NCBI RefSeq assembly: GCF_012979235.1
Contig: NZ_JAATWC010000011.1
Coordinates: 1-64,000 of the forward strand
Direction of reading: 5' to 3'
Source: Dissulfurirhabdus thermomarina
GTDB lineage: Bacteria > Desulfobacterota > Dissulfuribacteria > Dissulfuribacterales > Dissulfurirhabdaceae
Length of the DNA stretch: 64,000 bases
Shown: positions 1-64,000 of the stretch, in pieces
Layout: every line of letters starts with the position of its first letter
Numbering within the stretch: the stretch's first letter is position 1
Made by a program: the position numbers and the translations under genes
Notes under the pieces: model-generated
Databases searched by the model: none
What the model saw: the letters and a program-made list of their open reading frames with translations, nothing else
Told to the model about the DNA's origin: nothing

Positions 1-25
1 GTAGCACCCGCCGCACGCACCCGGT

Positions 26-54
26 TTGACACGGCGGGCGCCGCGGGGCACTAT
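26..54 (+). promoter_or_regulatory. sigma-70-type promoter of the first gene
   Basis: TTGACA at 26-31, a 17-nt spacer, then CACTAT at 49-54, which keeps the important A2, A5 and T6 of the -10 box. Transcription would start near 61 and give a leader of about 40 nt before the GTG at 103. A match by eye only. Confidence 0.5.
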
Positions 55-102
55 GCCCCCGACAGCGGCGCCCCGGCCCACGGCGGCGCCCGGAGAGAGA
101 CC

Positions 103-612
103 GTGACGCCGGCCGCCCCCTCCATCGCCGAAAAGATCGCCCGGGCCCATGCCCTGATGGCCCGCCACGGCCCCGCCCTGCTGGCCGACGGCGAGGTCCG
201 GGACCTCCTCGCCCGCTACCGGGAGGAGGTGGCCCGCACCCGCGATCTCATGCGGCGGCTCGGGGTGGTGGCCCTCTGCGCCCGGTGCGCCGAGCGGACC
301 CCGGGCGGGACCTGCTGCGGCGAGGGCATAGAGGACTGGTACGACGAGTACCTCCTCCTCCTGAACCTCCTCCTGGAGACCCCCATCCCCGAAGAATCCG
401 CCCTGCCGGGCCACTGCCGCTTCCTCGGCCCCGCGGGGTGCCGGCTCACGGCCCGCCACGACTTCTGCGTCAACTACCTCTGCCACCGGGTGCCCGAGAG
501 CCTGGCCCCCGCCGCCCATGCCCGCCTCCAGGCCCAGAACGGGGCGGAGCTCTTCCTCGCCTGGCGCCTCGAGCGCCTGGTCCGGGAGCGCCTGGGCTGG
601 CGGCCGGGCTGA
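103..612 (+). CDS. cysteine-rich YkgJ-like protein
   Basis: A 169-residue soluble protein of unknown function. Eight cysteines cluster as C59-x2-C62, C71-C72, C105, C113, C122 and C127, a pattern like the zinc or iron-sulfur proteins of the YkgJ (CxxCxxCC) type. No signal peptide or membrane segment is visible, so it is probably cytoplasmic. The GTG start at 103 follows GGAGAGAGACC and fits the promoter at 26-54. The radical SAM gene begins about 27 nt after its stop, so the two are probably co-transcribed and it may serve that enzyme. The family call is from the cysteine pattern only. Confidence 0.6.
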   Translation: MTPAAPSIAEKIARAHALMARHGPALLADGEVRDLLARYREEVARTRDLMRRLGVVALCARCAERTPGGTCCGEGIEDWYDEYLLLLNLLLETPIPEESALPGHCRFLGPAGCRLTARHDFCVNYLCHRVPESLAPAAHARLQAQNGAELFLAWRLERLVRERLGWRPG

Positions 613-638
613 AGCCCCGGGCGCGCGGCACGGGACCC

Positions 639-1949
639 GTGCCGGACGTGACCGGCGGCCCGGCCGGGGCAAGGCGGCCGGGGGACGCGGCCCGGATCTC
701 CGGGCTCGAGATCCGGCCGGACCGCCGCGGCCTCCGGGACTTCCCGCCGGTGAGCTACCCGGCGCCCGACGGGCGCTGTCACGAGATCCGCCGGGGGGAC
801 TACACCTTCGAGGTCGGCCTCGACGGGGCGGTCCGGCGCATCCACTCCCGGCGGCCCGACTGGCCGGAACCCGGCGGCTACCTCCGGTGCGGGCTCGCCC
901 ACCGGTGGGTCTACCGGAGCCCCGCCCTCTACGGGGAGACCTTCGCCCTCACGGGCCGCCACTACCTGCCCCACGTCCTGGCCGGCGACCGGTGGACCGG
1001 CTGGGACCCGTGGGCGGGGCCGGCCCTGCACGAGGCGATCCGGGCGTGGGACGAGGCGGCGGCCCTGGCGGCGGAGCTGGCCCCCTCGGTATCGGAGCCG
1101 GCCCTTGCGGCCCTCCTCCGGCGCGTGGGGGCCCACGGCCGCGCCGGCCTCGAGCGCCGGGCCCGGCGGCTGCGCCGGATCCTGCGGGCCCCCCTCCCCG
1201 TCCTGCCGCCGGAGTGCGCCCGCGTGGACTACGCGGTGCTCCCCGTGATCTTGGCGGAGGGATGCCCGTCCGAGTGCCGCTTCTGCCGGTTCAGGACGGG
1301 GGCGGCCTTCCGGCGGCGGCCCTTGGAAGACGTCCGGGCCCAGGCGGAGGGACTCCGGGACCTCCTGGGGCCGGAACTGGTGAACTTCGCCTCGGTCTTC
1401 CTCGGCCAGAACGACGCCCTGGCCGCCGGGGCGGCGGCCGTGGTCGAGGCCGCGGAAGCGGTCCGTGAGGTCCTGCGCCCCCGGGAGGCCTACCACCGCC
1501 GGCCCAGGCTCTTCCTGTTCGCGGACCCGGCCGCCTTCCTCCAGCTCGACGACGCGGCGCTCGAGGCCCTCGGCGCCCTCCCCTTCGAGGGCATCCACGT
1601 GAACGTGGGTCTCGAGTCCCCGGACCCGGAGACCCTGGCCCGCCTCGGAAAGGCCCTCTACCCGGAGGCGGCGGCCGAGGTCCTCCGACGGGCCGAGGCC
1701 GTCAACCGCGCCCCGGGCCCCCTCGAGGTGGGGCTGAACTTCCTGGTCGGATCCGGCCTCCCGGACCGCCACCACCGGCGGCTCGAGGCGATCCTCACGG
1801 CCCCCGGCCGTCCCGTGCCGAAGGGCGCGGTCTACCTGGCCCCCCTGGACTGGCCCCCGGGCTCCTTCAGGGAACTGCGCCGGACGGTGCTCTCCCTGAA
1901 GGCCCGCTCCGCCTGGCCGGTCTTCCTCTACCCGGTGGAACCGGTCTAG
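639..1949 (+). CDS. radical SAM protein of unknown substrate
   Basis: About 436 residues. The SAM [4Fe-4S] motif is C209-P-S-E-C213-R-F-C216 (CxxxCxxC), inside EGCPSECRFCRF. Downstream VNVGLESPDPETLARLGK matches the barrel strand and helix of B12-type or HemN-like radical SAM proteins. The N-terminal 200 residues hold no recognisable domain and include a Tyr/Trp/His-rich stretch. GTG codons at 639 and 648 are both possible starts; the open frame extends further upstream only because the DNA is GC-rich. It follows the Cys-rich gene at 103 and ends 20 nt before the convergent DUF296 gene. Substrate unknown. Confidence 0.75.
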   Translation: MPDVTGGPAGARRPGDAARISGLEIRPDRRGLRDFPPVSYPAPDGRCHEIRRGDYTFEVGLDGAVRRIHSRRPDWPEPGGYLRCGLAHRWVYRSPALYGETFALTGRHYLPHVLAGDRWTGWDPWAGPALHEAIRAWDEAAALAAELAPSVSEPALAALLRRVGAHGRAGLERRARRLRRILRAPLPVLPPECARVDYAVLPVILAEGCPSECRFCRFRTGAAFRRRPLEDVRAQAEGLRDLLGPELVNFASVFLGQNDALAAGAAAVVEAAEAVREVLRPREAYHRRPRLFLFADPAAFLQLDDAALEALGALPFEGIHVNVGLESPDPETLARLGKALYPEAAAEVLRRAEAVNRAPGPLEVGLNFLVGSGLPDRHHRRLEAILTAPGRPVPKGAVYLAPLDWPPGSFRELRRTVLSLKARSAWPVFLYPVEPV

Positions 1950-1969
1950 GGTGGGATTCGCCCGGGGCC

Positions 1970-2416
1970 CTACCCGGGCAGGAGGAGCTCGAGGCCCGTG
2001 GCCGGGTCCCGGCGGCGGACCATCCCGGTGTCGAGGAGCTCGAGGAGCACCACCTCCGCCACGGTCCAGACGCGGACCCCCTCCCGGAGGCACCCCACGC
2101 GGGCCCGGTCCCCGCGGCCGAGGGCGCCGTGCACGTGGAGGCGGGGCCGGCCGTCCTCCCCCGGAAAGAGCGTCCCGGCGGCCACGACCTCGTGGACGCC
2201 CTCCACGGCCGCCCGAACGGGGACCGGCGGCCGCAGGGAACCGTCCGCCGGGCCCACCACCAGGGTCCCGCCGGCGGCCCCCCCGACGAGCAGGCAACAG
2301 GCCGCCGAGAGCTTCCGTTCCGCCGCGAAGGCCTCGATGCAGCCGGGGATTTCGTCCCCGTCCTCGAGCCGCAGCACGAAGACCCGGCCGATGCGCCCCT
2401 CGCGCGAGACCTTCAC
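1970..2416 (-). CDS. DUF296 / PPC (PCC) domain protein
   Basis: 148 residues covering one whole PPC/DUF296 domain: opening FVLRLEDGDEIPGCIEAFA, a central ACCLLVGGAAGGTLVVGP, and the metal-site-like LHVHGALGRGD. Bacterial homologues are small trimeric proteins of poorly known role; the plant versions are fused to AT-hooks. The GTG start overlaps the cobJ stop (GTGA, 2413-2416), so it is translationally coupled to the corrin operon and is its last gene. A link to cobalamin or cobalt handling is suggested by position only. Confidence 0.75.
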   Translation of the reverse strand: MKVSREGRIGRVFVLRLEDGDEIPGCIEAFAAERKLSAACCLLVGGAAGGTLVVGPADGSLRPPVPVRAAVEGVHEVVAAGTLFPGEDGRPRLHVHGALGRGDRARVGCLREGVRVWTVAEVVLLELLDTGMVRRRDPATGLELLLPG

Positions 2417-3213
2417 GCGGTTTCCCCCCCGTCGGCGCCGCCGGGCGCGTCCAGGCGGTACTTCGCCTCGTAGCCCCGGGGGGTCACCATCCGCCCGTTC
2501 CAGGTGAAGGTCCGGCTGTTGCCCACGATCACCGTGGTCTGCATGTCCACGTCGGCCCCGGCGAGTTCCCCGAGGGTGAGGACCCGGACCTCCTCGCCCC
2601 CGCGGGCGGCCCGCCGGACCACCCCTGCCGGGGTGGCCTCGGGCCGGTGGCGGAGGAGGATCTCCACGGCCTCGCCGAGCTGCCGCACCCGGCGGCGGCT
2701 CCGGGGGTTGTAGAGCACCAGCACGAAGTCCGCCGCGGCCGCGGCCTCGACCCGGCGGCGGATCACCTCCCACGGGGTAAGAAGATCGCTCAGGCTGACC
2801 ACGGCGAAGTCGTGGACCAGGGGCGCCCCGAGGAGCGCCGCGCAGGCGTTCAAGGCGGAGATCCCCGGGACGACCCGGACCGGGAGCCCGGCGCCCTCCG
2901 GCCGGGTCCTGAGGACCTCGAAGACGAGCCCCGCCAGGGCGTAGATGCCCGGGTCCCCGCTGCAGACCAGGGCCACGCGGCGGCCCGAGAGGGCCTGGTC
3001 CACCGCGAACCGGCAGCGGTCCACCTCCTGGCGCATGCCGGTGGCATGGACCTCCTGGCCGGGCCGGAGGACCGGCGCCAGGAGATCCACGTAGGTCTTG
3101 TACCCCACCACCACCTCCGCCGCCCGCAGGCACTCGGCGGCGGCGGGGGGCAGCCACGCCGGGTCCCCCGGGCCTATGCCGACAACGTCCAGTCTCGCCG
3201 TGCCAGCGCGAAT
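2413..3213 (-). CDS. cobJ: precorrin-3B / cobalt-precorrin-3 C17-methyltransferase
   Basis: Catalyses C17 methylation and ring contraction in cobalamin synthesis (CobJ in the aerobic and CbiH in the anaerobic nomenclature). About 266 residues: LDVVGIGPGDPAWL (SAM-binding loop), VVGYKTYVDLL, CSGDPGIYALAG, VVPGISALNACAALLGAPL and LVLYNPRS are all typical of the tetrapyrrole methylase fold. The start is unusual. The frame has no ATG, GTG or TTG near the conserved N-terminus. The best candidate is an ATT at 3211-3213, with AAAGGAG about 8 nt upstream, lying inside the end of the cbiG frame (40-nt overlap). A CTG slightly further in is the alternative. Confidence 0.85.
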   Translation of the reverse strand: MRAGTARLDVVGIGPGDPAWLPPAAAECLRAAEVVVGYKTYVDLLAPVLRPGQEVHATGMRQEVDRCRFAVDQALSGRRVALVCSGDPGIYALAGLVFEVLRTRPEGAGLPVRVVPGISALNACAALLGAPLVHDFAVVSLSDLLTPWEVIRRRVEAAAAADFVLVLYNPRSRRRVRQLGEAVEILLRHRPEATPAGVVRRAARGGEEVRVLTLGELAGADVDMQTTVIVGNSRTFTWNGRMVTPRGYEAKYRLDAPGGADGGETA

Positions 3214-5183
3214 GTGACCGCTCCTTTCTTCTCCTTCGGGACCAGGAGACGCCCGCCGCCCGAGGCGAGGATCGCCGCGGGCTCGGCCACCCCGTGGGCC
3301 CCCACCGCCCGGGCCACCCGGGATGAAGGCCGGCGCACCGGGACCCGGTCGAGCTCCGCCGCCGGGAAGCAGTGCAGCGGGAGGTGCCAGCGCCGGGCCA
3401 GTTCCACGAGGCCCGGCTCGTCCCGCTTGACATCGATGGTGGCCAGGCAGAAGAGGGCCTCCCGGGCCGCGCCGTGGGCCTCGAGGAAGGCCTCGGCCTG
3501 CCGCTCCAGGACCGCCGCGGAGGTCCCCCGGTTGCACCCCACCCCCAGGGCGAGGACGGGCGGAAAGAGCCGCAGGATGGGAGAGGCGCCGGGCAGCTCG
3601 TAGGGGCTCACCACCACGTCGGCGGTCTCGACCTCGGCGGCGGCCTCGAGCCCCCGGGGCAGCGCCGCCACCCGGCAGTCGGTGTAGAGGGTGAGCCGAC
3701 CCTTGGCCACCAGGGCCGAGGCGGCCAGCTTGAAGGCCTCGAAATCCCGGACGCGGAGGTCCCGTTCCATGGCCCAGGCGTCCAGGGCCACCAGGCCGAG
3801 GGTGTCCGAGGCCGTGGTGACCACGGCCTCTCCCCCCGTCAGCTCGGCCACGACCCGGGCCAGGTGGTTGGCCCCGCCGAGATGGCCGGAGAGGAGACTG
3901 ACGGCGTGGCGCCCCCGCTCGTCCACCACCACCACCGCCGGGTCGGTGCGCTTGTCCTTGAGGTAGGGGGCGAGGAACCGGAGGACGATCCCCGCCGCCA
4001 TGACGAAGACCAGGCCGCGCCCCCAGGCCCACCGGGCCTCCAGGGCCCCGGGACGCCGCAGATCGGCGTAGGGCAGGATCTCGGACCCCGGGACGGCGGC
4101 GGCGATCCGTTCCGCCAGGACCCGGCCGCCCGGGGTCACGTAGACCAGGGTGAGCCGTCCCCTGCTCCAGGCGGCGGGGGATGGGCCCTCCCCGGCGGGA
4201 CCGGCGGGGGCCTCCGGAAAACCCGCCTCCGGGTAGGCATACCCACCGGAGTCCCACCCGTGGAAGGCCCCCGCCACTTTCGGCGGCGCCTCCGGGGCCG
4301 GCCCGGCCGCCGCCGGGGCCGACTCCGCCCAGGAGGGCGGCTCCGGCGCCCGCACCCGGGCGGAGTCGGCGGGCGGCCGCACCTCGGCCTCCCGGAAACC
4401 ATGGCCGAAGGAAGGGGCATAGAGCAGGGAACGGCGGCCGAGGTCCAGCTCGGAGGCCGCCAGGGCCCGGCCCACCAGGATGACGGCGGTCTTCCGGATC
4501 CCCGCCCGTTCCGCCTCGTCCGCGATGGTGGCCAGAGTCCCCCGGACCACACGCTCGGCGGGACGACTCGCCTCCGCCACCACAACGGCCGGGGTGTCCG
4601 GCTCCCGGCCCCCGTCCACCAGGGCGCGGACCACCCGGCGGAGGTGGCCGGCGCTGAGGTAGAGCACCAGGGTCCCCCCCGCGGCGGCGAGCCGGGCGAG
4701 GTCCTCGCCGGGCGGGACGGGGGTCTTCCCCCCGATGCGGGAGAAGATCACGGTCTGGCTCACGCCGGGGATGGTGAGCTCCTGGCCGATGGCCGCGGCG
4801 GCGGCGAATCCCGCGGTGACCCCAGGGACGATCCGGTAGGGGATCCCCGCCCGCCTGAGGCCCTCGATCTGCTCCTGGACGGCGCTGTAGAGGGCGGGGT
4901 CGCCGGTGTGGAGGCGGACCACCCGCCGGCCGGCCCGGGCCGCCGACACCATGAGGTCCAGGGCCTCCTCGAGGGTCATCCCGGCGGAGCTGCGGACCTC
5001 AGCGCGGAGGCCGGCCACCACCTCGGCCGGTACCAGGGAGCCCGTGTAGAGGACGAGGTCGGCCTCCCGGAGGAGCCGGGCGCCGAGCACGGTGAGGAGC
5101 TCCGGGTCCCCGGGCCCCGCCCCCACGAAGGCGACGGGGTACGGCGGGGCGGAATGCTGCTCGGGATCCGGGTAGGGCGACAT
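3174..5183 (-). CDS. cbiF-cbiG: CbiF-CbiG fusion: cobalt-precorrin-4 methyltransferase / cobalt-precorrin-5A hydrolase
   Basis: A 669-residue fusion of two consecutive anaerobic corrin enzymes. Residues about 15-270 are CbiF/CobM (C11 methyltransferase): VAFVGAGPGDPELLT, LHTGDPALYSA, RIVPGVTAGFAAAA. A Pro/Ala-rich linker of about 75 residues follows. Residues about 345-665 are CbiG, which opens the delta-lactone and releases the C20 fragment as acetaldehyde: GLVFVMAAGIVLRFLAPYLKDK, the middle-domain SLLSGHLGGANHLA, and the C-terminal ALGVGCNRGTS. ATG start with GAGG at a good distance. CbiG is used in the cobalt-early route, so this points to anaerobic B12 synthesis. It is followed by cobJ with overlap. 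Confidence 0.93.
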   Translation of the reverse strand: MSPYPDPEQHSAPPYPVAFVGAGPGDPELLTVLGARLLREADLVLYTGSLVPAEVVAGLRAEVRSSAGMTLEEALDLMVSAARAGRRVVRLHTGDPALYSAVQEQIEGLRRAGIPYRIVPGVTAGFAAAAAIGQELTIPGVSQTVIFSRIGGKTPVPPGEDLARLAAAGGTLVLYLSAGHLRRVVRALVDGGREPDTPAVVVAEASRPAERVVRGTLATIADEAERAGIRKTAVILVGRALAASELDLGRRSLLYAPSFGHGFREAEVRPPADSARVRAPEPPSWAESAPAAAGPAPEAPPKVAGAFHGWDSGGYAYPEAGFPEAPAGPAGEGPSPAAWSRGRLTLVYVTPGGRVLAERIAAAVPGSEILPYADLRRPGALEARWAWGRGLVFVMAAGIVLRFLAPYLKDKRTDPAVVVVDERGRHAVSLLSGHLGGANHLARVVAELTGGEAVVTTASDTLGLVALDAWAMERDLRVRDFEAFKLAASALVAKGRLTLYTDCRVAALPRGLEAAAEVETADVVVSPYELPGASPILRLFPPVLALGVGCNRGTSAAVLERQAEAFLEAHGAAREALFCLATIDVKRDEPGLVELARRWHLPLHCFPAAELDRVPVRRPSSRVARAVGAHGVAEPAAILASGGGRLLVPKEKKGAVTFALARRDWTLSA

Positions 5184-5277
5184 GGACGGGGCCTCGGCGG
5201 AAACGGGGTTCGAGGCCGAAGCTTAAACCACGGGCCCGGCGGCGACAACCGGCAGCCTGCGCCCGGCCCCGTCCCCC

Positions 5278-6489
5278 CTAGCCGCCGACCACGCTGGCCA
5301 TCTTGAAGATGGGCAGATACATGGCGATGATGATGGAGCCCACGGACCCGCCGAGGAAGACGATCATGAAGGGCTCGATCATGCTGGTGAGCCCGTCCAC
5401 GGCGGTGTCCACCTCCTCGTCGTAGAAGTCGGCGATCTTGTTCAGCATCTCGTCCAGGGCGCCGCTGGTCTCGCCCACCCCGATCATGGAGACCACCATG
5501 CTCGGGAAGATGCCGCTCTCCTCCAGGGGCTGGGCGATGGTCCGGCCCTCGCTGATGCTCGCCCGGACCTGGTAGATGGCCTCCTCCACGATGCGGTTGC
5601 CGGCGGTGCCGGCGGCCACGTTGAGGGCCTCGATGATGGCGACGCCGCTGTTCAGGAGGGTCCCGAGCGTCCGGGTGAACTTGGCCACCGCGACCTTCTT
5701 GAGAAGGATCCCGAAGACCGGGGCCTTGAGGAGGAGCCGGTCCACCACCTTCCGCCCGGCGTCGGTGGCGTAGTAGCGCTTGAAGAGGAAGACGGCCACC
5801 ACGGCGGCCCCGATCCCGGCGAGGAAGTACTTCTTGACCAGCTTGCTGATGTCGATGACCAGCTGGGTGGGCCCGGGGAGGGCCCCGCCGAAGTCGGCGA
5901 ACATCTTCTCGAAGGTGGGGATCACGAAGATCATGATCACCGCGAGGACGCCGCCCGCGATGCAGAGGACGATGGCCGGGTAGGTCATGGCGCTCTTCAC
6001 CTTGGCCTTCAGCCGCTCGGCCTTTTCCATGTACTCGGCCAGGCGGTTCAGGACCTCGTCGAGGTTGCCGCCGATCTCGCCGGCCTGGACCATGTTGCAG
6101 TAGAGCCCGTCGAACTGCTTGGGATGCTTGCGGAGGGCGTCGGCGAAGGTCCCGCCGCCCTCCACGTCGGCCTTGATCCCCTTCAGGATGACCTGGAAGG
6201 TCTTGTTCTCCTGCTGGGTGGCCAGGACGTCCAGGGCCTGGATGAGCGGGAGCCCCGCGTCGATCATGGTGGAGAGCTGGCGGGTGAAGACCACCACGTC
6301 CTTGGTCTTCACCTTGGGCTGGAGGAAGGCGACGTTCTCGAAGAGGTCCTTGGGCTTCTTCTTGACCTTGGTGGGGGTGATGCGCTGGCGCTGGAGGACG
6401 AGGCGCAGGGTCTTCTCGTCCTGGGCCTCGAGCTCGCCCTTGCGCTTCTCCCCGCTCCGCGTGGTCCCTTCCCAGATGTAGACCGGCAT
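5278..6489 (-). CDS. pilC: type IV pilus / type II secretion inner-membrane platform protein PilC
   Basis: A 403-residue protein of the GspF/PilC family: two cytoplasmic T2SSF four-helix domains separated and ended by membrane segments. The first domain has VVFTRQLSTMIDAGLPL, then MVQAGEIGGNLDEVLNRLAEY and a membrane span around AIVLCIAGGVLAVIMIFVI. The second repeats the pattern with FTRTLGTLLNSGVAI and MIGVGETSGALDEML and ends in the last span. It anchors the pilus assembly ATPase. SD AAGGAG sits 9 nt before the ATG. No other pilus gene is next to it. Confidence 0.93.
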   Translation of the reverse strand: MPVYIWEGTTRSGEKRKGELEAQDEKTLRLVLQRQRITPTKVKKKPKDLFENVAFLQPKVKTKDVVVFTRQLSTMIDAGLPLIQALDVLATQQENKTFQVILKGIKADVEGGGTFADALRKHPKQFDGLYCNMVQAGEIGGNLDEVLNRLAEYMEKAERLKAKVKSAMTYPAIVLCIAGGVLAVIMIFVIPTFEKMFADFGGALPGPTQLVIDISKLVKKYFLAGIGAAVVAVFLFKRYYATDAGRKVVDRLLLKAPVFGILLKKVAVAKFTRTLGTLLNSGVAIIEALNVAAGTAGNRIVEEAIYQVRASISEGRTIAQPLEESGIFPSMVVSMIGVGETSGALDEMLNKIADFYDEEVDTAVDGLTSMIEPFMIVFLGGSVGSIIIAMYLPIFKMASVVGG

Positions 6490-6559
6490 GGCTGCTGCTC
6501 CTTCGCCCTCGGGCGGTTTCCCGGCGTCCGGCGGCCGAGCGCCTCACTCCCTCCTATCG

Positions 6560-6591
6560 GCCCCGGGCCCGCCGGACTTGAGGCCCGGGGC
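6560..6591 (-). other. strong GC hairpin upstream of pilC
   Basis: GCCCCGGGCC at 6560-6569 pairs perfectly with GGCCCGGGGC at 6582-6591 (10 bp, 12-nt loop), between the end of the DUF167 gene and pilC. No T-run follows in the minus direction, so it is not a standard terminator. It may limit readthrough from the aro operon or protect an mRNA end. Confidence 0.35.
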
Positions 6592-6606
6592 GGCGCCCCC
6601 GGGGGG

Positions 6607-6906
6607 CTAGGATTCCGGCAGGCGCCGGCGGACCTCGGCGGCGGAGAGCCCCGCGAGGAGGAAGGCCTTCTCGCGTCCCCGCGCCCCGGCCCGGAGCCGG
6701 ACCCTGGACCGGGCAAGGCCGAAGAACTTGGCCAGAAACCGGGTGCACGCCTCGTTGGCCGCGCCCTCCACCGGCGGGGCCTGGACCCGGAGCCGCACGA
6801 GGTCGCCGTGGCGGCCCGCGAATTCCGTCCGGGAGGCCCGGGGCTGCACCCGGACCCGGAGGACGGCCCCCTCCGGGGTGTCCGCGAGGTACGGGGGAAG
6901 GTCCAC
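6607..6906 (-). CDS. DUF167 (YggU-type) protein
   Basis: A 99-residue protein of the DUF167 family: LRVRVQPRASRTEFAGRHG, then the signature LRVQAPPVEGAANEAC, then FFGLARSRVRLRAGARGREK. Function unknown; members are small, soluble and widespread. I chose the GTG at 6906, 14 nt after the tyrA stop; the codons further upstream in frame (GTA and others) are not starts. It is the last gene of the acn-aro-tyrA operon. Confidence 0.85.
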   Translation of the reverse strand: MDLPPYLADTPEGAVLRVRVQPRASRTEFAGRHGDLVRLRVQAPPVEGAANEACTRFLAKFFGLARSRVRLRAGARGREKAFLLAGLSAAEVRRRLPES

Positions 6907-6920
6907 GGCGCCCGGCCCCG

Positions 6921-7769
6921 TTACCCTTCCCCCGGGATCCGGCCGCACCCCTTCGCCAACCGGGCCCCCAGGGCCTGGGCCGCCCGGAAGCAGCGGCCGA
7001 AACCCTCCATGTCGCCCGCCGCCAGGAGGGCGCGAAGCCGCTCCGCCTTGCCGCAGAAGCGGTCCAGCACCGCGGCGGCATGGGGGTTCCCCCCCTGGAT
7101 GGCGGCGTAGAGGGCCGGGTCCTGCTGGGCGAGGCGGGCGAGGATCTCCACCTGGCGCTGGAAGCTGGGGGTGGCCAGGGCGGCGATGTCGCACAGCTCC
7201 GCCGCCGTGGTCTCGGCGGCGGCCTGCCCAAGCGCCACCAGGATGAAGTGGTTGAGCGCCTGGACCCAGGCCATGGCCCGGTCGTGGCGCTCCGCGGAAA
7301 GGACCACGGTCTGGACCCCGCGGCGCCGGAAGACGCCCTCCCACCAGCGGATCCACACCTCGCCCCGCCCGGGGCAGAGGGCCACCCGGAGGCCCGCCGC
7401 CTCGGTCTCCCCGGGGCCGAAGAGGGGATGGGTGCCGGCCACCTCGCACCGGGCCGCCTCCAGCATGACCGCCACCTGGGGCGCCTTGAGGGAACAGAGG
7501 TCGGTGAGGAAGGCCGCTTCCCGCATCCGGGGTCCCACCCGGGCGGCCACCTCCCCGAAGGCCTCCATGGGGACGGCCAGGATCACCACGTCGCACCGGG
7601 CCGCCAGGTCCTCCGGCGAAAGGGACGTCGCGAGATCCGCCACGAGCACCTCGTATCCCTCCCCCCGGAGGAAGGCCTCGAACCAGCGGCCCATCCGCCC
7701 GAGCCCCCCCACGATCCCGATCACGGGGGCGGCCACGGGCGGCGGCGGGAACCCGGATGGGTCCGTCAT
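6921..7769 (-). CDS. tyrA: prephenate dehydrogenase
   Basis: Oxidatively decarboxylates prephenate to 4-hydroxyphenylpyruvate for tyrosine, using NAD(P). 282 residues. The Rossmann motif [13 protein letters not shown] is near residue 20, ADLATSL closes the second strand, and [11 protein letters not shown] carries the catalytic His of the family. The remainder is the helical dimerisation domain ([14 protein letters not shown]). No ACT or chorismate mutase domain is fused. Its ATG overlaps the aroC stop (7766-7769), placing it directly after the enzymes that make its precursor. Confidence 0.92.
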
Positions 7770-8857
7770 CGTCCCTCCCCCGGCCAGTCGATCGCCTGGC
7801 CCTGCCCCCGGGCCCGGAGGACGTGGTCGGCCAGCACCAGGCGCACCATGGCCTGGCAGACCGGCACGATGCGCGGGATGGCCGAGGCGTCGTGCCGGCC
7901 CCCCACGCGGAGTTCCACGGCCTCGCCCCGGAGGTTCACGGTCCGCTGCGGGCGGGCGATGGAGGGGATGGGCTTCACCGCCGCCCGGATCACCAGCTCG
8001 TCGCCGTTGGAGATCCCGGCGAGGATCCCGCCAGCGTTGTTTCCCTCGAAGCCGGCCGGGGTGATGGGGTCGTTGTGCTCGGACCCGGTCATCTCCGCGG
8101 CCCGGAACCCAGCCCCGATCTCCACGCCCTTCACCGCGCCGATGGACATGAGGGCCCCGGCGAGTTCCCCGTCGAGCTTCCCGAAGACGGGCTCCCCGAG
8201 CCCGGCCGGCACCCCGGCGGCCCGCACCTCCACCACGCCGCCCACGGAGTCGCCCGCCGCCCGGGCCTCGGCCACCCGGGCCTCCATCCGGGCGGCGGCC
8301 TCCGGGTCGGGGCAGAAGAGGCGGTTGGTCTCGATGGCCTCCGGGTCGAAGGCGCGGGCCCGGACCCCCCCGAGGGCCACGGTGTACGCCGTCACCCGGA
8401 TGCCCAGGCGGTCGAGGAGGACCTGGGCCACGGCCCCCGCCGCCACCCGGGCGGCGGTCTCCCGCCCGGAGGCCCGGCCGCCGCCCCGGTGGTCCCGGAT
8501 GCCGTACTTGGCCTGGTAGGTGATGTCCCCGTGGCCGGGCCGGAAGACCTCCCGCAGGGCGTCGTAGGCCTCGCTCCGGGCGTCCCGGTTCCAGATGAGG
8601 AGCGAGATGGGCGTCCCGGTGGTCCGCCCCTCGAAGACGCCGGAGAGGATCTCCACCCGGTCGGGCTCCGACCGGGCGGTCTCCGCGGGGCCGCCCTTTC
8701 CGGGACGGCGGAGATCCAAGGCGGCCTGGACCACCGCCTCGGTGAGGGGCAGGCGGGGCGGGCAGCCGTCGATCACCGCCCCGATGGCCGGGCCGTGGGA
8801 TTCGCCCCAGGTGGTCACCCGGAAGAGCTGGCCGAAGGTGTTGCCGGGCATGGTCAT
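7766..8857 (-). CDS. aroC: chorismate synthase
   Basis: Converts EPSP to chorismate with reduced FMN, the last shikimate step. 363 residues. N-terminal [18 protein letters not shown] is the family signature, followed by [33 protein letters not shown] and the C-terminal [16 protein letters not shown]. Its ATG overlaps the aroK stop (ATGA, 8854-8857). A second ATG two codons in is equally possible. Fourth shikimate gene in the operon. Confidence 0.97.
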
Positions 8858-9399
8858 CCCTCCTCCCGTCCCGGCGGACGGATCATGGCGGCGATCCGGT
8901 CCGCGATCTCCTCAGGCCCGGACCCCTCGGTGTCCACCTCGGCGTGGGCCCAGGCCGCATACAGGGGCGCCCGCTCGGCCAGGACCCGCCGCACCTCCGC
9001 CTCGGGCGAGGCCCCCGCCACCAGAGCGGGACGGCGGCGCCCGGTGCCCGGGTCGGCGGCGAGCCGCCGCAGGACGGTCTCCACCCCGGCCTTGAGCCAT
9101 ACCACCAACGCCCGCCGCCGGGCAAGCTCCCGGAGGGAGGCATGGAGCACCACCCCGCCGCCGCCCGCGAGGACCAGCCGGCCCGGAGCCTCGAGTAGCT
9201 CGGCGAGGAGGGCCGCCTCGCGCCGGCGGAAGCCCTCCCACCCCTCCGCGGCCACGATCTCGGCGATGGACCGGCCGGCCGCCGCCTCGATCCGCTGATC
9301 GAGGTCCGCGAACGGCCAGGCAAGGCGCCGGGCGAGGACCCCGCCCACGGCGCTCTTCCCCGTGGCCCGGGCGCCCACCAGGAGGACCTTCTCCTTCAT
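8854..9399 (-). CDS. aroK: shikimate kinase
   Basis: Phosphorylates shikimate at O3. 181 residues: P-loop GARATGKS (residues about 8-15), [17 protein letters not shown] (shikimate-binding Asp), [14 protein letters not shown], and [14 protein letters not shown] (the GGG of Walker-B type). The P-loop has Ala-Thr where many family members have Met/Ala-Gly, which is acceptable. The ATG overlaps the aroA stop (ATGA, 9396-9399). Confidence 0.94.
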
Positions 9400-10691
9400 G
9401 CCCCGGCCCCGACGAGCCCCTCGAAGACCTCCCAGAAGCCGGGAAACGACTTGGCCACGCACCCCGGGTCCCGGATCCGGAGGCCGGGGACCCGCAGCCC
9501 CGCCACCGCGAAGGACATGGCCATCCGGTGGTCGTCGTAGGTGGCCACCTCGGCGGGGCGGAGGCGGCCGCCGCCCCGGACCACCAGCCCGTCCGGGCGT
9601 TCCTCGGCCGAAACCCCCAGCCGGACGAGCTCCGTCACCACCGACCGGATCCGGTCGGACTCCTTGATGCGCAGGTGCGCCACGCCGGTCACCACGGTCT
9701 CCCCCCGGGCGAAGGCGGCCACCACGGCCAGGGTGGGCACCACGTCGGGCCACCGCCCCATGTCCACCTCGATGCCGCGAAGCTCCCCCTCCGGCGGCCC
9801 CTCCACGGTGACCCCCTCGGCCGACTTCTCCACCCGGCACCCCATCCGGCCGAGGAGATCGGCGAAGGCGGCGTCCCCCTGGAGGGCCTCCGCCGGGACG
9901 TTGGCCACGGTGACCCGCCCGCCCGTCACCGCGGCCGCCGCCCAGAAGTAGGACGCGCTGGAGGCGTCGCCCTCCACGGCGTAGTCCGCCGGCCGGTAGG
10001 CCCGGCGCGGCACCCGGAACCGGCGGTCCTCCGAGACCTCCACCCGAACCCCGAAGGCCGCCATCACCGCCGTGGTGAGGTCCACGTAGGGCCGGGAGAC
10101 CAGGGGCCCGGAGAGGACGATCTCGGCGGGACGGCGGGCGCAGGGGGCGGCGAGGAGCAGCGAGGAGAGGAACTGGCTGCTCTTCGAGGCATCGAGCCGG
10201 GTCTCGCCGCCCTCGATCCCGCCGCCGTGGACCTCCACGGGCGGGCACCCCGTCCCGTGGAGGCTCTCGGCCCGGACCCCCCAGCCCCGAAGGGCCTCGA
10301 GCAAGGGCCCGATGGGTCGCTGGGCCATCCGCGGCGTCCCGGTGAGGCGGACCGCCGCCGGCGCCAGGGCCGCCACCGAGGCCAGGAAGCGGATGCCGGT
10401 CCCGTTGTTGCCGAGGTAGAGCTCCCCCGCCGGGGCCGCGACCCGGCAGCCCCGCCCCCGGACCCGCCAGGCCTCCGTCCCCGTGTCGAAACCGACGCCC
10501 AGGGCCCCGAGGGCCTCCCGGAGGAGCCGGGTGTCCTCGCTGTCGAGGGGGCCAAAGAGGCGGCTCGTCCCCTCGGCCAGGGCCGCGGCCACCAGGGCCC
10601 GCTGGGTGAGGCTCTTGGACCCGGGCACCCGGACGACGCCCCGGACGGGTCCGGCCGCCGCCGAAACGCGCCTGGAGGCCCCGGCCGCCAC
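9396..10691 (-). CDS. aroA: 3-phosphoshikimate 1-carboxyvinyltransferase (EPSP synthase)
   Basis: Joins PEP to shikimate-3-phosphate. 431 residues with all signatures: VPGSKSLTQRALVAAALAEG, ELYLGNNGTGIRFLAS, LTGTPRMAQRPIGPLLEALR, DASKSSQFLSSLLLAAP, LRIKESDRIRSV and TYDDHRMAMSFAVAGL. The stretch NNGTG has Asn where many enzymes have NAGTA or NAGTT. The GTG start lies 2 nt after the aroE stop. Confidence 0.96.
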   Translation of the reverse strand: MAAGASRRVSAAAGPVRGVVRVPGSKSLTQRALVAAALAEGTSRLFGPLDSEDTRLLREALGALGVGFDTGTEAWRVRGRGCRVAAPAGELYLGNNGTGIRFLASVAALAPAAVRLTGTPRMAQRPIGPLLEALRGWGVRAESLHGTGCPPVEVHGGGIEGGETRLDASKSSQFLSSLLLAAPCARRPAEIVLSGPLVSRPYVDLTTAVMAAFGVRVEVSEDRRFRVPRRAYRPADYAVEGDASSASYFWAAAAVTGGRVTVANVPAEALQGDAAFADLLGRMGCRVEKSAEGVTVEGPPEGELRGIEVDMGRWPDVVPTLAVVAAFARGETVVTGVAHLRIKESDRIRSVVTELVRLGVSAEERPDGLVVRGGGRLRPAEVATYDDHRMAMSFAVAGLRVPGLRIRDPGCVAKSFPGFWEVFEGLVGAGA

Positions 10692-10693
10692 GC

Positions 10694-11551
10694 TCAGCCC
10701 TCCTCCCCCAGGCCCCGGTACAGCGCCGCCTCCATGGCCGCCGCGGGGGCCGGGCGCCCGGTCCAGAGCTCGAACTGGGCCGCCGCCTGGTAAAGGAGCA
10801 TCCGGAGCCCGTTCACCACCCGGCATCCCGCGGCCGCGGCCTCCCGGAGGAGCCGCGTCTCCACCGGAGCGTAGACGATGTCCATGACCACCCGGAAGCC
10901 CGGGAGCCGGTCCGCCGGGACCGGCGTCTCGCCGGCGGCGGGGGCCATGCCCACCGGGGTGGTGTTGACCAGGACGTCGGCCTCCCCGGGCATCTCCGAA
11001 AGGCCCGAGAAGGTGCCTCCGCAGAGGGCGGCCACCGCCCGGGCCCGTTCCGGCGTCCGGTTGGCCACGTGGACCGAGGCCCCCCGCTCGGCCGCCCCCA
11101 CCGCCACCGCCCGGGCCGCCCCCCCGGCCCCCAGCACCACCACCCGCCGGCCGGCCAAGGGGATCGCCTCCTCGAGGGCCCGGACGGCCCCGGCGGCATC
11201 GGTGTTGGCCCCCAAGAGGCGCCCGTCGCGGTGGATCACGGTGTTGACCGCGCCGATGCGCCGCGCCGGCGGATCCACTTCGTCCAGCAGGGGCAGGACG
11301 GCCTCCTTGTGGGGGATGGTCACGGAGAGCCCCCCGATGCCGAGTGCCCGCGCCCCGGCCAGCGCGGCCGCCGGGTCCGTGACGTCGAAGGCCAGGTAGA
11401 CCGCGTTTTCGCCCGCCGCCAGGAAGGCCGCGTTGTGCATGGCCGGGCTCAGGCTGTGCCGGACGGGATGCCCGATGATCCCGTAGAGCCGGGTCTGCGT
11501 GTCCACCGGTCTCCGCACCGGGGGTCGCTCCTCCATGCGCCGCGGCGTCAT
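10694..11551 (-). CDS. aroE: shikimate dehydrogenase
   Basis: Reduces 3-dehydroshikimate with NADPH. About 285 residues: YGIIGHPVRHSLSPAMHNAAF (substrate-binding SLSPxMHN), GLSVTIPHKEAVLPLLDE (catalytic Lys), GAVNTVI, LLGANTDAAGA, VVVLGAGGAARAVAVGA (Rossmann loop) and VANRTPERA. The ATG at 11551 overlaps the aconitase stop (ATGA). A second ATG at 11536 would shorten the protein by 5 residues. Confidence 0.95.
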   Translation of the reverse strand: MTPRRMEERPPVRRPVDTQTRLYGIIGHPVRHSLSPAMHNAAFLAAGENAVYLAFDVTDPAAALAGARALGIGGLSVTIPHKEAVLPLLDEVDPPARRIGAVNTVIHRDGRLLGANTDAAGAVRALEEAIPLAGRRVVVLGAGGAARAVAVGAAERGASVHVANRTPERARAVAALCGGTFSGLSEMPGEADVLVNTTPVGMAPAAGETPVPADRLPGFRVVMDIVYAPVETRLLREAAAAGCRVVNGLRMLLYQAAAQFELWTGRPAPAAAMEAALYRGLGEEG

Positions 11552-13488
11552 CCGGCCTCGGCGGCCAGGCGGGCCCGGACCCATCCGAGGAGGCTCCCCT
11601 CGGCGAGGATCCGGCGGTCCCGTTCCCCGAGGTCCAGGCGGACATCGAAGGTCCCGCCGCCGCCGAGGCGGACCGTCACGGTCTCGGCCCCGGCCAGGAG
11701 CGCCCTCCGGAGGCCGGGGATGGCGAGGCGGTCGCCCTGGCGCACCCGGTCGTAGTCGGCCGGGTCCGCGAAGGTCATGGGCACGATGCCGAAGTTGACG
11801 AGGTTGGCCTTGTGGATGCGGGCGAAGCCCTTGGCCAGCTTCGCCCGGACGCCGAGGTAGCGGGGGGCGAGGGCGGCGTGCTCCCGGGAGGAGCCCTGCC
11901 CGTAGTTGTCGCCGCCCACCACGATGCCGCCGCCGGCCCGCTCCGCCCGCTCCGCGAAGGAGGGGTCCACCGACTCGAATACGAACCGGCTGATGGCCGG
12001 GACGTTGCTGCGGAGGGGGAGGACGCGGCTCCCGGCGGGCATGATGTGATCGGTGGTGATGTTGTCGCCCACCTTGAGGAGCACCTCCAGGTCGAGGTCC
12101 TCCGGCAGGACGTCGAACTCGGGCAGGGGCCGGATGTTGGGCCCCCTGAGGACCTCGACCCCGCTCCCGTCGGCCGGGGGCGGCAGGATCCCCGCGTCGT
12201 TGATGATGTAGCGGGCGGGGAGCCGGATCTCCGGGGCCGCCCCGAGCTCCCTCGGGTCGGTGATGACCCCCCGGATGGCCGCCGCCACGGCGGTCTCGGG
12301 GCTGCAGAGGTAGACCTGGTCGTCCTTGGTGCCGCTGCGCCCGGGGAAGTTCCGGGTGAAGGTCCGGAGCGAGACCCCGCCCGTCGGCGGCGCCTGGCCC
12401 ATGCCGATGCAGCCGAGGCACCCGCACTGCTGGATCCGGGCGCCGGCGTGGATGAGGGTGCGGAGGTGGCCCTCGGCGTCGGCGTTCTCCAGGACCTGGC
12501 GGCTGCCGGGGTTGACCTCGAGGCTGACCCACTCGTGGACGGTCCGGCCCTCGAGGGCCCGGGCCACCACGGCGATGTCCCGGAGCGAGGAGTTGGCGCA
12601 AGAGCCCACCAGGACCTGGGCCACGGGCCGCCCCGCCACCTCGCGGACGGGGACCACGTTGTCCGGGGAGGAGGGACAGGCGACCATGGGTTCCAGGGCC
12701 GAGAGATCGACCTCGATCACCTCGGCGTAGTCGGCGTCGGGGTCGGCGGCGAGCGGCCGCCAGTCCCGTTCCCGGTCCTGGGCCGCCAGGAAGGCCCGGG
12801 TGACCTCGTCGGAGGGGAAGACCGTGCCGGTGGCCCCGAGCTCGGTCCCCAGGTTGGCGATGGCGGCCCGGTCCGTGGCGGAGAGCCCGGAGAGCCCGGG
12901 CCCGAAGTACTCCATGACCTTGCCCACGCCCCCTTTGACGGTGAGGCGCCGGAGCAGCTCGAGGATCACGTCCTTGGCCGAGACCCAGGGCCGGAGCGCC
13001 CCGACGAGGCGCACCCCCACCACCTCCGGCATCCGCAGGTGGAAGGGCTGGCCGGCCATGGCCATGGCCACGTCGAGCCCGCCGGCCCCCATGGCCAGCA
13101 TACCGCAGCCGCCGGCGGTGGGGGTGTGGCTGTCCGAGCCGAGGAGGGTCTTCCCGGGCACGGCGAAGCGCTCGAAGTGCACCTGGTGACAGATCCCGTT
13201 GCCGGGGCGGGAGAAATGGACACCGTAGCGGGCCGCGATGGACTGGAGGAAGCGGTGGTCGTCGGCGTTGCGGAAGTCGGACTGGAGGAGGTTGTGGTCC
13301 ACGTAGCTCACCGAGAGCTCCGTGCGGACCCGGTCGAGCCCGATGGCCTCGAACTCGAGGTAGGCCATGGTGCCGGTGGCGTCCTGGGTGAGGGTCTGGT
13401 CGATCCGGAGGGCGATGGGGCTCCCCGGGGTCATCTCCCCCTCCACGAGGTGGTCGGCGATGATCTTCTCGGTGACGGTGAGGCCCAT
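11548..13488 (-). CDS. aconitate hydratase
   Basis: Interconverts citrate and isocitrate. 646 residues, the shorter aconitase type common in anaerobes. It has HQVHFERFAVPGKTLLGSDSHTPTAGG, LVGSCANSSLRDI and the paired-cysteine QQCGCLGCIGMGQAP, which together supply the three [4Fe-4S] cysteines. The C-terminal swivel domain has VGDNITTDHIMPAGS and NYGQGSSREHAAL. The ATG follows AAGGAG by about 11 nt. It heads a run of five aromatic-amino-acid genes, an uncommon partner for this enzyme. The exact aconitase subfamily would need an alignment. Confidence 0.93.
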   Translation of the reverse strand: MGLTVTEKIIADHLVEGEMTPGSPIALRIDQTLTQDATGTMAYLEFEAIGLDRVRTELSVSYVDHNLLQSDFRNADDHRFLQSIAARYGVHFSRPGNGICHQVHFERFAVPGKTLLGSDSHTPTAGGCGMLAMGAGGLDVAMAMAGQPFHLRMPEVVGVRLVGALRPWVSAKDVILELLRRLTVKGGVGKVMEYFGPGLSGLSATDRAAIANLGTELGATGTVFPSDEVTRAFLAAQDRERDWRPLAADPDADYAEVIEVDLSALEPMVACPSSPDNVVPVREVAGRPVAQVLVGSCANSSLRDIAVVARALEGRTVHEWVSLEVNPGSRQVLENADAEGHLRTLIHAGARIQQCGCLGCIGMGQAPPTGGVSLRTFTRNFPGRSGTKDDQVYLCSPETAVAAAIRGVITDPRELGAAPEIRLPARYIINDAGILPPPADGSGVEVLRGPNIRPLPEFDVLPEDLDLEVLLKVGDNITTDHIMPAGSRVLPLRSNVPAISRFVFESVDPSFAERAERAGGGIVVGGDNYGQGSSREHAALAPRYLGVRAKLAKGFARIHKANLVNFGIVPMTFADPADYDRVRQGDRLAIPGLRRALLAGAETVTVRLGGGGTFDVRLDLGERDRRILAEGSLLGWVRARLAAEAG

Positions 13489-13592
13489 GGATTTCGGTTC
13501 TCCTTGGCGGCGGGTCCGCGGGACCCAGGCATTATAGGGAAAGCCCCCCGGGCGGGCAACCCGGCCGGGGAGGCCCGGCGGCCGCATGTTGC

Positions 13593-13621
13593 TTGACAGG
13601 GCGAAGCCGCCCTTGATACAA
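13593..13621 (+). promoter_or_regulatory. sigma-70-type promoter of uspA
   Basis: TTGACA at 13593-13598, then after 16-17 nt GATACA/ATACAA at 13615-13621, upstream of uspA. The expected start near 13628 leaves a leader of about 105 nt. The rest of the 245-nt gap between acn and uspA shows nothing else I can name. Confidence 0.55.
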
Positions 13622-13733
13622 GCGAACTAGGAGATCGGCCCGTCGACCGCGGGAACGGCCCTTCGGCCGGGGCCGGATGTCACCAACAACGGCGCGCCTG
13701 CGGCGTTTGCCCCAAATCGGAAAGGAGGCTGCC

Positions 13734-14186
13734 ATGGCGGACGTGAAGAACATCCTCTTCCCCGTCGACTTCACCGAGAGTTCCCTCAAGGTCCTTCCCT
13801 ACGCGCGGCTCCTGACCGAGAAGTTCGGCGCCAAGCTCCACCTCATCTACGTGATCCGGGGCCCCGAACAGTACACGGGCTTCGAGCTCGGTTCGGCCTG
13901 GTTCAGCACCTACGAGTCCGAGCTCCGCAAGGGCGCCGCCAAGGCCATGGAGAACTTCGTGGACGAACACCTCCACGACGCCCCGCCCGCCTCCGCCAGC
14001 GTGGTCATGGGCGACATCGTGGACGAGATCCTCAAGAAGGCCGAAGAGGTGGACGCCGACCTGGTGGTGGTGGGCACCCACGGCCGAAAGGGCCTCGAGA
14101 AGATGGTCTTCGGCAGCGTGGCCGAGGGCGTCGTCCGGCGCGCCGCCTGCCCGGTCCTCACGGTGAACCCCTTCAAGCAGCGCTGA
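13734..14186 (+). CDS. uspA: universal stress protein, UspA family
   Basis: 150 residues, one Usp domain. It opens with KNILFPVDFTESSLKVLPYA and ends with the ATP-binding-type loop VVVGTHGRKGLEKMVFGSVAEGV followed by CPVLTVNP, so it is probably an ATP-binding UspA of the UspFG/MJ0577 type. Excellent SD (AAAGGAGG) before the ATG. It is divergent from the acn-aro operon and has its own promoter. Confidence 0.93.
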   Translation: MADVKNILFPVDFTESSLKVLPYARLLTEKFGAKLHLIYVIRGPEQYTGFELGSAWFSTYESELRKGAAKAMENFVDEHLHDAPPASASVVMGDIVDEILKKAEEVDADLVVVGTHGRKGLEKMVFGSVAEGVVRRAACPVLTVNPFKQR

Positions 14187-14236
14187 TCCCCGCGGGGCGG
14201 CGCAACCCGCCGCCCCCGCCTTCTCCCCCCATCCAC

Positions 14237-16873
14237 TTGACCACCGCCCCCAAGACCCCGGACGTCCTCGTCACCACCCACGTCAACGCGGACTTCGACG
14301 CGGTGGCCTCCGCCATGGCGGCGGCCCGGCTCCACCCCGGCGCCGTGGTGGTCCTGCCCGGATCCACGGAGCGGACCATCCGGCGCTTCCTCGAGCGCCC
14401 CTCGGCGCCGCCCATCCCCCTGGCCCGGCTCCGAGAGGTGGACCTGGCCGCCGTGCGCCGCCTGGTGGTGGTGGACACCCGGAGCCGGGGGCGCATCGGG
14501 CCCCTGGCGGACCTCCTGGACGATCCCCGGGTGGCGGTGACGGTCTTCGACCACCACGGACCGGCCCCCGACGACATCCCCGCGGCGGAGATCCACGAGC
14601 GGCCCGTGGGCGCCAACACCACCCTCATGGTGGCCCTCCTCCGGGAACGGGGGCTCGCGGTCACCCCCGAGGAGGCCACCCTCCTCTCCCTGGGGATCTA
14701 CGAGGACACCGGCTCCTTCACCTTCGTCTCCACCACGCCGGCGGACCTCGAGGCCGCGGCCTGGACCCTGGAGATGGGGGCGGATCTCAAGGTCGTCTCC
14801 GACCACCTCGGCCCCCGCCTCACCCCCCAGCACGTGGCGCTCCTGAACGACCTCCTCGAGACCGCCGCCACCTACACCCTCTCGGGCATCCCGGTCACCG
14901 TGGCCAAGACCGCCATCCCGGGCTACCTCGAGGACTTCGCGGTCCTGGTCCACGAGCTCATGGACATGGAGAAGCTCCGGGTCCTCTTCGCCCTGGCCTT
15001 CATGGAGGACCGCGTCCTGGTGGTGGGCCGGAGCCGGGAGGAGCGGGTGGACGCGGGCCGGGTGCTCAAGGCCCTCGGCGGCGGGGGCCATCCCTCGGCC
15101 GCCTCCGCCACCCTGCGCGGCGCCACCCTGGCCGAGGCGGAAGAGCGGCTGCTCGCCGAGCTCCACCGCCAGCTCGGCACCCAGCCCAGGGTCCGGGACG
15201 TCATGTCGTACCCCGTGCTCTCCCTGCCGCCGGAGACCCCCATCTCCGAGGTCCACGACGCCCTGACCCGCTACGGCATCACCGTGATCCCCCTGGTGGA
15301 GGAGGGGCGGATCCTGGGCATCATCTCCCGGCGGACCGTGGAGAAGGCCATCTACCACGGGCTCGCGCACCTGCCCGCCCGGGAATACATGACCACGGAA
15401 TTCCAGGCGGCGGCCCCCTCGGACCCCCTAGACCGGGTCCAGGACCTCATCGTCCAGGGGCGCCAGCGCTTCGTGCCCGTGGTGGAGGACGGCCGGCTGG
15501 TGGGAGTCATGACCCGGACGGACCTCCTCCAGATCCTGAGCGGGGACGCGGCCCGCCGGCCCGAGCCCCTGGTGGAGGGCCGGGGCCAGCAGAAGAACGT
15601 GGCCGCCCTCCTCCGGGAGCGGATCCCCGCCGGGGTCGTGGACCTCCTCCGGGAAGGCGGCGAGGTGGCCGAGGCCCTGGGATTCCAGGTCTACGTGGTG
15701 GGCGGCTTCGTCCGGGACCTCCTCCTCAGGGAGCCCAACCTCGACGTGGACCTCGTGGTGGAAGGCGACGGGATCGCCTTCGCCCGGGAGCTGGCGGCGC
15801 GGCGCGGGGGCCGGGTCCGGCCCCACGAGAAGTTCGGCACCGCCGTGGTGGTGCTCCCCGACGGCTTCAAGGTGGACGTCGCCACCGCCCGCTGGGAATA
15901 CTACGAGTACCCGGCCGCCATGCCCACGGTGGCCCTCTCGTCCATCAAGCTCGACCTCTACCGGCGCGACTTCACCATCAACACCCTGGCGGTCAAGCTG
16001 AACCCGAGGGAATTCGGCCTCCTGGTGGACTTCTTCGGCGGGCAGCGGGATCTCAAGGATAAGGTCATCCGGGTCCTCCACAGCCTGAGCTTCGTGGAGG
16101 ACCCCACCCGGGTCTTCCGGGCGGTGCGCTTCGAGCAGCGCTTCGGGTTCACCATCGGCAAGCACACCCTCCGGCTCATCCGGAACGCCGTCCGGTTGAA
16201 CGTCTTCCAGCGCCTGTCCGGCCCGCGGCTCCGGAACGAGATCCGGCACATCCTCGACGAGCCGGACCCGGTCCCCGCCCTGGCCCGCCTGGAAGAGCTC
16301 CAGGTCCTCCCGGTCCTCCACCCGGGGCTCCGGCTGGACAAGGAGACCCGGGAAGTCCTCGCCCGCACCTACGACGTCCTGGCCTGGTACGAGCTCCTCT
16401 ACCGGCCGGAACGCCCCCGGCGCTGGGCCCTCCACCTGCTCGCCCTCGCCTCGGGCCTCCCCGGCGAGGCCCGGGCCGCCCTCATGGAACGGCTAGCCCT
16501 GGCGGGTGACCGGCACCGGGTCTTCACCCGCGGTCCCGCCGAAGCCCGGGAGCGGGCGACGGCCGCCGACCGGGAAGGGCTCCGTGACAGCGAGCTTTTC
16601 GCCCTCTTCCACGGCCGCGAGATCGAGGAGGTCCTCCTCGCCCTGGTCCTGGCGAGATCCGAGCGGGCGCGCCGGCGGATCTCCCGTTTCATCACCGACC
16701 TCCAGGACGTGCGCCCGCATCTGCGGGGCGGCGACCTCCTGGCCCTCGGGCACCGGCCGGGGCCGGTCATCGGCCGGATCCTGGAGCGCCTGCTGGCGGC
16801 CCGGCTGGACGGCGAGGTCACCACCCGGGAGGAGGAGCTGGCGCTCGTCCGACGGGAATTCCCCGCCCCCTGA
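14237..16873 (+). CDS. DHH-CBS-poly(A) polymerase fusion, tRNA nucleotidyltransferase type
   Basis: 878 residues. Residues about 10-300 are a DHH/DHHA1 phosphoesterase: THVNADFDAVASA, FDHH at 104-107, GIYEDTGSFTF, and GGGGHPSAAS near 280. Two CBS domains follow (about 315-440: VRDVMSYPVLSLPPETPI and AREYMTTEFQAAAPSDP). Residues about 475-870 are a class II CCA/poly(A) polymerase: YVVGGFVRDLLL, the metal-binding DVD near 503-505, RRDFTINTLAVKL and EDPTRVFRAVRFEQRFG. Proteins of this layout in deltaproteobacteria act as A-adding (or CCA-adding) tRNA enzymes, with the DHH part a probable nuclease. The start is a TTG without a clear SD, 50 nt after uspA. Confidence 0.88.
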   Translation: MTTAPKTPDVLVTTHVNADFDAVASAMAAARLHPGAVVVLPGSTERTIRRFLERPSAPPIPLARLREVDLAAVRRLVVVDTRSRGRIGPLADLLDDPRVAVTVFDHHGPAPDDIPAAEIHERPVGANTTLMVALLRERGLAVTPEEATLLSLGIYEDTGSFTFVSTTPADLEAAAWTLEMGADLKVVSDHLGPRLTPQHVALLNDLLETAATYTLSGIPVTVAKTAIPGYLEDFAVLVHELMDMEKLRVLFALAFMEDRVLVVGRSREERVDAGRVLKALGGGGHPSAASATLRGATLAEAEERLLAELHRQLGTQPRVRDVMSYPVLSLPPETPISEVHDALTRYGITVIPLVEEGRILGIISRRTVEKAIYHGLAHLPAREYMTTEFQAAAPSDPLDRVQDLIVQGRQRFVPVVEDGRLVGVMTRTDLLQILSGDAARRPEPLVEGRGQQKNVAALLRERIPAGVVDLLREGGEVAEALGFQVYVVGGFVRDLLLREPNLDVDLVVEGDGIAFARELAARRGGRVRPHEKFGTAVVVLPDGFKVDVATARWEYYEYPAAMPTVALSSIKLDLYRRDFTINTLAVKLNPREFGLLVDFFGGQRDLKDKVIRVLHSLSFVEDPTRVFRAVRFEQRFGFTIGKHTLRLIRNAVRLNVFQRLSGPRLRNEIRHILDEPDPVPALARLEELQVLPVLHPGLRLDKETREVLARTYDVLAWYELLYRPERPRRWALHLLALASGLPGEARAALMERLALAGDRHRVFTRGPAEARERATAADREGLRDSELFALFHGREIEEVLLALVLARSERARRRISRFITDLQDVRPHLRGGDLLALGHRPGPVIGRILERLLAARLDGEVTTREEELALVRREFPAP

Positions 16874-16881
16874 CCCGGAAC

Positions 16882-16895
16882 GGGGCATTTGCCCC
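16882..16895. promoter_or_regulatory. inverted repeat, possible enhancer site for the 12-heme gene
   Basis: GGGGCATTTGCCCC, six-base arms around TT, about 125 bp upstream of the sigma-54-type promoter at 17006. Similar GGGG...CCCC repeats lie upstream of the other cytochrome promoters here. Activator binding is inference. Confidence 0.4.
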
Positions 16896-17005
16896 ACACG
16901 TGCGCCCCCTGCCCCATCCACCGGGGCCGCGGCCGGCCCCCGCCCCGCCCCTCGGCCCGGGCCGCACCCGCGGTCCCCCGGCGCCGGGGCGACCCGAGAC
17001 GCCCC

Positions 17006-17021
17006 GGGAACGGCCCTTGCA
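17006..17021 (+). promoter_or_regulatory. sigma-54-type promoter
   Basis: GGGAACGGCCCTTGCA: GG at 17007-17008 and GC at 17019-17020, exactly 10 nt apart, with a perfect TTGCA -12 element and two mismatches in the -24 element. The start would be near 17033, about 50 nt before the ATG. Confidence 0.5.
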
Positions 17022-17083
17022 CGACTTCGTCTCGAGGCCCCCGCCCGAAGGGGCCGGACACCACGCCCCGGAGGTCGCCGGCG

Positions 17084-17914
17084 ATGCCACGCCCGCCCCG
17101 GATATCGAGGTCTCTCCTCGCGCTCGTCTTTCTGCTGGGCACGACGCCCGCCGGCCCGGCCGGGGCCGGCGCCGGCCCCGTGCTCTCGGTGCAGGACTGC
17201 GCCAAGTGCCACAAGGAGGCCCCGAGGGACATCGAGAGCGGCGGCGGCGCCCACAAGAGCGAAGTCACCTGCCTCGACTGCCACGACGGCCACCCGCCGG
17301 AAAAACGGGAGATCATCCCGGCGTGCAGCCGCTGCCACGCCGACGGCGCCCACTTCCAGGTCAAGGGCTGCCTCGGCTGCCACCGCAACCCCCACACGCC
17401 CCTCGAGATCACCCTCGAGGGCAACGCCACCGCGGCCTGCATGACCTGCCACGAGGAGCCCGGCGTCCAGCTCCGGGACTTCAAGAGCTTCCACAGCACC
17501 ATGACCTGCAACGCCTGCCATCGCCGGCACGGGCTGGTGCCCCGGTGCCTCGACTGCCACGAGCCCCATGCCCCGGCCATGGTCCAGGCTGACTGCACCC
17601 GGTGCCACCGGGCCCACATGCCCCTCCAGGTGGCCTACGCCCCCGATCTCCCCGCCGCCCTCTGCGCAGCCTGCCACGAGGAGAAGGCGGCGCTGCTCGC
17701 CGCCGGCGGGACCCGCCACAAGGATCTCGGCTGCGCCAAGTGCCACCAGGCCAAGCACAAGATGGTGCCCAAATGCGCCGATTGCCACGGGGTGCCGCAC
17801 CCCGCGGGCATCCTCGCCAAGTTCCCCCGGTGCGAGGACTGCCACAAGGACGCCCACGACCTCAACCACTGGACGGTGGCCCGGGCCGCCCCGGCCGCCA
17901 CCCCGAAGCCGTGA
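17084..17914 (+). CDS. dodecaheme c-type cytochrome
   Basis: A 276-residue secreted protein with a signal peptide (SRSLLALVFLLGTTPAGPAGA) and twelve CXXCH motifs: CAKCH, CLDCH, CSRCH, CLGCH, CMTCH, CNACH, CLDCH, CTRCH, CAACH, CAKCH, CADCH and CEDCH. That is one heme per about 20 residues, so it is essentially a heme wire. Extra histidines (for example DGH, NPH, EPH) after many motifs would supply sixth ligands. No membrane anchor follows the signal, so it is probably periplasmic and shuttles electrons to the outer-membrane conduit encoded downstream. GGAGG lies 9 nt before the ATG. I recognise the multiheme class but not a named protein. Confidence 0.9.
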   Translation: MPRPPRISRSLLALVFLLGTTPAGPAGAGAGPVLSVQDCAKCHKEAPRDIESGGGAHKSEVTCLDCHDGHPPEKREIIPACSRCHADGAHFQVKGCLGCHRNPHTPLEITLEGNATAACMTCHEEPGVQLRDFKSFHSTMTCNACHRRHGLVPRCLDCHEPHAPAMVQADCTRCHRAHMPLQVAYAPDLPAALCAACHEEKAALLAAGGTRHKDLGCAKCHQAKHKMVPKCADCHGVPHPAGILAKFPRCEDCHKDAHDLNHWTVARAAPAATPKP

Positions 17915-18041
17915 ACCGGCGGCCGGTCCGGATACCGGGGGGCCGCCAGGGAAAGGGAAAGGCAAGGGCTGGAGACCGTTTCCACCCATACGGGGCACAT
18001 GGCGCCGATTGCGGAAGGGCATCCCTGGATTTTGTCGTTTC

Positions 18042-18069
18042 TTGACCTCAAACAATCTATTGATATAGA
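18042..18069 (+). promoter_or_regulatory. sigma-70-type promoter of the kinase-regulator operon
   Basis: TTGACC at 18042-18047, a 16-nt spacer and TATAGA at 18064-18069, in an AT-rich patch that stands out from the GC-rich surroundings. The start would be near 18076. The 281-nt gap holds no gene. Confidence 0.6.
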
Positions 18070-20110
18070 ATTTTTAATGTGCGAAACGGCCGAGCCCTTC
18101 TCCTTCCTCCGCGCGCGATCCCCGCTCGCCTCCCGTTCCGCCGCCGAACGGGCCACGGCCGATCCCCCGCCGCCAGGAGGAGGAACGGGACCGCCATGAT
18201 CGAGACCACCCCCCGCCCCGCCACGCCCTCGGATGCCGCAGAGAGGCTCCGCCTGCTCTACCGGAGCGCCCGGCGCATGGGCACCCCCGACGAACTCGAC
18301 GTCCTCTTCGGCTACCTGGTGGAAGACATCGTGGAGGCCACGGGCCTCGAACGGCTGGTGGCCCTCTCCTTCGACGAGGAGCGGCGGCTCCTCGAGACGC
18401 GGGTCTTCTACGGCTTCGACGGCATTCGGAGCGAGACCGTCTTCCCCCTCGACCGGGTGGACGCCCTGCTCCGCAAGGCCTATGTGGACCGAGAGCCCAT
18501 GAACGTCCTGCCGCCCACCGAACCGCCGGAGGACGACGAAAGCACCGTCCGTTACACCCTCTACCGGGAAGACTTCGAGGGCCGCCGCCACCAGCGCCGC
18601 CGGCACATCAACCTCTGCCTCGCCCGGGCGCTGTCCCCCGACCAGGTGCCCGCCGCCCCGCCGCGGGCCGGGGTCCTTCGCCAGTGCTCCCTGCTCACGG
18701 TCTCCCCGGCCGAGGTCACCGCGGACCGGCTCCTGGGCCGGAGCCCGAACTACCTCGTCCTGCCCATCTGCGACGAGACCGCCTTCCACGGATTCGTGCT
18801 CGGCGACAAGGCCCGGACGGGCGCCACGGTCACCTACGAGGAGGCCCGGCTCGCCGCGGCCATCGCCGACCACTCCGCGGCGGCCATCGGGCGGGCCCGG
18901 AAGCAGAACGCCCTGCTGGAGAAGATCGCGCGGCAGAACGCCGATCTCCAGCGGGCCCACGAGCACCTCACCCTGAAGCTCGAGGAAATCGGGCGGCTCA
19001 AGAGTTTCTACGAGAGCATCGTCCAGAACCTCCGGAGCGGCCTCGTCACGGTGAACCAGTTCATGCGGATCACCCACCTCAACAAGGCCGCGGAGGAGAT
19101 CCTCGGCTACCGGCGGCAGGAGCTGATGGGCCGGCCCCTGGAGACCCTCTTCGCCTCGGAGATCCAGGGCGGCTGTCTCTTCACGGAGGCGGTGGACGAC
19201 ATGGAGGAGCACTGCGGGTTCCTCTCCGAGTACGAGATGCGCACCCGGGACGGCCGGGTGATCCCGGTGGAGGCCTGCCTCTCCACCATCACCGACCAGG
19301 CCGGGGAGGTCTCCGGCATGACCTGCATCTTCCGGGACATCACCGAGCGCCGCCTCGAGGAACAGCGCCTGGCCCGGATCGACCGGCTGGCCTCCCTGGG
19401 GGAACTCGCCGCGGGGATCGCCCACGAGATCCGAAACCCCCTGGCCGGGCTGGCCGGCGCCCTCCAGGTCATCGCCAAGGACCTGCGCAAGGACGGGGGG
19501 CCGCCGGAGGAGGTCCTGGACGAGATCTTCCGCCAAATCGGCCGCCTGGACGGCTTCGTGACCAACCTCCTGGTCTTCGCCCGGCCCTTTCAGCCGCGCT
19601 TTTCCAGCGTCAACGTGGACGAGGTCATCGAGAGCGCCCTCTTCCTGGTCTCGAAGAAGGTCCGTGACAAGGACATCCGGGTGGAACTCGACTTCGGGGC
19701 CGGGCAGCCGCCCGTCCAGGGAGACCCGAGCCTCCTCCAGCAGGTGTTTCTGAACCTCGTCCTGAACGCCGTCGATGCCATGGCGCCGGGGGGGACCCTG
19801 TCCATCCACACCTGCTGGCCCGAAAAGGCCGCCGCCTGCCGGCGCCCGGCCTGCATCAGCCCGGCGGGCCGGGACGCCGCCGGCACCGTCCGGGTGGTCT
19901 TCCGCGACACCGGCCACGGCATCCCGGCGGAGGCCCTGGACGCCGTATTCAATCCCTTCTACACCACCAAGAGCGGGGGAACGGGGCTGGGACTGGCCAT
20001 ATCCCACCGTTTCATCGAGCAGCACGACGGCACCATCCGCGTGGACAGCACCCCGGGGGAGGGGACCGTGTTCACCATCTGCCTGCCGACGAGGGGGGAG
20101 GAGGCACAGC

Positions 20111-21622
<1,512 letters not shown>

Positions 21623-21623
21623 C

Positions 21624-22991
21624 ATGCCGCGCCCGCCGCTTCGGGCGGCCGCGGCGTTCGCGGCCGCCTTCCTCTGCGCGCTTCCGGGCCCCGGCCCGGC
21701 CGCGGCCGCCTGCGTCACCGGCGACTGCCACGCCGGCCTCACCCGGCATCGGGTCCTCCACCCCCCCGCGGCCGAGGGGGAATGCACCGCCTGCCACGAG
21801 CCCACCGGAGCGCCGCACCCGGGCACGGGCCCGCCGGGCTTCCGGACCGCCGGAGAAGGGGGCGCCGCCCTCTGCGCCCGGTGCCACGAGAAAAGGGGGA
21901 CGGGGAAGAACGTCCACGACCCGGTGGCCGCCGGCGACTGCACCGCCTGCCACGACCCCCACGGGGCCGAGACGGAGGGCCTGGTCAGGGCGGGCCCGGG
22001 CGGAGCCCCTGTCTGCCTCGACTGCCACGAGGCCGAGGCCTTCACCCGTGCGGCCGTCCACGGCCCGGTGGCCGCCGGCGACTGCACCGCCTGCCACGAC
22101 CCCCACGAGTCCCCGGAACCGGCCCTCCTGCGCCGGAAGGGCCCGGCCCTCTGCTTCGGATGCCACTCGGACTTCGCCGCGGCCCTCGCCCGGGCCCCGG
22201 TGCGCCACACGGCCCTCGACCGGCGCGGCTGCACCGCCTGCCACGACCCTCACTCCGCCGCCCAGGGGCACCTCCTCCGGCGCCCCATGCCCGGCCTCTG
22301 CTTCGAGTGCCATCCGGCCATGGAGCGCACCTACCGCTCGGCCGCGGTGAAACACAAACCCCTCTACCGGGAGGAGAGCTGCGGCACCTGCCACGGGGCC
22401 CACTATGCCGACGCGCCGGGGCTTCTCCCGGAGAAGGAACTGGAGCTCTGCCTCGGCTGCCACGGAAAGGACGACGAGACCCGCTCGCATCCCCTCCGGA
22501 ACATCCGGAAGGAGATCAAGGGAAAGCGGCACCTCCACGGCCCCCTGGCCGAGGGGCGCTGCTCGCCCTGCCACGAACCCCACGGGTCCGACAACTTCCG
22601 GCTCCTCACCGGCCCGTACCCGGCCGCCTTCTACGCCCCCTACGCCGACGGCACCTACGGCTTCTGCCTCCGGTGCCACGAGCGGAACCTCCTCCGCTTC
22701 GCCGAAACCACCCTCTATACCCGGTTCCGGGACGGAAAGCGGAACCTCCACGTCCGCCACACGGCCTCGGGGCGAAAGGGCCGGACCTGCCGGGCCTGCC
22801 ACGCCCCCCACGCAGCCGACGCCCCGCATCTTCTCGCCGACGAGGGCGCCCCCTTCGGCGGCTGGCGGATCCCCCTCCGCTTCACGCCGCTGCCCGACGG
22901 CGGGCGCTGCGCCCCCGGCTGCCACCGGCCGCTGTCCTATTCCCGCTCGGGGAAGGGCGCCGCCGGAACCGGCCGGGGGAACACCCCGTAA
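21624..22991 (+). CDS. 15-heme c-type cytochrome
   Basis: A 455-residue secreted protein (signal peptide rich in Ala, then AAAC). It has thirteen CXXCH motifs plus two unusual ones: CX4CH at the N-terminus (CVTGDCH) and CX3CH at the C-terminus (CAPGCH). Several sit in repeats of the paired-CXXCH type, with VAAGDCTACHDPH occurring nearly identically more than once and VHGP/LHGPLAEG spacers. It starts 1 nt after the stop of the activator gene and so belongs to the kinase-regulator operon. It may be a periplasmic carrier under the same control, or supply the redox signal to the kinase (inference). Confidence 0.9.
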   Translation: MPRPPLRAAAAFAAAFLCALPGPGPAAAACVTGDCHAGLTRHRVLHPPAAEGECTACHEPTGAPHPGTGPPGFRTAGEGGAALCARCHEKRGTGKNVHDPVAAGDCTACHDPHGAETEGLVRAGPGGAPVCLDCHEAEAFTRAAVHGPVAAGDCTACHDPHESPEPALLRRKGPALCFGCHSDFAAALARAPVRHTALDRRGCTACHDPHSAAQGHLLRRPMPGLCFECHPAMERTYRSAAVKHKPLYREESCGTCHGAHYADAPGLLPEKELELCLGCHGKDDETRSHPLRNIRKEIKGKRHLHGPLAEGRCSPCHEPHGSDNFRLLTGPYPAAFYAPYADGTYGFCLRCHERNLLRFAETTLYTRFRDGKRNLHVRHTASGRKGRTCRACHAPHAADAPHLLADEGAPFGGWRIPLRFTPLPDGGRCAPGCHRPLSYSRSGKGAAGTGRGNTP

Positions 22992-23098
22992 AAGGCCGTC
23001 CGGCCGGAAAGCTCCGAGCGGCCCTCCTCCCCGTGCCGGGACACAAGGCACGGTTCGGTACCGCCCCGGGACGAACACACCCGAAACGCCGCCGTCAA

Positions 23099-23236
23099 GG
23101 GGGAGATCCCCCAATAGCCCGCCGGGGCCCGAACCCGGCGCCGCGTGGCGCGGCGGCCCGTCCCCGCCCGCCGGGATGCGGCAGCCCTCCCGGTCAGGCC
23201 AAATCACCACACGACCACCCTTTTGGGCCATATGCC
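23099..23236. promoter_or_regulatory. two inverted repeats in the 523-nt leader region before the OmcE-like operon
   Basis: GGGGGAGATCCCCC at 23099-23112 and GGGCCATATGCC at 23225-23236, about 270 and 140 bp upstream of the sigma-54-type promoter, at distances usual for NtrC-type enhancers. The rest of 22992-23514 contains no gene; an AT-rich stretch at about 23295-23330 may be a bend or a second promoter. Confidence 0.4.
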
Positions 23237-23368
23237 GCAGAGAACCCCGAGCCGGGTGCCGGGGGGCCGAGGGCCGGGACATACAACGCAAATCCTTAAC
23301 ATATTTTTATTTCTAGATTTTTCTGCCTCCTCCCGGGCACCCGCACCGCGACGCCGGAGGGCCTTTCG

Positions 23369-23384
23369 TGGCACGGCGGTTGCT
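23369..23384 (+). promoter_or_regulatory. sigma-54 promoter of the electron-transfer operon
   Basis: TGGCACGGCGGTTGCT matches the sigma-54 consensus (TGGCACG-N4-TTGCW) throughout: GG at 23370-23371, GC at 23382-23383. The start would be near 23396, with a leader of about 120 nt to the ATG at 23515. It is the best sigma-54 site in the window. Confidence 0.82.
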
Positions 23385-23514
23385 CTATTCCGGTGGCAGG
23401 CCGGCACCCTCCTGGGGGGGAGGAACCCGGCCGGGAACGTGGGAGAGGGCCGACCCCACATTCCAACCGGCCGTCCATCGGGGACGCGCCGGAACACCCA
23501 AAGAGGAGGAGATC

Positions 23515-24270
23515 ATGCGACGGAACACACTGCACCGGATGGGACTTGCCGGGATGGCCACAGCGGCCGCGGCCTTCGCCCTTTCGCTCCTCGGCGGCGC
23601 CCCCGCCTTCGGCGGGGCCGCTCCCGGGACAGGCATCGTGGGCTCGAAGCACGACATGCTGCTCTACACGGCGGCCAACGGCGGCGTGGTGGATCCCCAC
23701 GGCCGGGTCTGCGCCTATTGTCACACCCCGCACCATGCGGTGGACGATCCCAACGCCGACTACATGCCGCTCTGGAGCCGGCAGGTCACCCAGGAGCCCG
23801 TCTTCATCGAGTATTCCAGCCCGACCCTGGACGCCGTCATCACCGACCCGGTGGCCGGCCCCTCCCGGCTCTGCATGAGCTGTCATGACGGTGCCGTGGC
23901 CATCGACGCCTACTACGGGAGCAACGGCACCGCCACCCTCACCGAGGGCGACGCCTTCGGCGAGATCGGCATCGGCCTCAACGGCGACCTCTCCAACGAC
24001 CACCCCATCGGGTTCGACTACCCCAGCGTGGCCCTGGCCGATCCCGAGATCAAGGACGCCTCCTCGGTGTTCATCGAGAACGCCGTGGGGACCACCATCG
24101 CCGACGTCCTCTGGGATGACGGCTCCGGCAACCAGCTCATGACCTGCGCCACGTGCCACGACGTCCACAACGGGCCGAGCACCGCCACCTCCGGGACGGA
24201 TCCCGGCGGGTGGTTCCTCTACGCCCCGCAGAACAACGCCAAGATCTGCCTCTCCTGCCATGACAAGTAA
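23515..24270 (+). CDS. OmcE-like tetraheme cytochrome (nanowire-type)
   Basis: 251 residues: signal peptide (about 1-33), then GSKHDMLLYTAANGG, CAYCHTPHH, PLWSRQ, YSSPTLDA, CMSCHDGAVAI, DHPIGFDY, CATCHDVHN and a final CLSCHDK at the C-terminus. This order of four CXXCH motifs and the spacing landmarks match OmcE of Geobacter, which polymerises into extracellular heme filaments. Assignment is by motif order; filament formation is inference. SD AGAGGAGGA lies just before the ATG. First gene of the operon, directly under the sigma-54 promoter, and followed by a strong terminator that should keep its mRNA more abundant than the accessory genes. Confidence 0.82.
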   Translation: MRRNTLHRMGLAGMATAAAAFALSLLGGAPAFGGAAPGTGIVGSKHDMLLYTAANGGVVDPHGRVCAYCHTPHHAVDDPNADYMPLWSRQVTQEPVFIEYSSPTLDAVITDPVAGPSRLCMSCHDGAVAIDAYYGSNGTATLTEGDAFGEIGIGLNGDLSNDHPIGFDYPSVALADPEIKDASSVFIENAVGTTIADVLWDDGSGNQLMTCATCHDVHNGPSTATSGTDPGGWFLYAPQNNAKICLSCHDK

Positions 24271-24315
24271 CGGCGGAGCCGGCAGCTGACGGCGCCTGCG
24301 ACGACACACGAACCG

Positions 24316-24350
24316 GGGCCGCCGATCGCAGTGTCGGCGGCCCTTTTTTT
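24316..24350 (+). terminator. intrinsic terminator inside the operon, after the OmcE-like gene
   Basis: GGGCCGCCGA at 24316-24325 pairs perfectly with TCGGCGGCCC at 24334-24343 (8-nt loop), followed by seven T at 24344-24350. It lies 46 nt after the cytochrome stop and 44 nt before the next gene, with no promoter visible between. Confidence 0.9.
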
Positions 24351-24393
24351 CCGGCCGGCGCGAGGCCGGCCCCACCCAGGAGGACAGGAAGAG

Positions 24394-25533
24394 ATGAAGC
24401 CGACGAATCCCGCCCGACGCCATCGGTTCCTCGCCGCCGCGGCCCTGGCCGTCCTCCTGCTCCCCGGCTGCGCCGGGAAACGGGGAGGTCCCGCCGAGGC
24501 CGTCTTCTTCCCGCCGGCCCCGAACCCGCCGAGGATCCAGTTCCTCCTCGGGGTCGGCGACTCGCGGGACGTGGAAGGCCGGCCCAGCGGCTTCTCCCTC
24601 TTCGTGATGGGCGACGAGGAGGCGCGGCGCGTCAAGCCCATCGTGAAGCCCTACGGCGTCACGGCGAAGAACGGGAAGGTCTACCTCGTGGACGCCTCCG
24701 CCGCCCGGGTGGCCGTCATCGACTTCCCCGGGCGGACCTTCCGCTTCCTCAAGGGCAACGCCGGCATGGGGGCCATGAAGAAGCCCATCAACGTGGCCGT
24801 GGACGACAAGGGAACGGCCTACGTCACCGACGTGGCCCGGCGGGAGATCCTGGTCTACGACCCGGAGGGCAACTACGTGAAGGCCGTGGGAAGGCCCCTC
24901 GGCATGAAGCCCATCGACGTGGCCGTCTCGGGCAGCGAGCTCTACGTGGTGGACTTCGGCCACAGCGCCGTCCGCATCCTGGACCGCTGGACCGGGCGCG
25001 AGCTGGGCGCCGTGGGCCAGGGGGAGGGGCTCGGGGAACGGCTCTCCCTCCCCACCCACCTCGACCTCGACGCCCGGGGCTTCATCTACTGCACCAACAT
25101 CGGCACGGGGCGGGTCATGAAGTTCGACCGCGACAACCACCTCCTCCAGGCCTTCGGCCGCCTCGGCGACGGCTTCGGCCAGTTCGCCCGGCCCAAGGGA
25201 ATCGCCGTGGACCACGAGGGGCGGATCTACGTGGTGGACGCGGGGCACCAGAACGTCCAGGTCTTCGACCCGGAAGGCCGGCTCCTCATGTTCTTCGGCG
25301 ACCCGGGCCTCCCGGTGGGCTCCATGAACCTCCCGGCGGGGATCGCCGTCTCCCGGGACAACCTCGACTACTTCCAGACCCTGGCCGACCCCTCGTTCAA
25401 GCTCGAGACCGTGATCTACGTCACCAACCAGTTCGGCCCCCACAAGCTGGCCGTCTACGGCCTGGGCCGGAAGGAGGGGGTGGATTACGAGGCGGCCCCG
25501 GCGGCAGGGGACGGCAACGCCACCGGGCCGTGA
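24394..25533 (+). CDS. NHL-repeat beta-propeller lipoprotein
   Basis: 379 residues. Lipoprotein signal with lipobox LLLPGC, then repeated NHL blades: ITV-type units such as VAVDDKGTAYVTDVARREILVYDPEGNYVKAVG and a later unit from residue about 268 with IAVDHEGRIYVVDAGHQN. Propellers of this kind are repeatedly encoded beside multiheme cytochromes in metal-reducing bacteria, probably as scaffold or secretion/maturation partners. AGGAGGA precedes the ATG. Its stop overlaps the start of the next gene (GTGA). A second propeller of the same type is encoded at 30090. Confidence 0.87.
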   Translation: MKPTNPARRHRFLAAAALAVLLLPGCAGKRGGPAEAVFFPPAPNPPRIQFLLGVGDSRDVEGRPSGFSLFVMGDEEARRVKPIVKPYGVTAKNGKVYLVDASAARVAVIDFPGRTFRFLKGNAGMGAMKKPINVAVDDKGTAYVTDVARREILVYDPEGNYVKAVGRPLGMKPIDVAVSGSELYVVDFGHSAVRILDRWTGRELGAVGQGEGLGERLSLPTHLDLDARGFIYCTNIGTGRVMKFDRDNHLLQAFGRLGDGFGQFARPKGIAVDHEGRIYVVDAGHQNVQVFDPEGRLLMFFGDPGLPVGSMNLPAGIAVSRDNLDYFQTLADPSFKLETVIYVTNQFGPHKLAVYGLGRKEGVDYEAAPAAGDGNATGP

Positions 25534-26135
25534 GACCCCGTGGTGGCCCAGTCGGAATCGGGGGGCTCGCCATGCTCCTCCTCGGCGTCCTCGGCATCGG
25601 CATGCTGGCTGCCGCCTGCGACCCGGTCACCCGACACGAGGTCCTCTCCACGGTCTTCGACGGGGTCCCGGAGCTGCCGCCGGCCGAGGAGATGTGCGAG
25701 GCCTACGCCCGCCGCAAGGTGGCCGAGGCCCTGGCCCCGCCGAAGTCCGAGGCCGGGGAGGCCGCGAAACCGGCCGAGCGGCGCTCGAGCCACCGGCCCT
25801 ACGCGGAAAAACGCTGCACCGACTGCCACGACTTCAGCACCCGGGTGGGGCTCCTCCATCCCCGCACCGAGCTCTGCTTCACCTGCCACAAGGGCTTCGT
25901 CCGGGGCCCCTTCGTCCACGGTCCCGTGGCCGTGGGCGACTGCCTCGCCTGCCATCTCCCCCACACGTCTCCGAACCCGGCCCTCCTCCGCGAGGACCGG
26001 ACCGCCATCTGCCAGAGGTGCCACCGGGAGGAACGGCTGGCGGCGGCCCTGCACCGGAAGGTGGTGGAACACGGCATGAACTGCGTGGACTGCCACGATC
26101 CGCACTACGGAGATGCCCGGTATTTCCTGAGATGA
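25530..26135 (+). CDS. pentaheme cytochrome lipoprotein
   Basis: 201 residues. Signal/lipobox-like LLGVLGIGMLAAAC, so probably a lipoprotein. The N-terminal third is heme-free and partly helical (EEMCEAYARRKVAEAL). Five CXXCH motifs follow: CTDCH, CFTCH, CLACH, CQRCH and CVDCH, ending in HDPHYGDARYFLR. GTG start overlapping the upstream stop. Placed just before the outer-membrane barrel gene, it fits the periplasmic-side cytochrome of a porin-cytochrome conduit. Confidence 0.85.
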   Translation: MRPRGGPVGIGGLAMLLLGVLGIGMLAAACDPVTRHEVLSTVFDGVPELPPAEEMCEAYARRKVAEALAPPKSEAGEAAKPAERRSSHRPYAEKRCTDCHDFSTRVGLLHPRTELCFTCHKGFVRGPFVHGPVAVGDCLACHLPHTSPNPALLREDRTAICQRCHREERLAAALHRKVVEHGMNCVDCHDPHYGDARYFLR

Positions 26136-26150
26136 TCCCGGGAGGCACCC

Positions 26151-28115
26151 TTGGGACGTCTCGGCGCGATAACCCTGGTGATCCTCGCCATGACCGTACA
26201 AACGGCCGCCGCGCAACAAAGGGCCCTCTTCCGGCTCCACCACTTCAACAACTGGCTGGACGTGACCTACGACTTCGACTACGGCCGCACCCGGACCAGG
26301 GGCGCCCCCGCCCTGGAATCCACCCAGCACCGGGTGGAGGAGACCCTCCACCTCGGGGCGGACTACGCCGTCTACCACCCCCGCTTCCTCAAGGGCTCCC
26401 TCTCGGCGGACCTCGGCCTCAAGCAGGACGTCTACCGCGAACCGGGCCGAAGCGGCTCCGACTCGGGGGAACTCGTGGAATACCGGGTGGACGGGGTCTT
26501 CCTGGAACGCCACCCCTACCCCGTGGACTTCTTCGCGGGCTCCGCCGCGAGCCGGGTCATCCGACGCTTCGCCAAGAGCTACGACCAGACCGTGGATGCC
26601 CGGGGGGCGGGGCTCACCCTCCGCTCCACCACCTTCCCCGCCCGTCTCCTCTACCGCTACCGGTCCACGGAGACCGAGGGGCTCGGCCTCGACCGCCTGG
26701 AGACCAGCGAGACGGCCGCCTTCACCGGCACCCACCGGGCCGGGGACCTCAGCCGGACCACCCTCTTCCTTTCCCATACCTCGGGGGGGACCACCTTCAC
26801 GGGCGCCGCCGCGCCGATCACCGTCTCCAGGAACACGGCCGCCGCCGCCAACAACCTCTCCTGGACCTCGGGGGAACGGGGCCGGAACCTGGACACCAGC
26901 TTCTCCTACGCCGAGGATACGGGAAGCAGCCCGACCCGGGCCGCCGACTGGGGGGAGAACATCGCCTGGGACCTCGGCCGGGCCCTCAAGTGGTCCCTCC
27001 GCTACGAGGGAAACCGGTACGAGACGGAGACCTTCGAGCGCCGGGAACACCGGGGCCAGACCTGGCTGGAGCACCGACTCTTCCAGAGCCTCACCACCCG
27101 GATCGGGGCCGGCGGCGCCAGGACCACGTACCTCTCCGGCCGGGAGACCCACCGCTCGGCCTTCCTCAACGTCTCCTACCGAAAGCGCCTCCCCGCGGCA
27201 AGCCGCCTGAGCCTCTTCTTCTCCCTGAATCGGGACGTCACCGACCGCGACGTGAAGGCCCGATTCCTGGAGGTGCGGGACGAGCGCCTCACCGTGGATC
27301 CCCTGGGAAACCTCCTGGAGAAGACGGACATCGATCCCGCCACCGTCCAGGTCTGGAACGAGACCCGGACGGTGCGCTACAGCCCCGGGGTGGACTACGA
27401 CCTCCACCCCGTGGGACGGCGCCTGGAGCTCCTCCCCCACCCCGGGGGAGGCGTCTCCGTGGGCGACGTCCTCTCGGTGGACTACACCTACACCGTGAAC
27501 CCTTCCATCCGGTACCGGACCGTCACCCATGGCCTCGGGGCCACGCTCCAGCTCTTCCGGAATCGCTACCGGGTCTTCGTGAACTACACCGGCAGCGACC
27601 AGGACCTCCTCGGGGGTTCGGACGAGGCCATCCGCCTGGACAACACCGCCGCCTTCGTGGCCGGCATGGAGGCCGCTTACCGGTTCCATACCCTCGGCCT
27701 CGAGTACGACCGCACCGACTCGCGCATCGAGCGCACGGACTCCACCAGCGCCTACTGGCGCTACGCCCGTTACCTCGGGGGACACTACGTGGGCTGGGCC
27801 GTCCGCGACACCTGGCGCCGCTTCGAGGACGCCGACCCGGGTGCCCGCAGCACCAGCGGCCACGACAACAGCCTGGGCGCCAGCGCCTTCTACCGGCGCC
27901 AGGCGGGACGGCGGAGCTTCTTCTCGGCGGAGGCCGAGTTCCTGGACTACCGGGGCCGGGGCCGCGACCGCGACACCCTGAACCTCCGGCTCACCTACCA
28001 GGTGCACCTGCGGCGGACGGAGCTGTCGCTCTTCGGCGAGACCACGTGGGAAGACTACGAGGACACCCGGCAGACCACGGCCCGGCTGGGGCTTCGGATC
28101 CGGAGGACCTTCTGA
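26151..28115 (+). CDS. outer-membrane beta-barrel of a porin-cytochrome conduit
   Basis: 654 residues from a TTG start 5 nt after GGGAGG. Signal peptide (ITLVILAMTVQTAAAQQ), then a long run of alternating polar/aromatic beta strands (LDVTYDFDYGRTRT, LSADLGLKQDVY, FVNYTGSDQDLL) and a C-terminal Phe (RLGLRIRRTF), as in transmembrane barrels. There is no plug, peptidase or POTRA domain. Flanked by the 5-heme lipoprotein and the 7-heme cytochrome, it most likely forms the sheath that lets hemes cross the outer membrane. The family is not one I can name exactly. Confidence 0.82.
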   Translation: MGRLGAITLVILAMTVQTAAAQQRALFRLHHFNNWLDVTYDFDYGRTRTRGAPALESTQHRVEETLHLGADYAVYHPRFLKGSLSADLGLKQDVYREPGRSGSDSGELVEYRVDGVFLERHPYPVDFFAGSAASRVIRRFAKSYDQTVDARGAGLTLRSTTFPARLLYRYRSTETEGLGLDRLETSETAAFTGTHRAGDLSRTTLFLSHTSGGTTFTGAAAPITVSRNTAAAANNLSWTSGERGRNLDTSFSYAEDTGSSPTRAADWGENIAWDLGRALKWSLRYEGNRYETETFERREHRGQTWLEHRLFQSLTTRIGAGGARTTYLSGRETHRSAFLNVSYRKRLPAASRLSLFFSLNRDVTDRDVKARFLEVRDERLTVDPLGNLLEKTDIDPATVQVWNETRTVRYSPGVDYDLHPVGRRLELLPHPGGGVSVGDVLSVDYTYTVNPSIRYRTVTHGLGATLQLFRNRYRVFVNYTGSDQDLLGGSDEAIRLDNTAAFVAGMEAAYRFHTLGLEYDRTDSRIERTDSTSAYWRYARYLGGHYVGWAVRDTWRRFEDADPGARSTSGHDNSLGASAFYRRQAGRRSFFSAEAEFLDYRGRGRDRDTLNLRLTYQVHLRRTELSLFGETTWEDYEDTRQTTARLGLRIRRTF

Positions 28116-28146
28116 TGCGGCTCGATGCGGCCACGGGAGGCAGGCG

Positions 28147-28686
28147 GTGACCGGGCGGGACCGGGCGGTCTTCGCCCTGCGGCTCGCCGCCCTGGCCCTG
28201 GCCGGGGTGGCCGGCACCGCCGTGGGCCTCTACCTCGCCCTGGACCGGGGGCTCGGCGGGGACTACGCCACGGCCTTCTCGGTGCTGGACGAGGTCACCC
28301 GCAGCCTCCGGCGGCTGCTGGCCGCCTCGGCGGCCGTCCAGGCGGGCCTCCTCGGGGCGGTGTTCCTGCCGGCGGCGATTTGGTGGACGCACCGCGTGGC
28401 CGGGCCGCTCCACCGGTTCCGCGCCCTTCTCCGGGCCCTCGGGCCGGCGGGGTCCGAGTCCCGGCGGCTGGGGCCCTTCCGGGGAAACGACCGCTACCGG
28501 GAGATCCCCCGCCTCTGGAACGCCGGCCTCATCCGGTGGGAGTGGTTCCTCCGGTCCGCGGCCGGGGAGATACGGGCCATCGGGGAAGCCCTCCCGGGCA
28601 CCGGTGTGAACGCCGCGGCGCTCGCGGAGGTCCGGGAGCGCCTCGACCGCCTGGTGAAGGAGATGGAACGCCATGCCGGCCGCTAG
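28147..28686 (+). CDS. two-span membrane protein with HAMP-like segment
   Basis: 179 residues. Span 1 about 10-32 (LRLAALALAGVAGTAVGLYLAL), a short periplasmic loop, span 2 about 58-80, then WWTHRVAGPLHRFRALLRAL, which resembles the start of HAMP linkers (HRIAGPLYR). It ends with a helical stretch. No output domain (kinase, methyl-accepting or cyclase) follows. Such small proteins recur in cytochrome clusters, but their function is unknown to me. GTG start; overlaps the 7-heme gene by 14 nt. A second, similar protein is at 29503. Confidence 0.7.
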   Translation: MTGRDRAVFALRLAALALAGVAGTAVGLYLALDRGLGGDYATAFSVLDEVTRSLRRLLAASAAVQAGLLGAVFLPAAIWWTHRVAGPLHRFRALLRALGPAGSESRRLGPFRGNDRYREIPRLWNAGLIRWEWFLRSAAGEIRAIGEALPGTGVNAAALAEVRERLDRLVKEMERHAGR

Positions 28687-29506
28687 GCGGTGCGCCGTCC
28701 TGCCGCTGGCGGCCCTGGCGGTGCTGGCGGCCTGGACCCTGCGCTGCCGCCTCGAGACCCGGCAAAACCCGCACGAGGGAAGCATGGACTGCCGCACCTG
28801 CCACATCACCCGCCCGGAACCCGGCGGCCCGAACCTCTTCGCCAGGGACATCGAGGCCCTCTGCCGCGGCTGCCACCCCGACGTCCGCCTCGGGCGGACC
28901 CATCCCGTGGCCGTGGCCCCCACCTTTGCGCTGCCGGCGGACCTCCCCCTGGACTGGAAGGGCGAGATGACCTGCACCACCTGCCACTTCATGCACCTCG
29001 ACACCCGGCGGCCGGCGGGCGGAACGGCCGGCGGCCTCCTGCGGCGCGCCACGCGGGGGCGCCGCTTCTGCCTGGAATGCCACGGGCGGGCCGGGGGGCT
29101 TCCGGGGCGCCGGGGCCACAGCCTGGCCGCCGGCAAGGCCCACGAAGCCCGCGGCTTCCGGGTGACCGCCCCGGGTTCACCCTTGGACCGGGCCTCCGCC
29201 GCCTGCCTCACCTGCCACGACGGATCCATCTCGCCCGATACCGGCAACGTCCGGATCGGCAGCGGGATCTGGCGGCACGGGCCGCCTCCGGGGCGGTCCG
29301 TCAGCCACCCGGTGGGGGTCGACTACCGGCCCGGCCGCCGGCGCGCCGCCGCCCTCCGGCCGAGGGCGGCACTCCCGGCCTACATCCGCCTGCCGGGCGG
29401 AAGGGTGGAATGCCTCACCTGCCACGATCTCTATTCCCGGAACGACCACCTGCTCGTGGTCTCCAACGAAAGGAGCCGGCTGTGTCTCACCTGCCACGAG
29501 AAGTGA
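28673..29506 (+). CDS. heptaheme c-type cytochrome
   Basis: 277 residues. An N-terminal hydrophobic segment (about 8-22), either an uncleaved anchor or a signal peptide, then seven CXXCH motifs: CRTCH, CRGCH, CTTCH, CLECH, CLTCH, CLTCH and CLTCH. The end, ERSRLCLTCHEK, resembles the OmcE-like termini encoded in the same operon. Probably a periplasmic or membrane-anchored relay. SD AAGGAG 10 nt before the ATG. The next gene overlaps its stop (GTGA). Confidence 0.85.
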   Translation: MPAARRCAVLPLAALAVLAAWTLRCRLETRQNPHEGSMDCRTCHITRPEPGGPNLFARDIEALCRGCHPDVRLGRTHPVAVAPTFALPADLPLDWKGEMTCTTCHFMHLDTRRPAGGTAGGLLRRATRGRRFCLECHGRAGGLPGRRGHSLAAGKAHEARGFRVTAPGSPLDRASAACLTCHDGSISPDTGNVRIGSGIWRHGPPPGRSVSHPVGVDYRPGRRRAAALRPRAALPAYIRLPGGRVECLTCHDLYSRNDHLLVVSNERSRLCLTCHEK

Positions 29507-30093
29507 CCGCCGCGCCGCCGCCCGCCGGCCGCCGCCGGACCCGCCTTGTGGACCGGCGCCTCCAGCTCTCCCTCGGCCTCGCCCTGGCCGCCGCCTGCGC
29601 GGCCGTGGCCGCCGTCACGGCCACGGCCGGATACCGGGTGCTGAAGGAGGCCCTGGAGGCGTGCCTCTACTGCCCCCACATCAAGGCGGACCGGTGCGGG
29701 GAGATCCTGGGGCCGGCCTTCTTCCGGGTGAACCTCGCCGCGGCGGCGGCCACGGCCGCGGCGGCGGCCGGGACGGCCGTCTGGCACGCCCGCCGCCTGG
29801 CCCGGTCCATGGAGCGCTTCCTGCCCCACCTGCGCGCCTGGAGCCGGTCGGGCCGCCCGGTGCCGGTCCCGGCGCGACCCGGCGACCCCCTCCTCCCGCT
29901 CCTGGACGACTACAATGGGGCCATGGGGCGCCTGCGGGCCCGGGCCGTCCGGGCCCGGCGGGCCCTCCTGGAGGCGCGCCGATACCTCGCCGCGGCGGAG
30001 GCCGCCCGGAACGACCCGGCCGGCGCCGCCCACGCCGCCCGCCGGCGGCTCGCCGCCGCCGCGGCCGCCCTGGAAGGAGACCTGCCGTCATGA
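29503..30093 (+). CDS. second two-span HAMP-like membrane protein
   Basis: 196 residues. Span 1 about 22-45 (LSLGLALAAACAAVAAVTATAG), a periplasmic loop with CLYCPHIKADRCGE (three cysteines, no heme motif), span 2 about 74-92, then a basic amphipathic HAMP-like region and a long helical Ala/Arg-rich tail. Partly like the protein at 28147, with more cysteines outside. GTG start overlapping the upstream stop, and its own stop overlaps the NHL lipoprotein start (ATGA). Confidence 0.65.
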   Translation: MTAAPPPAGRRRTRLVDRRLQLSLGLALAAACAAVAAVTATAGYRVLKEALEACLYCPHIKADRCGEILGPAFFRVNLAAAAATAAAAAGTAVWHARRLARSMERFLPHLRAWSRSGRPVPVPARPGDPLLPLLDDYNGAMGRLRARAVRARRALLEARRYLAAAEAARNDPAGAAHAARRRLAAAAAALEGDLPS

Positions 30094-31139
30094 TGCGACG
30101 ATTCCGCCGATGGGCCCGGCCCCTCTTGATCGCCGCCGTCCTGGCCGCCTGCGGCCCCATGCAGCGGACCGAGGCGCCGCCCGGTGCCGCGGAACTCCTC
30201 TGGCCGGCACCCCCCGCCGCCCCCCGGATCCGATGGGTGGGGGAGATCCGGGACCCCCGGGACGCCGGCGTCCGTCCCGGCCTCTGGGACCGGGTGAAGA
30301 ACTTCCTGCTGGGGGGGGAGAAGGGTCGGATCGCCCGGCCCTACGGGGTCCTCCACGACGAGGCGGACCGGCTCTTCGTGGTGGACGTGGCGGGACGGGC
30401 CGTCCACTGCATGGACCGCGGCCGGGGCCTGGCCGTCACCGTCCCCCGGCGCCGCGAGGACAACCCCCTCGCCAGCCCCATCGGCATCGCGGAAGACGCC
30501 TCCGGGCGGGTCTTCGTGACCGACTCCGAGACGGGCCGCATCTACGTCTTCACCCCGGGCGAATGGGTGCTCCGGCCCTTCACCCCCTTCCGCCTGGGAC
30601 GTCCCACCGGCATCGCCTGCGGCACGGACCGGGGCCTGATCTACGTGGCCGACACCACCGCCCACGAGGTGGTGGCCCTCGGCCCGGACGGGCGGCCCCG
30701 GTTCCGGTTCGGGGGGCGCGGCACGGGCCCCGGGCGGTTCAACTTCCCCACGGACCTCTGGGTGGACCGGGAGGGGCTTATCTACGTGACCGACGCCCTG
30801 AACGCCCGTATCCAGGTCTTCGACCCCGAGGGCCGGTTCCTCCGCCAGATCGGCCGGCCCGGGAAAAGCCCCGGCTGCTTCGCCAAGCCAAAGGGCGTGG
30901 CCGTGGACGGCGAGGGCCACGTTTACGTGGCCGACGCCCTCTTCGACGCGATCCAGGTCTTCGACCGGGAAGGCCGGCTCCTCCTGGTCTTCGGCGAGAG
31001 CGGCCACCGGCCCGGTGAGTTCTGGATGCCCTCGGGGCTCTTCATCGACGCCGAGGACCGCATCTACGTGGCCGACACCTACAACCGGCGGATCCAGGTC
31101 TTCCAGTACCTGGACCGTGACGCCAACGGGTACGAGTGA
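30090..31139 (+). CDS. second NHL-repeat lipoprotein
   Basis: 349 residues. Lipobox VLAACG near residue 20, then six or so NHL blades such as YGVLHDEADRLFVVDVAG, IGIAEDASGRVFVTDSETG, DLWVDREGLIYVTDALNA and VAVDGEGHVYVADALFD. Paralogue of the protein at 24394, and like it adjacent to a cytochrome with OmcE-type motifs. That suggests each OmcE-type protein has its own propeller partner. ATG overlaps the upstream stop. Confidence 0.86.
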   Translation: MMRRFRRWARPLLIAAVLAACGPMQRTEAPPGAAELLWPAPPAAPRIRWVGEIRDPRDAGVRPGLWDRVKNFLLGGEKGRIARPYGVLHDEADRLFVVDVAGRAVHCMDRGRGLAVTVPRRREDNPLASPIGIAEDASGRVFVTDSETGRIYVFTPGEWVLRPFTPFRLGRPTGIACGTDRGLIYVADTTAHEVVALGPDGRPRFRFGGRGTGPGRFNFPTDLWVDREGLIYVTDALNARIQVFDPEGRFLRQIGRPGKSPGCFAKPKGVAVDGEGHVYVADALFDAIQVFDREGRLLLVFGESGHRPGEFWMPSGLFIDAEDRIYVADTYNRRIQVFQYLDRDANGYE

Positions 31140-31140
31140 T

Positions 31141-32802
31141 ATGGGCCCCATGAAACCGGCACCACCGCTCCGCGTGGTCCTCCTCGCCCTCGGGGCGCTT
31201 CTCGCGGCCGCCGGCCCGGCCCCGGGCGGCGACGTGGTCCACAGCCCCCACAACCTCTCCGCCAGCGGCGGCGGCGGCCTCCACGACCTCAAGGCCCCGG
31301 AGGAGAAACGGGTCTGCATCTTCTGCCACACCCCGCACCACGCCACCCACGTCACCCCGCTCTGGAGCCGCGAGCTCTCCACCCGGGTCTACGACCTCTA
31401 CCGGTCCTCCACGCTCAAGGCCGCCCCGGGCCAGCCCACGGGGGCCTCCCGGCTGTGCCTGAGCTGCCACGACGGCACCATCGCCCTGGGCCAGCTGAAC
31501 GGCAGCTACACCATCAGCACCCTGGGGCCCATCCCGCCCGGCCCCACCAACCTGGACGACCCCGAGCACTCCCTCCGGGACGACCACCCCATCTCCTTCG
31601 CCTACACGCCGGACCTCGCCCTGGGAAACGAGCTGGCGGACCCCTCGCTCCTGCCCGCCCGGGGCATCAAGCTGGAAGGCGGCCGCCTCGAGTGCACCGC
31701 CTGCCACGACCCCCACGACAACCGGTACGGCAGATTCCTGGTGATGGATGACACCGACTCCCGCCTCTGCATCCAGTGCCACGAGAAGACCGGATGGGAC
31801 CAGTCCCTCCATCCCCATCCCCAGGACGCCCTGGCGGCGCCGGTCTTCTGCGAGGCCTGCCACGCGCCCCACAACGCCGACCAGCCCGTCCGCCTCCTCC
31901 GGGGCGTGACGGAACAGGCCACGTGCCTGGCCCGGTGCCACAACGGGAGCGGCAACGGCACCGACGTCTCCGGCCTCTTCGGCGCCGCGGTGGCCTCGTC
32001 CCATCCCCTCGACTACGCCGAGGGGATCCACGACGCGGCGGAAGACCCCCTCGCCGCGCCGAAGCACGTGGAATGCGCCGACTGCCACAACGGCCACAGA
32101 GTCAAGGACCAGGCCGCCGTCCCGCCGGCGGTGGAGGGCGCCCTGGTGGGCGTCTCGGGCGTGGACATCACCGGGTCGGTGGTGGCGGAGGCGAGCCGGG
32201 AGTACGAGGTCTGCTTCCGCTGCCACGCCGACAACTCCTTCGTCTCGTCCACCGCGGTGCCCCGGGCCCTCCAGGAGGTGAACGAGCGGCTCCGGTTCGA
32301 CCCCGCCAACCCCTCCTACCACCCGGTGGCCGCCATGGGGCGGGGAACCAACGTGCCGAGCCTCCGGCCGGAGTACACCACCTCCAGCCTCATCTACTGC
32401 ACCGACTGCCACAACAGCGACCAGAGCGCCAAGGCCGGAGGCGCGGGGCCCGACGGGCCCCACGGCTCCAACTTCCGGCATATCCTCATCGCCCGTTACG
32501 AGGCCGACACCTACCCCCTCCCCTACAGCGAGGGCGACTACGCCCTCTGCTTCCGGTGCCACGACCCGGCCGTGCTCCTCGGCCCGGGATCGGCCTTCCC
32601 CAAGCACGGGCTGCACGTGGTGAGCCGGGGCGTCCCCTGCTCGGTCTGCCACGACCCCCACGGCGTCCCGGTGGCCGACGGCGCGACCCCCAGGGCCAAC
32701 GCCCACCTCGTGAACTTCGACACCCGGTTCGTGCCCTTCGGCACCTACGACGCCCAGGCCCGGAGCTGCACCGTGAGCTGCCATGGCACCAAGTCCTACT
32801 GA
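31141..32802 (+). CDS. dodecaheme cytochrome with OmcE-like N-terminal module
   Basis: 553 residues, with a signal peptide. Residues about 35-220 repeat the OmcE-like order: CIFCHTPHH, PLWSREL, YRSSTLKA, CLSCHDGTIA, DDHPISFAY, CTACHDPHDN and CIQCHEK. Residues about 225-553 add eight more motifs: CEACH, CLARCH, CADCH, CFRCH, CTDCH, CFRCH, CSVCH and CTVSCH, two of them CX3CH. Total twelve. It could cap or anchor a filament of the tetraheme protein through its shared head (inference). Starts 1 nt after the NHL stop; ATGs at 31141 and 31150 are both possible. Confidence 0.85.
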   Translation: MGPMKPAPPLRVVLLALGALLAAAGPAPGGDVVHSPHNLSASGGGGLHDLKAPEEKRVCIFCHTPHHATHVTPLWSRELSTRVYDLYRSSTLKAAPGQPTGASRLCLSCHDGTIALGQLNGSYTISTLGPIPPGPTNLDDPEHSLRDDHPISFAYTPDLALGNELADPSLLPARGIKLEGGRLECTACHDPHDNRYGRFLVMDDTDSRLCIQCHEKTGWDQSLHPHPQDALAAPVFCEACHAPHNADQPVRLLRGVTEQATCLARCHNGSGNGTDVSGLFGAAVASSHPLDYAEGIHDAAEDPLAAPKHVECADCHNGHRVKDQAAVPPAVEGALVGVSGVDITGSVVAEASREYEVCFRCHADNSFVSSTAVPRALQEVNERLRFDPANPSYHPVAAMGRGTNVPSLRPEYTTSSLIYCTDCHNSDQSAKAGGAGPDGPHGSNFRHILIARYEADTYPLPYSEGDYALCFRCHDPAVLLGPGSAFPKHGLHVVSRGVPCSVCHDPHGVPVADGATPRANAHLVNFDTRFVPFGTYDAQARSCTVSCHGTKSY

Positions 32803-32925
32803 ACGGACGTCCGCCGGGAGGCCGGAGAAGATGCGAGGCGGAGGGGGCCCGGGCCGCCGCCGTGACGCACAGCCAGAGGCATCGCCGCGACGCCAATCGC
32901 GGCGCCATGAGAAGGAGGTCGTTCC

Positions 32926-34116
32926 ATGAACCGGTTCCTCTCCCTTACCGTCTTCCTGGCCTTGTCCATGGCCGCGCCCGCCACGGGCGCCGCCCCGGCG
33001 GCCGCCCCCCCCGGGAAACCGGCCGCCGGAACCGCCCGTCCCAGGCCCTGGGAACCCCGGGAACGCGTGAAGATCCGGGACAAGAGCGGCTACTGCATCG
33101 AGTGCCACCGGGAGAAGACGCCGGGCCTCTTCCGGTCCTGGGTGGAGGGCCCCCACGCCCGGATCGGCGTCGGCTGCAACGACTGCCACGGGGCCTCCCC
33201 CTCGGACAAGGACGCCTTCCTCCACCAGCAGCGCTTCTACATCACCACGGCGGTCACCCCCTTCGACTGCGCCCGCTGCCACCCGGACGCCATCCGCGAC
33301 TTCTACAACAGCGGCCATGCCGAGGCCCGGATCCGCCTCGAGAAGATGGGGCCGGACGACCCCCGGTACCCGCTCGTGGCCCCTTACCGGGACGGCGGCT
33401 TCGCCGAATGCGCCGGATGCCACGGGGCCAGGGTCCGCCTCGACGAGGACCGGCGACCCGGCCTCGGCACCTGGCCCAACGCCGGGATCGGCCGCCTCAA
33501 CCCGGACGGGAGCCGCGGCAACTGCGCCGCCTGCCACCCGGCGCACCGCTTCGCCGCAGAGGACGCGCGGCGGCCCGAGGCCTGCCTCGGCTGCCACGAC
33601 GGGCCCGACTACCCCGAGGGGGCCATCTACCTCCACTCCCCCCACGGCCGGGTGGCCGGCATGGGCCGGGCCCGGGACGACCTCTCCCGCCCCGGCTTCT
33701 TCTGCGACACCACCCGGTACGAGGGGCCCACCTGCGGCCTCTGCCACTTCAACGGGGCGGGCCGCGACCTCGTCACCCGACACAACCCGGCATGGCGGCT
33801 CACCAGGGACCTCCTCCACCCGGAGGCGCCCGAGAAGGGCCGGCCCGAGGACCTCCGGGGAAACATGGATCGCGTCTGCCAGCAGTGCCACGCGGCCTCC
33901 GTGGTGAAACGCTTCTTCGCCTCGGCCGACGAGAAGCTCGCCCGCTACCAGTCGGAGACCGTCCGCCCCAGGCTCGCCGGGTTCCGGAAACGGCTGAAGC
34001 ATGCCCGCGGGAAGAAGCGACGGCGCCTGCTGGAGGAATACGGCGCCTTCCTCCGGGAGGCGAAGGCCTTCCGCCTCAACCTCTACATGGGGGTCCACGG
34101 CAGGTCCGGGCGCTAG
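32926..34116 (+). CDS. octaheme cytochrome, hydroxylamine-oxidoreductase-like
   Basis: 396 residues, with a signal peptide (about 1-22). Eight CXXCH motifs: CIECH, CNDCH, CARCH, CAGCH, CAACH, CLGCH, CGLCH and CQQCH. The motif spacing, YNSGHAEARI, SPHGRVAGMGRA and TCGLCHFNG with RHNPAWRLT before the eighth heme recall the HAO-type octaheme family found in many anaerobes, where the enzyme may work as a reductase. I see no obvious tyrosine cross-link site, but that needs alignment. The C-terminus is a basic helix (FRKRLKHARGKKRRRLLEEY). Last gene of the operon; the 123-nt gap before it shows no promoter. Confidence 0.72.
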   Translation: MNRFLSLTVFLALSMAAPATGAAPAAAPPGKPAAGTARPRPWEPRERVKIRDKSGYCIECHREKTPGLFRSWVEGPHARIGVGCNDCHGASPSDKDAFLHQQRFYITTAVTPFDCARCHPDAIRDFYNSGHAEARIRLEKMGPDDPRYPLVAPYRDGGFAECAGCHGARVRLDEDRRPGLGTWPNAGIGRLNPDGSRGNCAACHPAHRFAAEDARRPEACLGCHDGPDYPEGAIYLHSPHGRVAGMGRARDDLSRPGFFCDTTRYEGPTCGLCHFNGAGRDLVTRHNPAWRLTRDLLHPEAPEKGRPEDLRGNMDRVCQQCHAASVVKRFFASADEKLARYQSETVRPRLAGFRKRLKHARGKKRRRLLEEYGAFLREAKAFRLNLYMGVHGRSGR

Positions 34117-34215
34117 CACCGGCCCGCCGGGCCCGGGGCGGTTCGTTCGGCGGGCCGGAACGACGGCCCGCGGGAAAGCCCCCTTCCCCGCGCCGTCCGC
34201 GCACCCCCAGGACCT

Positions 34216-34259
34216 GGGGTATTTCCCCTATTCTGCCCGGATAGTTGGGGGATTGCCCC
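34216..34259. promoter_or_regulatory. paired inverted repeats upstream of selenocysteine cytochrome 1
   Basis: GGGGTATTTCCCC (34216-34228) and GGGGGATTGCCCC (34247-34259), centres 31 bp apart (about three helical turns), 90-130 bp upstream of the sigma-54-type promoter at 34349. This is the layout expected for cooperative enhancer binding. The AT-rich stretch just after (34286-34330) may hold a second promoter. Confidence 0.45.
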
Positions 34260-34348
34260 AGAAGCGGCCGGCCCGGCCGGAACCGGCTAAACCTATTTCT
34301 TTACGTTAAAACAGTAAGTTGAGTGAATCCGCCCCACCCGCGTCCGCC

Positions 34349-34364
34349 GGGCACAGCGGGTGCA
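34349..34364 (+). promoter_or_regulatory. sigma-54-type promoter
   Basis: GGGCACAGCGGGTGCA: GG at 34350-34351 and GC at 34362-34363, 10 nt apart. The -24 element GGCAC is perfect and the -12 element is GTGCA (one mismatch to TTGCA). The start would be near 34375, leaving a 200-nt leader. Confidence 0.45.
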
Positions 34365-34574
34365 ATGCGCCAAGGTGGGTTCGGCTGTCCCACGCCATGA
34401 CGCCGGGCCGGGCCGCCCCGTCCCCCCTTCCAATGCGTGGAGGCCCGGCCGGTGCAGAGGAGGACGCCGTGCCGGCCCGTTCGGTGCGGCGCCCCGGAGG
34501 TGGCAGCCCTTGTTTCTCCGGAGAACGGGCCTTCGGAGAAACCCGGCACCCCAACCGGAGGAGAGGAGGCAACC

Positions 34575-37500
34575 ATGAGGAGGAAGAGAGGAAGGCAGTG
34601 CCTCGTCCCGGCCGGGATGGCGCTCGCCCTGGGCCTGGCGTTCTCCATGCCGCCGCCCGGCGCCGCCATGGCCGCCGTCCCCGAGCACGCGCACATCGTA
34701 CTCCGGGACCACCTCGGAAACCCCATCAGCCCGTCCGCCGCCACCGACAACGCCTTCAGCGTGAAGGGGACCTGCGGCTGCTGCCACGACGGCACCAACG
34801 GGCTCCTCTCGTACGACGAGTTGGAGCGCCACTCCTACCACGCCCAGCTCGCCGCCAACGAGATCCGCGGCTGGAACGCCTGGAACCCGGACTCCCCGGA
34901 CAAGTTCCGGAGCGGTCCCGCCGCCAAGGGGAAGAACTGGGTCCAGAGCCCCGGCCACGTGGGGAAGTGGTGACCGCCGTCGGCGCGCCAGATGGCGAGG
35001 CTGTTCCTGGACGGAGCAGGATCTTCCTACAACGCGACCACGGCCACCTACCTCGACAACCCCTTCACCACCATGACGCCGTACGACTACGGGAGCCTCC
35101 TGGAGTTCCAGCGCCGGGTGGACAACTCCATCCCCGGCCAGATGCGGGACTGCGGTGAATGCCACGCCGGCGGCGGGGCCATGGAGTACGTGCCGGCGCC
35201 CACGCCCGGCGCCCGGGTGCCGCTCCGTGACATCGCCACGGCCGACGTCAACGGGGCCGGCCCCATCACCGCGGCCAACGTGACGGCCTTCAACTACTAC
35301 GTGGACATCTACGACGACGACGGGGACGGCAACCGGTCCGAGGTCCTCTACAACGACTTCACCCAGACCGGGGTCCTCGAGTTCGACTGCCTCCTCTGCC
35401 ACCTGGAGGGTTACGACTGGGAGGCCCGGAAGGAGGCCGTCCGCCACGGCAACTTCGATGCCTCGCGCACCGTGGGGGCCGGGCTGGGGATCCTGGCCGG
35501 CACCAACGGCCGGAGCGTGGTCTACGATCCCTCCCTGGTGGAGGACAACGGGACCGTGCTCAAGCTGGGTCTCTCCGTGGCGGCCAGGATCATGCCCACG
35601 CCGCCCACGGCCAACTGCGCCTCGTGCCACTTCGACGCCCACCAGGTGGACTGGAAGAAGCGCGGCGACGTCTGGGCCGGAAACGCCCTGAACGAGGTGC
35701 ACCTGTCCATCGGCTGCATGGGCTGCCACAAGCGCAAGGACGAGGACTTCTCCAACGTGGGCACCGACGGGGCCCCGTCCAGCACCCTGCTCGGCCAGTG
35801 TGACCCGGCCAAGGGAGACGCCCCGTACAGCTCCCTCTGGAACAAGACCGACAACACCGTGAAGACCTGCGCGGACTGCCACCTCCGGGGCGGCGACGGC
35901 GGCCAGAGCTTCGCCGCGCCGAACCCCGCCAACGCCCACGCGGCGGCGGGGCTCACCGCCAAGGTGTGCCAGGACGGCACCGACGGAGTGGCGGACGCGA
36001 GCCACATCGACATCATCGCCTGCTCGGCCTGCCACGTCCGCAAGCTCAACCTCGGCGGGCCCTTCACCGGGGGTGCCCTGGTGGACGCCACCGGCCCGGA
36101 TGCCGAGGGCCGCCTGGCCGACCACGAGAACCCCTACGTCACCCGCACCATGGAACGCAACGTTGCGGTCTCCTGGTACAAGGGGAGACTCGTGGCCTCC
36201 AACATCCTGACCACCCTCTTCTGGCGGGACAAGAACGACGTGGACTTCGACGCCAACCGCGACGGCCGAGCCGGCGGCATGGACGCCCTCCTGCCCACCC
36301 ACGTCCGGACCATCGACGAGATCTACGGCGTGGGACCGGTCACGGAGGACGGCAACGTCTCCGGTGCCGAGCTCGACCAGCGAATCGCCCAGATCGACGC
36401 CGAGATCGAGGCCCTCACCGGGGTCTCCGGCGCCGCCAAGATCACGCGCCTCTCCTTCATGGCCGTGCCCTTCCGGGTGAACCACAACGTCTCGCCGGCC
36501 TGGGCCGCCTGGGGCGCCGGGGGCTGCGGCGACTGCCACGCCCCGGGGGCCGGCTTCTACAACGGCGCCTACCGCCTCAAGGGCGAGGGGCTCGAGGTGA
36601 GCTTCGGCGGCCAGGTGACGCCCTTCACCAAGGCCAACGCCTTCACCGACCCCACGGACTTCCACCCGAACCTCAAGGACAAGGCCGGGGTCCGCTCCAT
36701 CCCGGTGAAGGCCGCCTTCCAGCAAGGAACCCTCCGCGACGTCGACCGGAGCGAACTCCTCTACGAGAACACCTTCAAGACCCGGAACACCGCCTGGGCG
36801 GACAGCCTCACCAGCGCGCCCATCACCTTCCCCGACGGGACCACGGCCACCACCAAGGGCTGGCTCTTCAAGGTGGAGGCCAAGGACCTCTTCACGGGTG
36901 ACGTGGTGACCCGGAGCAAGATCGTCGGGACCCATGCCGCCAACGTGGACGAGCTGGTGGCGGCCCTCGGCCCGGCCTACACCGACAACCTGCCGGAGTT
37001 CACGGTGACGGCCGACAACGCCACCGGCACCATCACCATCGCGGCGAAGCCCGGCTACCGGGTCCGGCTCCACCCGCAAAGCAGCGCGGGGGCCTTCGGC
37101 ATGGCGGGGGCGGTCTGGACGGACCACCCGGTCACCGCCGTGAACGGCACGGCCTTCGCGGGCCGGGCCGACTGGGTGGCCTACCTCGACCGCCAGAACG
37201 ACCCGGCGGCCGTGGGGATCGGCATCGACCCCGTGGCGGTGATCGCAAGCATCAACGGCATCGTCCCAGATGCCAACGGCACCCCCATCGAGGTGGAAGT
37301 GGGCCAGCCCGTGACACTCGCGGCCGACACCACCGTGAACACCGCCGGCACCTTCACCTACAGCTGGATCTCCAGCGACGCGGCGGGGGAGGTCCTCCCC
37401 GGGGCCACGGTCTCGAAGACCTTCTCCACCGTGGGCACCTGGCTCGTCACCCTCAAGGTCACCGACGAGGAGGGAAAGCTCTCCCAGGTCTCCCAGAAGG

Positions 37501-37808
37501 TGAGCGCGGTGGCGCCGGCACCGGCGGCGGACATCTCCTACGTGGGCACCGCAAGCGGCGTCCAGACCATCCGCTTCGCCAACCTGCCCGCCCACACCAT
37601 GCTCTACATCTTCTGGGGTGACGGGCTGAAGTCACGGGTCTACGACACCACGTCCCCCAAGGACGTGGACCACGACTTCCGCCTCTACGCCAAGTACGAC
37701 AAGGGCGACCACTACGAGTTCAAGGTCACGGCCTACGTCTACGACGGCAGCACCCGGGTGGACGTCAAGCAGGCGGTGATCTCCATACCCAAGGCCGACA
37801 ACCCCTAA
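34575..37808 (+). CDS. selenocysteine-containing octaheme cytochrome 1 with PKD-like domain (reads through TGA)
   Basis: Predicted 1077 residues if TGA 34971-34973 is read as Sec133. The TGA splits two exactly in-frame halves (34575-34970 and 34974-37808). The second half has no ribosome-binding site. N-terminus: good SD, signal peptide, first heme CGCCH (67-71). Around the TGA the frame reads GKW-U-PPSARQ. Then come CGECH, CLLCHLEGYD, CASCH, CMGCH, CADCH, CSACH and CGDCH, giving eight hemes. D359-W-K-K362-R-G resembles the Asp/Lys pair near the active heme of octaheme tetrathionate reductase. From about residue 881 there are two PKD-like beta domains (TFTYSWISSD; FWGDG). It could be called a pseudogene if Sec were ignored, but a paralogue with the same TGA and a Cys homologue argue against that. 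Substrate unknown. Confidence 0.85.
34971..35014 (+). promoter_or_regulatory. selenocysteine TGA with SECIS-like hairpin
   Basis: TGA at 34971-34973, then 16 nt, then a four-base loop AGAT (34990-34993) closed by CGCC/GGCG (34986-34989 with 34994-34997). CCGTC at 34977-34981 can pair with GACGG at 35010-35014 as a lower stem. The distance from the TGA to the loop is identical to that in the second gene and close to the E. coli fdhF SECIS. Pairing by eye; the apical stem is short. Confidence 0.62.
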
Positions 37809-37810
37809 CC
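37215..37810 (+). repeat. 596-bp near-identical repeat, copy 1 (PKD-like cassette)
   Basis: Encodes the whole C-terminal PKD-like region of cytochrome 1 plus the stop. Matches 43323-43918 with a single difference that I can see (A/G near 37250), whereas the heme regions of the two proteins are clearly divergent. The third paralogue carries a more diverged version (46597-47186). Confidence 0.9.
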
Positions 37811-37844
37811 CCGGGCCCTTCTCGACCTGGGTCCCAAACCAGAA

Positions 37845-37873
37845 GGGCCGGGGGGAGTCCCCCCGGCCCTCTT
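37845..37873. terminator. terminator between convergent genes, with competing hairpin
   Basis: GGGCCGGGGGG (37845-37855) pairs with CCCCCCGGCCC (37859-37869) over 11 bp with a 3-nt loop, then TCTTCC. GGCCCTTCT at 37814-37822 can instead pair with AGAAGGGCC at 37841-37849, so two structures are mutually exclusive. Probably a bidirectional terminator for cytochrome 1 and the regulator gene. Confidence 0.65.
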
Positions 37874-37904
37874 CCGTGCAGCGGCCGCCCCGAGCACCAG
37901 GCCC

Positions 37905-38609
37905 TCAGCCCGCCCCCGGCTCCTTCCAGAGGTCCAGGTCGACGAGGCCGATCCGGGCGGCGTAGCGGACGAGCTCCATCTGGCTGTGGACGCCGAGCTT
38001 CCCCATGAGGTTGCTCCGGTGGTTCTCCACGGTCTTCGGCTTGATGTGGAGACGCGCGGCGATCTCCCGGGAGGGGACCCCCTCCACGATGAGCCGCATG
38101 ACCTCCTGCTCGCGGCGGGAGAGGAGGCCGTAGCGGTCGTCCCGCACCCGCGAGGCCCGATCCGGGGCCTCGAGGAGCCGCCCCAGGACCTCCCGGGAGA
38201 CCGCCCCGTCGAGGAAGTGCTCCCCGGCCAGGAGCGCGTCGAGGGCCTGGATGAGCCGTTCGCCCGTGGCCTCCTTCACGATGTAGCCGTGGGCCCCCGC
38301 CCGAAAGGCCGCGGCGATGTACTCGAACCGCCCGTGCATGCTGACCACCAGGATGCGGGCCGAGGGGGCGGCCCGGCGTAGCCCCCCGATGAGCTCGTGG
38401 CCGTTGGCGTCCGGGAGGGCGAGGTCCAGGGTCACGAGGTCGGGACGGAGGGCGGCGGCCAGGTCCAGGGCCTCGCGCCCGGTCCCGGCCTCTCCGGCCA
38501 CCTCGAAGCGCCCGCTCCGCCGGATGAGGGCCTTGAGCCCTTCCCGGAAGAGCGGGTGGTCATCCACCAGGAGGACGGTCGGCTGCTTGGATTCCACGTC
38601 GTTCTCCAC
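37905..38609 (-). CDS. NarL/LuxR-type response regulator
   Basis: 234 residues. Receiver VLLVDDHPLFREGLKALI with phospho-acceptor Asp in LVTLDLALPDANG and Lys in YIVKEATGE. C-terminal LuxR helix-turn-helix LSRREQEVMRLIVEGVPSREIAARLHIKPKTVENHRSNLM. GTG start at 38609, 50 nt inside the kinase gene; a later GTG at 38597 is also possible. With its kinase it sits between two selenocysteine cytochrome genes, convergent to the first and divergent from the second. Confidence 0.92.
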   Translation of the reverse strand: MENDVESKQPTVLLVDDHPLFREGLKALIRRSGRFEVAGEAGTGREALDLAAALRPDLVTLDLALPDANGHELIGGLRRAAPSARILVVSMHGRFEYIAAAFRAGAHGYIVKEATGERLIQALDALLAGEHFLDGAVSREVLGRLLEAPDRASRVRDDRYGLLSRREQEVMRLIVEGVPSREIAARLHIKPKTVENHRSNLMGKLGVHSQMELVRYAARIGLVDLDLWKEPGAG

Positions 38610-40023
38610 CGTTTCTGCGGACGGCCCGGACGGGCTGGAACGGGACCTCCACCGAGACGAGGGTGCCCCCGCCCGGGCGCGAGACCACCCGGAAGCTCCC
38701 CCGGAGAAGATCCACCCGCTCGGCCATCCCGGCGAGCCCCAGGCCGAAGCGGGCCTCCCGGGAAGCGGCCGCCACGTCGAACCCCCGGCCGTCGTCCTTG
38801 ACCTGGAGCCGGAGCACCGGGTGCGTCGCCACCATCCGGACGCTGACCCGGCGGGCCCCCGCGTGCTTGACCACGTTGTGGAGCGCCTCCTGCACGATGC
38901 GGAAGAGGTTGATGGCGGTCTCCTCGTCCACCCGGACCCCGGCCATGCCGGCGGTCTGGAAGTCCACCCGCAGCCCGTGCCGCTCCGAGAGCTTGCCGCA
39001 GTACTCCGCGAGTCCCTCCACCAGGCCGAGTCGCTCCACCGCCGCGGGACGGAGGCCGGAAGAGAGCTCCCGCACCGCCCGGATGGAGCCCTCCACGTCC
39101 TCCCGGAGCCGGGCCGCCTGCTCCCCCAGGGGAGAGGCCGCCCCCCCGAGGTCCTCGTGCAACATGTCGAGGCCGATCTTGACGGCGTTCAGGCGCTGGC
39201 CGAGGTCGTCGTGGAGCTCCCGGGAGAGCCGGCGGCGTTCCGCCTCCTGGAGGGTGAGGAGCCGCCGCGACAGCGCCCGGGCGCGCTCTTCCATGGCCTT
39301 GCGAGCGCTGATGTCCCGGGCCACCACCAGCTTGGCGGGCCCTTCCACGCCCGGCATCCGGACGGGAAGCTCGGCCACCGAGAACCAGGCGCCGCTCCGC
39401 CGGTCGCGGCACTCCCAGTGGAAGGCGCCCCCGGGGGTCAAGGTGCCGGGCGGATGGCAGTCGGGGCAGGGCCGCGTCCGCCCCCAGCAGGCCCGGTAGC
39501 AGGGAGACGCGGCCAGATCCGCCCGGGCGTCCTCCTGCATGCGCCGGTTGGCGAAGGCGATCCGGTAGCCCGGGCCCACCACGTAGACACGGTCCTCCAT
39601 GGCATCGAAGAGGAGGGACAGGGTCCGCTGGGAGGCCGCCATGACGTCGGAGATGCGCTTGCACTCCGTGGCGTCGTGGAGGACCCCCATGACGGCGGCC
39701 CCGCCGCCCATGGCCACGCGGCGGGCCCGCACCTCGATCCAGAAGGGATCCCCGCCCCGCCGGCGGGAAGGCTGGCCCCAGGCGACCTCCTCCGAGACAC
39801 CCGACAGGAGCCTGTCGTGGTTCTCCCGGAAGAAATGGGCGCTCGAGGGGTCCGGGTAGACCTCGCCGAGGAAGTCCCGGCCCGCCAGGCAACGGCCGGG
39901 GTCGAGGCCGAAGACCTGGGAGAAACGCGGATTGGCGAAGAGGAGCCGGCCGTCGCGGACCACGTAGAGGCCGTCGGGAAGGCCGTCCGCCACGGCCCGG
40001 AAGAGCGCGTCCCGTTCCGTCAT
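38560..40023 (-). CDS. cytoplasmic PAS-PAS histidine kinase (NarX-type HisKA_3)
   Basis: 487 residues without membrane spans. PAS 1 about 5-125 (LYVVRDGRLLFANPRFSQVFGLDP). PAS 2 about 135-260, which contains a cysteine cluster SPCYRACWGRTRPCPDCH with a CXXCH at its end. HisKA_3 has ERRRLSRELHDDLGQRLNAV (phospho-acceptor His) and the ATPase domain has FRIVQEALHNVVKHA, DDGRGFD and GLGLAGMAERV. It partners the downstream regulator. The cysteines could sense redox state or bind metal; c-type heme is unlikely in the cytoplasm. ATG start at 40023. Confidence 0.9.
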   Translation of the reverse strand: MTERDALFRAVADGLPDGLYVVRDGRLLFANPRFSQVFGLDPGRCLAGRDFLGEVYPDPSSAHFFRENHDRLLSGVSEEVAWGQPSRRRGGDPFWIEVRARRVAMGGGAAVMGVLHDATECKRISDVMAASQRTLSLLFDAMEDRVYVVGPGYRIAFANRRMQEDARADLAASPCYRACWGRTRPCPDCHPPGTLTPGGAFHWECRDRRSGAWFSVAELPVRMPGVEGPAKLVVARDISARKAMEERARALSRRLLTLQEAERRRLSRELHDDLGQRLNAVKIGLDMLHEDLGGAASPLGEQAARLREDVEGSIRAVRELSSGLRPAAVERLGLVEGLAEYCGKLSERHGLRVDFQTAGMAGVRVDEETAINLFRIVQEALHNVVKHAGARRVSVRMVATHPVLRLQVKDDGRGFDVAAASREARFGLGLAGMAERVDLLRGSFRVVSRPGGGTLVSVEVPFQPVRAVRRNGGERRGIQAADRPPGG

Positions 40024-40138
40024 CTCGCCCCGGCGTCTCCTCACCCACCCCAGGACAGTGTGCCCCAAGGCGGCCCGAAAGTCAAAAGGAATGGATATAT
40101 CAGAAAATTTCGCACATTCCGGCCCCTTTTCCCGCCTT

Positions 40139-40172
40139 GCGGGAAATCCCGCCCACCTGGGCCATATACCCC
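40139..40172. promoter_or_regulatory. paired inverted repeats upstream of selenocysteine cytochrome 2
   Basis: GCGGGAAATCCCGC (40139-40152) and GGGCCATATACCCC (40159-40172), centres 20 bp apart (two helical turns), about 200 bp upstream of the sigma-54-type promoter. GGGCCATAT also occurs at 23225. The 671-nt gap 40024-40694 carries no gene that I can support. Confidence 0.42.
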
Positions 40173-40361
40173 GTGATATGCCGCGCCGCAAACGCGATTC
40201 CACCCGCGAGTCACCCCCATCCTTCCCGGGAACCTGGGGCGGTCACCCCATGAAGCTCCGGGCGGCGGCCTTGCCGGCCGGCGGCGGCCGGCCCCTGGAT
40301 CCCCGCGGGGACGGGGCCTTCGAGCCACCGCCCCCCCGGCGGCCGCCGCCGGGTCTGGGGG

Positions 40362-40378
40362 CTGGTACGGCTATTGCC
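40362..40378 (+). promoter_or_regulatory. sigma-54 promoter of selenocysteine cytochrome 2
   Basis: CTGGTACGGCTATTGCC: GG at 40364-40365, GC at 40376-40377, 10 nt apart. One mismatch in the -24 element (T for C) and a perfect TTGC. Start near 40389, leaving a leader of about 300 nt. Confidence 0.68.
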
Positions 40379-40694
40379 TTTACCCTGGACGGCCCTTTCC
40401 CCCGTGATTCCACCGACGGCCGGGGCCGCAACGCCGCCCTCCCCCCATCTCGGGCGGTGCCGCGGGATCGGCCCAGAGGAGGTGATGCACACCGAGTGAT
40501 GCAGCGTGGCGCCGGGCCGCCGGCAGTCGCGCCCCGGCCGGGACGGCGCGGCCCACGGGGTGGATACGCCCCGCCCGCCCGTCCGCCGTGCAGATCATCC
40601 GCGAGTTTCACCGATGAATGGAGGCCGGCCGGCGGCGCCACCGCGAGCGGAGCGCCTTCCGGCGCCGGGCCTTCGGAGAGAGGAGTCAATGGAT

Positions 40695-43600
40695 ATGGAC
40701 ACGAGACGAGGACACCGGGCCTCGGGCCTGTGGCTCGCCGGGAGCCTCCTCGCGGCCTTCGTGCTGGTGGCCGGGACGGCCTTCGCGGCCCATCCCCCCA
40801 TCCAGCTCAAGACCTACGAGGAGCTCGGCGCCATGGACGTCGGCCCGAACATGCCCCTTCCCTACAGCCCGAAGCAGACCTGCAGCACCAGCGGCTGCCA
40901 CGACGGCACCACCGTGGTGAACGGAAAGGTGCTGCTCAGCTACGGCGACATCGAGGCCCATGCCTTCCACTCGCAGCTTGGGAAAGACGAGTGGAAGGAC
41001 ACCGCCGACGGCCAGTTCGACTTGACCGCCAGCAAGCCCTGGAATCAGACCGGGGCCATGTTCGGCAAGTGGTGACCGCCGTCCCTTCGCCAGGTGGCGA
41101 ATTTCATGGATCAGGATCCGGCGACCCCGGGCGTCCAGGACAAGGTCTACGCGGACAACGCGAGCTTCCTGGGCGCCGTGGACATGGCCGCGTGGGACAT
41201 GGCCATGGCCTGCGGCAGCTGCCACGTCGGCGGCGGGTTCGTCGAGAGTGACCGGAACGGCCAGCGGCTCTCCATCCGGGCGCTCACGGACACCACCATC
41301 AACGCCTACATGAACTACGTCTCCGAGGACTGGGACCCGGCCACGGGCCTTCCCAACTTCAGCGTCAAGCGGGCGCCCTGGACCTACCCGGTGGAGCTCG
41401 ACGGCAACACCAGCACCACGGAATGGATGCCCAACGTCCGCGAGATGGACTGCTTCTTCTGCCACCTCGAGGGCTACAACAACATGATGAGCTCGGTCAT
41501 CGTCCAGATGGGCCTCCTGAACGCCGCCCCCATGGCGGGTTCCGGCCTCATGGACATGGCCACGGGCGGCTACAACACGGCCATGGTGGACGCCAACGGC
41601 ACGCTGCTGCCCTGGGTGCTGGACCGGATCAAGGGCACCCCGCCCAGCGACAACTGCCGCCAGTGCCACATCCCGCAGTCCATGGCGACCCTGGCGGACA
41701 TGATGACCAACTTCCTGGCCGCGGCCCCCATGTCGTACAACCCGGCCAATCCCATGTCGCTCACGGGTCTCGAGATGCCGGCCTACGACTTCGACGCACC
41801 GTGGGTGGACGGGACGGGACCGCTCTACTTCAACGCCAGCGACCAGAACGCCATCAAGAAGGCCATGGTGCCCTTCCCGCGCTCCGACTTCTTCAAGCGG
41901 GGCGACATCTGGGACGACGCGAGCCAGGAGGTCCACATCGGGCTCGGGTGCGCGGGCTGCCACATGGACACCGCCTCCCTGAGCCCCGACATGACCCAGT
42001 GCGACCCGGGGAGAGGCTACGGCCGCCTCTCAGGCGTCCGGCCCTCGTCCAGGAACACCGTCAAGCGGTGTGAGCACTGTCACATCACCGGGAAGAACGC
42101 CGACGGCGTGCCCATCCAGACCTTCGGCGCGCCCGACCCCACCCCCGCCCACAAGGCGGCGGGGTTGACGGCCCTCATCACCACGGCCGTGGGCGTCAAG
42201 GACGACGGAAACGGCACCCCCGTGGAATACACCTTCCCGGGCAGCCACCTCGACGTCATCGACTGCACCGTCTGCCACAACCACAAGAAGAGCATGGCGG
42301 TGCGGGCCCTCGACGCCACCAGCGGCAACCGCTACCCCACCATGATCGGGTTCGATCTCTCCAAGGGCATGCTCGGCATGTTCTCCGCGCCGGATCCGTG
42401 GGGGATGTTCGGCGGCGAGCTCCAGGAATGGACCCCGCTCCGGACCTGGTGGCAGAACGGCGACAAGACGCTGCCCGACGGCTCCATCAACACCGCGTGG
42501 CGCCGGAAGATCTACAACATCAACATGATCACCGCGGTGTTCTGGAACAACCGGGACCCCTCGGTGGACGCCAACGGCGACGGCGCCAACGCCACGCCCA
42601 CCAACTTCGACCCGTGGATCCAGCGTGACCTCAAGGCCGGGATGACCTTCGCGGCCAGCGGCTTCGCGCCCATCCCCGTCGGCTTCGGCAGCGATCCTGC
42701 CTACGCCAGCGCCTACGACGCCAACGGCACCTTCACGGGCGCCTGGGACTGGGTCGGCGTCTACGGCGGCAACGTCATCTTCACCCGCCCGGACCAGATC
42801 GCGGCCTACAAGGCCTACCGGACGAGCCTCGGCGGGAAGCCCTGGGACGGCACCGAGCTCCTCTACTTCGGGGCCCCGTTCCAGGTCACCCACAACATCG
42901 CCGACACCAGCCGCTTCGCCCTGGGCAAGCGGCGGGCCGACGGCAGCTACGGCTGCAGCGACTGCCACGCGCCGGGCGCCGGGTTCTTCGACGGCGACTA
43001 CGACATGACCGGAAACGGCGTCAACGCCAGCAAGGTGGGCGCCAACATGATGATGGAGCCCGCCGCCGACTTCGAGGTGACCGGCTACAAGGGGGACCTC
43101 CGGACCGCGTCGGAGCTCCAGACCAAGGACGGCGCGGGTGCCGATCTCCCCTTCGAGGCCAACGTCACCTGCCCGGACAACGACCCCCGCGGTTGCGTCC
43201 AGACCACCGACATGGACCGCGGCGAGGCCCTCTACCCGCACCTGGCGGAGACCGACCCCGCGGGATTTGCGGCCAAGCGGGCCTACCTCACGGACAACGC
43301 CACCATGACGGCGGCCAACTACGGGATCGGCATCGACCCCGTGGCGGTGATCGCGAGCATCAACGGCATCGTCCCAGATGCCAACGGCACCCCCATCGAG
43401 GTGGAAGTGGGCCAGCCCGTGACACTCGCGGCCGACACCACCGTGAACACCGCCGGCACCTTCACCTACAGCTGGATCTCCAGCGACGCGGCGGGGGAGG
43501 TCCTCCCCGGGGCCACGGTCTCGAAGACCTTCTCCACCGTGGGCACCTGGCTCGTCACCCTCAAGGTCACCGACGAGGAGGGAAAGCTCTCCCAGGTCTC

Positions 43601-43916
43601 CCAGAAGGTGAGCGCGGTGGCGCCGGCACCGGCGGCGGACATCTCCTACGTGGGCACCGCAAGCGGCGTCCAGACCATCCGCTTCGCCAACCTGCCCGCC
43701 CACACCATGCTCTACATCTTCTGGGGTGACGGGCTGAAGTCACGGGTCTACGACACCACGTCCCCCAAGGACGTGGACCACGACTTCCGCCTCTACGCCA
43801 AGTACGACAAGGGCGACCACTACGAGTTCAAGGTCACGGCCTACGTCTACGACGGCAGCACCCGGGTGGACGTCAAGCAGGCGGTGATCTCCATACCCAA
43901 GGCCGACAACCCCTAA
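40695..43916 (+). CDS. selenocysteine-containing octaheme cytochrome 2 with PKD-like domain (reads through TGA)
   Basis: Predicted 1073 residues if TGA 41073-41075 is Sec127. The ATG at 40695 is 9 nt after AGGAG; the ATG at 40689 is too close. Signal peptide, then heme 1 as CX4CH (CSTSGCH), then GKW-U-PPSLRQ, CGSCH, CFFCHLEGYN, CRQCH, CAGCH, CEHCH, CTVCH and CSDCHAPGAGFF. D398-F-F-K401-R-G-D parallels the motif in cytochrome 1. PKD-like region from about residue 877, essentially identical in DNA to cytochrome 1. The reading frame is uninterrupted on both sides of the TGA and no SD precedes the second half. Likely exported; function unknown, reduction of a sulfur or nitrogen oxyanion is a guess from the family. 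Confidence 0.85.
41073..41104 (+). promoter_or_regulatory. selenocysteine TGA with SECIS-like hairpin
   Basis: TGA at 41073-41075, 16 nt, then loop AGGT (41092-41095) closed by TTCGCC (41086-41091) and GGCGAA (41096-41101); A-T closure would leave GG as the tip. A G-rich tip at this distance is what SelB recognises in E. coli fdhF. Better paired than the copy at 34971. Confidence 0.68.
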
Positions 43917-43918
43917 CC
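43323..43918 (+). repeat. 596-bp near-identical repeat, copy 2 (PKD-like cassette)
   Basis: Second copy of the segment at 37215-37810. Identity stops abruptly at both ends: upstream the proteins diverge at once, downstream only TAACC is shared. This suggests recent gene conversion or cassette duplication rather than simple ancestry. Confidence 0.9.
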
Positions 43919-43955
43919 AACCTCACGGAAGGGCCAGCACCTTCCTCCAACAGCC

Positions 43956-43987
43956 GGGCCCCGGGGCGATCCCCCGGGGCCCTTTTT
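43956..43987 (+). terminator. intrinsic terminator after cytochrome 2
   Basis: GGGCCCCGGGG (43956-43966) pairs with CCCCGGGGCCC (43972-43982), loop CGATC, then TTTTT at 43983-43987. Confidence 0.92.
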
Positions 43988-44010
43988 CGCCCGGGAGCTC
44001 GGTGGCCCCT

Positions 44011-44026
44011 TGGGTCTTTTGGCCCA
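44011..44026. promoter_or_regulatory. inverted repeat upstream of cytochrome 3
   Basis: TGGG-N8-CCCA at 44011-44026, about 130 bp upstream of the sigma-54-like site. A half-site GGGCCATTT follows at 44032-44040. Weaker than the repeats before the other genes. Confidence 0.25.
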
Positions 44027-44141
44027 GCGGCGGGCCATTTCGCTATGGGAAACGGCCGCCTGGCGGCACCCGGCGGCGCGAGGGCCCCGCCAGCAACCTA
44101 GATCAACTTGAAATAACAAGCATATTCTCCAACGCCGACTT

Positions 44142-44157
44142 CGGCGCCCTTCTTGCT
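44142..44157 (+). promoter_or_regulatory. sigma-54-type promoter of cytochrome 3
   Basis: CGGCGCCCTTCTTGCT: GG at 44143-44144, GC at 44155-44156, 10 nt apart, with a perfect TTGCT and two mismatches in the -24 element. Start near 44168, 50 nt before the ATG. Confidence 0.48.
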
Positions 44158-44216
44158 TTCCCCGGGGCGAGCCGGTGCGGGCGCCGGGCCCCACCGGGAA
44201 GGGAGAGGAGCGCGCG

Positions 44217-47186
44217 ATGGCGAAGAAGATCCTTTTTCTCCTTGTGCTGGCCTGCTCGGTCCTTCCGCCGGCGAGCCGGCTGGCTCTGGCCGACCATCCC
44301 GTCTACGGGGAAGACCCCCGGATGCCCGACCAGATCTACCTCGTCGGCAGGGGCGGCGCCCTGGTGAGCCTCGACGATCCGGCCGACGGGACCTACGACG
44401 GCCTGCCCCCCTACGACCCGGAGGCCACCTGCCGCGGCTGCCACGGTTCCATCTTCAACAACGAGGTGGCCAACTTCCATGCCTGCCTCGGGTGCAACGA
44501 CCTGGTGCTCCCCCGCGGCACCCTCGACCCCGCCCGCCCGTGGATCTTCGGTCCGAGGAAGTTCGGCGGGTGGTGCCCCACCGGTTTCCGGCAGTGGGGC
44601 GACATCACCAAGACCTTCGCCAGCGAGGCGGAGTTCCTGGCCCAGGTGGACATGGGCTTCTACGACTTCATCCTCCAGTGCGGCACCTGCCACGTGGGCG
44701 GCGGCCCGGGGGTGCGCCACCCGCTGACCCTGGCCGAGCACGACGACGTCAACCGGGACCTCTTCTCCCTCACCGTCCAGAACTACTACGTCAAGGACGG
44801 CAACGTGACCCTGGCCAACTGGGTGCAGCTCGGCGGGGGCGGCGCCGGGACCCTGAAGCTCGACTGCCTGGTCTGTCACCTGGAGGGTTACGACATCCTG
44901 GCGAGGAACGAGCAGATCGTCCGGTACGAGAAGTTCAAGAACGCCCCGACGCTGGGGGCGGGCCTGGCCGCCATGGACCCCGCCGCGCCGGACGGCGCCA
45001 GCATGGCCTACGACGCCTTCTACGTGGCGCGCAACGGCAGCAACCACCTCTACCTCGGGCGGAACTTCCTCCAGCGGATCAAGCGCACACCGCCCTCCGC
45101 CAACTGCCTGAACTGCCACATGCCCAGCGTGGTGGAGGGGGAAGACGCGGCGGTCTCCGGTGACGCCTGGAAGCGGGAATTCTTCAACACCGGCACGGTC
45201 CCCAGCGACGACCCCGAGAACCCCGATCCCCTGGCCGCCGCCAACAGGCGCCCGGCCGGCTTCCGCAACGACTTCCTCAAGCGGGGTGCCACCTGGCGCA
45301 CCGACGAGGTGCACAAGTTCATGGAATGCAGCGGCTGCCACCTCCAGACCGCCAAGTTCCAGACCGACAACGCCACGGCCCCCGGCTACCTCCACAGCCC
45401 GGGCAAGGGGTACGACCCCTTGAAGGATCCCATTGGCGGCGAGGGAACGGTCAAGTTCTGCACCGACTGCCACGTCCTCTTCGGAGACCTCGACGGCGAC
45501 GGGGTGAAGGACATCGAGATCTTCGCGCCGCCGGACCCGCGGCCGCGGCACGCGGCGGCGGGGCTCTCCGCGGCCATCATCGGGACCGCCCGCCGGATCG
45601 GGGCCAACGGGCAGGAGGAGACCTTCCGCGGCAGCCACATCGACGTGATCGCCTGCACCGTCTGCCACGTCTGGAAGCAGTACACGGCGGCCCGGGCCTA
45701 CGACTTCAGCACCGGCGGCCGCTTCTACACCTTCGACGGGAACCCGCCGGACGTGGCCGGCGGCCCGGAGACCGTGACCATCGCCTACACCTGGCGCGAG
45801 AACACCCCCGTCCGGGTATTGCCCGACGGCTCGCCGAACCCCATGTGGCGCCGGCAGGTCCATCCCTTCAACTACGTCACCTCCATCTACTGGAACAACA
45901 CGGGCACCAAGGACGCCAACGGCGACGGCTTCCGCTCCGGGGACTCCAACGGCGGCACCACCGTCCTCCTCGACCCCTTCTTCGGCCGGGTGGCCCGCTC
46001 CCACTTCCGTTACGACTTCGTCAACACCGCCAACGACCGGGTGCCCAGCGGGCTGGCGGGGGTCCCCGCCTACGACGAGCGCAGCGAGTGGGCCATGGCC
46101 AACGCGGCCGGCGGGGTCATGTTCACGCGGCCCGGGGAGATCGACGCCTACCAGGCCCTTCTCTCCGGCGAAGACCCCGGCTACGCCCCCCAGCTCCGGC
46201 TGGAGGCGAAGCCCTACCTCCTGGTCCACAACGTGATGCCCATCAAGGGGCCCAACGGGCACGTCCTCGGCAAACCCGTCCGCGACGACGCGGGCAACAT
46301 AGTGGCCTACGGCTGCGGCGACTGCCACGGACCCTCCGGGGTCGTCTACAACGGGGAGGTGAACCTCCTCGGCAAGGGCATCGACATCGCCACCGGCGCG
46401 GAGGCCCCCCTCGCGCTCTCCTGGAGCGATCCGGGCGACGTCTCCGCCGAGGCCGAGTACTGGGATGCGTTCGGCAACCGCCACGTGCTGGACTGCACAT
46501 CGGGCAGCACGCTCCGGAACCCGAGGCGCTACGAGCTGTTGGGATTGTCCGCCACCGAGGCGGCCGGCCTGGACCTAGTCACCGCGGCGGACAACGGGAT
46601 CGGGGTGGACCCCGTGGCGGTGATCGCGAGCATCAACGGCACCGTCCCCGACGGGAGCGGCACCCCCATCACGGTCCGGGTGGGCGAGCCCGTGACGCTC
46701 GCGGCGGACACCAGCGTGAACACCGCCGGCTACATCGACTACGGATGGATCTCCAGCGATGCGGCGGGGGAGGTCCTCCCCGGGGCCACGGTCTCGAAGA
46801 CCTTCTCCACCGTGGGCACCTGGCTCGTCACCCTCAAGGTGACCGACGAGGAGGGAAAGCTCGCCCAGGTCTCCCAGGAGGTGAACGCCGTCAACCTACC
46901 GGCGGCGGACATCTCCTACGTGGGAACCGTAAGCGGCGTCCAGACCATCCGCTTCGCCAACCTTCCGGCCCACACCATGCTCTACATCTTCTGGGGGGAC
47001 GGGCTGAAGTCACGGGTCTACGACACCGTCTCACCCAAGGACGTGGACCACGACTTCCGCCTCTACGCCAAGTACGACAAGGGCGACCACTACGAGTTCA
47101 AGGTCACGGCCTACGTCTACGACGGCAGCACCCGGGTGGACGTCAAGCAGGCGGTGGTCTCCATCCCCAAGGCGGACAACCCCTGA
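44217..47186 (+). CDS. octaheme cytochrome 3, cysteine paralogue of the selenoproteins
   Basis: 989 residues, uninterrupted. Signal peptide, heme 1 CRGCH, a degenerate CLGCN, then GGW-C120-PTGFRQ where the other two have the TGA. Then CGTCHVGGG, CLVCHLEGYD, CLNCH, CSGCH, CTDCH, CTVCH and CGDCH (eight CXXCH in all). D352-F-L-K355-R-G is conserved. PKD-like domains from about residue 794 are related to, but not identical with, the other copies. GGGAGAGGAG precedes the ATG. Motif order (Cys/Sec before heme 2, DxxK after heme 4) fits the octaheme tetrathionate reductase family. This gene fixes the reading of the TGA codons in its neighbours. Confidence 0.9.
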   Translation: MAKKILFLLVLACSVLPPASRLALADHPVYGEDPRMPDQIYLVGRGGALVSLDDPADGTYDGLPPYDPEATCRGCHGSIFNNEVANFHACLGCNDLVLPRGTLDPARPWIFGPRKFGGWCPTGFRQWGDITKTFASEAEFLAQVDMGFYDFILQCGTCHVGGGPGVRHPLTLAEHDDVNRDLFSLTVQNYYVKDGNVTLANWVQLGGGGAGTLKLDCLVCHLEGYDILARNEQIVRYEKFKNAPTLGAGLAAMDPAAPDGASMAYDAFYVARNGSNHLYLGRNFLQRIKRTPPSANCLNCHMPSVVEGEDAAVSGDAWKREFFNTGTVPSDDPENPDPLAAANRRPAGFRNDFLKRGATWRTDEVHKFMECSGCHLQTAKFQTDNATAPGYLHSPGKGYDPLKDPIGGEGTVKFCTDCHVLFGDLDGDGVKDIEIFAPPDPRPRHAAAGLSAAIIGTARRIGANGQEETFRGSHIDVIACTVCHVWKQYTAARAYDFSTGGRFYTFDGNPPDVAGGPETVTIAYTWRENTPVRVLPDGSPNPMWRRQVHPFNYVTSIYWNNTGTKDANGDGFRSGDSNGGTTVLLDPFFGRVARSHFRYDFVNTANDRVPSGLAGVPAYDERSEWAMANAAGGVMFTRPGEIDAYQALLSGEDPGYAPQLRLEAKPYLLVHNVMPIKGPNGHVLGKPVRDDAGNIVAYGCGDCHGPSGVVYNGEVNLLGKGIDIATGAEAPLALSWSDPGDVSAEAEYWDAFGNRHVLDCTSGSTLRNPRRYELLGLSATEAAGLDLVTAADNGIGVDPVAVIASINGTVPDGSGTPITVRVGEPVTLAADTSVNTAGYIDYGWISSDAAGEVLPGATVSKTFSTVGTWLVTLKVTDEEGKLAQVSQEVNAVNLPAADISYVGTVSGVQTIRFANLPAHTMLYIFWGDGLKSRVYDTVSPKDVDHDFRLYAKYDKGDHYEFKVTAYVYDGSTRVDVKQAVVSIPKADNP

Positions 47187-47209
47187 GCCGGTTCGCCGGC
47201 CTGCCGCAC

Positions 47210-47246
47210 GCGGGGGCCCGGCCGTCCGGCCGGGCCCCCGCCTTTT
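47210..47246 (+). terminator. intrinsic terminator after cytochrome 3
   Basis: GCGGGGGCCCGGCC (47210-47223) pairs over 14 bp with GGCCGGGCCCCCGC (47228-47241), 4-nt loop, then CTTTTC. It closes the cytochrome region. Confidence 0.88.
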
Positions 47247-47259
47247 CGACAAGTGTCAA

Positions 47260-47303
47260 GGGACGCCAACTTTTACGAAGTTAGGGGACGTCAAGTTTTA
47301 CGA
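47260..47303. repeat. tandem 19-bp direct repeat at the edge of an AT-rich island
   Basis: GGGACGCCAACTTTTACGA (47260-47278) and GGGACGTCAAGTTTTACGA (47285-47303), two mismatches, 25-bp period. It marks the left border of a low-GC segment (about 47250-47820). It may be a remnant of a mobile element end; no transposase is visible. Confidence 0.6.
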
Positions 47304-47387
47304 TTCCCGTCCGTGGGTCTTGGCCGCGAGGGCTTCACCCCTGGCGGCCGGGCAGGCGGAAAAGAAAGTTTGCTGTACATACAGCTG

Positions 47388-47399
47388 ACACATATGTGT
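47388..47399. repeat. perfect 12-bp palindrome in the AT-rich island
   Basis: ACACATATGTGT, just after CTGTACATACAG. Could be an operator or element end; nothing further can be said. Confidence 0.4.
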
Positions 47400-47487
47400 A
47401 GTCTCCTCCTTTAGCGGTAATTTAGTCTGCGGGCTCAAATGCTTCAGTATGGGCGATGAGACCTTTCTTCAAAAGGATATCTAAGTG

Positions 47488-47760
47488 TTACCCAACTTCA
47501 GATTTGGTTAGCGACAACCCTGAGATAAAGGCGTCAATGACCACCATTGCACCAGAATCAAAAAAGGGCATCAGTATTTTGAGAGTGGTGTCACTTAATT
47601 CTGCTTTTGTCTGTTGGACAGCCTCATGTTTTTCTGATTTCATTCCATGAATACTTTTACGTGTCTCTTTTTGATCTTCTTTGTTTCTAAACTTGTCCCA
47701 GAAAAAGCATACAGATGAGATTACCCCAAGCAATGTTGCGATGGCCAGCGAAATTTCCAT
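47488..47760 (-). CDS. hypothetical small membrane protein
   Basis: 90 residues: one N-terminal membrane segment (ISLAIATLLGVISSVCFFW), a charged middle (KFRNKEDQKETRKSIHGMKSEKH) and a mildly hydrophobic end. I do not recognise it. Base and codon use are AT-rich and quite unlike every neighbour, which points to horizontal origin. There is no clear SD before the ATG. The rest of the 866-nt gap 47187-48052 contains the repeats listed and no other gene I can support. Could be non-coding by chance, but such a long open frame in AT-rich DNA favours a real gene. Confidence 0.45.
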   Translation of the reverse strand: MEISLAIATLLGVISSVCFFWDKFRNKEDQKETRKSIHGMKSEKHEAVQQTKAELSDTTLKILMPFFDSGAMVVIDAFISGLSLTKSEVG

Positions 47761-48052
47761 GACTTTAAATCAACACAACGGCGCCGTGGGAACGCCTTGA
47801 AGTAAACACACATGAGAAGTGCCCCTCGTTTGTTCAGACTCTCAGAGACGCCATGCGGGATTCCCCCCGGGGACAGCCGCGCCTCGCCGGATCAGCCGAA
47901 CTCGCCCATCCACTTTTCGATTCCAGACCTTGAAGAATTCGCAGGTGAAGCCCACCGCCCAAGCCTCCCCTGGTCCCGGACTGCAAACGCCGCCCCCGGC
48001 CCTTCCGCCGGGGATGGCGCCGGCCCGCGGCCGTGGTTATAGTGCAGGCGTC

Positions 48053-48703
48053 ATGGACCTCCACGCCACCATCCGCCACGTCCTGCTCCTCACCCCGCCC
48101 ATCCTGCTGGCCGTGACCGCCCACGAGGCGGCCCACGCATGGACGGCGGACCGGCTCGGGGACCCGACCCCCCGGCGGGCGGGGCGGCTCACCCTGAACC
48201 CCCTCCGCCACCTCGACCCGGTGGGGACCCTGGTCTTCTTCCTGACCCGGGCCATCGGCTGGGCGAAACCCGTCCCCGTCAATCCCTACCACTTCCGGGA
48301 CCCCCGGCGGGGGATGCTCTGGGTCTCCCTGGCCGGCCCCGCGGCCAACCTGGCCCTGGCCGCCGCGGGCGCCGCGCTCCTCCGCGGGCTCGCCGCCGGA
48401 CCGTCGGGCGTCATCCACCTCCCGCCGGGGGCCGCCTTCCTCGCCCCCCTGGTGGCCATGCTCCAGGTCGGCATCCTCGTCAACATCGGGCTCGCGGTCT
48501 TCAACCTCCTGCCGGTCCCGCCCCTGGACGGCAGCAAGGTCCTGGAAGGGCTGCTCCCCGAGGGATTGGCCGAACCCTGGCGCCGCTTCGAGCGCTACGG
48601 CTTCGTCCTCATCCTTTTGCTCGTCTTTACAGGGGTGACGGGCCGGATTATAGTCCCGCTGGTCTTCCGCATCTACGGCCTCTTCATGGGACTCCAGGCG
48701 TGA
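48053..48703 (+). CDS. site-2-type metalloprotease, M50 family
   Basis: 216 residues, mostly membrane. Zinc site HEAAH near residue 25, NPLRHLDPVGT, and the second motif NLLPVPPLDGSKV, which carries the Asp ligand; several membrane spans. A small M50 peptidase without PDZ domain, of the YwhC type; substrate unknown. In many bacteria this gene lies just before trpS and scpA, exactly as here. TATAGT at 48038-48043 could be a -10 box giving a very short leader. Confidence 0.9.
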   Translation: MDLHATIRHVLLLTPPILLAVTAHEAAHAWTADRLGDPTPRRAGRLTLNPLRHLDPVGTLVFFLTRAIGWAKPVPVNPYHFRDPRRGMLWVSLAGPAANLALAAAGAALLRGLAAGPSGVIHLPPGAAFLAPLVAMLQVGILVNIGLAVFNLLPVPPLDGSKVLEGLLPEGLAEPWRRFERYGFVLILLLVFTGVTGRIIVPLVFRIYGLFMGLQA

Positions 48704-49734
48704 CTCCTCCCCCAGGTACCGACACCGAGAACCGATCCGTTCGGGTGCTGAGCGGCATGCGCCCCACCGGGCGGCTGCACCTCGGCCACCTCCACGGGGT
48801 CCTCCAGAACTGGCTGCGCCTCCAGGAGGCCTACGAGTGCTTCTTCTGCGCCGCCGACTGGCACGCCCTCACCACCTGCTACGAGTCCCCGGGCGGCATC
48901 CCCGCCGACACCGAGGAGATGGTCCTCGACTGGCTCGCGGTGGGGATCGACCCGGAGCGCGCCACCGTCTTCGTCCAGTCCGACGTGAAGGAACACGCGG
49001 AACTCCACCTCCTGCTCTCCATGATCACCCCCGTCTCCTGGCTGGAGCGGAACCCCACCTACAAGGAGCAGCAGCAGGAACTGAAGGAGCGGGACCTGGC
49101 CACCTACGGCTTCCTCGGCTATCCCGTCCTCCAGGCCGCGGACATCATCATCTACCGGGCCCACAAGGTGCCCGTGGGGGTGGACCAGCTGCCCCACGTG
49201 GAACTGACCCGGGAGATCACGCGGCGGTTCAACTACCTCTACGGGGAGACCTTCCCGGTGCCCGAGGCCATGCTGGCCGAGGTGGCGAAACTGCCCGGGC
49301 TCGACGGCCGGAAGATGAGCAAGAGCTACGGCAACGCCATCTTCCTCTCGGACACGCCCGACGAGGTCCGGCGCAAGATCGCCACCATGATCACCGACAT
49401 CGAGCGCCCCCGCAAATCCGATCCCGGTGACCCCGAGAACCGGTGCGTGGCCTTCAACCTTCACCGCCTCTACGTGGCGCCGGACCGGCGCCGGGAGATC
49501 GTCGAGGCCTGCAAGGCGGCCACCCTCGGCTGCGTCCCCTGCAAGAAGGAACTCGCCGAGGCCGTGGTCCGCGCCCTGGCCCCCATCTGGGAACGCCGCA
49601 CGGCCCTGGGAGACGACAGGGAAGGCCTCCACCGGCTGCTGCGCCGGGGGGCGGAGCGGGCCCGGGACGAGGCCCGCGCCACCATGGAACAGGTCAGGAG
49701 CGCCCTTTGGAGCCCGAGTGCCAGATCCGGCTAG
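48700..49734 (+). CDS. trpS: tryptophan--tRNA ligase
   Basis: Charges tRNA-Trp. 344 residues, class I synthetase: SGMRPTGRLHLGHLHGVLQNW with the HIGH-type HLGH, PVGVDQLPHVELTREIT, and KMSKSYGNAI. GTG start overlapping the M50 stop (GTGA, 48700-48703). It overlaps scpA by 28 nt. Confidence 0.96.
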   Translation: MTPPPGTDTENRSVRVLSGMRPTGRLHLGHLHGVLQNWLRLQEAYECFFCAADWHALTTCYESPGGIPADTEEMVLDWLAVGIDPERATVFVQSDVKEHAELHLLLSMITPVSWLERNPTYKEQQQELKERDLATYGFLGYPVLQAADIIIYRAHKVPVGVDQLPHVELTREITRRFNYLYGETFPVPEAMLAEVAKLPGLDGRKMSKSYGNAIFLSDTPDEVRRKIATMITDIERPRKSDPGDPENRCVAFNLHRLYVAPDRRREIVEACKAATLGCVPCKKELAEAVVRALAPIWERRTALGDDREGLHRLLRRGAERARDEARATMEQVRSALWSPSARSG

Positions 49735-50486
49735 AGGCCTTTGAAGGTCCCTTGGACCTTCTCCTCCACCTCATCACGAAGAACAAGCTCGACGTGACCG
49801 ACATCCCAATGGCGCTGGTCACGCGCCAGTACCTCGAGTACATCGAGCTCATGCAGGCCCTCGACATCGTGGTGGCCGGGGAATACCTGGTCATGGCCGC
49901 GACCCTCATGCACATCAAGTCGCGGATGCTGCTGCCGCGGCCGGAGCCCCTCTCGCCGGAGGACGACCCCCGCCTCGAGATCGTCCGCCCGCTCCAGGAA
50001 CTCATGGCCGTCCGTGCCGCCGCCGAGCAGCTGGAACGGCGGCCGCTCCTCGGCCGGGACGTCTTCACGCGGGGACGGCGCCTGGAGGAGAGCCTGGCGG
50101 AGATGGGGATCCCCGTCTCCGGCGCCGAGGCGGAGGCCTCGCGCCCCATCGAGGCCAGCCTCTACGACCTCCTGGACGCCTTCCGGAAGGTCCTGGGCAA
50201 CCGGAGCCTGCCCCACGTCCTCGAGATCGCCCGGGCCCGGGTGAGCCTGTCGGAGCGGATGGAGGAACTGTCGGCGCGCCTGGCGGCCGCGGGCCGCCTC
50301 CGCTTCTTCGACCTCTTCACCCCGGAGGACCTCCAGGTCACCATCGTGACCTTCCTGGCCATCCTGGAGCTGGCGCGGCTGGCCCAGATCCGCCTCCTCC
50401 AGGAGGTCCCGGGCGGCGACATCCTCATCCTGCCCCGCGCGCCGGAGCCGGAAACCGCCGAACCCGCGGCGGCCCACGGATCGTAG
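49707..50486 (+). CDS. scpA: segregation and condensation protein ScpA
   Basis: 259 residues, kleisin partner of SMC and ScpB in chromosome condensation. N-terminal LEAFEGPLDLLLHLITKNKLDVTDIPMALVTRQYLEY is the family signature; LVMAATLMHIKSRMLLP follows, and a C-terminal winged helix has VTIVTFLAILELARL. TTG start with AGGAG 6 nt upstream, inside the end of trpS. scpB is not in the window: the next gene is on the other strand. Confidence 0.94.
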   Translation: MEPECQIRLEAFEGPLDLLLHLITKNKLDVTDIPMALVTRQYLEYIELMQALDIVVAGEYLVMAATLMHIKSRMLLPRPEPLSPEDDPRLEIVRPLQELMAVRAAAEQLERRPLLGRDVFTRGRRLEESLAEMGIPVSGAEAEASRPIEASLYDLLDAFRKVLGNRSLPHVLEIARARVSLSERMEELSARLAAAGRLRFFDLFTPEDLQVTIVTFLAILELARLAQIRLLQEVPGGDILILPRAPEPETAEPAAAHGS

Positions 50487-50506
50487 GGAACGGCGGCGGG
50501 GGCGGG

Positions 50507-52684
50507 CTACCCCCGGAACCGGTCGGCGATGAGCCCCTCGGCGGCGGCGGCCTCGATGGGCATGGAGAACACCGCCCCCTGCCCGTAGTCGCACTCCACC
50601 GTCCGGAGGTGGACGAGCTGCGCCTCGCTCTCTATCCCCTCCGCCGTGACGTCCATGTCGAGGTTGTGGGCCAAGGTCACGATGGCATGGGCGATCTCGA
50701 GCCCGGCGTCCCCCTCGCCCACCCGCCGGATGAAGGTGGGGTCGATCTTGAGGGAATGGATGGGAAGGCGGTCCAGGGCCGCCAGCGACAAGGAGGCGTC
50801 GCCGGCCCCGAAGTCGTCGATGCCCACCTGGACGTCCAGGGCGGCAAGGTCGAGGAGGGCCCCGGCCAAGGCCGCCGGGTCCGAGAGCAGGGACCGGTCC
50901 GCGATCTCCAGGCGGAGCCGGCACGGCTCCAGGCCCGTGTCGGCGAGCACGCGGCGGACCTCCCCGCCGAAGCCCGGCCGGGACAGGGTGCCGCCCCCGA
51001 TGTTGACACCGAGGAAGAGACGCGGCCCGCCGTTCATCCGCCGGTGCCAATCGTGGACCTGGCGGCTCGCCTCCCGGAGCACCCACAGGTCGAGGCGCTC
51101 CATGAGCCCGGCCCGCTCGGCGGCCGGGAGGAAGGCCTCGGGCTCGAGGAGCCCCCGCTCCGGGTGCCGCCACCGGACAAGGGCCTCGAAGCCGCTCACC
51201 CGGCCGGTCCGGAGGGTGACGATGGGCTGGTAGAAGACCTGCAGTTCGCCGGCCTCGACGGCGCGGCGCAGCTGTGCCTCGATCCGCTCGCTCTCCGCGG
51301 CCAGGGCGTGGAGCTGAACGTCGAAGACCTCGTGGCGGGACTTTCCCAGGGACTTGGCCCGGTACATGGCCATGTCGGCGTCCCGGATGAGGTCCTCCGC
51401 CCGCGCGGCACCCTGGCCGCCGAAGGCGATCCCGATGCTGGCGGAGACCCGGACCCGTCGGTCGCCGAGGGGGAAGGGCGCCTCCAGGGCGCGCTGGATC
51501 CGCTCCGCCACCCGGGTGGCGTCCCGGATGTGCCGGATCCCGTCCACGAGCACCGTGAACTCGTCCCCGCCGAGCCGGGCCACGGTGTCGCCGGGACGGA
51601 CGCACTGGAGGAGGCGCCGGCCCACCTCCCGCAGCACCCGGTCGCCCGCCGGGTGGCCGAAGGTGTCGTTCACCTGCTTGAACCCGTCGAGGTCGAGGAA
51701 GAGCACGGCGAAACGCCGGCGGCGGCGGGGCGCCGACCGCAGGCACTGGCCGAGCCGGTCGAGGAAGAGGACCCGGTTGGGGAGATCCGTCAGGGGATCG
51801 TGGAAGGCCGCCCGGACCGCCTCGGCACCGGCGGACTCCCGGGTGCTGTGGTCCTCGTGCCCGCCGAGGAGCCGCACCGGGCATCCCGCGCCGTCCCGCA
51901 CGGCGGCCCCGCGTCCCTTCACCCACCGGTAGGCGCCGTCGGCCTGCCGGAGCCGGAAGTCGCACTCCCAGCATTCGTTGCCGCCCTCGAGGTGCATCCC
52001 GATCCGGGCCTCCAGCCGCGGCCGGTCGTCGGGATGGACGCGCGCGAAGAACGCCTCGGGGTCCCCGGCGGCGGCTTCACCCCGTCCGAGGCCGAGGGCC
52101 GTCCCGAGCGCCGGGCTGCAGGTGAAGGTCCCGGCCGCCAGATCCCACTCCCACGACTCCGGGGGAAGGCACCGGGCCAGGGCCTCGCACCGGGCGGCCA
52201 TCGCCCGCGCCCCTTCCCGGCCGGCCCTCAGGGCGGCCAAGACCCCGCGAAGCCGCCGGAAGAAGGCCCTATCCAGCGCGCCCGCGGCCACGCACTCCAG
52301 GACCCCGGCGGCCTCGGCCGCCTCCTGGAGCGGCCCCGGGGCCTCGGGCCCCAGCACCATCACCACCGGGAGGGCCGGGTACCGCCGCCGGATCCGGCGG
52401 GCGAGGTCCAGGCCCTCCGACCCCGGGCCGGCGGCATCCACCAGGACGGCATCGTAACGGTCGCGGCGGAGCGCTGCCAGGACCCGGCCCCGCCCGGCCA
52501 CCCACTCGAAGACGAAGGACACCCCCGCGCCGGCGCCCGGCGGCGTCCAGGCGCCGGGATCCCCGGTCACCAGGATGCGGAAATCGCCATCTCCCACGCG
52601 GCCCCCACCCCCGTCGGGGGAATCGGCTCCACGAACCCGGGAGCGGGACGACCGGCCGCCCCCGCCCGCCTCGCCGGCGGGCAC
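50507..52684 (-). CDS. GGDEF-EAL cyclic-di-GMP protein with degenerate receiver and PAS
   Basis: About 725 residues. Residues about 30-160 look like a response-regulator receiver lacking the usual Asp (YDAVLVDAAGPGSEGLDLA). Then a PAS/PAC domain (FFARVHPDDRPRLEARI, YRWVKGRGAAVRD). GGDEF domain with DPLTDLPNRVLFLDRL, DGFKQVNDTFGHPAGD and intact LGGDEFTV. EAL domain with GFEALVRWRHPERG, DDFGAGDASLS and KIDPTFIR. Both catalytic motifs are intact, so it may synthesise or degrade c-di-GMP. The GTG at 52684 fits the promoter at 52704-52732; a GTG at 52597 is the alternative. Confidence 0.9.
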   Translation of the reverse strand: MPAGEAGGGGRSSRSRVRGADSPDGGGGRVGDGDFRILVTGDPGAWTPPGAGAGVSFVFEWVAGRGRVLAALRRDRYDAVLVDAAGPGSEGLDLARRIRRRYPALPVVMVLGPEAPGPLQEAAEAAGVLECVAAGALDRAFFRRLRGVLAALRAGREGARAMAARCEALARCLPPESWEWDLAAGTFTCSPALGTALGLGRGEAAAGDPEAFFARVHPDDRPRLEARIGMHLEGGNECWECDFRLRQADGAYRWVKGRGAAVRDGAGCPVRLLGGHEDHSTRESAGAEAVRAAFHDPLTDLPNRVLFLDRLGQCLRSAPRRRRRFAVLFLDLDGFKQVNDTFGHPAGDRVLREVGRRLLQCVRPGDTVARLGGDEFTVLVDGIRHIRDATRVAERIQRALEAPFPLGDRRVRVSASIGIAFGGQGAARAEDLIRDADMAMYRAKSLGKSRHEVFDVQLHALAAESERIEAQLRRAVEAGELQVFYQPIVTLRTGRVSGFEALVRWRHPERGLLEPEAFLPAAERAGLMERLDLWVLREASRQVHDWHRRMNGGPRLFLGVNIGGGTLSRPGFGGEVRRVLADTGLEPCRLRLEIADRSLLSDPAALAGALLDLAALDVQVGIDDFGAGDASLSLAALDRLPIHSLKIDPTFIRRVGEGDAGLEIAHAIVTLAHNLDMDVTAEGIESEAQLVHLRTVECDYGQGAVFSMPIEAAAAEGLIADRFRG

Positions 52685-52703
52685 CTCGTGGAAACCTCGT
52701 GGA

Positions 52704-52732
52704 ATTATGCCAGAGCCGTCGCGCATGGTCAA
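52704..52732 (-). promoter_or_regulatory. sigma-70-type promoter of the GGDEF-EAL gene
   Basis: On the minus strand TTGACC (52732-52727), a 17-nt spacer and CATAAT (52709-52704), preceded by an A/T tract. The start near 52697 rules out the long upstream frame and supports the GTG at 52684. The remainder of 52733-52861 holds no gene. Confidence 0.7.
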
Positions 52733-52861
52733 AAAAAACCGTCCGGGGCCATGAAATCGGGGCATGACCGCCGCCCGAACCTTTTTGCAATTTTTGGACC
52801 AAAAATGCAGCCGCAGGGGCCGAGACGCGGCGCCGGCCCGGCGAGGCCCCGGGGCCGCGGT

Positions 52862-55012
52862 TCAGCGGGTGCCCCAGCCGCCGAGGCCGGCCAGGTCGAT
52901 GTAGAAGACGAAGGAATCCTCGTCGGGGGTGTGGTCGACCCGGAACTCGAGGCTCCAGCACCCGGCCTTGTAGCGGAAGCCGTAAGAAGAGCGGAGTTCC
53001 TCCCAGGGCTCCTCCAGGGAGCGCTGGGTCCGCAGCGTGAGGGTCCAGGCGGGGGTGAGCACCGCGTCCAGGACGGCGTCCAGGGTATGGATCCGCTTCG
53101 CCCGGTGGTAGCGGTAGGTGAGGCCGAGCCGGTCCCCGGCCGGGGACCGGAAGGTGGCCTGGGTCCGGTGCGTGGTCACCCCCTGGCCGTAGACCCCGAA
53201 GGTGGTGTCGCTCCGGAGGGTCACGAACTCGTTCGGGTTCAGCTCCAGCTCGGCGAGGAGATCGGTGAAGGGCCGCCGTTTCTCCCCTGGGCCGAGGCGC
53301 CGCCGGCTCTCGCGGACGTCGAAGCCCTCCTCGAGCCGGAGGACGAGGGGATCCCGGTAGGTGAAACGCCCCCCCGGCCGATCCCGGCGGGTGGTCACGA
53401 AGTTCAGGAGGGATAGGACGAGGAGGTTTTCCTGGCCGAGCCGGTCCACGGCGTCGATGCCCGGCAGGCCGTCCACGTCCTTGGGCGGCCGGTAACGGTA
53501 GGAGAGGACGGGGCGGAGGGTATGCCGGACGAACCGCCCGCCGCCGAGGTCGAAGGTCCGGCCGAGGGTGGTGCCGAGATCCGCCGCCAGCTCGTGGGTG
53601 AAACGGTTGCGGTCGAGGTCCGTGGCCCAGCCCTGGCAGTCGCCGCCGATCCGGTACAGCGTCTCCCGCGCGGTGGCGCTCACGAGGAAGTCCGCCACGC
53701 CGCCGAAGTCCACCGGGAGGGCGAGGCGCGGGGCGAGGTCGAGGCGCTGCGATTCGAGTCCGCGCTCGCGCCAGTAGTTCACGTACTCGGCGCGCCAGTC
53801 GTAGTAGAGGGGCGTCCGCCACAGCCGGCGCCGGAACCCCTCCACCGCCACCCGGGGGAGCGTCTGCAGGGTCTCGTCCTGGGCGTCCTCCAACAGATTC
53901 TGGTGGAAGCGCGCCTCGGCCCCCCAGAAGTGGTCCTCCCACGTCCGCGCCAACTGGAAGGTGGAGAGCCGGATCACGTCCGTCTCGTCGTTGAGGCTGC
54001 GGTTGAACCACTTCCGGAACATCCGGTTGGTGGCGCCGAATCCCATGGGCCCCTCCCGGAACTCCTCGAAGTAGTCGCGGTCGCTCACCAGGTCCACGTC
54101 CAGCTTGGCCGCGACGCCCAGGGGCAGGTCCTGGTCGGCCTTGGCCCGGACCCACCACCGGCGGGCATTGCCGCGGACCTGGCCGTCCCCGTCGAAGTCG
54201 TCGTCCACGAGGTTGTCGTGGAGGTAGCTGTACCGGATGACCCCGAGGGATGCCGGGGAGAGAGCGTACCGGAACTCCCCGCCCAGGAGCATCCCCCGGT
54301 TGGCCAGGTACCGGGGCGAGAAGGTGGCGTCGAAGCTGTCGCCCAAGGCCCAGAAAAAGGGCAGTTCCAGCTCGAACCCGTTCCGGCTCGAGGAGGTGTA
54401 GTAAGGGGTGAGGAACCCGGTCTCCCGCTCCTGGTTCACGGGCCAGGCCGCCAGGGGCGCGTAGAGGACCGGTACATCCTTGACCCGAAACGTGGTGTGG
54501 GCGGCCACCGCCAGGCCCGAGGCCCGGACCCGGAGCCGCCGGCACCGGAAGCTCCAGGCCGACCGCGGCACCGGGCAGGTAGTCACCACGGCGTCCTCCA
54601 CCTCGTACTCGTCCTCGCCGGTCCGCCGGATCGTCCGGGCGGCCAGGGTCACGTTGTTCCGGCTCAGGAAGAGCTCCGCGTCCTCCACCGTGCCGGTGGC
54701 GGTGGCGAGGTCGAGGTCGGCCCGGCTGCCCCGGAGCACGTCGCCCCCCGTGCGGAGGGTGACGTTGCCCCAGGCCTGCAGCCGGGACCGGCGCCGGTCG
54801 TAGGCCACGGTGTCCGCCTCGCAGGTCATCCCGCCGCGGCTCGCACGCACGTGCCCCTCCGCCACCACCAGGTCCCCGTCGGCATGGTAGGTGATCCGGT
54901 CCGCCTCCACCCGCCAGGGCACGGCCGCTCCCGCCGCCGTTCCGGCCGCGAGGACGGCCACCGCCCAGGCCAGGGCCGCAAACCAGTGCGCTGCAGAGGA
55001 GGATCTCGCCAT
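52862..55012 (-). CDS. lptD: LPS-assembly protein LptD
   Basis: 716 residues; inserts lipopolysaccharide in the outer membrane. Signal peptide (FAALAWAVAVLAAGTAAGA). Residues about 35-170 are the beta-jellyroll (ADRITYHADGDLVVAEGHV, CEADTVAYDRRRSRLQAWGNV). The rest is the barrel, with FRVKDVPVLYAPLAAWPVNQERETGFLTP and NEFVTLRSDTTFG, ending SFVFYIDLAGLGGWGTR. Its presence shows an LPS-bearing outer membrane. ATG at 55012. Confidence 0.93.
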   Translation of the reverse strand: MARSSSAAHWFAALAWAVAVLAAGTAAGAAVPWRVEADRITYHADGDLVVAEGHVRASRGGMTCEADTVAYDRRRSRLQAWGNVTLRTGGDVLRGSRADLDLATATGTVEDAELFLSRNNVTLAARTIRRTGEDEYEVEDAVVTTCPVPRSAWSFRCRRLRVRASGLAVAAHTTFRVKDVPVLYAPLAAWPVNQERETGFLTPYYTSSSRNGFELELPFFWALGDSFDATFSPRYLANRGMLLGGEFRYALSPASLGVIRYSYLHDNLVDDDFDGDGQVRGNARRWWVRAKADQDLPLGVAAKLDVDLVSDRDYFEEFREGPMGFGATNRMFRKWFNRSLNDETDVIRLSTFQLARTWEDHFWGAEARFHQNLLEDAQDETLQTLPRVAVEGFRRRLWRTPLYYDWRAEYVNYWRERGLESQRLDLAPRLALPVDFGGVADFLVSATARETLYRIGGDCQGWATDLDRNRFTHELAADLGTTLGRTFDLGGGRFVRHTLRPVLSYRYRPPKDVDGLPGIDAVDRLGQENLLVLSLLNFVTTRRDRPGGRFTYRDPLVLRLEEGFDVRESRRRLGPGEKRRPFTDLLAELELNPNEFVTLRSDTTFGVYGQGVTTHRTQATFRSPAGDRLGLTYRYHRAKRIHTLDAVLDAVLTPAWTLTLRTQRSLEEPWEELRSSYGFRYKAGCWSLEFRVDHTPDEDSFVFYIDLAGLGGWGTR

Positions 55013-55140
55013 GTCGTATCCGGGTCTCCGTGGGCTCGACGGCCCTACCCTACGGGGACGCCGCCGGCGGGTCAATCCCGGCGCCGCCGGGGCGCGCCGC
55101 ACCGCCCGCGCGCGGCCTCGATCCGCCCCCGGCACCTCCA

Positions 55141-55836
55141 TCAAGCCCGGGGCCGGGACAAGCGGCGGACCACCTTGTTCCGCCAGGTCATGCGGAGCCA
55201 GATCCGGGCCAGGGTGGCCAGCGGGAGCGGCCGGCTCACCACCCGGACGCGGCCGGCCTTCACCGCCCGGATGACGGAGGCCGCGTCCGGCTCGGCCTCC
55301 ACCAGGGTGTACGTGGTGTGGAACTGGACCCGCTGGTGCGCGTCGGAGGTCCCCACCATGGGCAGGCCGTACCGGGCGGCCAGCGCCTGGGCCGGCCGGT
55401 TGAAATCCACGCCCCGCCCCCGGAAATGGCAGTACTCCACCGCGTCGAAGAGGTGCACGTTGGCCCGGAAGCGCCCGCGGAGGGCACAGGGGCTCGGGTA
55501 GAAGGGGTGCGGGGCGATGACCAGGGTCTCCTCCCGCCGCAGCCGCACCAGGGCCTCGAGGCTGGATCGGTCCACCTCGGCGGGGTCCACGTTGTAGAGA
55601 AGGACGTGGCGCCCCTCGATGGTGGCCTCCATGCCGGGGATCAGCACGATGCCCCGGTCCCGGGCGTAGGCGGCCAGGCGCTCGTTCCAGGTGACCCGGT
55701 TGTGGTTGGTGATGGCGAGCACGCCGTAGCCCGCCGCCCGTGCCATGTCGATGAGGTCCTCGGCCGTGTAGCGGACGAGGTCCTCCGGGTCCTCCGCGGT
55801 GTGGAGGTGAAAGTCGGCCTTGAGCAGGGCCGTCAC
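55141..55836 (-). CDS. PHP-domain metal-dependent phosphoesterase
   Basis: 231 residues: KADFHLHTAEDPEDLVRYT (HxH metal motif), LAITNHNRVTWNE, LIPGMEATIEGRHVLLYNV, VIAPHPFYP, and MVGTSDAHQ near residue 180. These are the ordered metal ligands of PHP phosphoesterases; close homologues include RNase AM-like nucleases, but the substrate here is unknown. GTG start overlaps the CarS-like stop. Last gene of the long ribosomal operon. Confidence 0.88.
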   Translation of the reverse strand: MTALLKADFHLHTAEDPEDLVRYTAEDLIDMARAAGYGVLAITNHNRVTWNERLAAYARDRGIVLIPGMEATIEGRHVLLYNVDPAEVDRSSLEALVRLRREETLVIAPHPFYPSPCALRGRFRANVHLFDAVEYCHFRGRGVDFNRPAQALAARYGLPMVGTSDAHQRVQFHTTYTLVEAEPDAASVIRAVKAGRVRVVSRPLPLATLARIWLRMTWRNKVVRRLSRPRA

Positions 55837-56339
55837 GCCGGTCTCCGCCTGAGGCGCAGCCGGTGGAGGACGGGGGAGAAGAGACGCGCCGCCCCGGCGA
55901 AGGCCCCCACCAGCACCGCGGTCTCGATCCACCCGAGCCCGGCGCCCCGGCGGACGAAGAGGAGCGGGACCAGGGACTCCAGGGTGTGGTCGAGGAGCGG
56001 GACGGGGTGGCCGCCCTCGAGCCCCATCCGGCGCTTGGCGAAGCTGGCCGCGAGGTCGCCCGCCATGGAAAGGGCCGCCAGGAGGGCGCCGCCGCCCCGG
56101 CCGAAGGGCGTCAGTCCGCCGACGGCCGCGCCGCCCGCCACCGCCAGCGCCAGCCCCCGCCAGGTCTTGTGGTCCCCGAAGACGGGCCGGCCGTCCCGGA
56201 AGCGGCGTCCGAGGTCCACCGGCGCCCCGAGGCGCTCCCCCAGGAGCGCCCGGCCCAGGATGGGGAGGAAGTTCGCCGCCCCGAGGACGGCCAGCAGGGC
56301 GGCGTCCCGGGAGAGGAGTTCCTGGAACCCGGAGGTCAC
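55833..56339 (-). CDS. CDP-archaeol synthase-like (CarS, DUF46) membrane protein
   Basis: 168 residues, several membrane spans. AANFLPILGRALLG, then the family core GRPVFGDHKTWRGLALAVAGG, then MAGDLAASFAKRRMGLEGG and LLDHTLESLVPLLF. It matches the CarS (DUF46) family of CTP:lipid nucleotidyltransferases. In archaea these make CDP-archaeol; in bacteria the lipid substrate is generally uncertain. GTG overlaps the rsmG stop. Confidence 0.82.
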   Translation of the reverse strand: MTSGFQELLSRDAALLAVLGAANFLPILGRALLGERLGAPVDLGRRFRDGRPVFGDHKTWRGLALAVAGGAAVGGLTPFGRGGGALLAALSMAGDLAASFAKRRMGLEGGHPVPLLDHTLESLVPLLFVRRGAGLGWIETAVLVGAFAGAARLFSPVLHRLRLRRRPA

Positions 56340-56990
56340 GGCGCCGCCTCCCCCACGCGGCGGAGGACCACCAGGCACCGCGGGTGCCCGGTGAGGGGAA
56401 CCCGGGCCGTCACCGGCTCCGCCGCCCAGCCGGCGGCCCGGAGCCCCGCCCGCGCGGCCTCGAGCTCCGCCGCCCCACCTGGCCCCTTCATGGCGACCAG
56501 CATCCCCCGGGGGCCGAGGACCGGCCCGGCCAGCGCCGCCAGGTGCGCCAGGGATCCCACCGCCTGGCTCACCGCGAGGTCGAAGCCGCCCCCGGGCCGC
56601 CGCCGAGGCACCTCCGGCTCCCCCACCCGACCGTGCTCGGCCCAGATTCCCTCGAGGCCGAGGCGCGCGATGACCGCGCGCAGGAAGGAGACCTTCCGGG
56701 CCACGGCGTCCACCAACACCACCTGGAGGCGGGGGCGAAGGATCTTGAGCAGCAGGCCCGGAACGCCCGCCCCGGTCCCGATGTCGATCACCCGGGCGGG
56801 GCCCGGCGGGACCAGGGGCAGGAGAGTCAGGGTGTCGCCGAGGTGCTTTCGGACCCGGGCGGCGGGGTCGCGCAGGCCGGTCAAGTTGAACCGGCGGTTC
56901 CAACGGGCCAGTTCCTCGAAGTAGGCCCCGAGGGCCGCGGCGGCATCCCCCGCCTCTCCGGCCTCGGCCAGGAGGGCCCGGATGAGGGCC

Positions 56991-58367
<1,377 letters not shown>

Positions 58368-58494
58368 CACGCGGTCGGCCGGGCCGAGGGGGCGGACACC
58401 GCCCCCGGGCACCGGCACCGGGAATCATCCAGCAGGAGGCGGGCCCTGGGGACCCGGGCTCCACGCCCGCCGCCGGTTGGGCGGCGGGCGCCGA

Positions 58495-58944
58495 TCAGGC
58501 CTCCTGGGCCACCACCTCGACCTTGAGAGTGGCGGAGACCTCCGGGCCGAGCTTGACGGGAACCTCGTAGGTCCCGAGCTGCTTGATGGGCTCCTCGAGG
58601 AGGATCTTTCGCCGGTCCACGGTGTAGCCCTGGGCCTCGATGGCCTCCGAGATGTCCATGGCGGTGACGGAGCCGTAGAGCCGGTCCTCCTCGCCCACCT
58701 TCTTGGCGATGGTGAGGGTCATCCGCTCGAGCTGCCCGGCCAGGGCCTGGAGTTCTTCCTTCTGGCGGGCGGCGCGGGCCAGGATCTTCTCGCGCTGGCG
58801 CTCGAACTGGGCGAGGTTCCGCTTGTCCGCCACCAGGGCCTTGCGGCGGGGGAGAAGGTAGTTTCGGGCGTAGCCGTCGGCCACCCGGACCACCTCCCCG
58901 GCCATGCCCAGCGAATCGATGCTCTCGGTCAGGATCACTTCCAT
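58495..58944 (-). CDS. rplI: 50S ribosomal protein bL9
   Basis: 149 residues. N-terminal MEVILTESIDSLGMAGEVVRVADGYARNYLLPRRKAL is the bL9 signature; a long helix and C-terminal domain (KILLEEPIKQLGTYEVPVKL) follow. GGAGG lies 8 nt before the ATG. Confidence 0.97.
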   Translation of the reverse strand: MEVILTESIDSLGMAGEVVRVADGYARNYLLPRRKALVADKRNLAQFERQREKILARAARQKEELQALAGQLERMTLTIAKKVGEEDRLYGSVTAMDISEAIEAQGYTVDRRKILLEEPIKQLGTYEVPVKLGPEVSATLKVEVVAQEA

Positions 58945-58981
58945 TATTGCGACCTCCGTGAAACCCGGAAGTGGGAAAGAT

Positions 58982-59941
58982 TCAAGTGGTGTCGCCCGCG
59001 CCGCCCCCCCGTCCGAGGGGGAACCAGGTGTGCAAGAGCCCCAACGCGGCCGCGGATAATAGACCATACCACTGGAGGCTTAGCAACACGTAGAAGCCCC
59101 AGCGGAGGTAGCCCGGCACGCGCCGCCGTTCCATGTGGAAGGCGATCACCGACAGCCCCTGGACGAGGTAGACCCCGCCGAGGCCGAGGAGCAGGTTGTC
59201 GCCCACGGCCCCGGCCCCGCCCCTCCCGTAAAGGGAGAGGAGACCGGCGGCGATGAAGGGCCAGACGAGGGCCTCCGGGAAGCGCCACAGGCGGAAGGCC
59301 GGGCCGAAGACCTCCCGCCCCGCCCAGCGGTGGATCAGAAGCCGGGCCACGAAGAGGTTGGCCAGGGCCACGGTGAAGAGGGAGAGGAAGAGGATCCCCG
59401 GGAGGAAATGGAGCGTTCGCGCCCGGAGGGCGGCCACCTCCGCCTGGACCTCTTCGGGGGTGAGCCCCGGCGGCGGGCGGTTCGAAAGGACCCCGAAGGA
59501 GCTCTCGAGGCCCCGGCCCACCTCCCCGCAAAGGGCCTCCCAGGCCTGCCCGGCGTCTCCCCCGCTCCCGAGTGCGAGAAAGAAGGCCAGCGAAACGGCG
59601 AGCACCAGGACGGCGGTCCAGAGGGCCCGGGGCCCGGACCAGGCCAGGTGCCGGGCCCGGAGCAACAACCCCGCCAGCAGTCCCGTCTCCAGGATCCAGA
59701 GCCCGCCCCGCCCGCCGAGCAAGAGCGCCGAGGCGAGGAGCGCCGCCCCGACGGCGGCCATGACACCGCGGATCGCGGCCGCGGGGCGCCAGCCCTCGAG
59801 CCAGGCGGCAGCGGCGCCGGCCCCGGCCAGCTGGAGGACCCCGGCCAGCGGCGGCGCCACGGCCGGTACGAGGAAGACCCCGGCGACCGCCGCCAGGCGG
59901 AGGCCGGCGTCGAGCCCCCGTGGGGCGGGGCGCGGCGGCAT
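58982..59941 (-). CDS. DUF2232 (YybS-like) membrane protein
   Basis: About 319 residues with eight or so membrane segments (for example LASALLLGGRGGLWILETGLLAGLLL, FLPGILFLSLFTVALANLFVARLL, LLLGLGGVYLVQGLSVIAFHM). The WRFPEALVWPFIAAG and GYLRWGFYVLL regions fit DUF2232. Function unknown; often encoded between rpsR and rplI as here. Start ATG at 59941; a TTG at 59959 is the alternative. Confidence 0.8.
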   Translation of the reverse strand: MPPRPAPRGLDAGLRLAAVAGVFLVPAVAPPLAGVLQLAGAGAAAAWLEGWRPAAAIRGVMAAVGAALLASALLLGGRGGLWILETGLLAGLLLRARHLAWSGPRALWTAVLVLAVSLAFFLALGSGGDAGQAWEALCGEVGRGLESSFGVLSNRPPPGLTPEEVQAEVAALRARTLHFLPGILFLSLFTVALANLFVARLLIHRWAGREVFGPAFRLWRFPEALVWPFIAAGLLSLYGRGGAGAVGDNLLLGLGGVYLVQGLSVIAFHMERRRVPGYLRWGFYVLLSLQWYGLLSAAALGLLHTWFPLGRGGGAGDTT

Positions 59942-59982
59942 CCTACCGGGATCGGGCAAGGGCCGGCGGGGACGCGGACGGA

Positions 59983-60264
59983 TCAGTCACCCAGGGCGTG
60001 GCCGGAGGTGAAGGGCAAGAGCGCCATGATCCGCGCCTGCTTGATGGCGGTGGTGAGCCGCCGCTGGTGGCGGGCGCAGGTCCCGGTGATGCGGCGGGGG
60101 AGGATCTTCCCGCGCTCGGTGATGAAATGGCGGAGCGCCGCGGCGTCTTTGTAGTCGATGACCAGGGACTTGTCGGCGCAGAAGCGGCAAACCTTGCGGC
60201 GGCGGAAGAAGCGGCGGCGCTTCGGACGGCGGGGACGCTGGAACTGCGGGGATCCGTTGGACAT
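59983..60264 (-). CDS. rpsR: 30S ribosomal protein bS18
   Basis: 93 residues: [55 protein letters not shown] begins at residue about 24 and covers the whole bS18 core. Its CxxC is retained (zinc-type variant). GAGGAGG before the ATG. Confidence 0.97.
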
Positions 60265-60285
60265 GGGGGGCCTCCTCTGTCGCCG

Positions 60286-60759
60286 TTACTCGGCCGGCTC
60301 GTCTGTGGCCGGGGCCGGTGGCTCGGCCGGGGTTTCTGGCTCGGCGGCGGGCGCAGGCTCTTGCCGGGGCGACGCGGCCTCCGGTGCCGCGGCCTCGGCG
60401 GGGGCCTCGGCGGCCTTCTTCTGGGCGAGGGCCTCTTTCTCGCGGGCGATGGCCTCGGCGTCGAAGGTGTCGTCCTTCTGGAGGGTAAGGAACTTCAGGG
60501 CCCGCTCGTCGATCCGGAGGACCCGGGTGATCTCGGCCACGGTGTCGGGGGTGGCGCCGTACTCCATGAGCACGTAGTAGCCCTGGGTGTGCTTCTTGAC
60601 AGGGTAGGCCAGCCGCCGGAGGGGCCAGGGCGCCTCCTCGACCACCTGGCCGCCGCGGCTGGTGACGATCCCGCGGAGGGCCTCGCCCACCGCCGCGCGG
60701 TCGGCCTCTCCGAGGTCGGGCCGCAAGAGGTAGAGGGTTTCGTAGTAACGCAGGGACAT
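60286..60759 (-). CDS. rpsF: 30S ribosomal protein bS6
   Basis: 157 residues. MSLRYYETLYLLRPDLGEADRA and LAYPVKKHTQGYYVLMEY are typical of bS6. The C-terminal 55 residues are a low-complexity Ala/Pro/Glu tail, longer than usual. AAAGGAGG before the ATG. First gene of the operon. Confidence 0.96.
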   Translation of the reverse strand: MSLRYYETLYLLRPDLGEADRAAVGEALRGIVTSRGGQVVEEAPWPLRRLAYPVKKHTQGYYVLMEYGATPDTVAEITRVLRIDERALKFLTLQKDDTFDAEAIAREKEALAQKKAAEAPAEAAAPEAASPRQEPAPAAEPETPAEPPAPATDEPAE

Positions 60760-60834
60760 CGGGACCTCCTTTCGGGCACGAAGTGGCGCCGGCCCGGCGG
60801 GCCGGTGCAAGGAGCGAGGTTGGTCCGAGCGCCC

Positions 60835-60863
60835 TAGATACACGGAATGCCGGCAATCGTCAA
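60835..60863 (-). promoter_or_regulatory. sigma-70-type promoter of the rpsF operon
   Basis: On the minus strand TTGACG (60863-60858), 17-nt spacer, TATCTA (60840-60835). Start near 60828, leader of about 70 nt before rpsF. Confidence 0.6.
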
Positions 60864-60884
60864 GGCCGGCGGGGGCGGCGCCCC

Positions 60885-62219
60885 CTATTCGGCGGCGGCG
60901 TCCCGGAGAAAACGCCGGAGCGACACCTTGAAGCCGAGGTTCATGGGGACGAAGAAGTTCATCCCCACCCGGCTGCCGAGGAGCCGGCGTCCCATGCTCC
61001 GCCACGAGTAGACGTGGCGGAGCACCCGGTGGTAGCCCTCCAGGAGCTGCCTGGGGGTCATCCGCCTGGGCCGGAAGACCACGTGGGCGGTGTCGTACTC
61101 CTCCCACCGCTCGTGGAGCAGGCGGCCCTCCTTGCGAAGCCGGGCGTGGAGGGCGGTGCCGGGGTAGGGCGTGAGGATGCCCACGTAGACGGCGTTGAGC
61201 CGGGCCCGGTCCACGAATCGGGCGGTGCGCTCGAAGACGCCGGGATCGTCGTGGTCGAAGCCGAAGATGAAGGAGCCCTGGAGGCCGATGCCGTGGGAAC
61301 GGATCACCTCCACGGCCTCCAGGACGTCCTTCGGGTCGCGCACGGGCTTTCCGATCCGCCTCGCCTCCGCGTCCTCGCAGAGGGTCTCGAAGCCCATCTC
61401 GAGCCCGAGGCACCCCGAGGCCGCCATGGCCTCGAGGAGGTCGGGGCGTTCGGCCAGGGAGATGGAGGCCTGCCCGAACCACTTCAAGCGGAAGGGCCGG
61501 ATGGCCTCGAAGAGGGCCAGGGCGTGGTCCGGGTCGCCGATGATGTTGTCGTCCACGAAGAAGACGCAGTTCTTGAGGGCGAAGCGCCGCTCCGTAGGGC
61601 GAAGCTCCCGGAGCTGGGCCACCACGTCGTCCACGGGGAAGGTCCGGTGGCGCCCGCCGAAGAACCGGGTCACCGAGCAGAACCGGCAGGCGTGGGGGCA
61701 CCCCCGGCTGGTCTCGATGAAGGTGACCGGGAGATACCTCCCGGCCTCGAGGAGGTCCCGCCGGGGCGGGCGGGCGACGGCGAGGTCCGGCCGATCCCGG
61801 GCCAGGTAGAGCCCGGACAGGCGCCCCTCCCGGGCCTCCTCCACCACCCTGGGCCAGACCCCCTCCGCCTCGCCCACCACCACGGCGTCGGCGTGGCGCA
61901 GGGCCTCCTCGGCCATGACGGTGGGATGCATCCCGCCCATGACCACGGGGACCCCCATGGCCCGGAACCGGTCGGCGATCTGGTAGGCCCGGGGCGCCAG
62001 CGGCGTCATGGCGGTGATACCCACGAGGTCCGGCTTGGGCTCCCAGGGGATGGGCGAGACCTTCTCGTCCACGATCCGCACCCGGTCGCCCGGCGGCGTA
62101 TACGCCGCCACCGTGGGCAGCCCCAGGAAGGGAAGCCGGAAGTAGAAGTTTCCGCCGAGGAGCTTCGAGGGTGCCAGGGGCGAGACCAGCAGGATGTCCA
62201 GGGAACGCCGCCGGGCCAC
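60885..62219 (-). CDS. B12-binding-type radical SAM protein
   Basis: 444 residues. Residues about 5-135 are a B12-binding-like Rossmann domain (DILLVSPLAPSKLLGG, DLVGITAMTPLA, PVVMGGMHPTVMAEEAL). The SAM motif is in SRGCPHACRFCSVTRFFG (CxxxCxxC), followed by VFFVDDNIIGD, LEMGFETLCEDAEARRIGK and SFIFGFDHDDPGVFERTARF. The C-terminal part is like DUF4070 (MTPRQLLEGYHRVLRHVYS). Members often act as methyltransferases or in lipid modification; substrate unknown. GTG start 10 nt after GGAGGAGG, 5 nt after the transporter gene. Confidence 0.85.
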   Translation of the reverse strand: MARRRSLDILLVSPLAPSKLLGGNFYFRLPFLGLPTVAAYTPPGDRVRIVDEKVSPIPWEPKPDLVGITAMTPLAPRAYQIADRFRAMGVPVVMGGMHPTVMAEEALRHADAVVVGEAEGVWPRVVEEAREGRLSGLYLARDRPDLAVARPPRRDLLEAGRYLPVTFIETSRGCPHACRFCSVTRFFGGRHRTFPVDDVVAQLRELRPTERRFALKNCVFFVDDNIIGDPDHALALFEAIRPFRLKWFGQASISLAERPDLLEAMAASGCLGLEMGFETLCEDAEARRIGKPVRDPKDVLEAVEVIRSHGIGLQGSFIFGFDHDDPGVFERTARFVDRARLNAVYVGILTPYPGTALHARLRKEGRLLHERWEEYDTAHVVFRPRRMTPRQLLEGYHRVLRHVYSWRSMGRRLLGSRVGMNFFVPMNLGFKVSLRRFLRDAAAE

Positions 62220-62224
62220 CGGGC

Positions 62225-63919
62225 TCAGTCCTCCTCCCGGAGGTGGTGCCTCGGGTCCACGGGCCGCATGAGGGCGTTGACCACGAAGGCCACGGCCAGG
62301 AGCCCCGCCATGAGGAACATGGTGGTGTTGTAGAGGCCGCTGGTGGGATCCGGGGTGCCCGCCGGGGCGATCTCCATGAGCTTGGCCACGGTCACGGTCT
62401 TCTGCCGCACCAGGAGATCCAGCTGGTCGATCCCGGCCCCGAAGGCCCGGCGGAAGGCCTCCGGGTCCACCTTTGCCGCCAATGCCTCGATGGCCCGGTG
62501 CAGGGATCGCTCGCGGAACGAGGTGATGGCCAGCGGCCCCAGGACCCCCGCCGTGCTCCAGGCGGTGAGGATCCGGCCGTGGATCCCGCCGACGAACTTC
62601 GTCCCGAAGACGTCGGCGAGGTAGGCGGGGATGGTGGAGAAGCCGCCCCCGTACATGGTGAAGATGAGCATGGTGGCCGCGTAGAAGTAGACGAGCCAGA
62701 CCACGGAAGGGTTGGCGCTCACGCCCCGGGCGCACCAGGGGATGGAGAGATAGAGGACGATCCCCAGCACGAAGAAGAGGGCGAAGGTGCGCTTCCGGCC
62801 CAGGTAGTCGGAGACGCTGGCCCAGAAGAACCGCCCCGTCATGTTGAAGACGCTGATCATCATGACGTAGGTGGCGGCGAAGGCCCCGTCCACCACGTGG
62901 GGGAGCGTGGTCCCGAAGATCTCGGTCATCATGGTCTTGGCCACGCCGAGGACCCCGATCCCCGCGGTGACGTTCAGGCAGAGGATCAGCCAGAGCTGGT
63001 AGAACTGGGGCGTCTTCAAGGCCTGGTCGATGTGGACGTGCTCGCGGGTGATCATCTTCCGGGCGGCCTGGTCGTGGTCCAAGGGGATCCAGCCCTCCGG
63101 CTTCCAGCCCGGGGGCGGTATCCGGTAGGAGAAGGCCGCCGCCAGCATGACCACGGCGTAGAGAAGGCCCAGGGCGAAGAAGGTCTCGGCCACGCCCACG
63201 CTCCCGGTGCCCACGAGGTAGACGCCCTCCGGCCCGGGTTGGATCATCCCGGCCAGGTCCCTGGCCCCCACCACCACCACCTCGCGGAGCGTCCCGGCCA
63301 CCTCGGCGAAGCGCTTGCCGCCCTGGGTCACCAGGTGGACGGCGTCCACCGGGCCCAGGTACTCGGGGGCCCGGTAGAAGTGGCGGATCAGGAACTCCTT
63401 GAGCGGGGCGCCGATCATGGCCCCGCCCCCGAAGCCCATGATGGCCATCCCGGTGGCCATCCCCCGCCGGTCGGGGAACCACCGGATCAGGGTACTCACC
63501 GGCGAGACGTAGCCCAGGCCGAGGCCGCATCCCCCGATGACGCCGTAGCCCAAGTAGACCAGCCAGAGCCGGTGGAGGAGGATGCCCAGGCCGCCGACGA
63601 GGTAGCCGCCGCCCCAGCACAGGGCGGCCACCACGCCCACCTTCCTCGGGCCCACCTCCTCGAGCCACTTGCCGGCGAAGGCCGCCGACAGGCCCAGGAA
63701 GACGATGGCCACGGTGAAGACCCACACCACGTCGCGGATGCTCCAATCGCCGGCGGCGCTGGTCACCACGCCGAGGGCCTTGACCAGGGCGGGGTTGTAG
63801 ATGCTCCAGGCGTAGACGGAGCCGATGCAGAGGTGGATGGCCACGGAGGCCGGCGGCACCAGCCACCGGTTGAACCCGGGCCGCGCAACGATGCGTTCCT
63901 TGGACAAGAGTCCCGCCAT
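62225..63919 (-). CDS. OFA-family MFS transporter
   Basis: 564 residues, about twelve membrane spans plus a hydrophilic insert of about 100 residues in the first half. N-terminal FNRWLVPPASVAIHLCIGSVYAWSIYNP, YVSPVSTLIRWFPDRRGMATGMAIMGFGGGAMIGAP, and NMTGRFFWASVSDYLGRKRTF are typical of the oxalate/formate antiporter (OFA) family. Likely imports or exchanges a small carboxylate; substrate not set by sequence. AAAGGAGG before the ATG. Upstream to the window end nothing else is seen. Confidence 0.85.
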   Translation of the reverse strand: MAGLLSKERIVARPGFNRWLVPPASVAIHLCIGSVYAWSIYNPALVKALGVVTSAAGDWSIRDVVWVFTVAIVFLGLSAAFAGKWLEEVGPRKVGVVAALCWGGGYLVGGLGILLHRLWLVYLGYGVIGGCGLGLGYVSPVSTLIRWFPDRRGMATGMAIMGFGGGAMIGAPLKEFLIRHFYRAPEYLGPVDAVHLVTQGGKRFAEVAGTLREVVVVGARDLAGMIQPGPEGVYLVGTGSVGVAETFFALGLLYAVVMLAAAFSYRIPPPGWKPEGWIPLDHDQAARKMITREHVHIDQALKTPQFYQLWLILCLNVTAGIGVLGVAKTMMTEIFGTTLPHVVDGAFAATYVMMISVFNMTGRFFWASVSDYLGRKRTFALFFVLGIVLYLSIPWCARGVSANPSVVWLVYFYAATMLIFTMYGGGFSTIPAYLADVFGTKFVGGIHGRILTAWSTAGVLGPLAITSFRERSLHRAIEALAAKVDPEAFRRAFGAGIDQLDLLVRQKTVTVAKLMEIAPAGTPDPTSGLYNTTMFLMAGLLAVAFVVNALMRPVDPRHHLREED

Positions 63920-64000
63920 GCGGAGGTACCTCCTTTCCGTTCCGGATGAGACTCCCGGCGAGATTAGACAAAAACGCGGCCCTTCGCCACCCTCCTCCTC

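Follow-up and report, generated by a model that had tools for sequence, protein, structure and literature searches.

In octaheme tetrathionate reductase (OTR) of Shewanella oneidensis (PDB 1SP3, TIGR04315), Lys153 reportedly ligates heme 2, with Cys64 near the same heme. Some members of this family carry selenocysteine (Sec, U); one of these Sec-OTRs, WP_331457571.1, is given as annotated in GenBank (PMC13188914). Sec-OTR loci matching TIGR04315 (L113-L140) are also widespread in the phylum Thermodesulfobacteriota, with U at the Cys64 site in an NNF-U motif. A second described system, ExtKL/MccSep (NF040886; PDB 9wt8-9wtc, U325), is likewise a multiheme cytochrome c with one Sec encoded by UGA; we infer from length and family that MccSep is ExtKL. 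Among multiheme cytochromes, a 2026 review of prokaryotic selenoproteins lists ExtKL and the TIGR04315 type and no others. Here we describe a locus in the thermophilic sulfur disproportionator Dissulfurirhabdus thermomarina (Dissulfuribacterales), contained in an analysed stretch of 64,000 nucleotides (the window). It carries two genes for octaheme cytochromes c, P0001 and P0002, each with one in-frame TGA. We put the probability that these codons are decoded as Sec and, jointly, that the products have an OTR-like architecture at about 0.93, a figure that applies to decoding and architecture and not to a catalytic step or substrate.

Three paralogous cytochrome genes and their surroundings

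The P0001 start codon is preceded by a strong Shine-Dalgarno (SD) sequence (ggagaggagg-caacc-ATG), the frame ends with TAA at 37806-37808, and the TGA is its single internal stop. The original prediction held that the frame is the same on both sides of the TGA, that the second half lacks an SD sequence, and that a signal peptide and heme 1 lie before the TGA, with seven hemes and PKD-like domains after it. The frame is indeed otherwise open, and no SD sequence was seen upstream of the next ATG (34992), which lies six codons past the TGA within a predicted hairpin. One CXXCH motif (CGCCH, residues 67-71) precedes the TGA and seven follow, as described, and there is one PKD domain (residues 900-971). 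GC3 is 0.91 before the TGA and 0.94 after it, and coding sequence flanks the in-frame UGA on both sides, as in bacterial selenoproteins.

A whole-genome search returned two relatives of P0001, both in the same window and both missing from the original prediction: the second TGA gene, P0002, and a paralogue with cysteine at the site, P3. A three-way alignment places U, U, and C in one column between invariant W and P residues. Such a Sec/Sec/Cys trio within one genome comes close to textbook evidence for Sec. Heme 1 of P0002 (residues 63-69, window positions 40881-40901) has the spacing CSTSGCH in place of CXXCH, and P3 has a near-motif, CLGCN, after heme 1. The PKD regions, which make up the last ~200 residues (37140-37808, 43263-43916, and 46587-47186), are identical in P0001 and P0002 and ~90% identical in P3, whereas the heme domains of the three proteins are only 36-38% identical. 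This difference suggests that the C-terminal domain was recently duplicated or homogenized by gene conversion.

A regulator and a sensor kinase are encoded between the two Sec genes, and a run of cytochrome and NHL-repeat genes lies upstream (Table 1). In the middle of this run, an open reading frame on the forward strand (26151-28115, 654 residues) had no Pfam or NCBIfam match; it may possibly encode the outer-membrane barrel of an electron conduit. The cytochrome/NHL run and the sensor-regulator pair suggest an inducible, extracytoplasmic respiratory role.

Table 1. Features of the D. thermomarina locus, in window coordinates
Feature	Coordinates	Strand	Description
Upstream cluster	21624-34116	+	Multiheme cytochromes, NHL-repeat proteins, one matchless ORF
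Cluster multiheme cytochromes	21624-22991, 25530-26135, 28673-29506, 31015-32802, 32926-34116	+	
Cluster NHL-repeat proteins	24331-25533, 29915-31018	+	
Sec octaheme cytochrome c 1 (P0001)	34575-37808	+	1077 aa; signal peptide, 8 CXXCH, C-terminal PKD domain
P0001 in-frame TGA, putative Sec133 (U133)	34971-34973	+	Motif GKW-U-PPSARQ
P0001 SECIS-like hairpin	34983-35000	+	Loop AGAT 34990-34993; core stem CGCC 34986-34989 / GGCG 34994-34997
P0001 Lys362 codon (WKKRG)	35658-35660	+	Aligned with heme-ligand Lys153 of OTR 1SP3
NarL/MctR-like response regulator	37905-38609	-	Between the two Sec genes
NarX/MctS-like PAS sensor histidine kinase	38560-40203	-	Between the two Sec genes
Sec octaheme cytochrome c 2 (P0002)	40695-43916	+	1073 aa; alternative in-frame ATG 40689; heme 1 is CX4CH
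P0002 in-frame TGA, putative Sec127	41073-41075	+	Motif FGKW-U-PPSLRQ
P0002 SECIS-like hairpin	41086-41101	+	UUCGCC-AGGU-GGCGAA, loop 41092-41095
Third paralogue (P3), Cys form	44217-47186	+	989 aa, no internal stop
P3 TGC (Cys) at Sec column	44574-44576	+	FGGW-C-PTGFRQ; hairpin absent

Relation to octaheme tetrathionate reductase and proposed function

An hhalign comparison with OTR gave 99.5% probability over hemes 4-7, and a full-length profile alignment of OTR with a compact homologue (L036) showed all eight CXXCH motifs to be collinear. The AF2 model of L036 (pLDDT 82.5) had 1SP3 as its sole significant PDB match (E 8.9e-7), with modest TM-scores of 0.35 and 0.47. Eight collinear hemes and the overall OTR fold were thus found on the compact homologue; the AF2 model of the P0001 core (pLDDT 53) was too poor for use, and a PDB search with P0002 alone gave no match. 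In the alignment, the invariant Lys of a KKRG motif stands opposite OTR Lys153 (1SP3 numbering). The Sec shares the heme 1-heme 2 interval with the Cys64/Sec of OTR without residue-for-residue alignment; in compact members it precedes heme 2 by ~30 residues, versus 10 for Cys64. A direct superposition of Sec on Cys64 was not supported by the global profile alignment.

The signal peptides indicate that the products would be exported, as eight-heme c-type cytochromes with a C-terminal PKD domain. By analogy with OTR, we infer that catalysis would take place at heme 2, with the invariant Lys (K362) as its ligand in place of the second His, and that Sec133, on the loop that links hemes 1 and 2, may lie close to this site and act as a redox-active nucleophile or ligand. 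The remaining hemes would wire this site to the adjoining multiheme cytochrome cluster. The most likely role is that of an OTR-like oxidoreductase outside the cytoplasm, with Sec close to a Lys-ligated heme; it would act in the periplasm or at the cell surface on a small oxyanion, sulfur, or selenium compound; the chances of an OTR-like enzyme with Sec at the heme are about even. As D. thermomarina is in culture and disproportionates sulfur, the protein is a concrete candidate for extracytoplasmic sulfur or metal chemistry, and we know of no enzymes assigned to such chemistry outside the cytoplasm there. A sulfur substrate is a tentative suggestion, for which polysulfide/S0, thiosulfate, or tetrathionate would be the best guess in a sulfur disproportionator. 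More speculatively, and rather doubtfully, the proteins may form an unrecognized selenoenzyme family that spans the phylum, has Sec working at a Lys-ligated heme on the surface of sulfur disproportionators and other Thermodesulfobacteriota, and carries out the initial redox reaction on polythionates or on elemental or zero-valent sulfur.

A competing account of the catalytic part, which leaves the Sec decoding untouched, sees the protein as a Sec-containing electron conduit of the MtrC/OmcA kind, in which the role of Sec is limited to tuning or protecting a heme, with no enzyme activity. The adjoining cytochromes and NHL proteins would suit a conduit, and the MtrC/MtrF profile PF22113 scores barely over its cut-off in P0001 (31.2 versus 30). 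However, the same profile falls under the cut-off in P0002 and P3, and the match to the OTR fold together with the aligned Lys suggests a catalytic heme. We consider a conduit possible but less probable than an OTR-like oxidoreductase.

It is improbable that the family is simply OTR proper, with no difference from the Sec-OTR of existing GenBank annotation. The two have the fold, the eight collinear hemes, and the Lys in common, and Sec-OTRs, with U at the Cys64 site and a hairpin of their own, are frequent in the same phylum. However, the TIGR04315 profile gives 25.1 bits for P0001, no match for P0002, and 38.5 bits for the best Sec homologue tested, against a cut-off of 375. The motif and hairpin also differ from those of Sec-OTR, several genomes carry both families (e.g., G008, G216, and G310), and the D. 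thermomarina genome has no OTR match at 1e-30.

Decoding of the in-frame TGA codons

P0001 and P0002 are almost certainly selenoproteins, as judged by comparative evidence. The D. thermomarina genome carries selA (603 bits), selB (378 bits), tRNA-Sec with a UCA anticodon (75 bits), and two copies of selD (382 and 361 bits), which is the full set that the original prediction had proposed to look for. One selD copy (contig C10, 60502-61425) has an in-frame TGA of its own in the motif CGUAAKIGP; the other, on contig C4, has no internal stop. In the wider set, selA was matched in 42 of the 46 genomes with a TGA homologue and in 33 of the 34 with a non-TGA form. The four TGA genomes without a match are all drafts (81-91% complete), and the single non-TGA genome without selA (G038) has Cys at the site. 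As nearly all genomes of the set carry selA, its presence indicates compatibility only and does not discriminate.

Of 395 genomes drawn from the phylum, 85 had a homologue, and 47 of these, D. thermomarina included, carried one with exactly one internal TGA. The TGA occupies the same site in every TGA homologue locus read, mostly in the motif GK/GR/GA-[WFY]-U. This constancy, together with the same-motif TGA in the paralogue 6 kb away, argues that the TGA of P0001 is not there by chance. Among the fetched loci, the Sec column holds U in 50 (the D. thermomarina loci are counted repeatedly), C in 12, S in 8, and other residues in 6. The 12 Cys rows belong to two subfamilies, so that Cys homologues exist at the UGA position. 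Named relatives with TGA at the site are Deltaproteobacteria M55B156 and ALJrbin.12 and Desulfobacteraceae SURF_33; the GMC6 relative has Cys, and relatives in Chloroflexi, Omnitrophota, and Hydrogenedentota have neither. The original prediction of Sec133 is therefore supported by both the Sec machinery and the homologues, which have TGA or Cys in the same column and continue beyond it; none was found to end there. At this column, Ser, Gln, Trp, Phe, Tyr, or Met is found in some of the homologues, so that the residue is dispensable in certain lineages.

In the host's order, 28 of 46 genomes have a homologue, most with TGA, among them an eight-heme type of ~1350 residues with the motif GAW-U-PPSYRQLA. 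A further family with this motif, of ~1130-1400 residues (L091-L094 and L099-L101), is common in the order. In another subfamily, with the motif GKF-U-PPSFRQLA, an FdhC-like membrane cytochrome b domain (L067:1414-3990; TIGR01583 136 bits, over cut-off) forms part of the protein, so that a Sec octaheme cytochrome is fused to a module that is likely quinone-reactive. Two loci (L057 and L059, family f16) have TCA (Ser) for TGA and retain a perfect 8-bp hairpin, UUCGAGUC-AGUU-GACUCGAA. We rejected a recoding of this TCA as Sec: in the relatives the position is taken by Trp, Phe, Gln, Met, or Ser and the hairpin breaks down, which is the pattern that loss would leave; these loci look like a recent loss of Sec with a fossil hairpin.

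The TGA genes share an AGNU-loop hairpin whose start lies 16 or 22 nt downstream of the UGA. Among 29 distinct hairpins, the 7-pair helix is 83% paired, compared with 34-64% for slid partners, and two-sided changes number 29, compared with a mean of 10 in shuffles (0/500). The family has a covarying SECIS-like downstream hairpin with a G among the first two loop bases. The codon overlapping the loop differs between Sec and Cys genes: where it encodes Leu, TTG is used by 43 of 43 Sec genes and by none of nine Cys genes, all of which use CTN, against a TTG background of 8% in the same genes. The D. thermomarina Sec copies have Met and Val there, still NTG. A Fisher test on the whole table gave a p value of 8e-9, which is indicative, as the sequences are related. 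For P0001, the minimum-free-energy fold of the full 50 nt is a competing structure without the conserved hairpin, which forms when a short segment is folded. Both TGA codons would thus be read as Sec by SelB with tRNA-Sec, presumably directed by the short hairpin 16 nt downstream.

That the TGA is a true stop, so that a 132-residue monoheme protein is made and a heptaheme protein of 938 residues has a start of its own, or else marks a pseudogene or sequencing error, is very improbable. The in-frame ATG shortly after the TGA would offer a start, but it lacks an SD sequence; the same TGA recurs in the paralogue and in dozens of other genomes, and the Cys homologues run through. In addition, the assembly of strain SH388 (2,461,642 bp, 71.1% GC) was reported at a coverage of 1384x (PMC7463578). 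Equally remote is a reading of the TGA as Trp, Cys, or another standard residue through a suppressor or changed code, since the flanking W and P and the frequency of Cys as a replacement are outweighed by the dedicated Sec machinery, the covarying hairpin, the lack of TTG in the loop of the Cys genes, and the use of TGA to close 20 of the 27 confident open reading frames in the window, which indicates that TGA is not reassigned.

Comparison with known selenium-containing multiheme cytochromes

The original prediction was uncertain whether Sec multiheme cytochromes of this layout had been described. Those of other layouts are known, namely ExtKL/MccSep and Sec-OTR, whereas no description of the P0001 type was found in a literature search of published, mainly open-access papers. 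Across the heme domain, none of the Sec relatives tested scored over the cut-off of any NCBIfam family, and NCBIfam has no name for the family described here. Under standard gene calling, each of these genes becomes two, and the first heme and the probable active site are hidden; with a TGA form in ~12% of the sampled genomes of the phylum (47/395), the family is probably misannotated. The Sec, Sec, and Cys paralogues side by side in D. thermomarina constitute a natural experiment on the contribution of selenium.

MmcA/methano7heme (TIGR04314) is locally similar from heme 3 on, at 36.6 bits far under the cut-off of 250, and has seven hemes according to the model name. The MtrC/MtrF outer-membrane cytochromes have ten hemes, compared with eight in P0001. 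ExtKL/MccSep differs in having five hemes in ~450 aa and its Sec after all hemes, in a C-terminal domain with the motif RAGHxIPDG-U, and a profile search with NF040886 gave no match in P0001. OTR is the closest system, with eight collinear CXXCH motifs, a Lys at the position of Lys153, and a Cys or Sec between hemes 1 and 2. However, the family described here has GK[WFY]-U-PP and the hairpin GCC-AGNU-GGC where Sec-OTR has NNF-U-I and CUGGUGC-AGGU-GCACCAG, and it has a longer core as well as a PKD domain or a cytochrome b fusion. The Sec octaheme family is distinct from both ExtKL/MccSep and Sec-OTR and adds a third kind of selenium-containing multiheme cytochrome.

Follow-up and report, generated by a model that had tools for sequence, protein, structure and literature searches.

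Selenocysteine (Sec) at a catalytic heme would bring the chemistries of selenium and heme together in a single natural active site, an unusual arrangement. Does a cluster of cytochrome genes in the bacterium Dissulfurirhabdus thermomarina encode such a site? The window, by which we mean the whole stretch of 64,000 nucleotides analysed here, belongs to contig 11 of a 2.46 Mb genome that is 99% complete. Three tandem octaheme cytochrome genes, A, B, and C, lie on one strand of it (Table 1), and their products each end in a PKD domain and a common C-terminal module. Between heme motifs 1 and 2, A and B carry a single in-frame TGA; C has TGC there. The heme domains of B and C are about 36% identical to that of A in protein, and B displays only seven CxxCH motifs, its heme 1 being CX4CH. 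The heme-4 motifs start at residues 348 (A), 323 (B), and 297 (C), and each of them is followed by D-x-x-K-R-G. An initial annotation had already listed a Cys or Sec before heme 2 and D-x-x-K-R-G after heme 4 as common to the three proteins, and the reading frames bear this out; its D359/K362 and D352/K355 are correct, and its D398/K401 of B become D400/K403 when counted from the first ATG. The range it gave, 35641-45320, takes in the three D-x-x-K motifs and the TGA of B and leaves the TGA of A (34971) upstream.

Table 1. Features of the window that bear on the three octaheme cytochromes.
Feature	Position	Strand	Remark
Barrel-like, 7-heme, NHL, 10-heme, and 8-heme genes before A	26151..34116	+	order kept in L026
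A, octaheme Sec cytochrome, PKD domain C-terminal	34575..37808	+	
A, in-frame TGA (predicted Sec133)	34971..34973	+	motif GKW-U-PPS
A, SECIS-like hairpin	34986..34997	+	4 pairs with stem CGCC/GGCG and loop AGAU; most relatives have a stronger one
A, heme-2 motif C193-H197	35151..35165	+	by order the counterpart of catalytic heme 2 in OTR
A, D359-x-x-K362	35649..35660	+	aligned with OTR D150/K153
A, C-terminal module	37215..37808	+	99.8% DNA identity to that of B
LuxR-type response regulator	37905..38609	-	between A and B
PAS histidine kinase	38560..40203	-	between A and B
B, octaheme Sec cytochrome, PKD domain	40689..43916	+	heme 1 as CX4CH
B, in-frame TGA (predicted Sec129)	41073..41075	+
B, SECIS-like hairpin	41086..41101	+	6 pairs, loop AGGU
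B, heme-2 motif C175-H179	41211..41225	+
B, D400-x-x-K403	41886..41897	+	398/401 counted from ATG two codons later
B, C-terminal module	43323..43916	+
C, octaheme paralogue, Cys at Sec site	44217..47186	+
C, TGC (Cys120) at Sec site	44574..44576	+	no AGUU/AGGU hairpin
C, heme-2 motif C155-H159	44679..44693	+
C, D352-x-x-K355	45270..45281	+
C, C-terminal module	46596..47184	+	91% DNA identity to that of A

The reading of TGA as Sec draws on a family that extends well beyond the window. A profile built from the three heme domains has matches in 87 of the 395 genomes of the phylum, and a scan with the heme domains returned 14 named loci, including metagenome-assembled genomes called Deltaproteobacteria, Hydrogenedentota, Omnitrophota, and Chloroflexi; a scan with the full proteins, for which C-terminal peptides were picked as queries, returned no loci. 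We aligned 83 open reading frames and left out 7 that were partial, misaligned, or doubtful. Of the 76 usable rows, 45 have TGA at the Sec site, 14 have Cys there, and the remaining 17 have some other residue. Exactly one TGA lies between the first and last CxxCH in 42 of the 45 Sec rows; the count is 0 in the other 3, which we put down to a heme 1 that appears not to be written CxxCH. The family tree requires 7 changes among the states Sec, Cys, and other, and 3 when only Sec versus Cys is considered. The genome carries SelB (378 bits) and tRNA-Sec (75 bits), as well as two molybdopterin oxidoreductases that each contain one TGA. Two marks of a bacterial selenoprotein are thus present, namely an in-frame TGA with Cys homologues and, in the genome, SelB together with tRNA-Sec.

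A hairpin behind the TGA forms a further line of evidence. Bacterial SECIS elements typically have AGGU-type loops. In most Sec rows, CGCC-AGUU-GGCG or a longer form of it stands 3' of the TGA, at either of two set distances. When the best hairpin of each row is taken, it forms at least 5 pairs in 42/45 Sec rows, 4/14 Cys rows, and 9/17 other rows, and a four-base AGUU or AGGU loop (counted by eye) occurs in 36/45, 0/14, and 2/17, respectively. The mean fold z against synonymous recoding is -1.79 for Sec, 0.12 for Cys, and -0.66 for other rows. The hairpin is thus a property of the family and of B, and is weak in A; taken singly, those of A and B do not exceed dinucleotide shuffles. Four rows have Ser at the Sec site as TCA, one base away from TGA, and two of these (L104 and L107) keep the AGUU hairpin with 8 pairs, perhaps as a relic of Sec. 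This comparative evidence shows a predicted readthrough of TGA as Sec across the A/B family.

To what are these proteins related? The initial annotation had likened their D-x-x-K to that of octaheme tetrathionate reductase (OTR; TIGR04315; PDB 1sp3, from Shewanella oneidensis), in which residues 64, 150, and 153 of the 1sp3 chain are C, D, and K. This proposal holds: profile alignment and its shuffle control place D-x-x-K as homologous to D150/K153 within the same order of eight hemes. Already in phmmer, A matches 1sp3 at E 0.022 with D359/K362 on D150/K153. Comparison of the family profile with that of OTR in local mode gives probabilities of 98.1-99.6%, and hhalign at a low posterior cut-off sets 8 hemes on 8 hemes and D/K on D/K with 5/5 master rows; in global mode, some hemes are mispaired in 3/5 runs, and in one of those three D/K are also misplaced. 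The hhalign score of 195 compares with a mean of 47.5 and a maximum of 68.5 in 60 shuffles that kept the heme motifs and shuffled the other columns. The eight c-type heme motifs thus stand in register, with heme 1 of B as CX4CH, and A, B, and C all carry the D-x-x-K of OTR after heme 4. In addition, six non-motif His appear in the same order in the family and in OTR: one follows heme 1, one lies between hemes 4 and 5, hemes 5 and 6 are each followed by one, and hemes 7 and 8 are each preceded by one. These match 6 of OTR's 7 such columns, the N-terminal one being variable in the family. At A residue 409 and its counterparts in B, L026, L045, and L048, the residue is Cys (in QCDPxKG or QCDPGRG); 55/59 Sec/Cys family rows and OTR have His, and a change of heme ligand is possible at this position. 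Against the curated TIGR04315 cut-off of 375, A scores 25.1 bits, and B and C have no match at E up to 1. The three proteins are relatives of OTR, and by the curated cut-off they are not members. They also differ from OTR in being longer, with the PKD domain and C-terminal module. Judged by its alignments, the window family is a genuine family of Sec proteins and a relative of OTR.

The initial annotation went further and proposed that the Sec may replace the active-site thiol of an OTR-like enzyme. In OTR, Cys64 and Asp150 lie in the active-site pocket. In both OTR and the window proteins, a thiol or selenol is found in the interval from heme 1 to heme 2; the position differs. Wherever we followed the Sec of the window family, namely in A, in L056, and with three masters at three settings each, it did not align with Cys64. 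It falls instead in an insertion, behind heme 1 and the His that follows that heme, and ahead of heme 2. The spacing from Sec or Cys to heme 2 is 60 residues in A, 46 in B, and 35 in C, and 29-41 in 64/76 family rows, versus 10 in OTR; none of A, B, and C has the residue ten positions before heme 2 within the N-N/S-F/Y-C motif (NNF-C) of Cys64. AlphaFold models were unusable for locating it, with mean pLDDT of 37.1 for the heme domain of A (11 rows) and 31.1 for the core of L028 (11 rows).

The proposed replacement does appear in true OTRs. Matches to TIGR04315 over its cut-off occur at 77 places in 68 of the 395 genomes, the D. thermomarina genome having none, and 30 of the 77 contain one TGA (counted by eye). 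We examined the TGA position in 13 of these 30. The OTR comparison comprised 30 loci, from which L085 was left out because another reading frame had been picked, leaving 13 Sec and 16 Cys. The TGA occupies the Cys site, ten residues before heme 2, in 13/13 examined Sec-OTRs, and the 16 others have Cys; in phmmer, the TGA of L076 falls on Cys64 of 1sp3. K is kept in 29/29 OTR rows and D in 25/29, with E in four Cys rows; all 13 Sec-OTRs have both D and K. A hairpin of at least 5 pairs follows in 13/13 Sec-OTRs versus 3/16 Cys-OTRs, and the hairpin scores of the two groups differ (p 2.5e-6, not corrected for relatedness). The fold z of the whole stretch does not separate Sec- from Cys-OTRs (p 0.15), nor does the presence of SelB in their genomes (11/13 versus 15/16). 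Some bacteria thus seem, from these alignments, to put Sec in place of the OTR thiol Cys64. A small detail accompanies the change: N-W-C-R-C precedes heme 2 in 11/13 Sec-OTRs (L072, L082, L086, and others), Cys-OTRs have E/W-P-R-C, and the bases behind this difference sit in the Sec-OTR hairpin, as if the SECIS element had shaped the protein sequence before heme 2.

Do Sec or Cys, D, and K travel together in the window family? D is kept in 55/59 Sec/Cys rows versus 4/17 others, and K in 59/59 versus 11/17; the four Sec/Cys rows that lack D are one Sec row with N, two Cys rows with G, and one Cys row with E. Fisher p values are 2.9e-8 for D and 5.7e-5 for K, and 7.5e-7 and 6e-5 at 80% clusters. 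The tree, in turn, contains only about four changes between thiol or selenol and other residues, and a test on independent pairs found 3 pairs (D the same way 1.5, opposite 0.5; K 1.1 and 0), which is not significant. Because so few independent events underlie it, we do not lean on this covariation; its direction agrees with a common site and is no proof of one.

The surroundings of the genes speak to where such proteins might work. The five genes upstream of A are 33-57% identical to their counterparts in L026, where their order before the A homologue is kept; this conserved order suggests that A works with an outer-membrane electron conduit. "Barrel" is our reading of the sequence of one of these proteins, for which neither Pfam nor NCBIfam gave a match at E 0.001. 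The eight-heme cytochrome at 32926-34116 has weak hydrazine-dehydrogenase and c554-like matches and is 49% identical to its L026 counterpart. On a Chloroflexi contig, an OTR-like octaheme gene (L034:7113-8570) lies directly 5' of a distant family member (8483-11290).

We favor, with moderate confidence, a reading in which A, B, and C share an ancestor with OTR and in which Sec or Cys acts together with Lys, at heme 2, on a small oxidised substrate. OTR heme 2 is described as catalytic and Lys-ligated in the accessible part of PMC11024163. A, B, and C would be exported octaheme c-type cytochromes whose heme chain would pass electrons to heme 2. The Lys of D-x-x-K would be the axial ligand on one side of this heme; the Sec of A and B, or the Cys of C, situated on the stretch that links heme 1 to heme 2, would reach the open side of heme 2, where it may help to break a bond in the substrate. 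This substrate would most likely be a sulfur (or selenium) oxyanion or a polythionate; the presence of dsrA in the genome (567 bits) makes sulfur chemistry no more than plausible. Sec might provide faster attack and an oxidised form that is easier to reduce. More speculatively, part of OTR and a sister family may form a large class of natural selenol-heme enzymes, with Sec on the open side of a Lys-ligated c-type heme, perhaps binding the iron during turnover; such enzymes would reduce oxyanions of sulfur or selenium on the cell surface or close to it. We put this forward as a tentative extension.

Other readings place the Sec elsewhere in the chemistry, or deny the relationship altogether. 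The protein could be OTR-like and mainly an electron carrier, with Sec as the axial ligand of another heme, as part of a metal site, or as redox partner of another Cys, and not catalytic at heme 2. The Sec spacing unlike that of OTR and its failure to align favor such a role, as do the conserved non-motif His, six versus seven in OTR, which leaves one ligand unassigned, the Cys that A, B, L026, L045, and L048 have where others have His, and the place of A behind a gene set resembling an outer-membrane conduit. Against this stand the K kept in every one of the 59 Sec/Cys rows and the Sec found at Cys64 in true OTRs, and we regard a non-catalytic Sec as unlikely. The likeness to OTR could, alternatively, reside in the heme motifs alone, the proteins belonging to some other multiheme family with unrelated chemistry. 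Every family score does fall below curated cut-offs, and A also matches the MmcA model, TIGR04314; but the hhalign score lies far above the motif-preserving shuffles with D/K in register, and MmcA is itself, according to the accessible part of PMC11024163, an OTR relative without the heme 2 and Lys that the family keeps. This makes the heme-motif reading improbable.

That the TGA is a real stop, as translation table 11 would have it, implies that a one-heme fragment precedes a seven-heme protein, or that the nonsense change is recent. The same site is TGA in 45 rows, however, and Cys in others; a hairpin follows it, and the genome has SelB and tRNA-Sec. We give this reading hardly any weight.

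Where do these proteins stand among known systems? As far as NCBIfam searches showed, the family has no model of its own. MmcA is a weak match to A (E 2.2e-9) and is rejected as its home: MmcA, a seven-heme protein, lacks heme 2 and its Lys by the same portion of PMC11024163, whereas the window proteins have both. ExtKL of Geobacter (NF040886), as presented in the available portions of PMC5877670 and PMC1914089, is a c-type cytochrome with a predicted Sec, like A and B, but has five hemes where the window proteins have eight; A, B, and C have no NF040886 match at E up to 1, and we reject this placement too. Contig 1 of the genome (641428-642222) contains ExtKL-like stretches below the NF040886 cut-off and without a TGA. 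A 2026 review (PMC13188914), in its available part, treats TIGR04315 as a selenoprotein annotated in GenBank without a Sec motif and includes ExtKL; "cytochrome" occurs there three times, in two places, neither of which names the window family. The literature consulted, in the parts available, neither lists this family nor says that Cys64 is replaced by Sec, and a search for Lys153, Cys64, and Asp150 returned nothing on OTR. The natural role of OTR is uncertain; if bacteria do exchange Cys64 for Sec, the residue is very likely catalytic, and the chemistry of the enzyme becomes directly testable.

Finally, a side observation concerns the C-terminal ends of the three genes. Over their last 594 bases, A and B share 99.8% identity, compared with the 36% or so of the heme domains in protein. 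This likeness may reflect module exchange, gene conversion, or an effect of assembly; the module is present in three copies only in the genome, those of A, B, and C.

Follow-up and report, generated by a model that had tools for sequence, protein, structure and literature searches.

The gene cyt2, found in the window (the whole 64,000-nt stretch of Dissulfurirhabdus thermomarina DNA that was analysed), almost certainly encodes a selenocysteine-containing octaheme cytochrome c and belongs to a new, widespread, and uncatalogued branch of selenocysteine (Sec) cytochromes, which we consider real. We are highly confident that SelB and tRNA-Sec decode its UGA codon 129 as Sec, with a SECIS element inside the coding region as the signal. 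The case for Sec in the protein, drawn from genome sequences, combines the in-frame TGA, a covarying SECIS-like hairpin, Sec/Cys exchange, the decoding machinery, and selective constraint. The features of cyt2 and its two paralogues are listed below (OTR, octaheme tetrathionate reductase).

40689..43916, plus strand: cyt2, octaheme cytochrome c with an in-frame TGA (predicted Sec129), a signal peptide recognised by eye, an OTR-like heme core, and a C-terminal PKD-like domain
41073..41075, plus strand: cyt2 TGA codon, almost certainly read as selenocysteine, in the motif GKW-U-PPSLRQ
41086..41101, plus strand: putative cyt2 SECIS hairpin TTCGCC-AGGT-GGCGAA, 16 nt from TGA to loop
34575..37808, plus strand: cyt1, paralogous octaheme cytochrome c with an in-frame TGA (predicted Sec133), sister gene 6 kb upstream of cyt2
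34971..34973, plus strand: cyt1 TGA codon, predicted to be read as selenocysteine, in the motif GKW-U-PPSARQ
34986..34997, plus strand: putative cyt1 SECIS hairpin core CGCC-AGAT-GGCG, with a shorter stem than in cyt2
44217..47186, plus strand: cyt3, Cys paralogue with GGW-C-PTGFRQ and a normal TGA stop at its end
37215-37811 (cyt1), 43323-43919 (cyt2), and 46596-47189 (cyt3): near-identical 3' tails

The cyt2 gene occupies one frame that ends in TAA, the TGA being its sole internal stop; position 40695 is the second ATG, and the ATG at 40689 is in the same frame. Eight heme sites are present in each of the three cytochromes. Heme 1 of cyt2 is of the CX4CH type (CSTSGCH, 40881-40901), and a strict CxxCH count therefore returns only seven. 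Widened heme 1 sites occur in several Sec genes, i.e., CX4CH in cyt2 and locus L026, and CX8CH and CX14CH in a pair of genes from genome G362 (L022 and L088). Annotation under translation table 11 splits cyt2 into two ORFs (40506-41075 and 41094-43916), in agreement with the TGA being a real stop that is followed by an independent gene or a pseudogene in decay. Such a reading is very improbable, since seven hemes persist in the downstream part, which is constrained in many genomes, Cys homologues read straight through, the frame is kept across the TGA in many families, and the hairpin after the TGA covaries. The standard-code reading halves these genes, and a widespread respiratory protein of the phylum is overlooked as a result.

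The three paralogues align end to end, through the TGA site, and Cys120 of cyt3 (44574-44576) occupies the position of the TGA in cyt1 and cyt2. Beside heme 1, cyt3 also has a heme-like motif without His, CLGCN (44484-44498). Core amino-acid identity between cyt1 and cyt2 is only ~37%, and their common TGA is thus old rather than a recent copy. The 3' ends contrast with the diverged cores: over the final 600 bases, cyt1 and cyt2 show 100% identity in two long blocks, with cyt3 at 88-95%, which points to recent gene conversion of a PKD-like tail. The sequence-only reading had recognised in cyt2 a second octaheme cytochrome with a TGA at the homologous position, in frame with a long heme-bearing second half, and had proposed an alignment of cytochromes 1 and 2 through the TGA; the single frame and the alignment bear this out. 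Its description of two independent divergent genes is correct with respect to divergence, but the TGAs are homologous and so not of independent origin. Its judgement that the shared TGA is not an error, being hard to explain by chance mutation or sequencing error, agrees with the recurrence across the phylum given below; the mechanism, selenocysteine insertion, was not named there.

Of 395 genomes of the phylum searched with the core profile, 41 hold relatives. Most of these relatives have a single TGA within the matched region, located in GK[WF]-U-PPSxRQLA or a close variant. This phylum-wide recurrence led us to reject sequencing error and pseudogene formation. Cys was observed at the TGA residue in two separate clades, characterized by GNW-C-PTYNRQL and GGNW-C-SPAPLYRQLA, and in the tree the latter forms the sister clade of Sec genes bearing GGRW-U-TPAPVFRQLA. 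Sec and Cys are thus exchanged at the exact residue, both within subfamilies and on the tree, and the family shows the combination used as a selenoprotein criterion, an in-frame TGA with Cys homologues at the same residue. A few relatives have neither residue at the site (Ser and others), and Sec or Cys is therefore not essential to every member. The genomes of these relatives (L036, L037, L040, L044, and L046) retain SelA, and the idea that loss of Sec tracks loss of SelA was rejected. In many distant relatives the C-terminal part is a cytochrome b of the formate-dehydrogenase type, in place of the PKD-like tail of the window proteins, which suggests a quinol link in those relatives.

Purifying selection acts on both sides of the TGA. 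For close pairs from other genomes, where dS is measurable, dN/dS varies between 0.04 and 0.22 upstream and between 0.10 and 0.26 downstream (e.g., 0.12/0.12, 0.15/0.16, and 0.22/0.26 for upstream/downstream), well below 1 on either side. The comparison of cyt2 with its G362 orthologue gives 0.34 upstream and 0.44 downstream, and amino-acid identity is similar upstream and downstream. The ratio of ~1.1 obtained for cyt1 versus cyt2 on both sides is uninformative, as this pair is too diverged and codon-biased. These ratios provide the synonymous versus non-synonymous comparison that the sequence-only reading had suggested; a downstream loss of constraint in related genomes, which it regarded as contrary evidence, was looked for and did not occur.

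The genome (2.46 Mb in 34 contigs, 99% complete) encodes SelB (378 bits), SelA (603 bits), a tRNA-Sec with a UCA anticodon (75 bits), and two copies of SelD, the selA, selB, selC, and selD set expected where a bacterial selenoprotein gene is decoded. One SelD copy (L098, G000:C10:60502-61425) has an in-frame TGA of its own and is probably a Sec protein itself. All 21 Sec genes tested carry a hairpin with an AGNT loop directly after the TGA, the distance from TGA to loop being 16 or 22 nt. The bSECIS model describes a loop of 3-9 nt with G in the first two positions, a stem of 4-16 bp, a spacing of 16-37 nt, and an MFE of at most -7.5 (PMC13188914). The hairpins of the two Sec genes in the window conform to it, with stems of 4+ bp and energies of -8.6 and -11.8 kcal/mol; the cyt1 stem is short, a mismatch following 4 bp, and the G of its loop is followed by A. 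Across 16 distinct hairpin sequences, pairing is kept in 92.7% of pair cells, and three of the six pairs have changed on both sides; the covariation score was reached by none of 500 shuffles, with slid controls all far lower. The codon after Gln is TTG in 18, GTG in 2, and ATG in 1 of the 21 Sec genes, so that NTGGC is kept though the amino acid varies; TTG constitutes 11% of Leu codons in these loci. Six Cys genes have CTN or TGG after Gln, and the hairpin sought in Cys genes was not found. The SECIS argument rests on covariation and codon choice, because the hairpin energy z-scores are modest (mean -1.6 for Sec genes and -0.1 for Cys genes).

These observations also bear on whether the TGA might be read as another amino acid (e.g., Trp under a changed code) or passed by non-specific read-through. 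The residue before the TGA is Trp, and nothing specific speaks for such decoding, to which we give hardly any credence: the homologues carry Cys, not Trp, cyt3 uses TGA as a normal stop, and both a SECIS and the full Sec machinery are present.

The cytochrome genes lie in or beside an operon with the following conserved neighbours and adjacent genes:

25530..26135, plus strand: pentaheme cytochrome with doubled CXXCH, conserved neighbour
26151..28115, plus strand: 654-aa protein whose sequence resembles that of an outer-membrane beta-barrel, with a C-terminal Phe and no family match, conserved neighbour
29661..31139, plus strand: NHL beta-propeller protein, true start uncertain, conserved neighbour
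31015..32802, plus strand: decaheme cytochrome with doubled CXXCH, conserved neighbour
32926..34116, plus strand: octaheme cytochrome (PF13447 multi-haem), directly upstream of cyt1
37905..38609, minus strand: NarL-type response regulator, between cyt1 and cyt2
38560..40203, minus strand: PAS/HisKA_3 sensor kinase, between cyt1 and cyt2

The operon order, i.e., doubled-CXXCH cytochrome, barrel-like protein, NHL protein, decaheme cytochrome, (octaheme PF13447 cytochrome), and Sec cyt1, recurs wholly or partly in several other families (L048, L087-L091), and the PF13447 homologue adjoins the Sec gene in L048, L087, L090, and L091. In G362 the cyt1-type and cyt2-type Sec genes are adjacent. A 13-CxxCH cytochrome with doubled motifs (21624-22991) precedes the operon in the window. 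This setting suggests that respiration here uses an acceptor located outside the inner membrane. Since the genes lie in or beside an operon that encodes a barrel-like protein together with NHL propellers and multiheme cytochromes, their products are probably active at the outer membrane or beyond it.

None of the NCBIfam models reaches its cut-off against the whole protein; TIGR04315 (cut-off 375 bits) scores 25.1 bits with cyt1 and has no match in cyt2 or cyt3, and a phmmer search of the PDB with cyt2 returned no match. Profile comparison (hhalign) over hemes 4-8 pairs the family with OTR at 99.4% probability (99.1% for the wider set), and the OTR Lys-His-Gly, whose Lys is position 153 of the 1SP3 chain by counting, aligns with the invariant KRG of the GKWUPP family (K374 of the alignment). 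Catalysis in OTR takes place at heme 2, which has a conserved Lys as ligand (PMC11024163). The GKWUPP family represents a branch, within a known superfamily of cytochromes, that lies outside every family library searched. The predicted model of cyt2 (25 sequences) is poor, with a pLDDT of 50. A model of the relative L033 (pLDDT 68, pTM 0.70) matches 1SP3 with a Z of 10.2 over 313 residues (rmsd 4.3), the next entry having 3.1, and an OTR fold is predicted with high probability; a Foldseek search with the same model gave chance matches only, 1SP3 not being listed.

True OTR-family loci from the phylum have a TGA in 12 of 30 cases, at NNF-U (or NSF-U, NNY-U) before heme 2, and the remaining loci with an NNF-type motif have Cys there. 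Counted along the phmmer alignment, this position is residue 64 of the 1SP3 chain, Cys64, which we take to have a role in the OTR active site. Ten of the 12 TGA genes (L058, L061, L064, L065, L067, L069-L073, L075, and L077) share a strong hairpin, CTGGTGC-AGGT-GCACCAG, after the TGA, and two have another. The hhalign comparison of the heme 1-3 part alone has low confidence and does not pair the GKWUPP Sec with Cys64, and the L033 model is weak near the Sec site (pLDDT below 50 at 69-93). The GKWUPP Sec likely occupies the same spatial place as Cys64 of OTR.

We propose that cyt2 is an exported octaheme c-type cytochrome with Sec between heme 1 and heme 2. Electrons would travel through the successive hemes as far as heme 2; there the selenolate would attack or stabilise the substrate during its reduction; candidate substrates are a sulfur oxyanion such as tetrathionate, or other oxidised S, N, or Se species. 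The position of Sec at heme 2 is likely, and the chances of the catalytic mechanism itself appear evenly balanced. The less probable, though serious, alternative is that Sec is real but structural, a heme ligand, or metal-binding rather than a catalytic nucleophile at heme 2. Cys or Sec could ligate heme iron or a metal, some relatives without either residue keep eight hemes, and the octaheme sulfite reductase MccA, with its heme-copper type site, may offer a parallel for a metal-binding Sec. Against this, in the OTR family the catalytic heme, heme 2, follows Sec or Cys at a distance of about ten residues, and the retention of Sec over Cys in evolution usually signals redox catalysis. Redox sites that bring selenium next to heme have been little studied, and to our knowledge no heme-plus-selenolate active site has been characterised. 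Only tentatively do we extend the catalytic proposal to extracellular or outer-membrane selenoenzymes in which Sec, by the catalytic heme at the end of the conduit, might reduce an S, Se, or N compound outside the cell; the duplicated Sec copies and the Cys copy beside the conduit operon would then tune potential or substrate. The natural Sec/Cys/neither series within one family, together with the exchange at OTR residue 64, offers a direct test of the role of Sec in a multiheme reductase.

Three known systems are close to the proteins described here. The nearest is OTR (TIGR04315, S. oneidensis, 1SP3), whose eight hemes follow the order seen here. It too places Sec or Cys between its first two hemes, and its heme-2 ligand Lys aligns with the Lys after heme 4 of the window proteins. 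The Sec motif, in contrast, is GKWUPPSxRQ here and LNNFU in OTR, the putative SECIS elements are also different, and the window proteins are longer, with a C-terminal PKD-like domain. TIGR04315 is listed, without detail, as a GenBank-annotated Sec family in a 2026 review (PMC13188914). ExtKL of Geobacter (NF040886) is likewise a multiheme c-type cytochrome with a predicted Sec, encoded in a cluster of cytochrome and porin genes (PMC5877670), but it is pentaheme, and its model gives no match to the window proteins (E 0.001 for cyt1 and 0.1 for cyt2 and cyt3). The methanogenesis multiheme c-type cytochrome MmcA (TIGR04314) is related to OTR and weakly matches cyt1 (36.6 bits, below the cut-off of 250), whereas it has seven hemes and is without heme 2 and its Lys (PMC11024163).

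Follow-up and report, generated by a model that had tools for sequence, protein, structure and literature searches.

Sequence evidence for a selenocysteine/cysteine exchange in an octahaem cytochrome family with members in Dissulfurirhabdus thermomarina

Multihaem cytochromes with selenocysteine (Sec) are already on record: ExtKL and, as a database annotation, the octahaem tetrathionate reductase (OTR) model TIGR04315. A 2026 review counts both among Sec families, the latter from GenBank annotation (PMC13188914). ExtKL is the known Sec cytochrome of Geobacter (PMC1914089, PMC5877670); it carries five haems in its N-terminal part, and its C-terminal part is without characterised relatives (PMC1914089). 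In OTR, represented by the Shewanella oneidensis structure PDB 1SP3, the second haem is catalytic and Lys-ligated (PMC11024163), and it is also termed the catalytic haem (PMC4484225). MmcA, the methanogenesis multihaem cytochrome (TIGR04314), belongs to an OTR-related clade and is without haem 2 and its Lys (PMC11024163). In conduits of the OetABI type, a porin is joined by multihaem cytochromes located in the periplasm and at the surface (PMC10553843). In the open-access literature that we searched, which covers no preprints and few subscription journals, we found no Sec octahaem family like the one described here.

We analysed a window of 64,000 nucleotides from Dissulfurirhabdus thermomarina, a member of the Desulfobacterota (contig NZ_JAATWC010000011.1, positions 1 to 64,000). 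It holds three octahaem cytochrome genes on the forward strand, all sharing a C-terminal PKD domain and the site motif G-[KG]-W-[U/C]-P-x-x-x-R-Q. Cytochrome 1 (34575..37808; coding 34575-37805, stop TAA) is a c-type cytochrome with 8 CxxCH motifs, and is 1077 aa long when its sole in-frame TGA (34971..34973) is read as Sec133, in the context GKW-U-PPSARQ (GKW-TGA-CCG-CCG-TCG-GCG-CGC-CAG). Cytochrome 2 (40689..43916; coding 40689-43913, stop TAA) has 7 CxxCH motifs and one CSTSGCH, and is 1075 aa long when its sole in-frame TGA (41073..41075) is read as Sec129, in the context GKW-U-PPSLRQ (GKW-TGA-CCG-CCG-TCC-CTT-CGC-CAG). Gene calling with table 11 breaks both genes at this TGA. Cytochrome 3 (44217..47186; coding 44217-47183) has 8 CxxCH motifs in 989 aa without an internal stop, and its own stop codon is TGA. 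Its site (44571-44600, G-G-W-TGC-CCC-ACC-GGT-TTC-CGG-CAG, preceded by F) carries TGC, Cys120, at 44574..44576, in the context GGW-C-PTGFRQ. In the window genes, the site lies 35 to 60 residues before haem 2.

The earlier note had claimed that Cys120 of cytochrome 3 stands exactly where the other two cytochromes have TGA, and this held. In the full-length alignment, Cys120 shares a column with the TGA of cytochromes 1 and 2. Because this aligner writes U as C, the work was redone with each TGA entered as X: aligning the three haem domains again brings the Cys of cytochrome 3 under the X of the other two. A full alignment placing Cys120 elsewhere would have refuted the claim; this outcome was looked for and did not occur.

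Selenoprotein families are generally recognised by an in-frame UGA at one aligned column, Cys at that column in homologues, a hairpin just downstream, and Sec decoding machinery in the genome. For the first two, a profile of the three window haem domains was searched against 395 genomes of the phylum, and 42 of these had matches at or below E 1e-20; a single scan of named genomes yielded 14 loci. With 5 duplicates dropped and the window's three included, the set comprises 61 distinct homologues. At the column, TGA occurs in 33 of them, Cys in 8, and another residue in 16 (Ser in 9 of these); the remaining 4 do not cover it. Both criteria are met, the UGA in 33/57 covered genes and Cys in 8/57; Trp occurs in only one of the 57 (L039; L numbers denote loci and G numbers genomes). 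In a 65-row alignment, all 33 family TGAs share a single column, those of cytochromes 1 and 2 among them, and cytochrome 3 has its Cys there. Sec genes typically read GKWUPPSARQLA, GKFUPPSFRQLA, GGRWUTPAPVFRQLA or GRYUSAAPNYRQLA around the site, and Cys genes GNWCPTYNRQLPD and GGNWCSPAPLYRQLA. The Cys genes are cytochrome 3, L018, L019, L020, L021, L024, L061, and L080; L025 and L067, wrongly picked by pattern, are excluded from this count. The 16 covered genes with neither Sec nor Cys indicate that the residue is dispensable in some lineages. In other genomes, the Cys paralogues L018-L021, L024, and L061 carry N-terminal multihaem extensions, with 9 to 20 CxxCH in the open frame; cytochrome 3 has no such extension.

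In bacterial selenoproteins, the UGA is followed just downstream by a hairpin with a G within the first two loop positions. All 33 Sec genes meet this criterion: a hairpin follows the TGA, and its AG-N-T loop (AG[T/G/A]T) starts at +16 or +22 nt. In cytochrome 1, the hairpin occupies 34980..35003 (+) with the loop AGAT, and in cytochrome 2, 41082..41105 (+) with the loop AGGT; both loops start 16 nt after the TGA. Across the 33 rows (25 distinct), 86.3% of cells are paired, and in 22 cells both partners have changed. Covariation scores 0.348 in the observed alignment and 0.113 after shuffling, with 0/500 shuffles reaching the observed value; when partners were slid by 1 to 3 columns, pairing fell to at most 64% and covariation to at most 0.152. 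At least 5 uninterrupted pairs adjoin the loop in 26/33 Sec genes, versus 1.0% of 9572 background positions, and none of the 8 Cys genes reaches a stem of even 4 pairs at the hairpin site. Three Sec genes (L070, L072, L076) have an apparent five-base loop and scored as mostly unpaired near it.

A covariance model (R1), built from 20 of the 33 Sec rows with the window rows left out, returns the cytochrome 2 hairpin as its top match in the window (E 0.0032) and that of cytochrome 1 as a weak one (rank 4 of 27 window matches, E 0.27). By folding energy, the single hairpins of cytochromes 1 and 2 are no better than shuffles; a local hairpin in cytochrome 3 does beat shuffles, but it is unlike the family hairpin. 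An Rfam search of the window gave no match. One homologue (L038, in G033) has the Ser codon TCA at the Sec column beside an intact hairpin, in a genome with no SelB over cut-off; it is probably a fossil of Sec.

The decoding machinery is present as well. The D. thermomarina genome holds, over cut-off, selA (603 bits), selB (378 bits), selD, and a tRNA-Sec gene (75 bits), and so meets the general criterion; ARAGORN found nothing on the window itself. Two selD genes exceed the cut-off (C4:99185-100111 and C10:60502-61425; L133 and L134), one with an in-frame TGA. As a discriminator, we rejected the machinery, which is necessary but not telling: it hardly discriminates because tRNA-Sec is found in 340 of the 390 phylum genomes sampled. 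Of the 42 genomes that hold relatives, SelB exceeds its cut-off in 28/28 with the Sec form and 12/14 without, and tRNA-Sec is found in 25/28 and 13/14, respectively.

The history of the exchange was read from a quick tree that takes in 51 rows of the family and 8 of OTR, with the columns around the site omitted. Rows shorter than 300 aa (L052, L053, L054, L079) and six further rows (L025, L023, L060, L059, L062, L024) were kept out. Within the family, the column states call for 6 changes. Two separate parts of the tree have Cys: the cytochrome 3 clade (6 rows, all Cys, support 100) and L080, which sits among Sec rows. Cytochromes 1 and 2 belong to two other clades, each fully supported and both Sec; the cytochrome 2 and cytochrome 3 clades join with a support of 81 only, and L055 forms a long branch beside the outgroup. 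Since the three genes fall in separate well-supported clades, the window holds three deep paralogues, and its Sec/Cys split is an old difference, with cytochrome 3 in the all-Cys clade. The final 558 bases of cytochromes 1 (37248-37805) and 2 (43356-43913) are identical despite the deep divergence of the haem domains; recent gene conversion or an assembly artefact could account for this.

The wider claim, that Sec/Cys exchange marks a selenoprotein family, is thus supported by the column states, the hairpin, the Sec machinery, and the tree, which was the check proposed in the earlier note. Two refinements are needed: the difference within the window is old and separates deep paralogues, and in some lineages the column may also be Ser or another residue. 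On sequence evidence, and without expression or selenium data, we conclude that the Sec/Cys exchange is real and that these proteins form a selenoprotein family outside the models tested.

What kind of protein carries the site? The three window cytochromes stay below the cut-off of every NCBIfam model, as does the haem part of eight relatives. TIGR04315 scores 25.1 bits for cytochrome 1, against a cut-off of 375, and gives nothing for cytochromes 2 and 3. OTR (1SP3) was the only PDB match (E 0.0033), and a PDB sequence search with cytochrome 2 found none. In a profile alignment with 29 OTR sequences from the phylum, the family matches at E 4.2e-19 and haems 2 to 8 line up in register, which meets the criterion of eight-haem OTR order. 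The controls fall well short of this: 4.1e-12 for a single OTR sequence, 1.6e-5 for the same one scrambled around its haems, and no better than 1e-5 for four other cytochromes of the window. The Lys of the OTR motif VKHG (Lys153 in 1SP3 numbering), which follows haem 4, is aligned with the Lys of a family KRG motif: Lys362 (KRGD, 35658..35660, +) in cytochrome 1, Lys403 (KRGD, 41895..41897, +) in cytochrome 2, and Lys355 (KRGA, 45279..45281, +) in cytochrome 3. Of 53 rows, 91% retain this Lys and 98% the haem-2 cysteines; five distal histidines are invariant where aligned, and several line up with OTR. The family consists of octahaem cytochromes related to OTR, with a Lys matched to the ligand of OTR haem 2; ligation itself and reductase activity are inferred. 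The window cytochromes differ from OTR in being larger, in their PKD domain, and in scores far below the TIGR04315 cut-off.

OTR has a Sec/Cys exchange of its own. Among 30 OTR loci from the phylum (L090-L119), 29 were readable (L104, whose ORF was mis-picked, is excluded); the motif NN/NS-[FY]-[U/C], immediately ahead of haem 2, carries TGA in 14 of them and Cys in 15. An alignment of the Cys form to 1SP3 along its whole length identifies the residue as Cys64. OTR and the window family both have the site between haems 1 and 2, but it is 10 residues before haem 2 in OTR versus 35 to 60 here, and in another sequence context. In the 65-row alignment, MAFFT did not place the OTR Sec in the family Sec column, and the local profile alignment begins after that column, so it is not established that the family Sec and OTR Cys64 occupy one position. 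By analogy, the OTR exchange favours a role at haem 2 for the family Sec/Cys; it does not prove positional identity. AlphaFold models were of low confidence (pLDDT 39.8 with cytochrome 1 as first row and 14 sequences, and 35.6 with L051 and 12 sequences); without a usable model, closeness of the Sec/Cys to haem 2 is inference only. Against the MmcA model TIGR04314 (cut-off 250), cytochrome 1 scores 36.6 bits and cytochromes 2 and 3 give no score; haem 2 and its Lys, lost in MmcA, are kept in the window family.

The three genes stand at the end of a larger cluster. Upstream, on the forward strand (21624..34116), lie genes for a 13-haem, a 4-haem, an NHL-repeat, a 3-haem, a porin, a haem, and a propeller-like protein, and for two more multihaem proteins. 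The porin (26151..28115, +) is putative: it rests on sequence character only, without a Pfam or NCBIfam match, and its neighbours are conserved in other genomes. The order is 4-haem, NHL, 3- or 5-haem, porin, NHL-like, multihaem, Sec cytochrome, and Cys cytochrome. In the 12 neighbourhoods read, it is whole in G216 and partial in G008, G126, and G082; G362 and G145 keep one multihaem neighbour, and none of it was seen in G301, a second G008 stretch (L123), or the distant relatives L128-L131. Part of the relatives share a conserved cluster of cytochromes and a putative porin with octahaem genes at its end. A conduit with the octahaem proteins outside the cell is the natural reading, inferred without a predictor test of export or location. 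The likeness to OetABI-type systems was likewise drawn without a homology test, and the window cluster differs from them in its NHL-repeat proteins and in the Sec octahaem cytochromes at its end.

Two neighbours deserve separate mention. The eight-haem protein next to cytochrome 1 (32926-34113) matches PF13447 and has a sub-threshold hydrazine dehydrogenase match (55 vs 900 bits). In G216 and G145, homologous proteins are encoded next to Sec cytochromes. Translations of the reverse strand between cytochromes 1 and 2 (37905..40203) give a LuxR-type response regulator and a histidine kinase; a homologous pair is found near the Sec cytochromes of G126 and G145.

We propose an explanation that we hold to be very probable as a whole; its decoding and Cys-lineage steps rest on sequence evidence, and the OTR-like build, the role at haem 2, and the conduit are inferred. 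The family is one of octahaem c-type cytochromes, inferred to be exported, with one Sec/Cys site. On the sequence evidence, SelB and tRNA-Sec decode the UGA of cytochromes 1 and 2 as Sec with the help of the in-frame hairpin just downstream; cytochrome 3 comes from an old sister lineage with Cys instead of Sec and no hairpin. The protein would be built like OTR, with a catalytic, Lys-ligated haem 2, and a selenolate or thiolate at the residue between haems 1 and 2 may be the reactive group within, or close to, the haem-2 pocket. The neighbouring porin-cytochrome conduit would send electrons to it along the haem chain to reduce an unidentified extracellular acceptor, with oxidised sulfur, selenium, or nitrogen compounds as the likeliest candidates.

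The rival that survives best accepts the Sec/Cys site and denies it a catalytic part at the haem: the residue could be a redox switch, a metal site or structural, and the proteins mere electron carriers. This remains possible. MmcA, which is related to OTR, serves as an electron conduit and has no catalytic haem (PMC11024163), 16 of the 57 covered genes manage with neither residue, and no usable structure is at hand. Against it, the conserved Lys and haem-2 cysteines are the very features that MmcA has lost, and OTR shows its own exchange before haem 2.

A second rival takes the TGAs as true stops or signs of decay, with cytochromes 1 and 2 as pseudogenes, products of sequencing error, or genes restarted downstream. 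The table 11 split of both genes speaks for it, as do ATG or GTG codons downstream at 34992 and 41094. We consider it very improbable: the same single TGA recurs at the same column in 33 genes and is followed by a covarying hairpin, haem motifs are intact on both sides of it, and a downstream start would drop the signal peptide and haem 1.

A third rival, reading of the TGA as tryptophan or some other recoding without Sec, is as good as ruled out: TGG precedes the TGA in the window genes, but selA, selB, selD, and tRNA-Sec are in the genome, cytochrome 3 ends at a TGA, Cys replaces the TGA in two tree places, Trp is nearly absent from the column, and the SECIS-like hairpin follows every one of the 33 TGAs. 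Identity with ExtKL (NF040886, cyt_C_like_Sec), likewise a multihaem cytochrome with Sec and from related bacteria, can be set aside just as firmly: NF040886 (cut-off 250 bits) is a separate family model that matches none of the three cytochromes and, with the threshold relaxed to E 1, still finds nothing on the contig of the window, and ExtKL has five N-terminal haems and a C-terminal part without characterised relatives.

The preferred explanation, hairpin-guided Sec in an OTR-related octahaem family, has a bolder form, which we put forward tentatively and think rather more apt to fail than to hold. In it, cytochromes 1 and 2 would be cell-surface selenoenzymes wired to respiration, with Sec beside or even ligating a Lys-ligated haem at the outer end of the conduit, and with a Cys paralogue as partner that serves either the same acceptor or a different one. 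Since the Sec/Cys choice recurs in OTR relatives, selenium-assisted haem reduction would, if this form were true, be a general design of the cytochrome class. The Sec octahaem family described here lies outside the ExtKL and TIGR04315 models tested and is spread across many families of the phylum. The natural pairing of Sec and Cys octahaem cytochromes side by side makes the contribution of selenium at a haem enzyme open to test.
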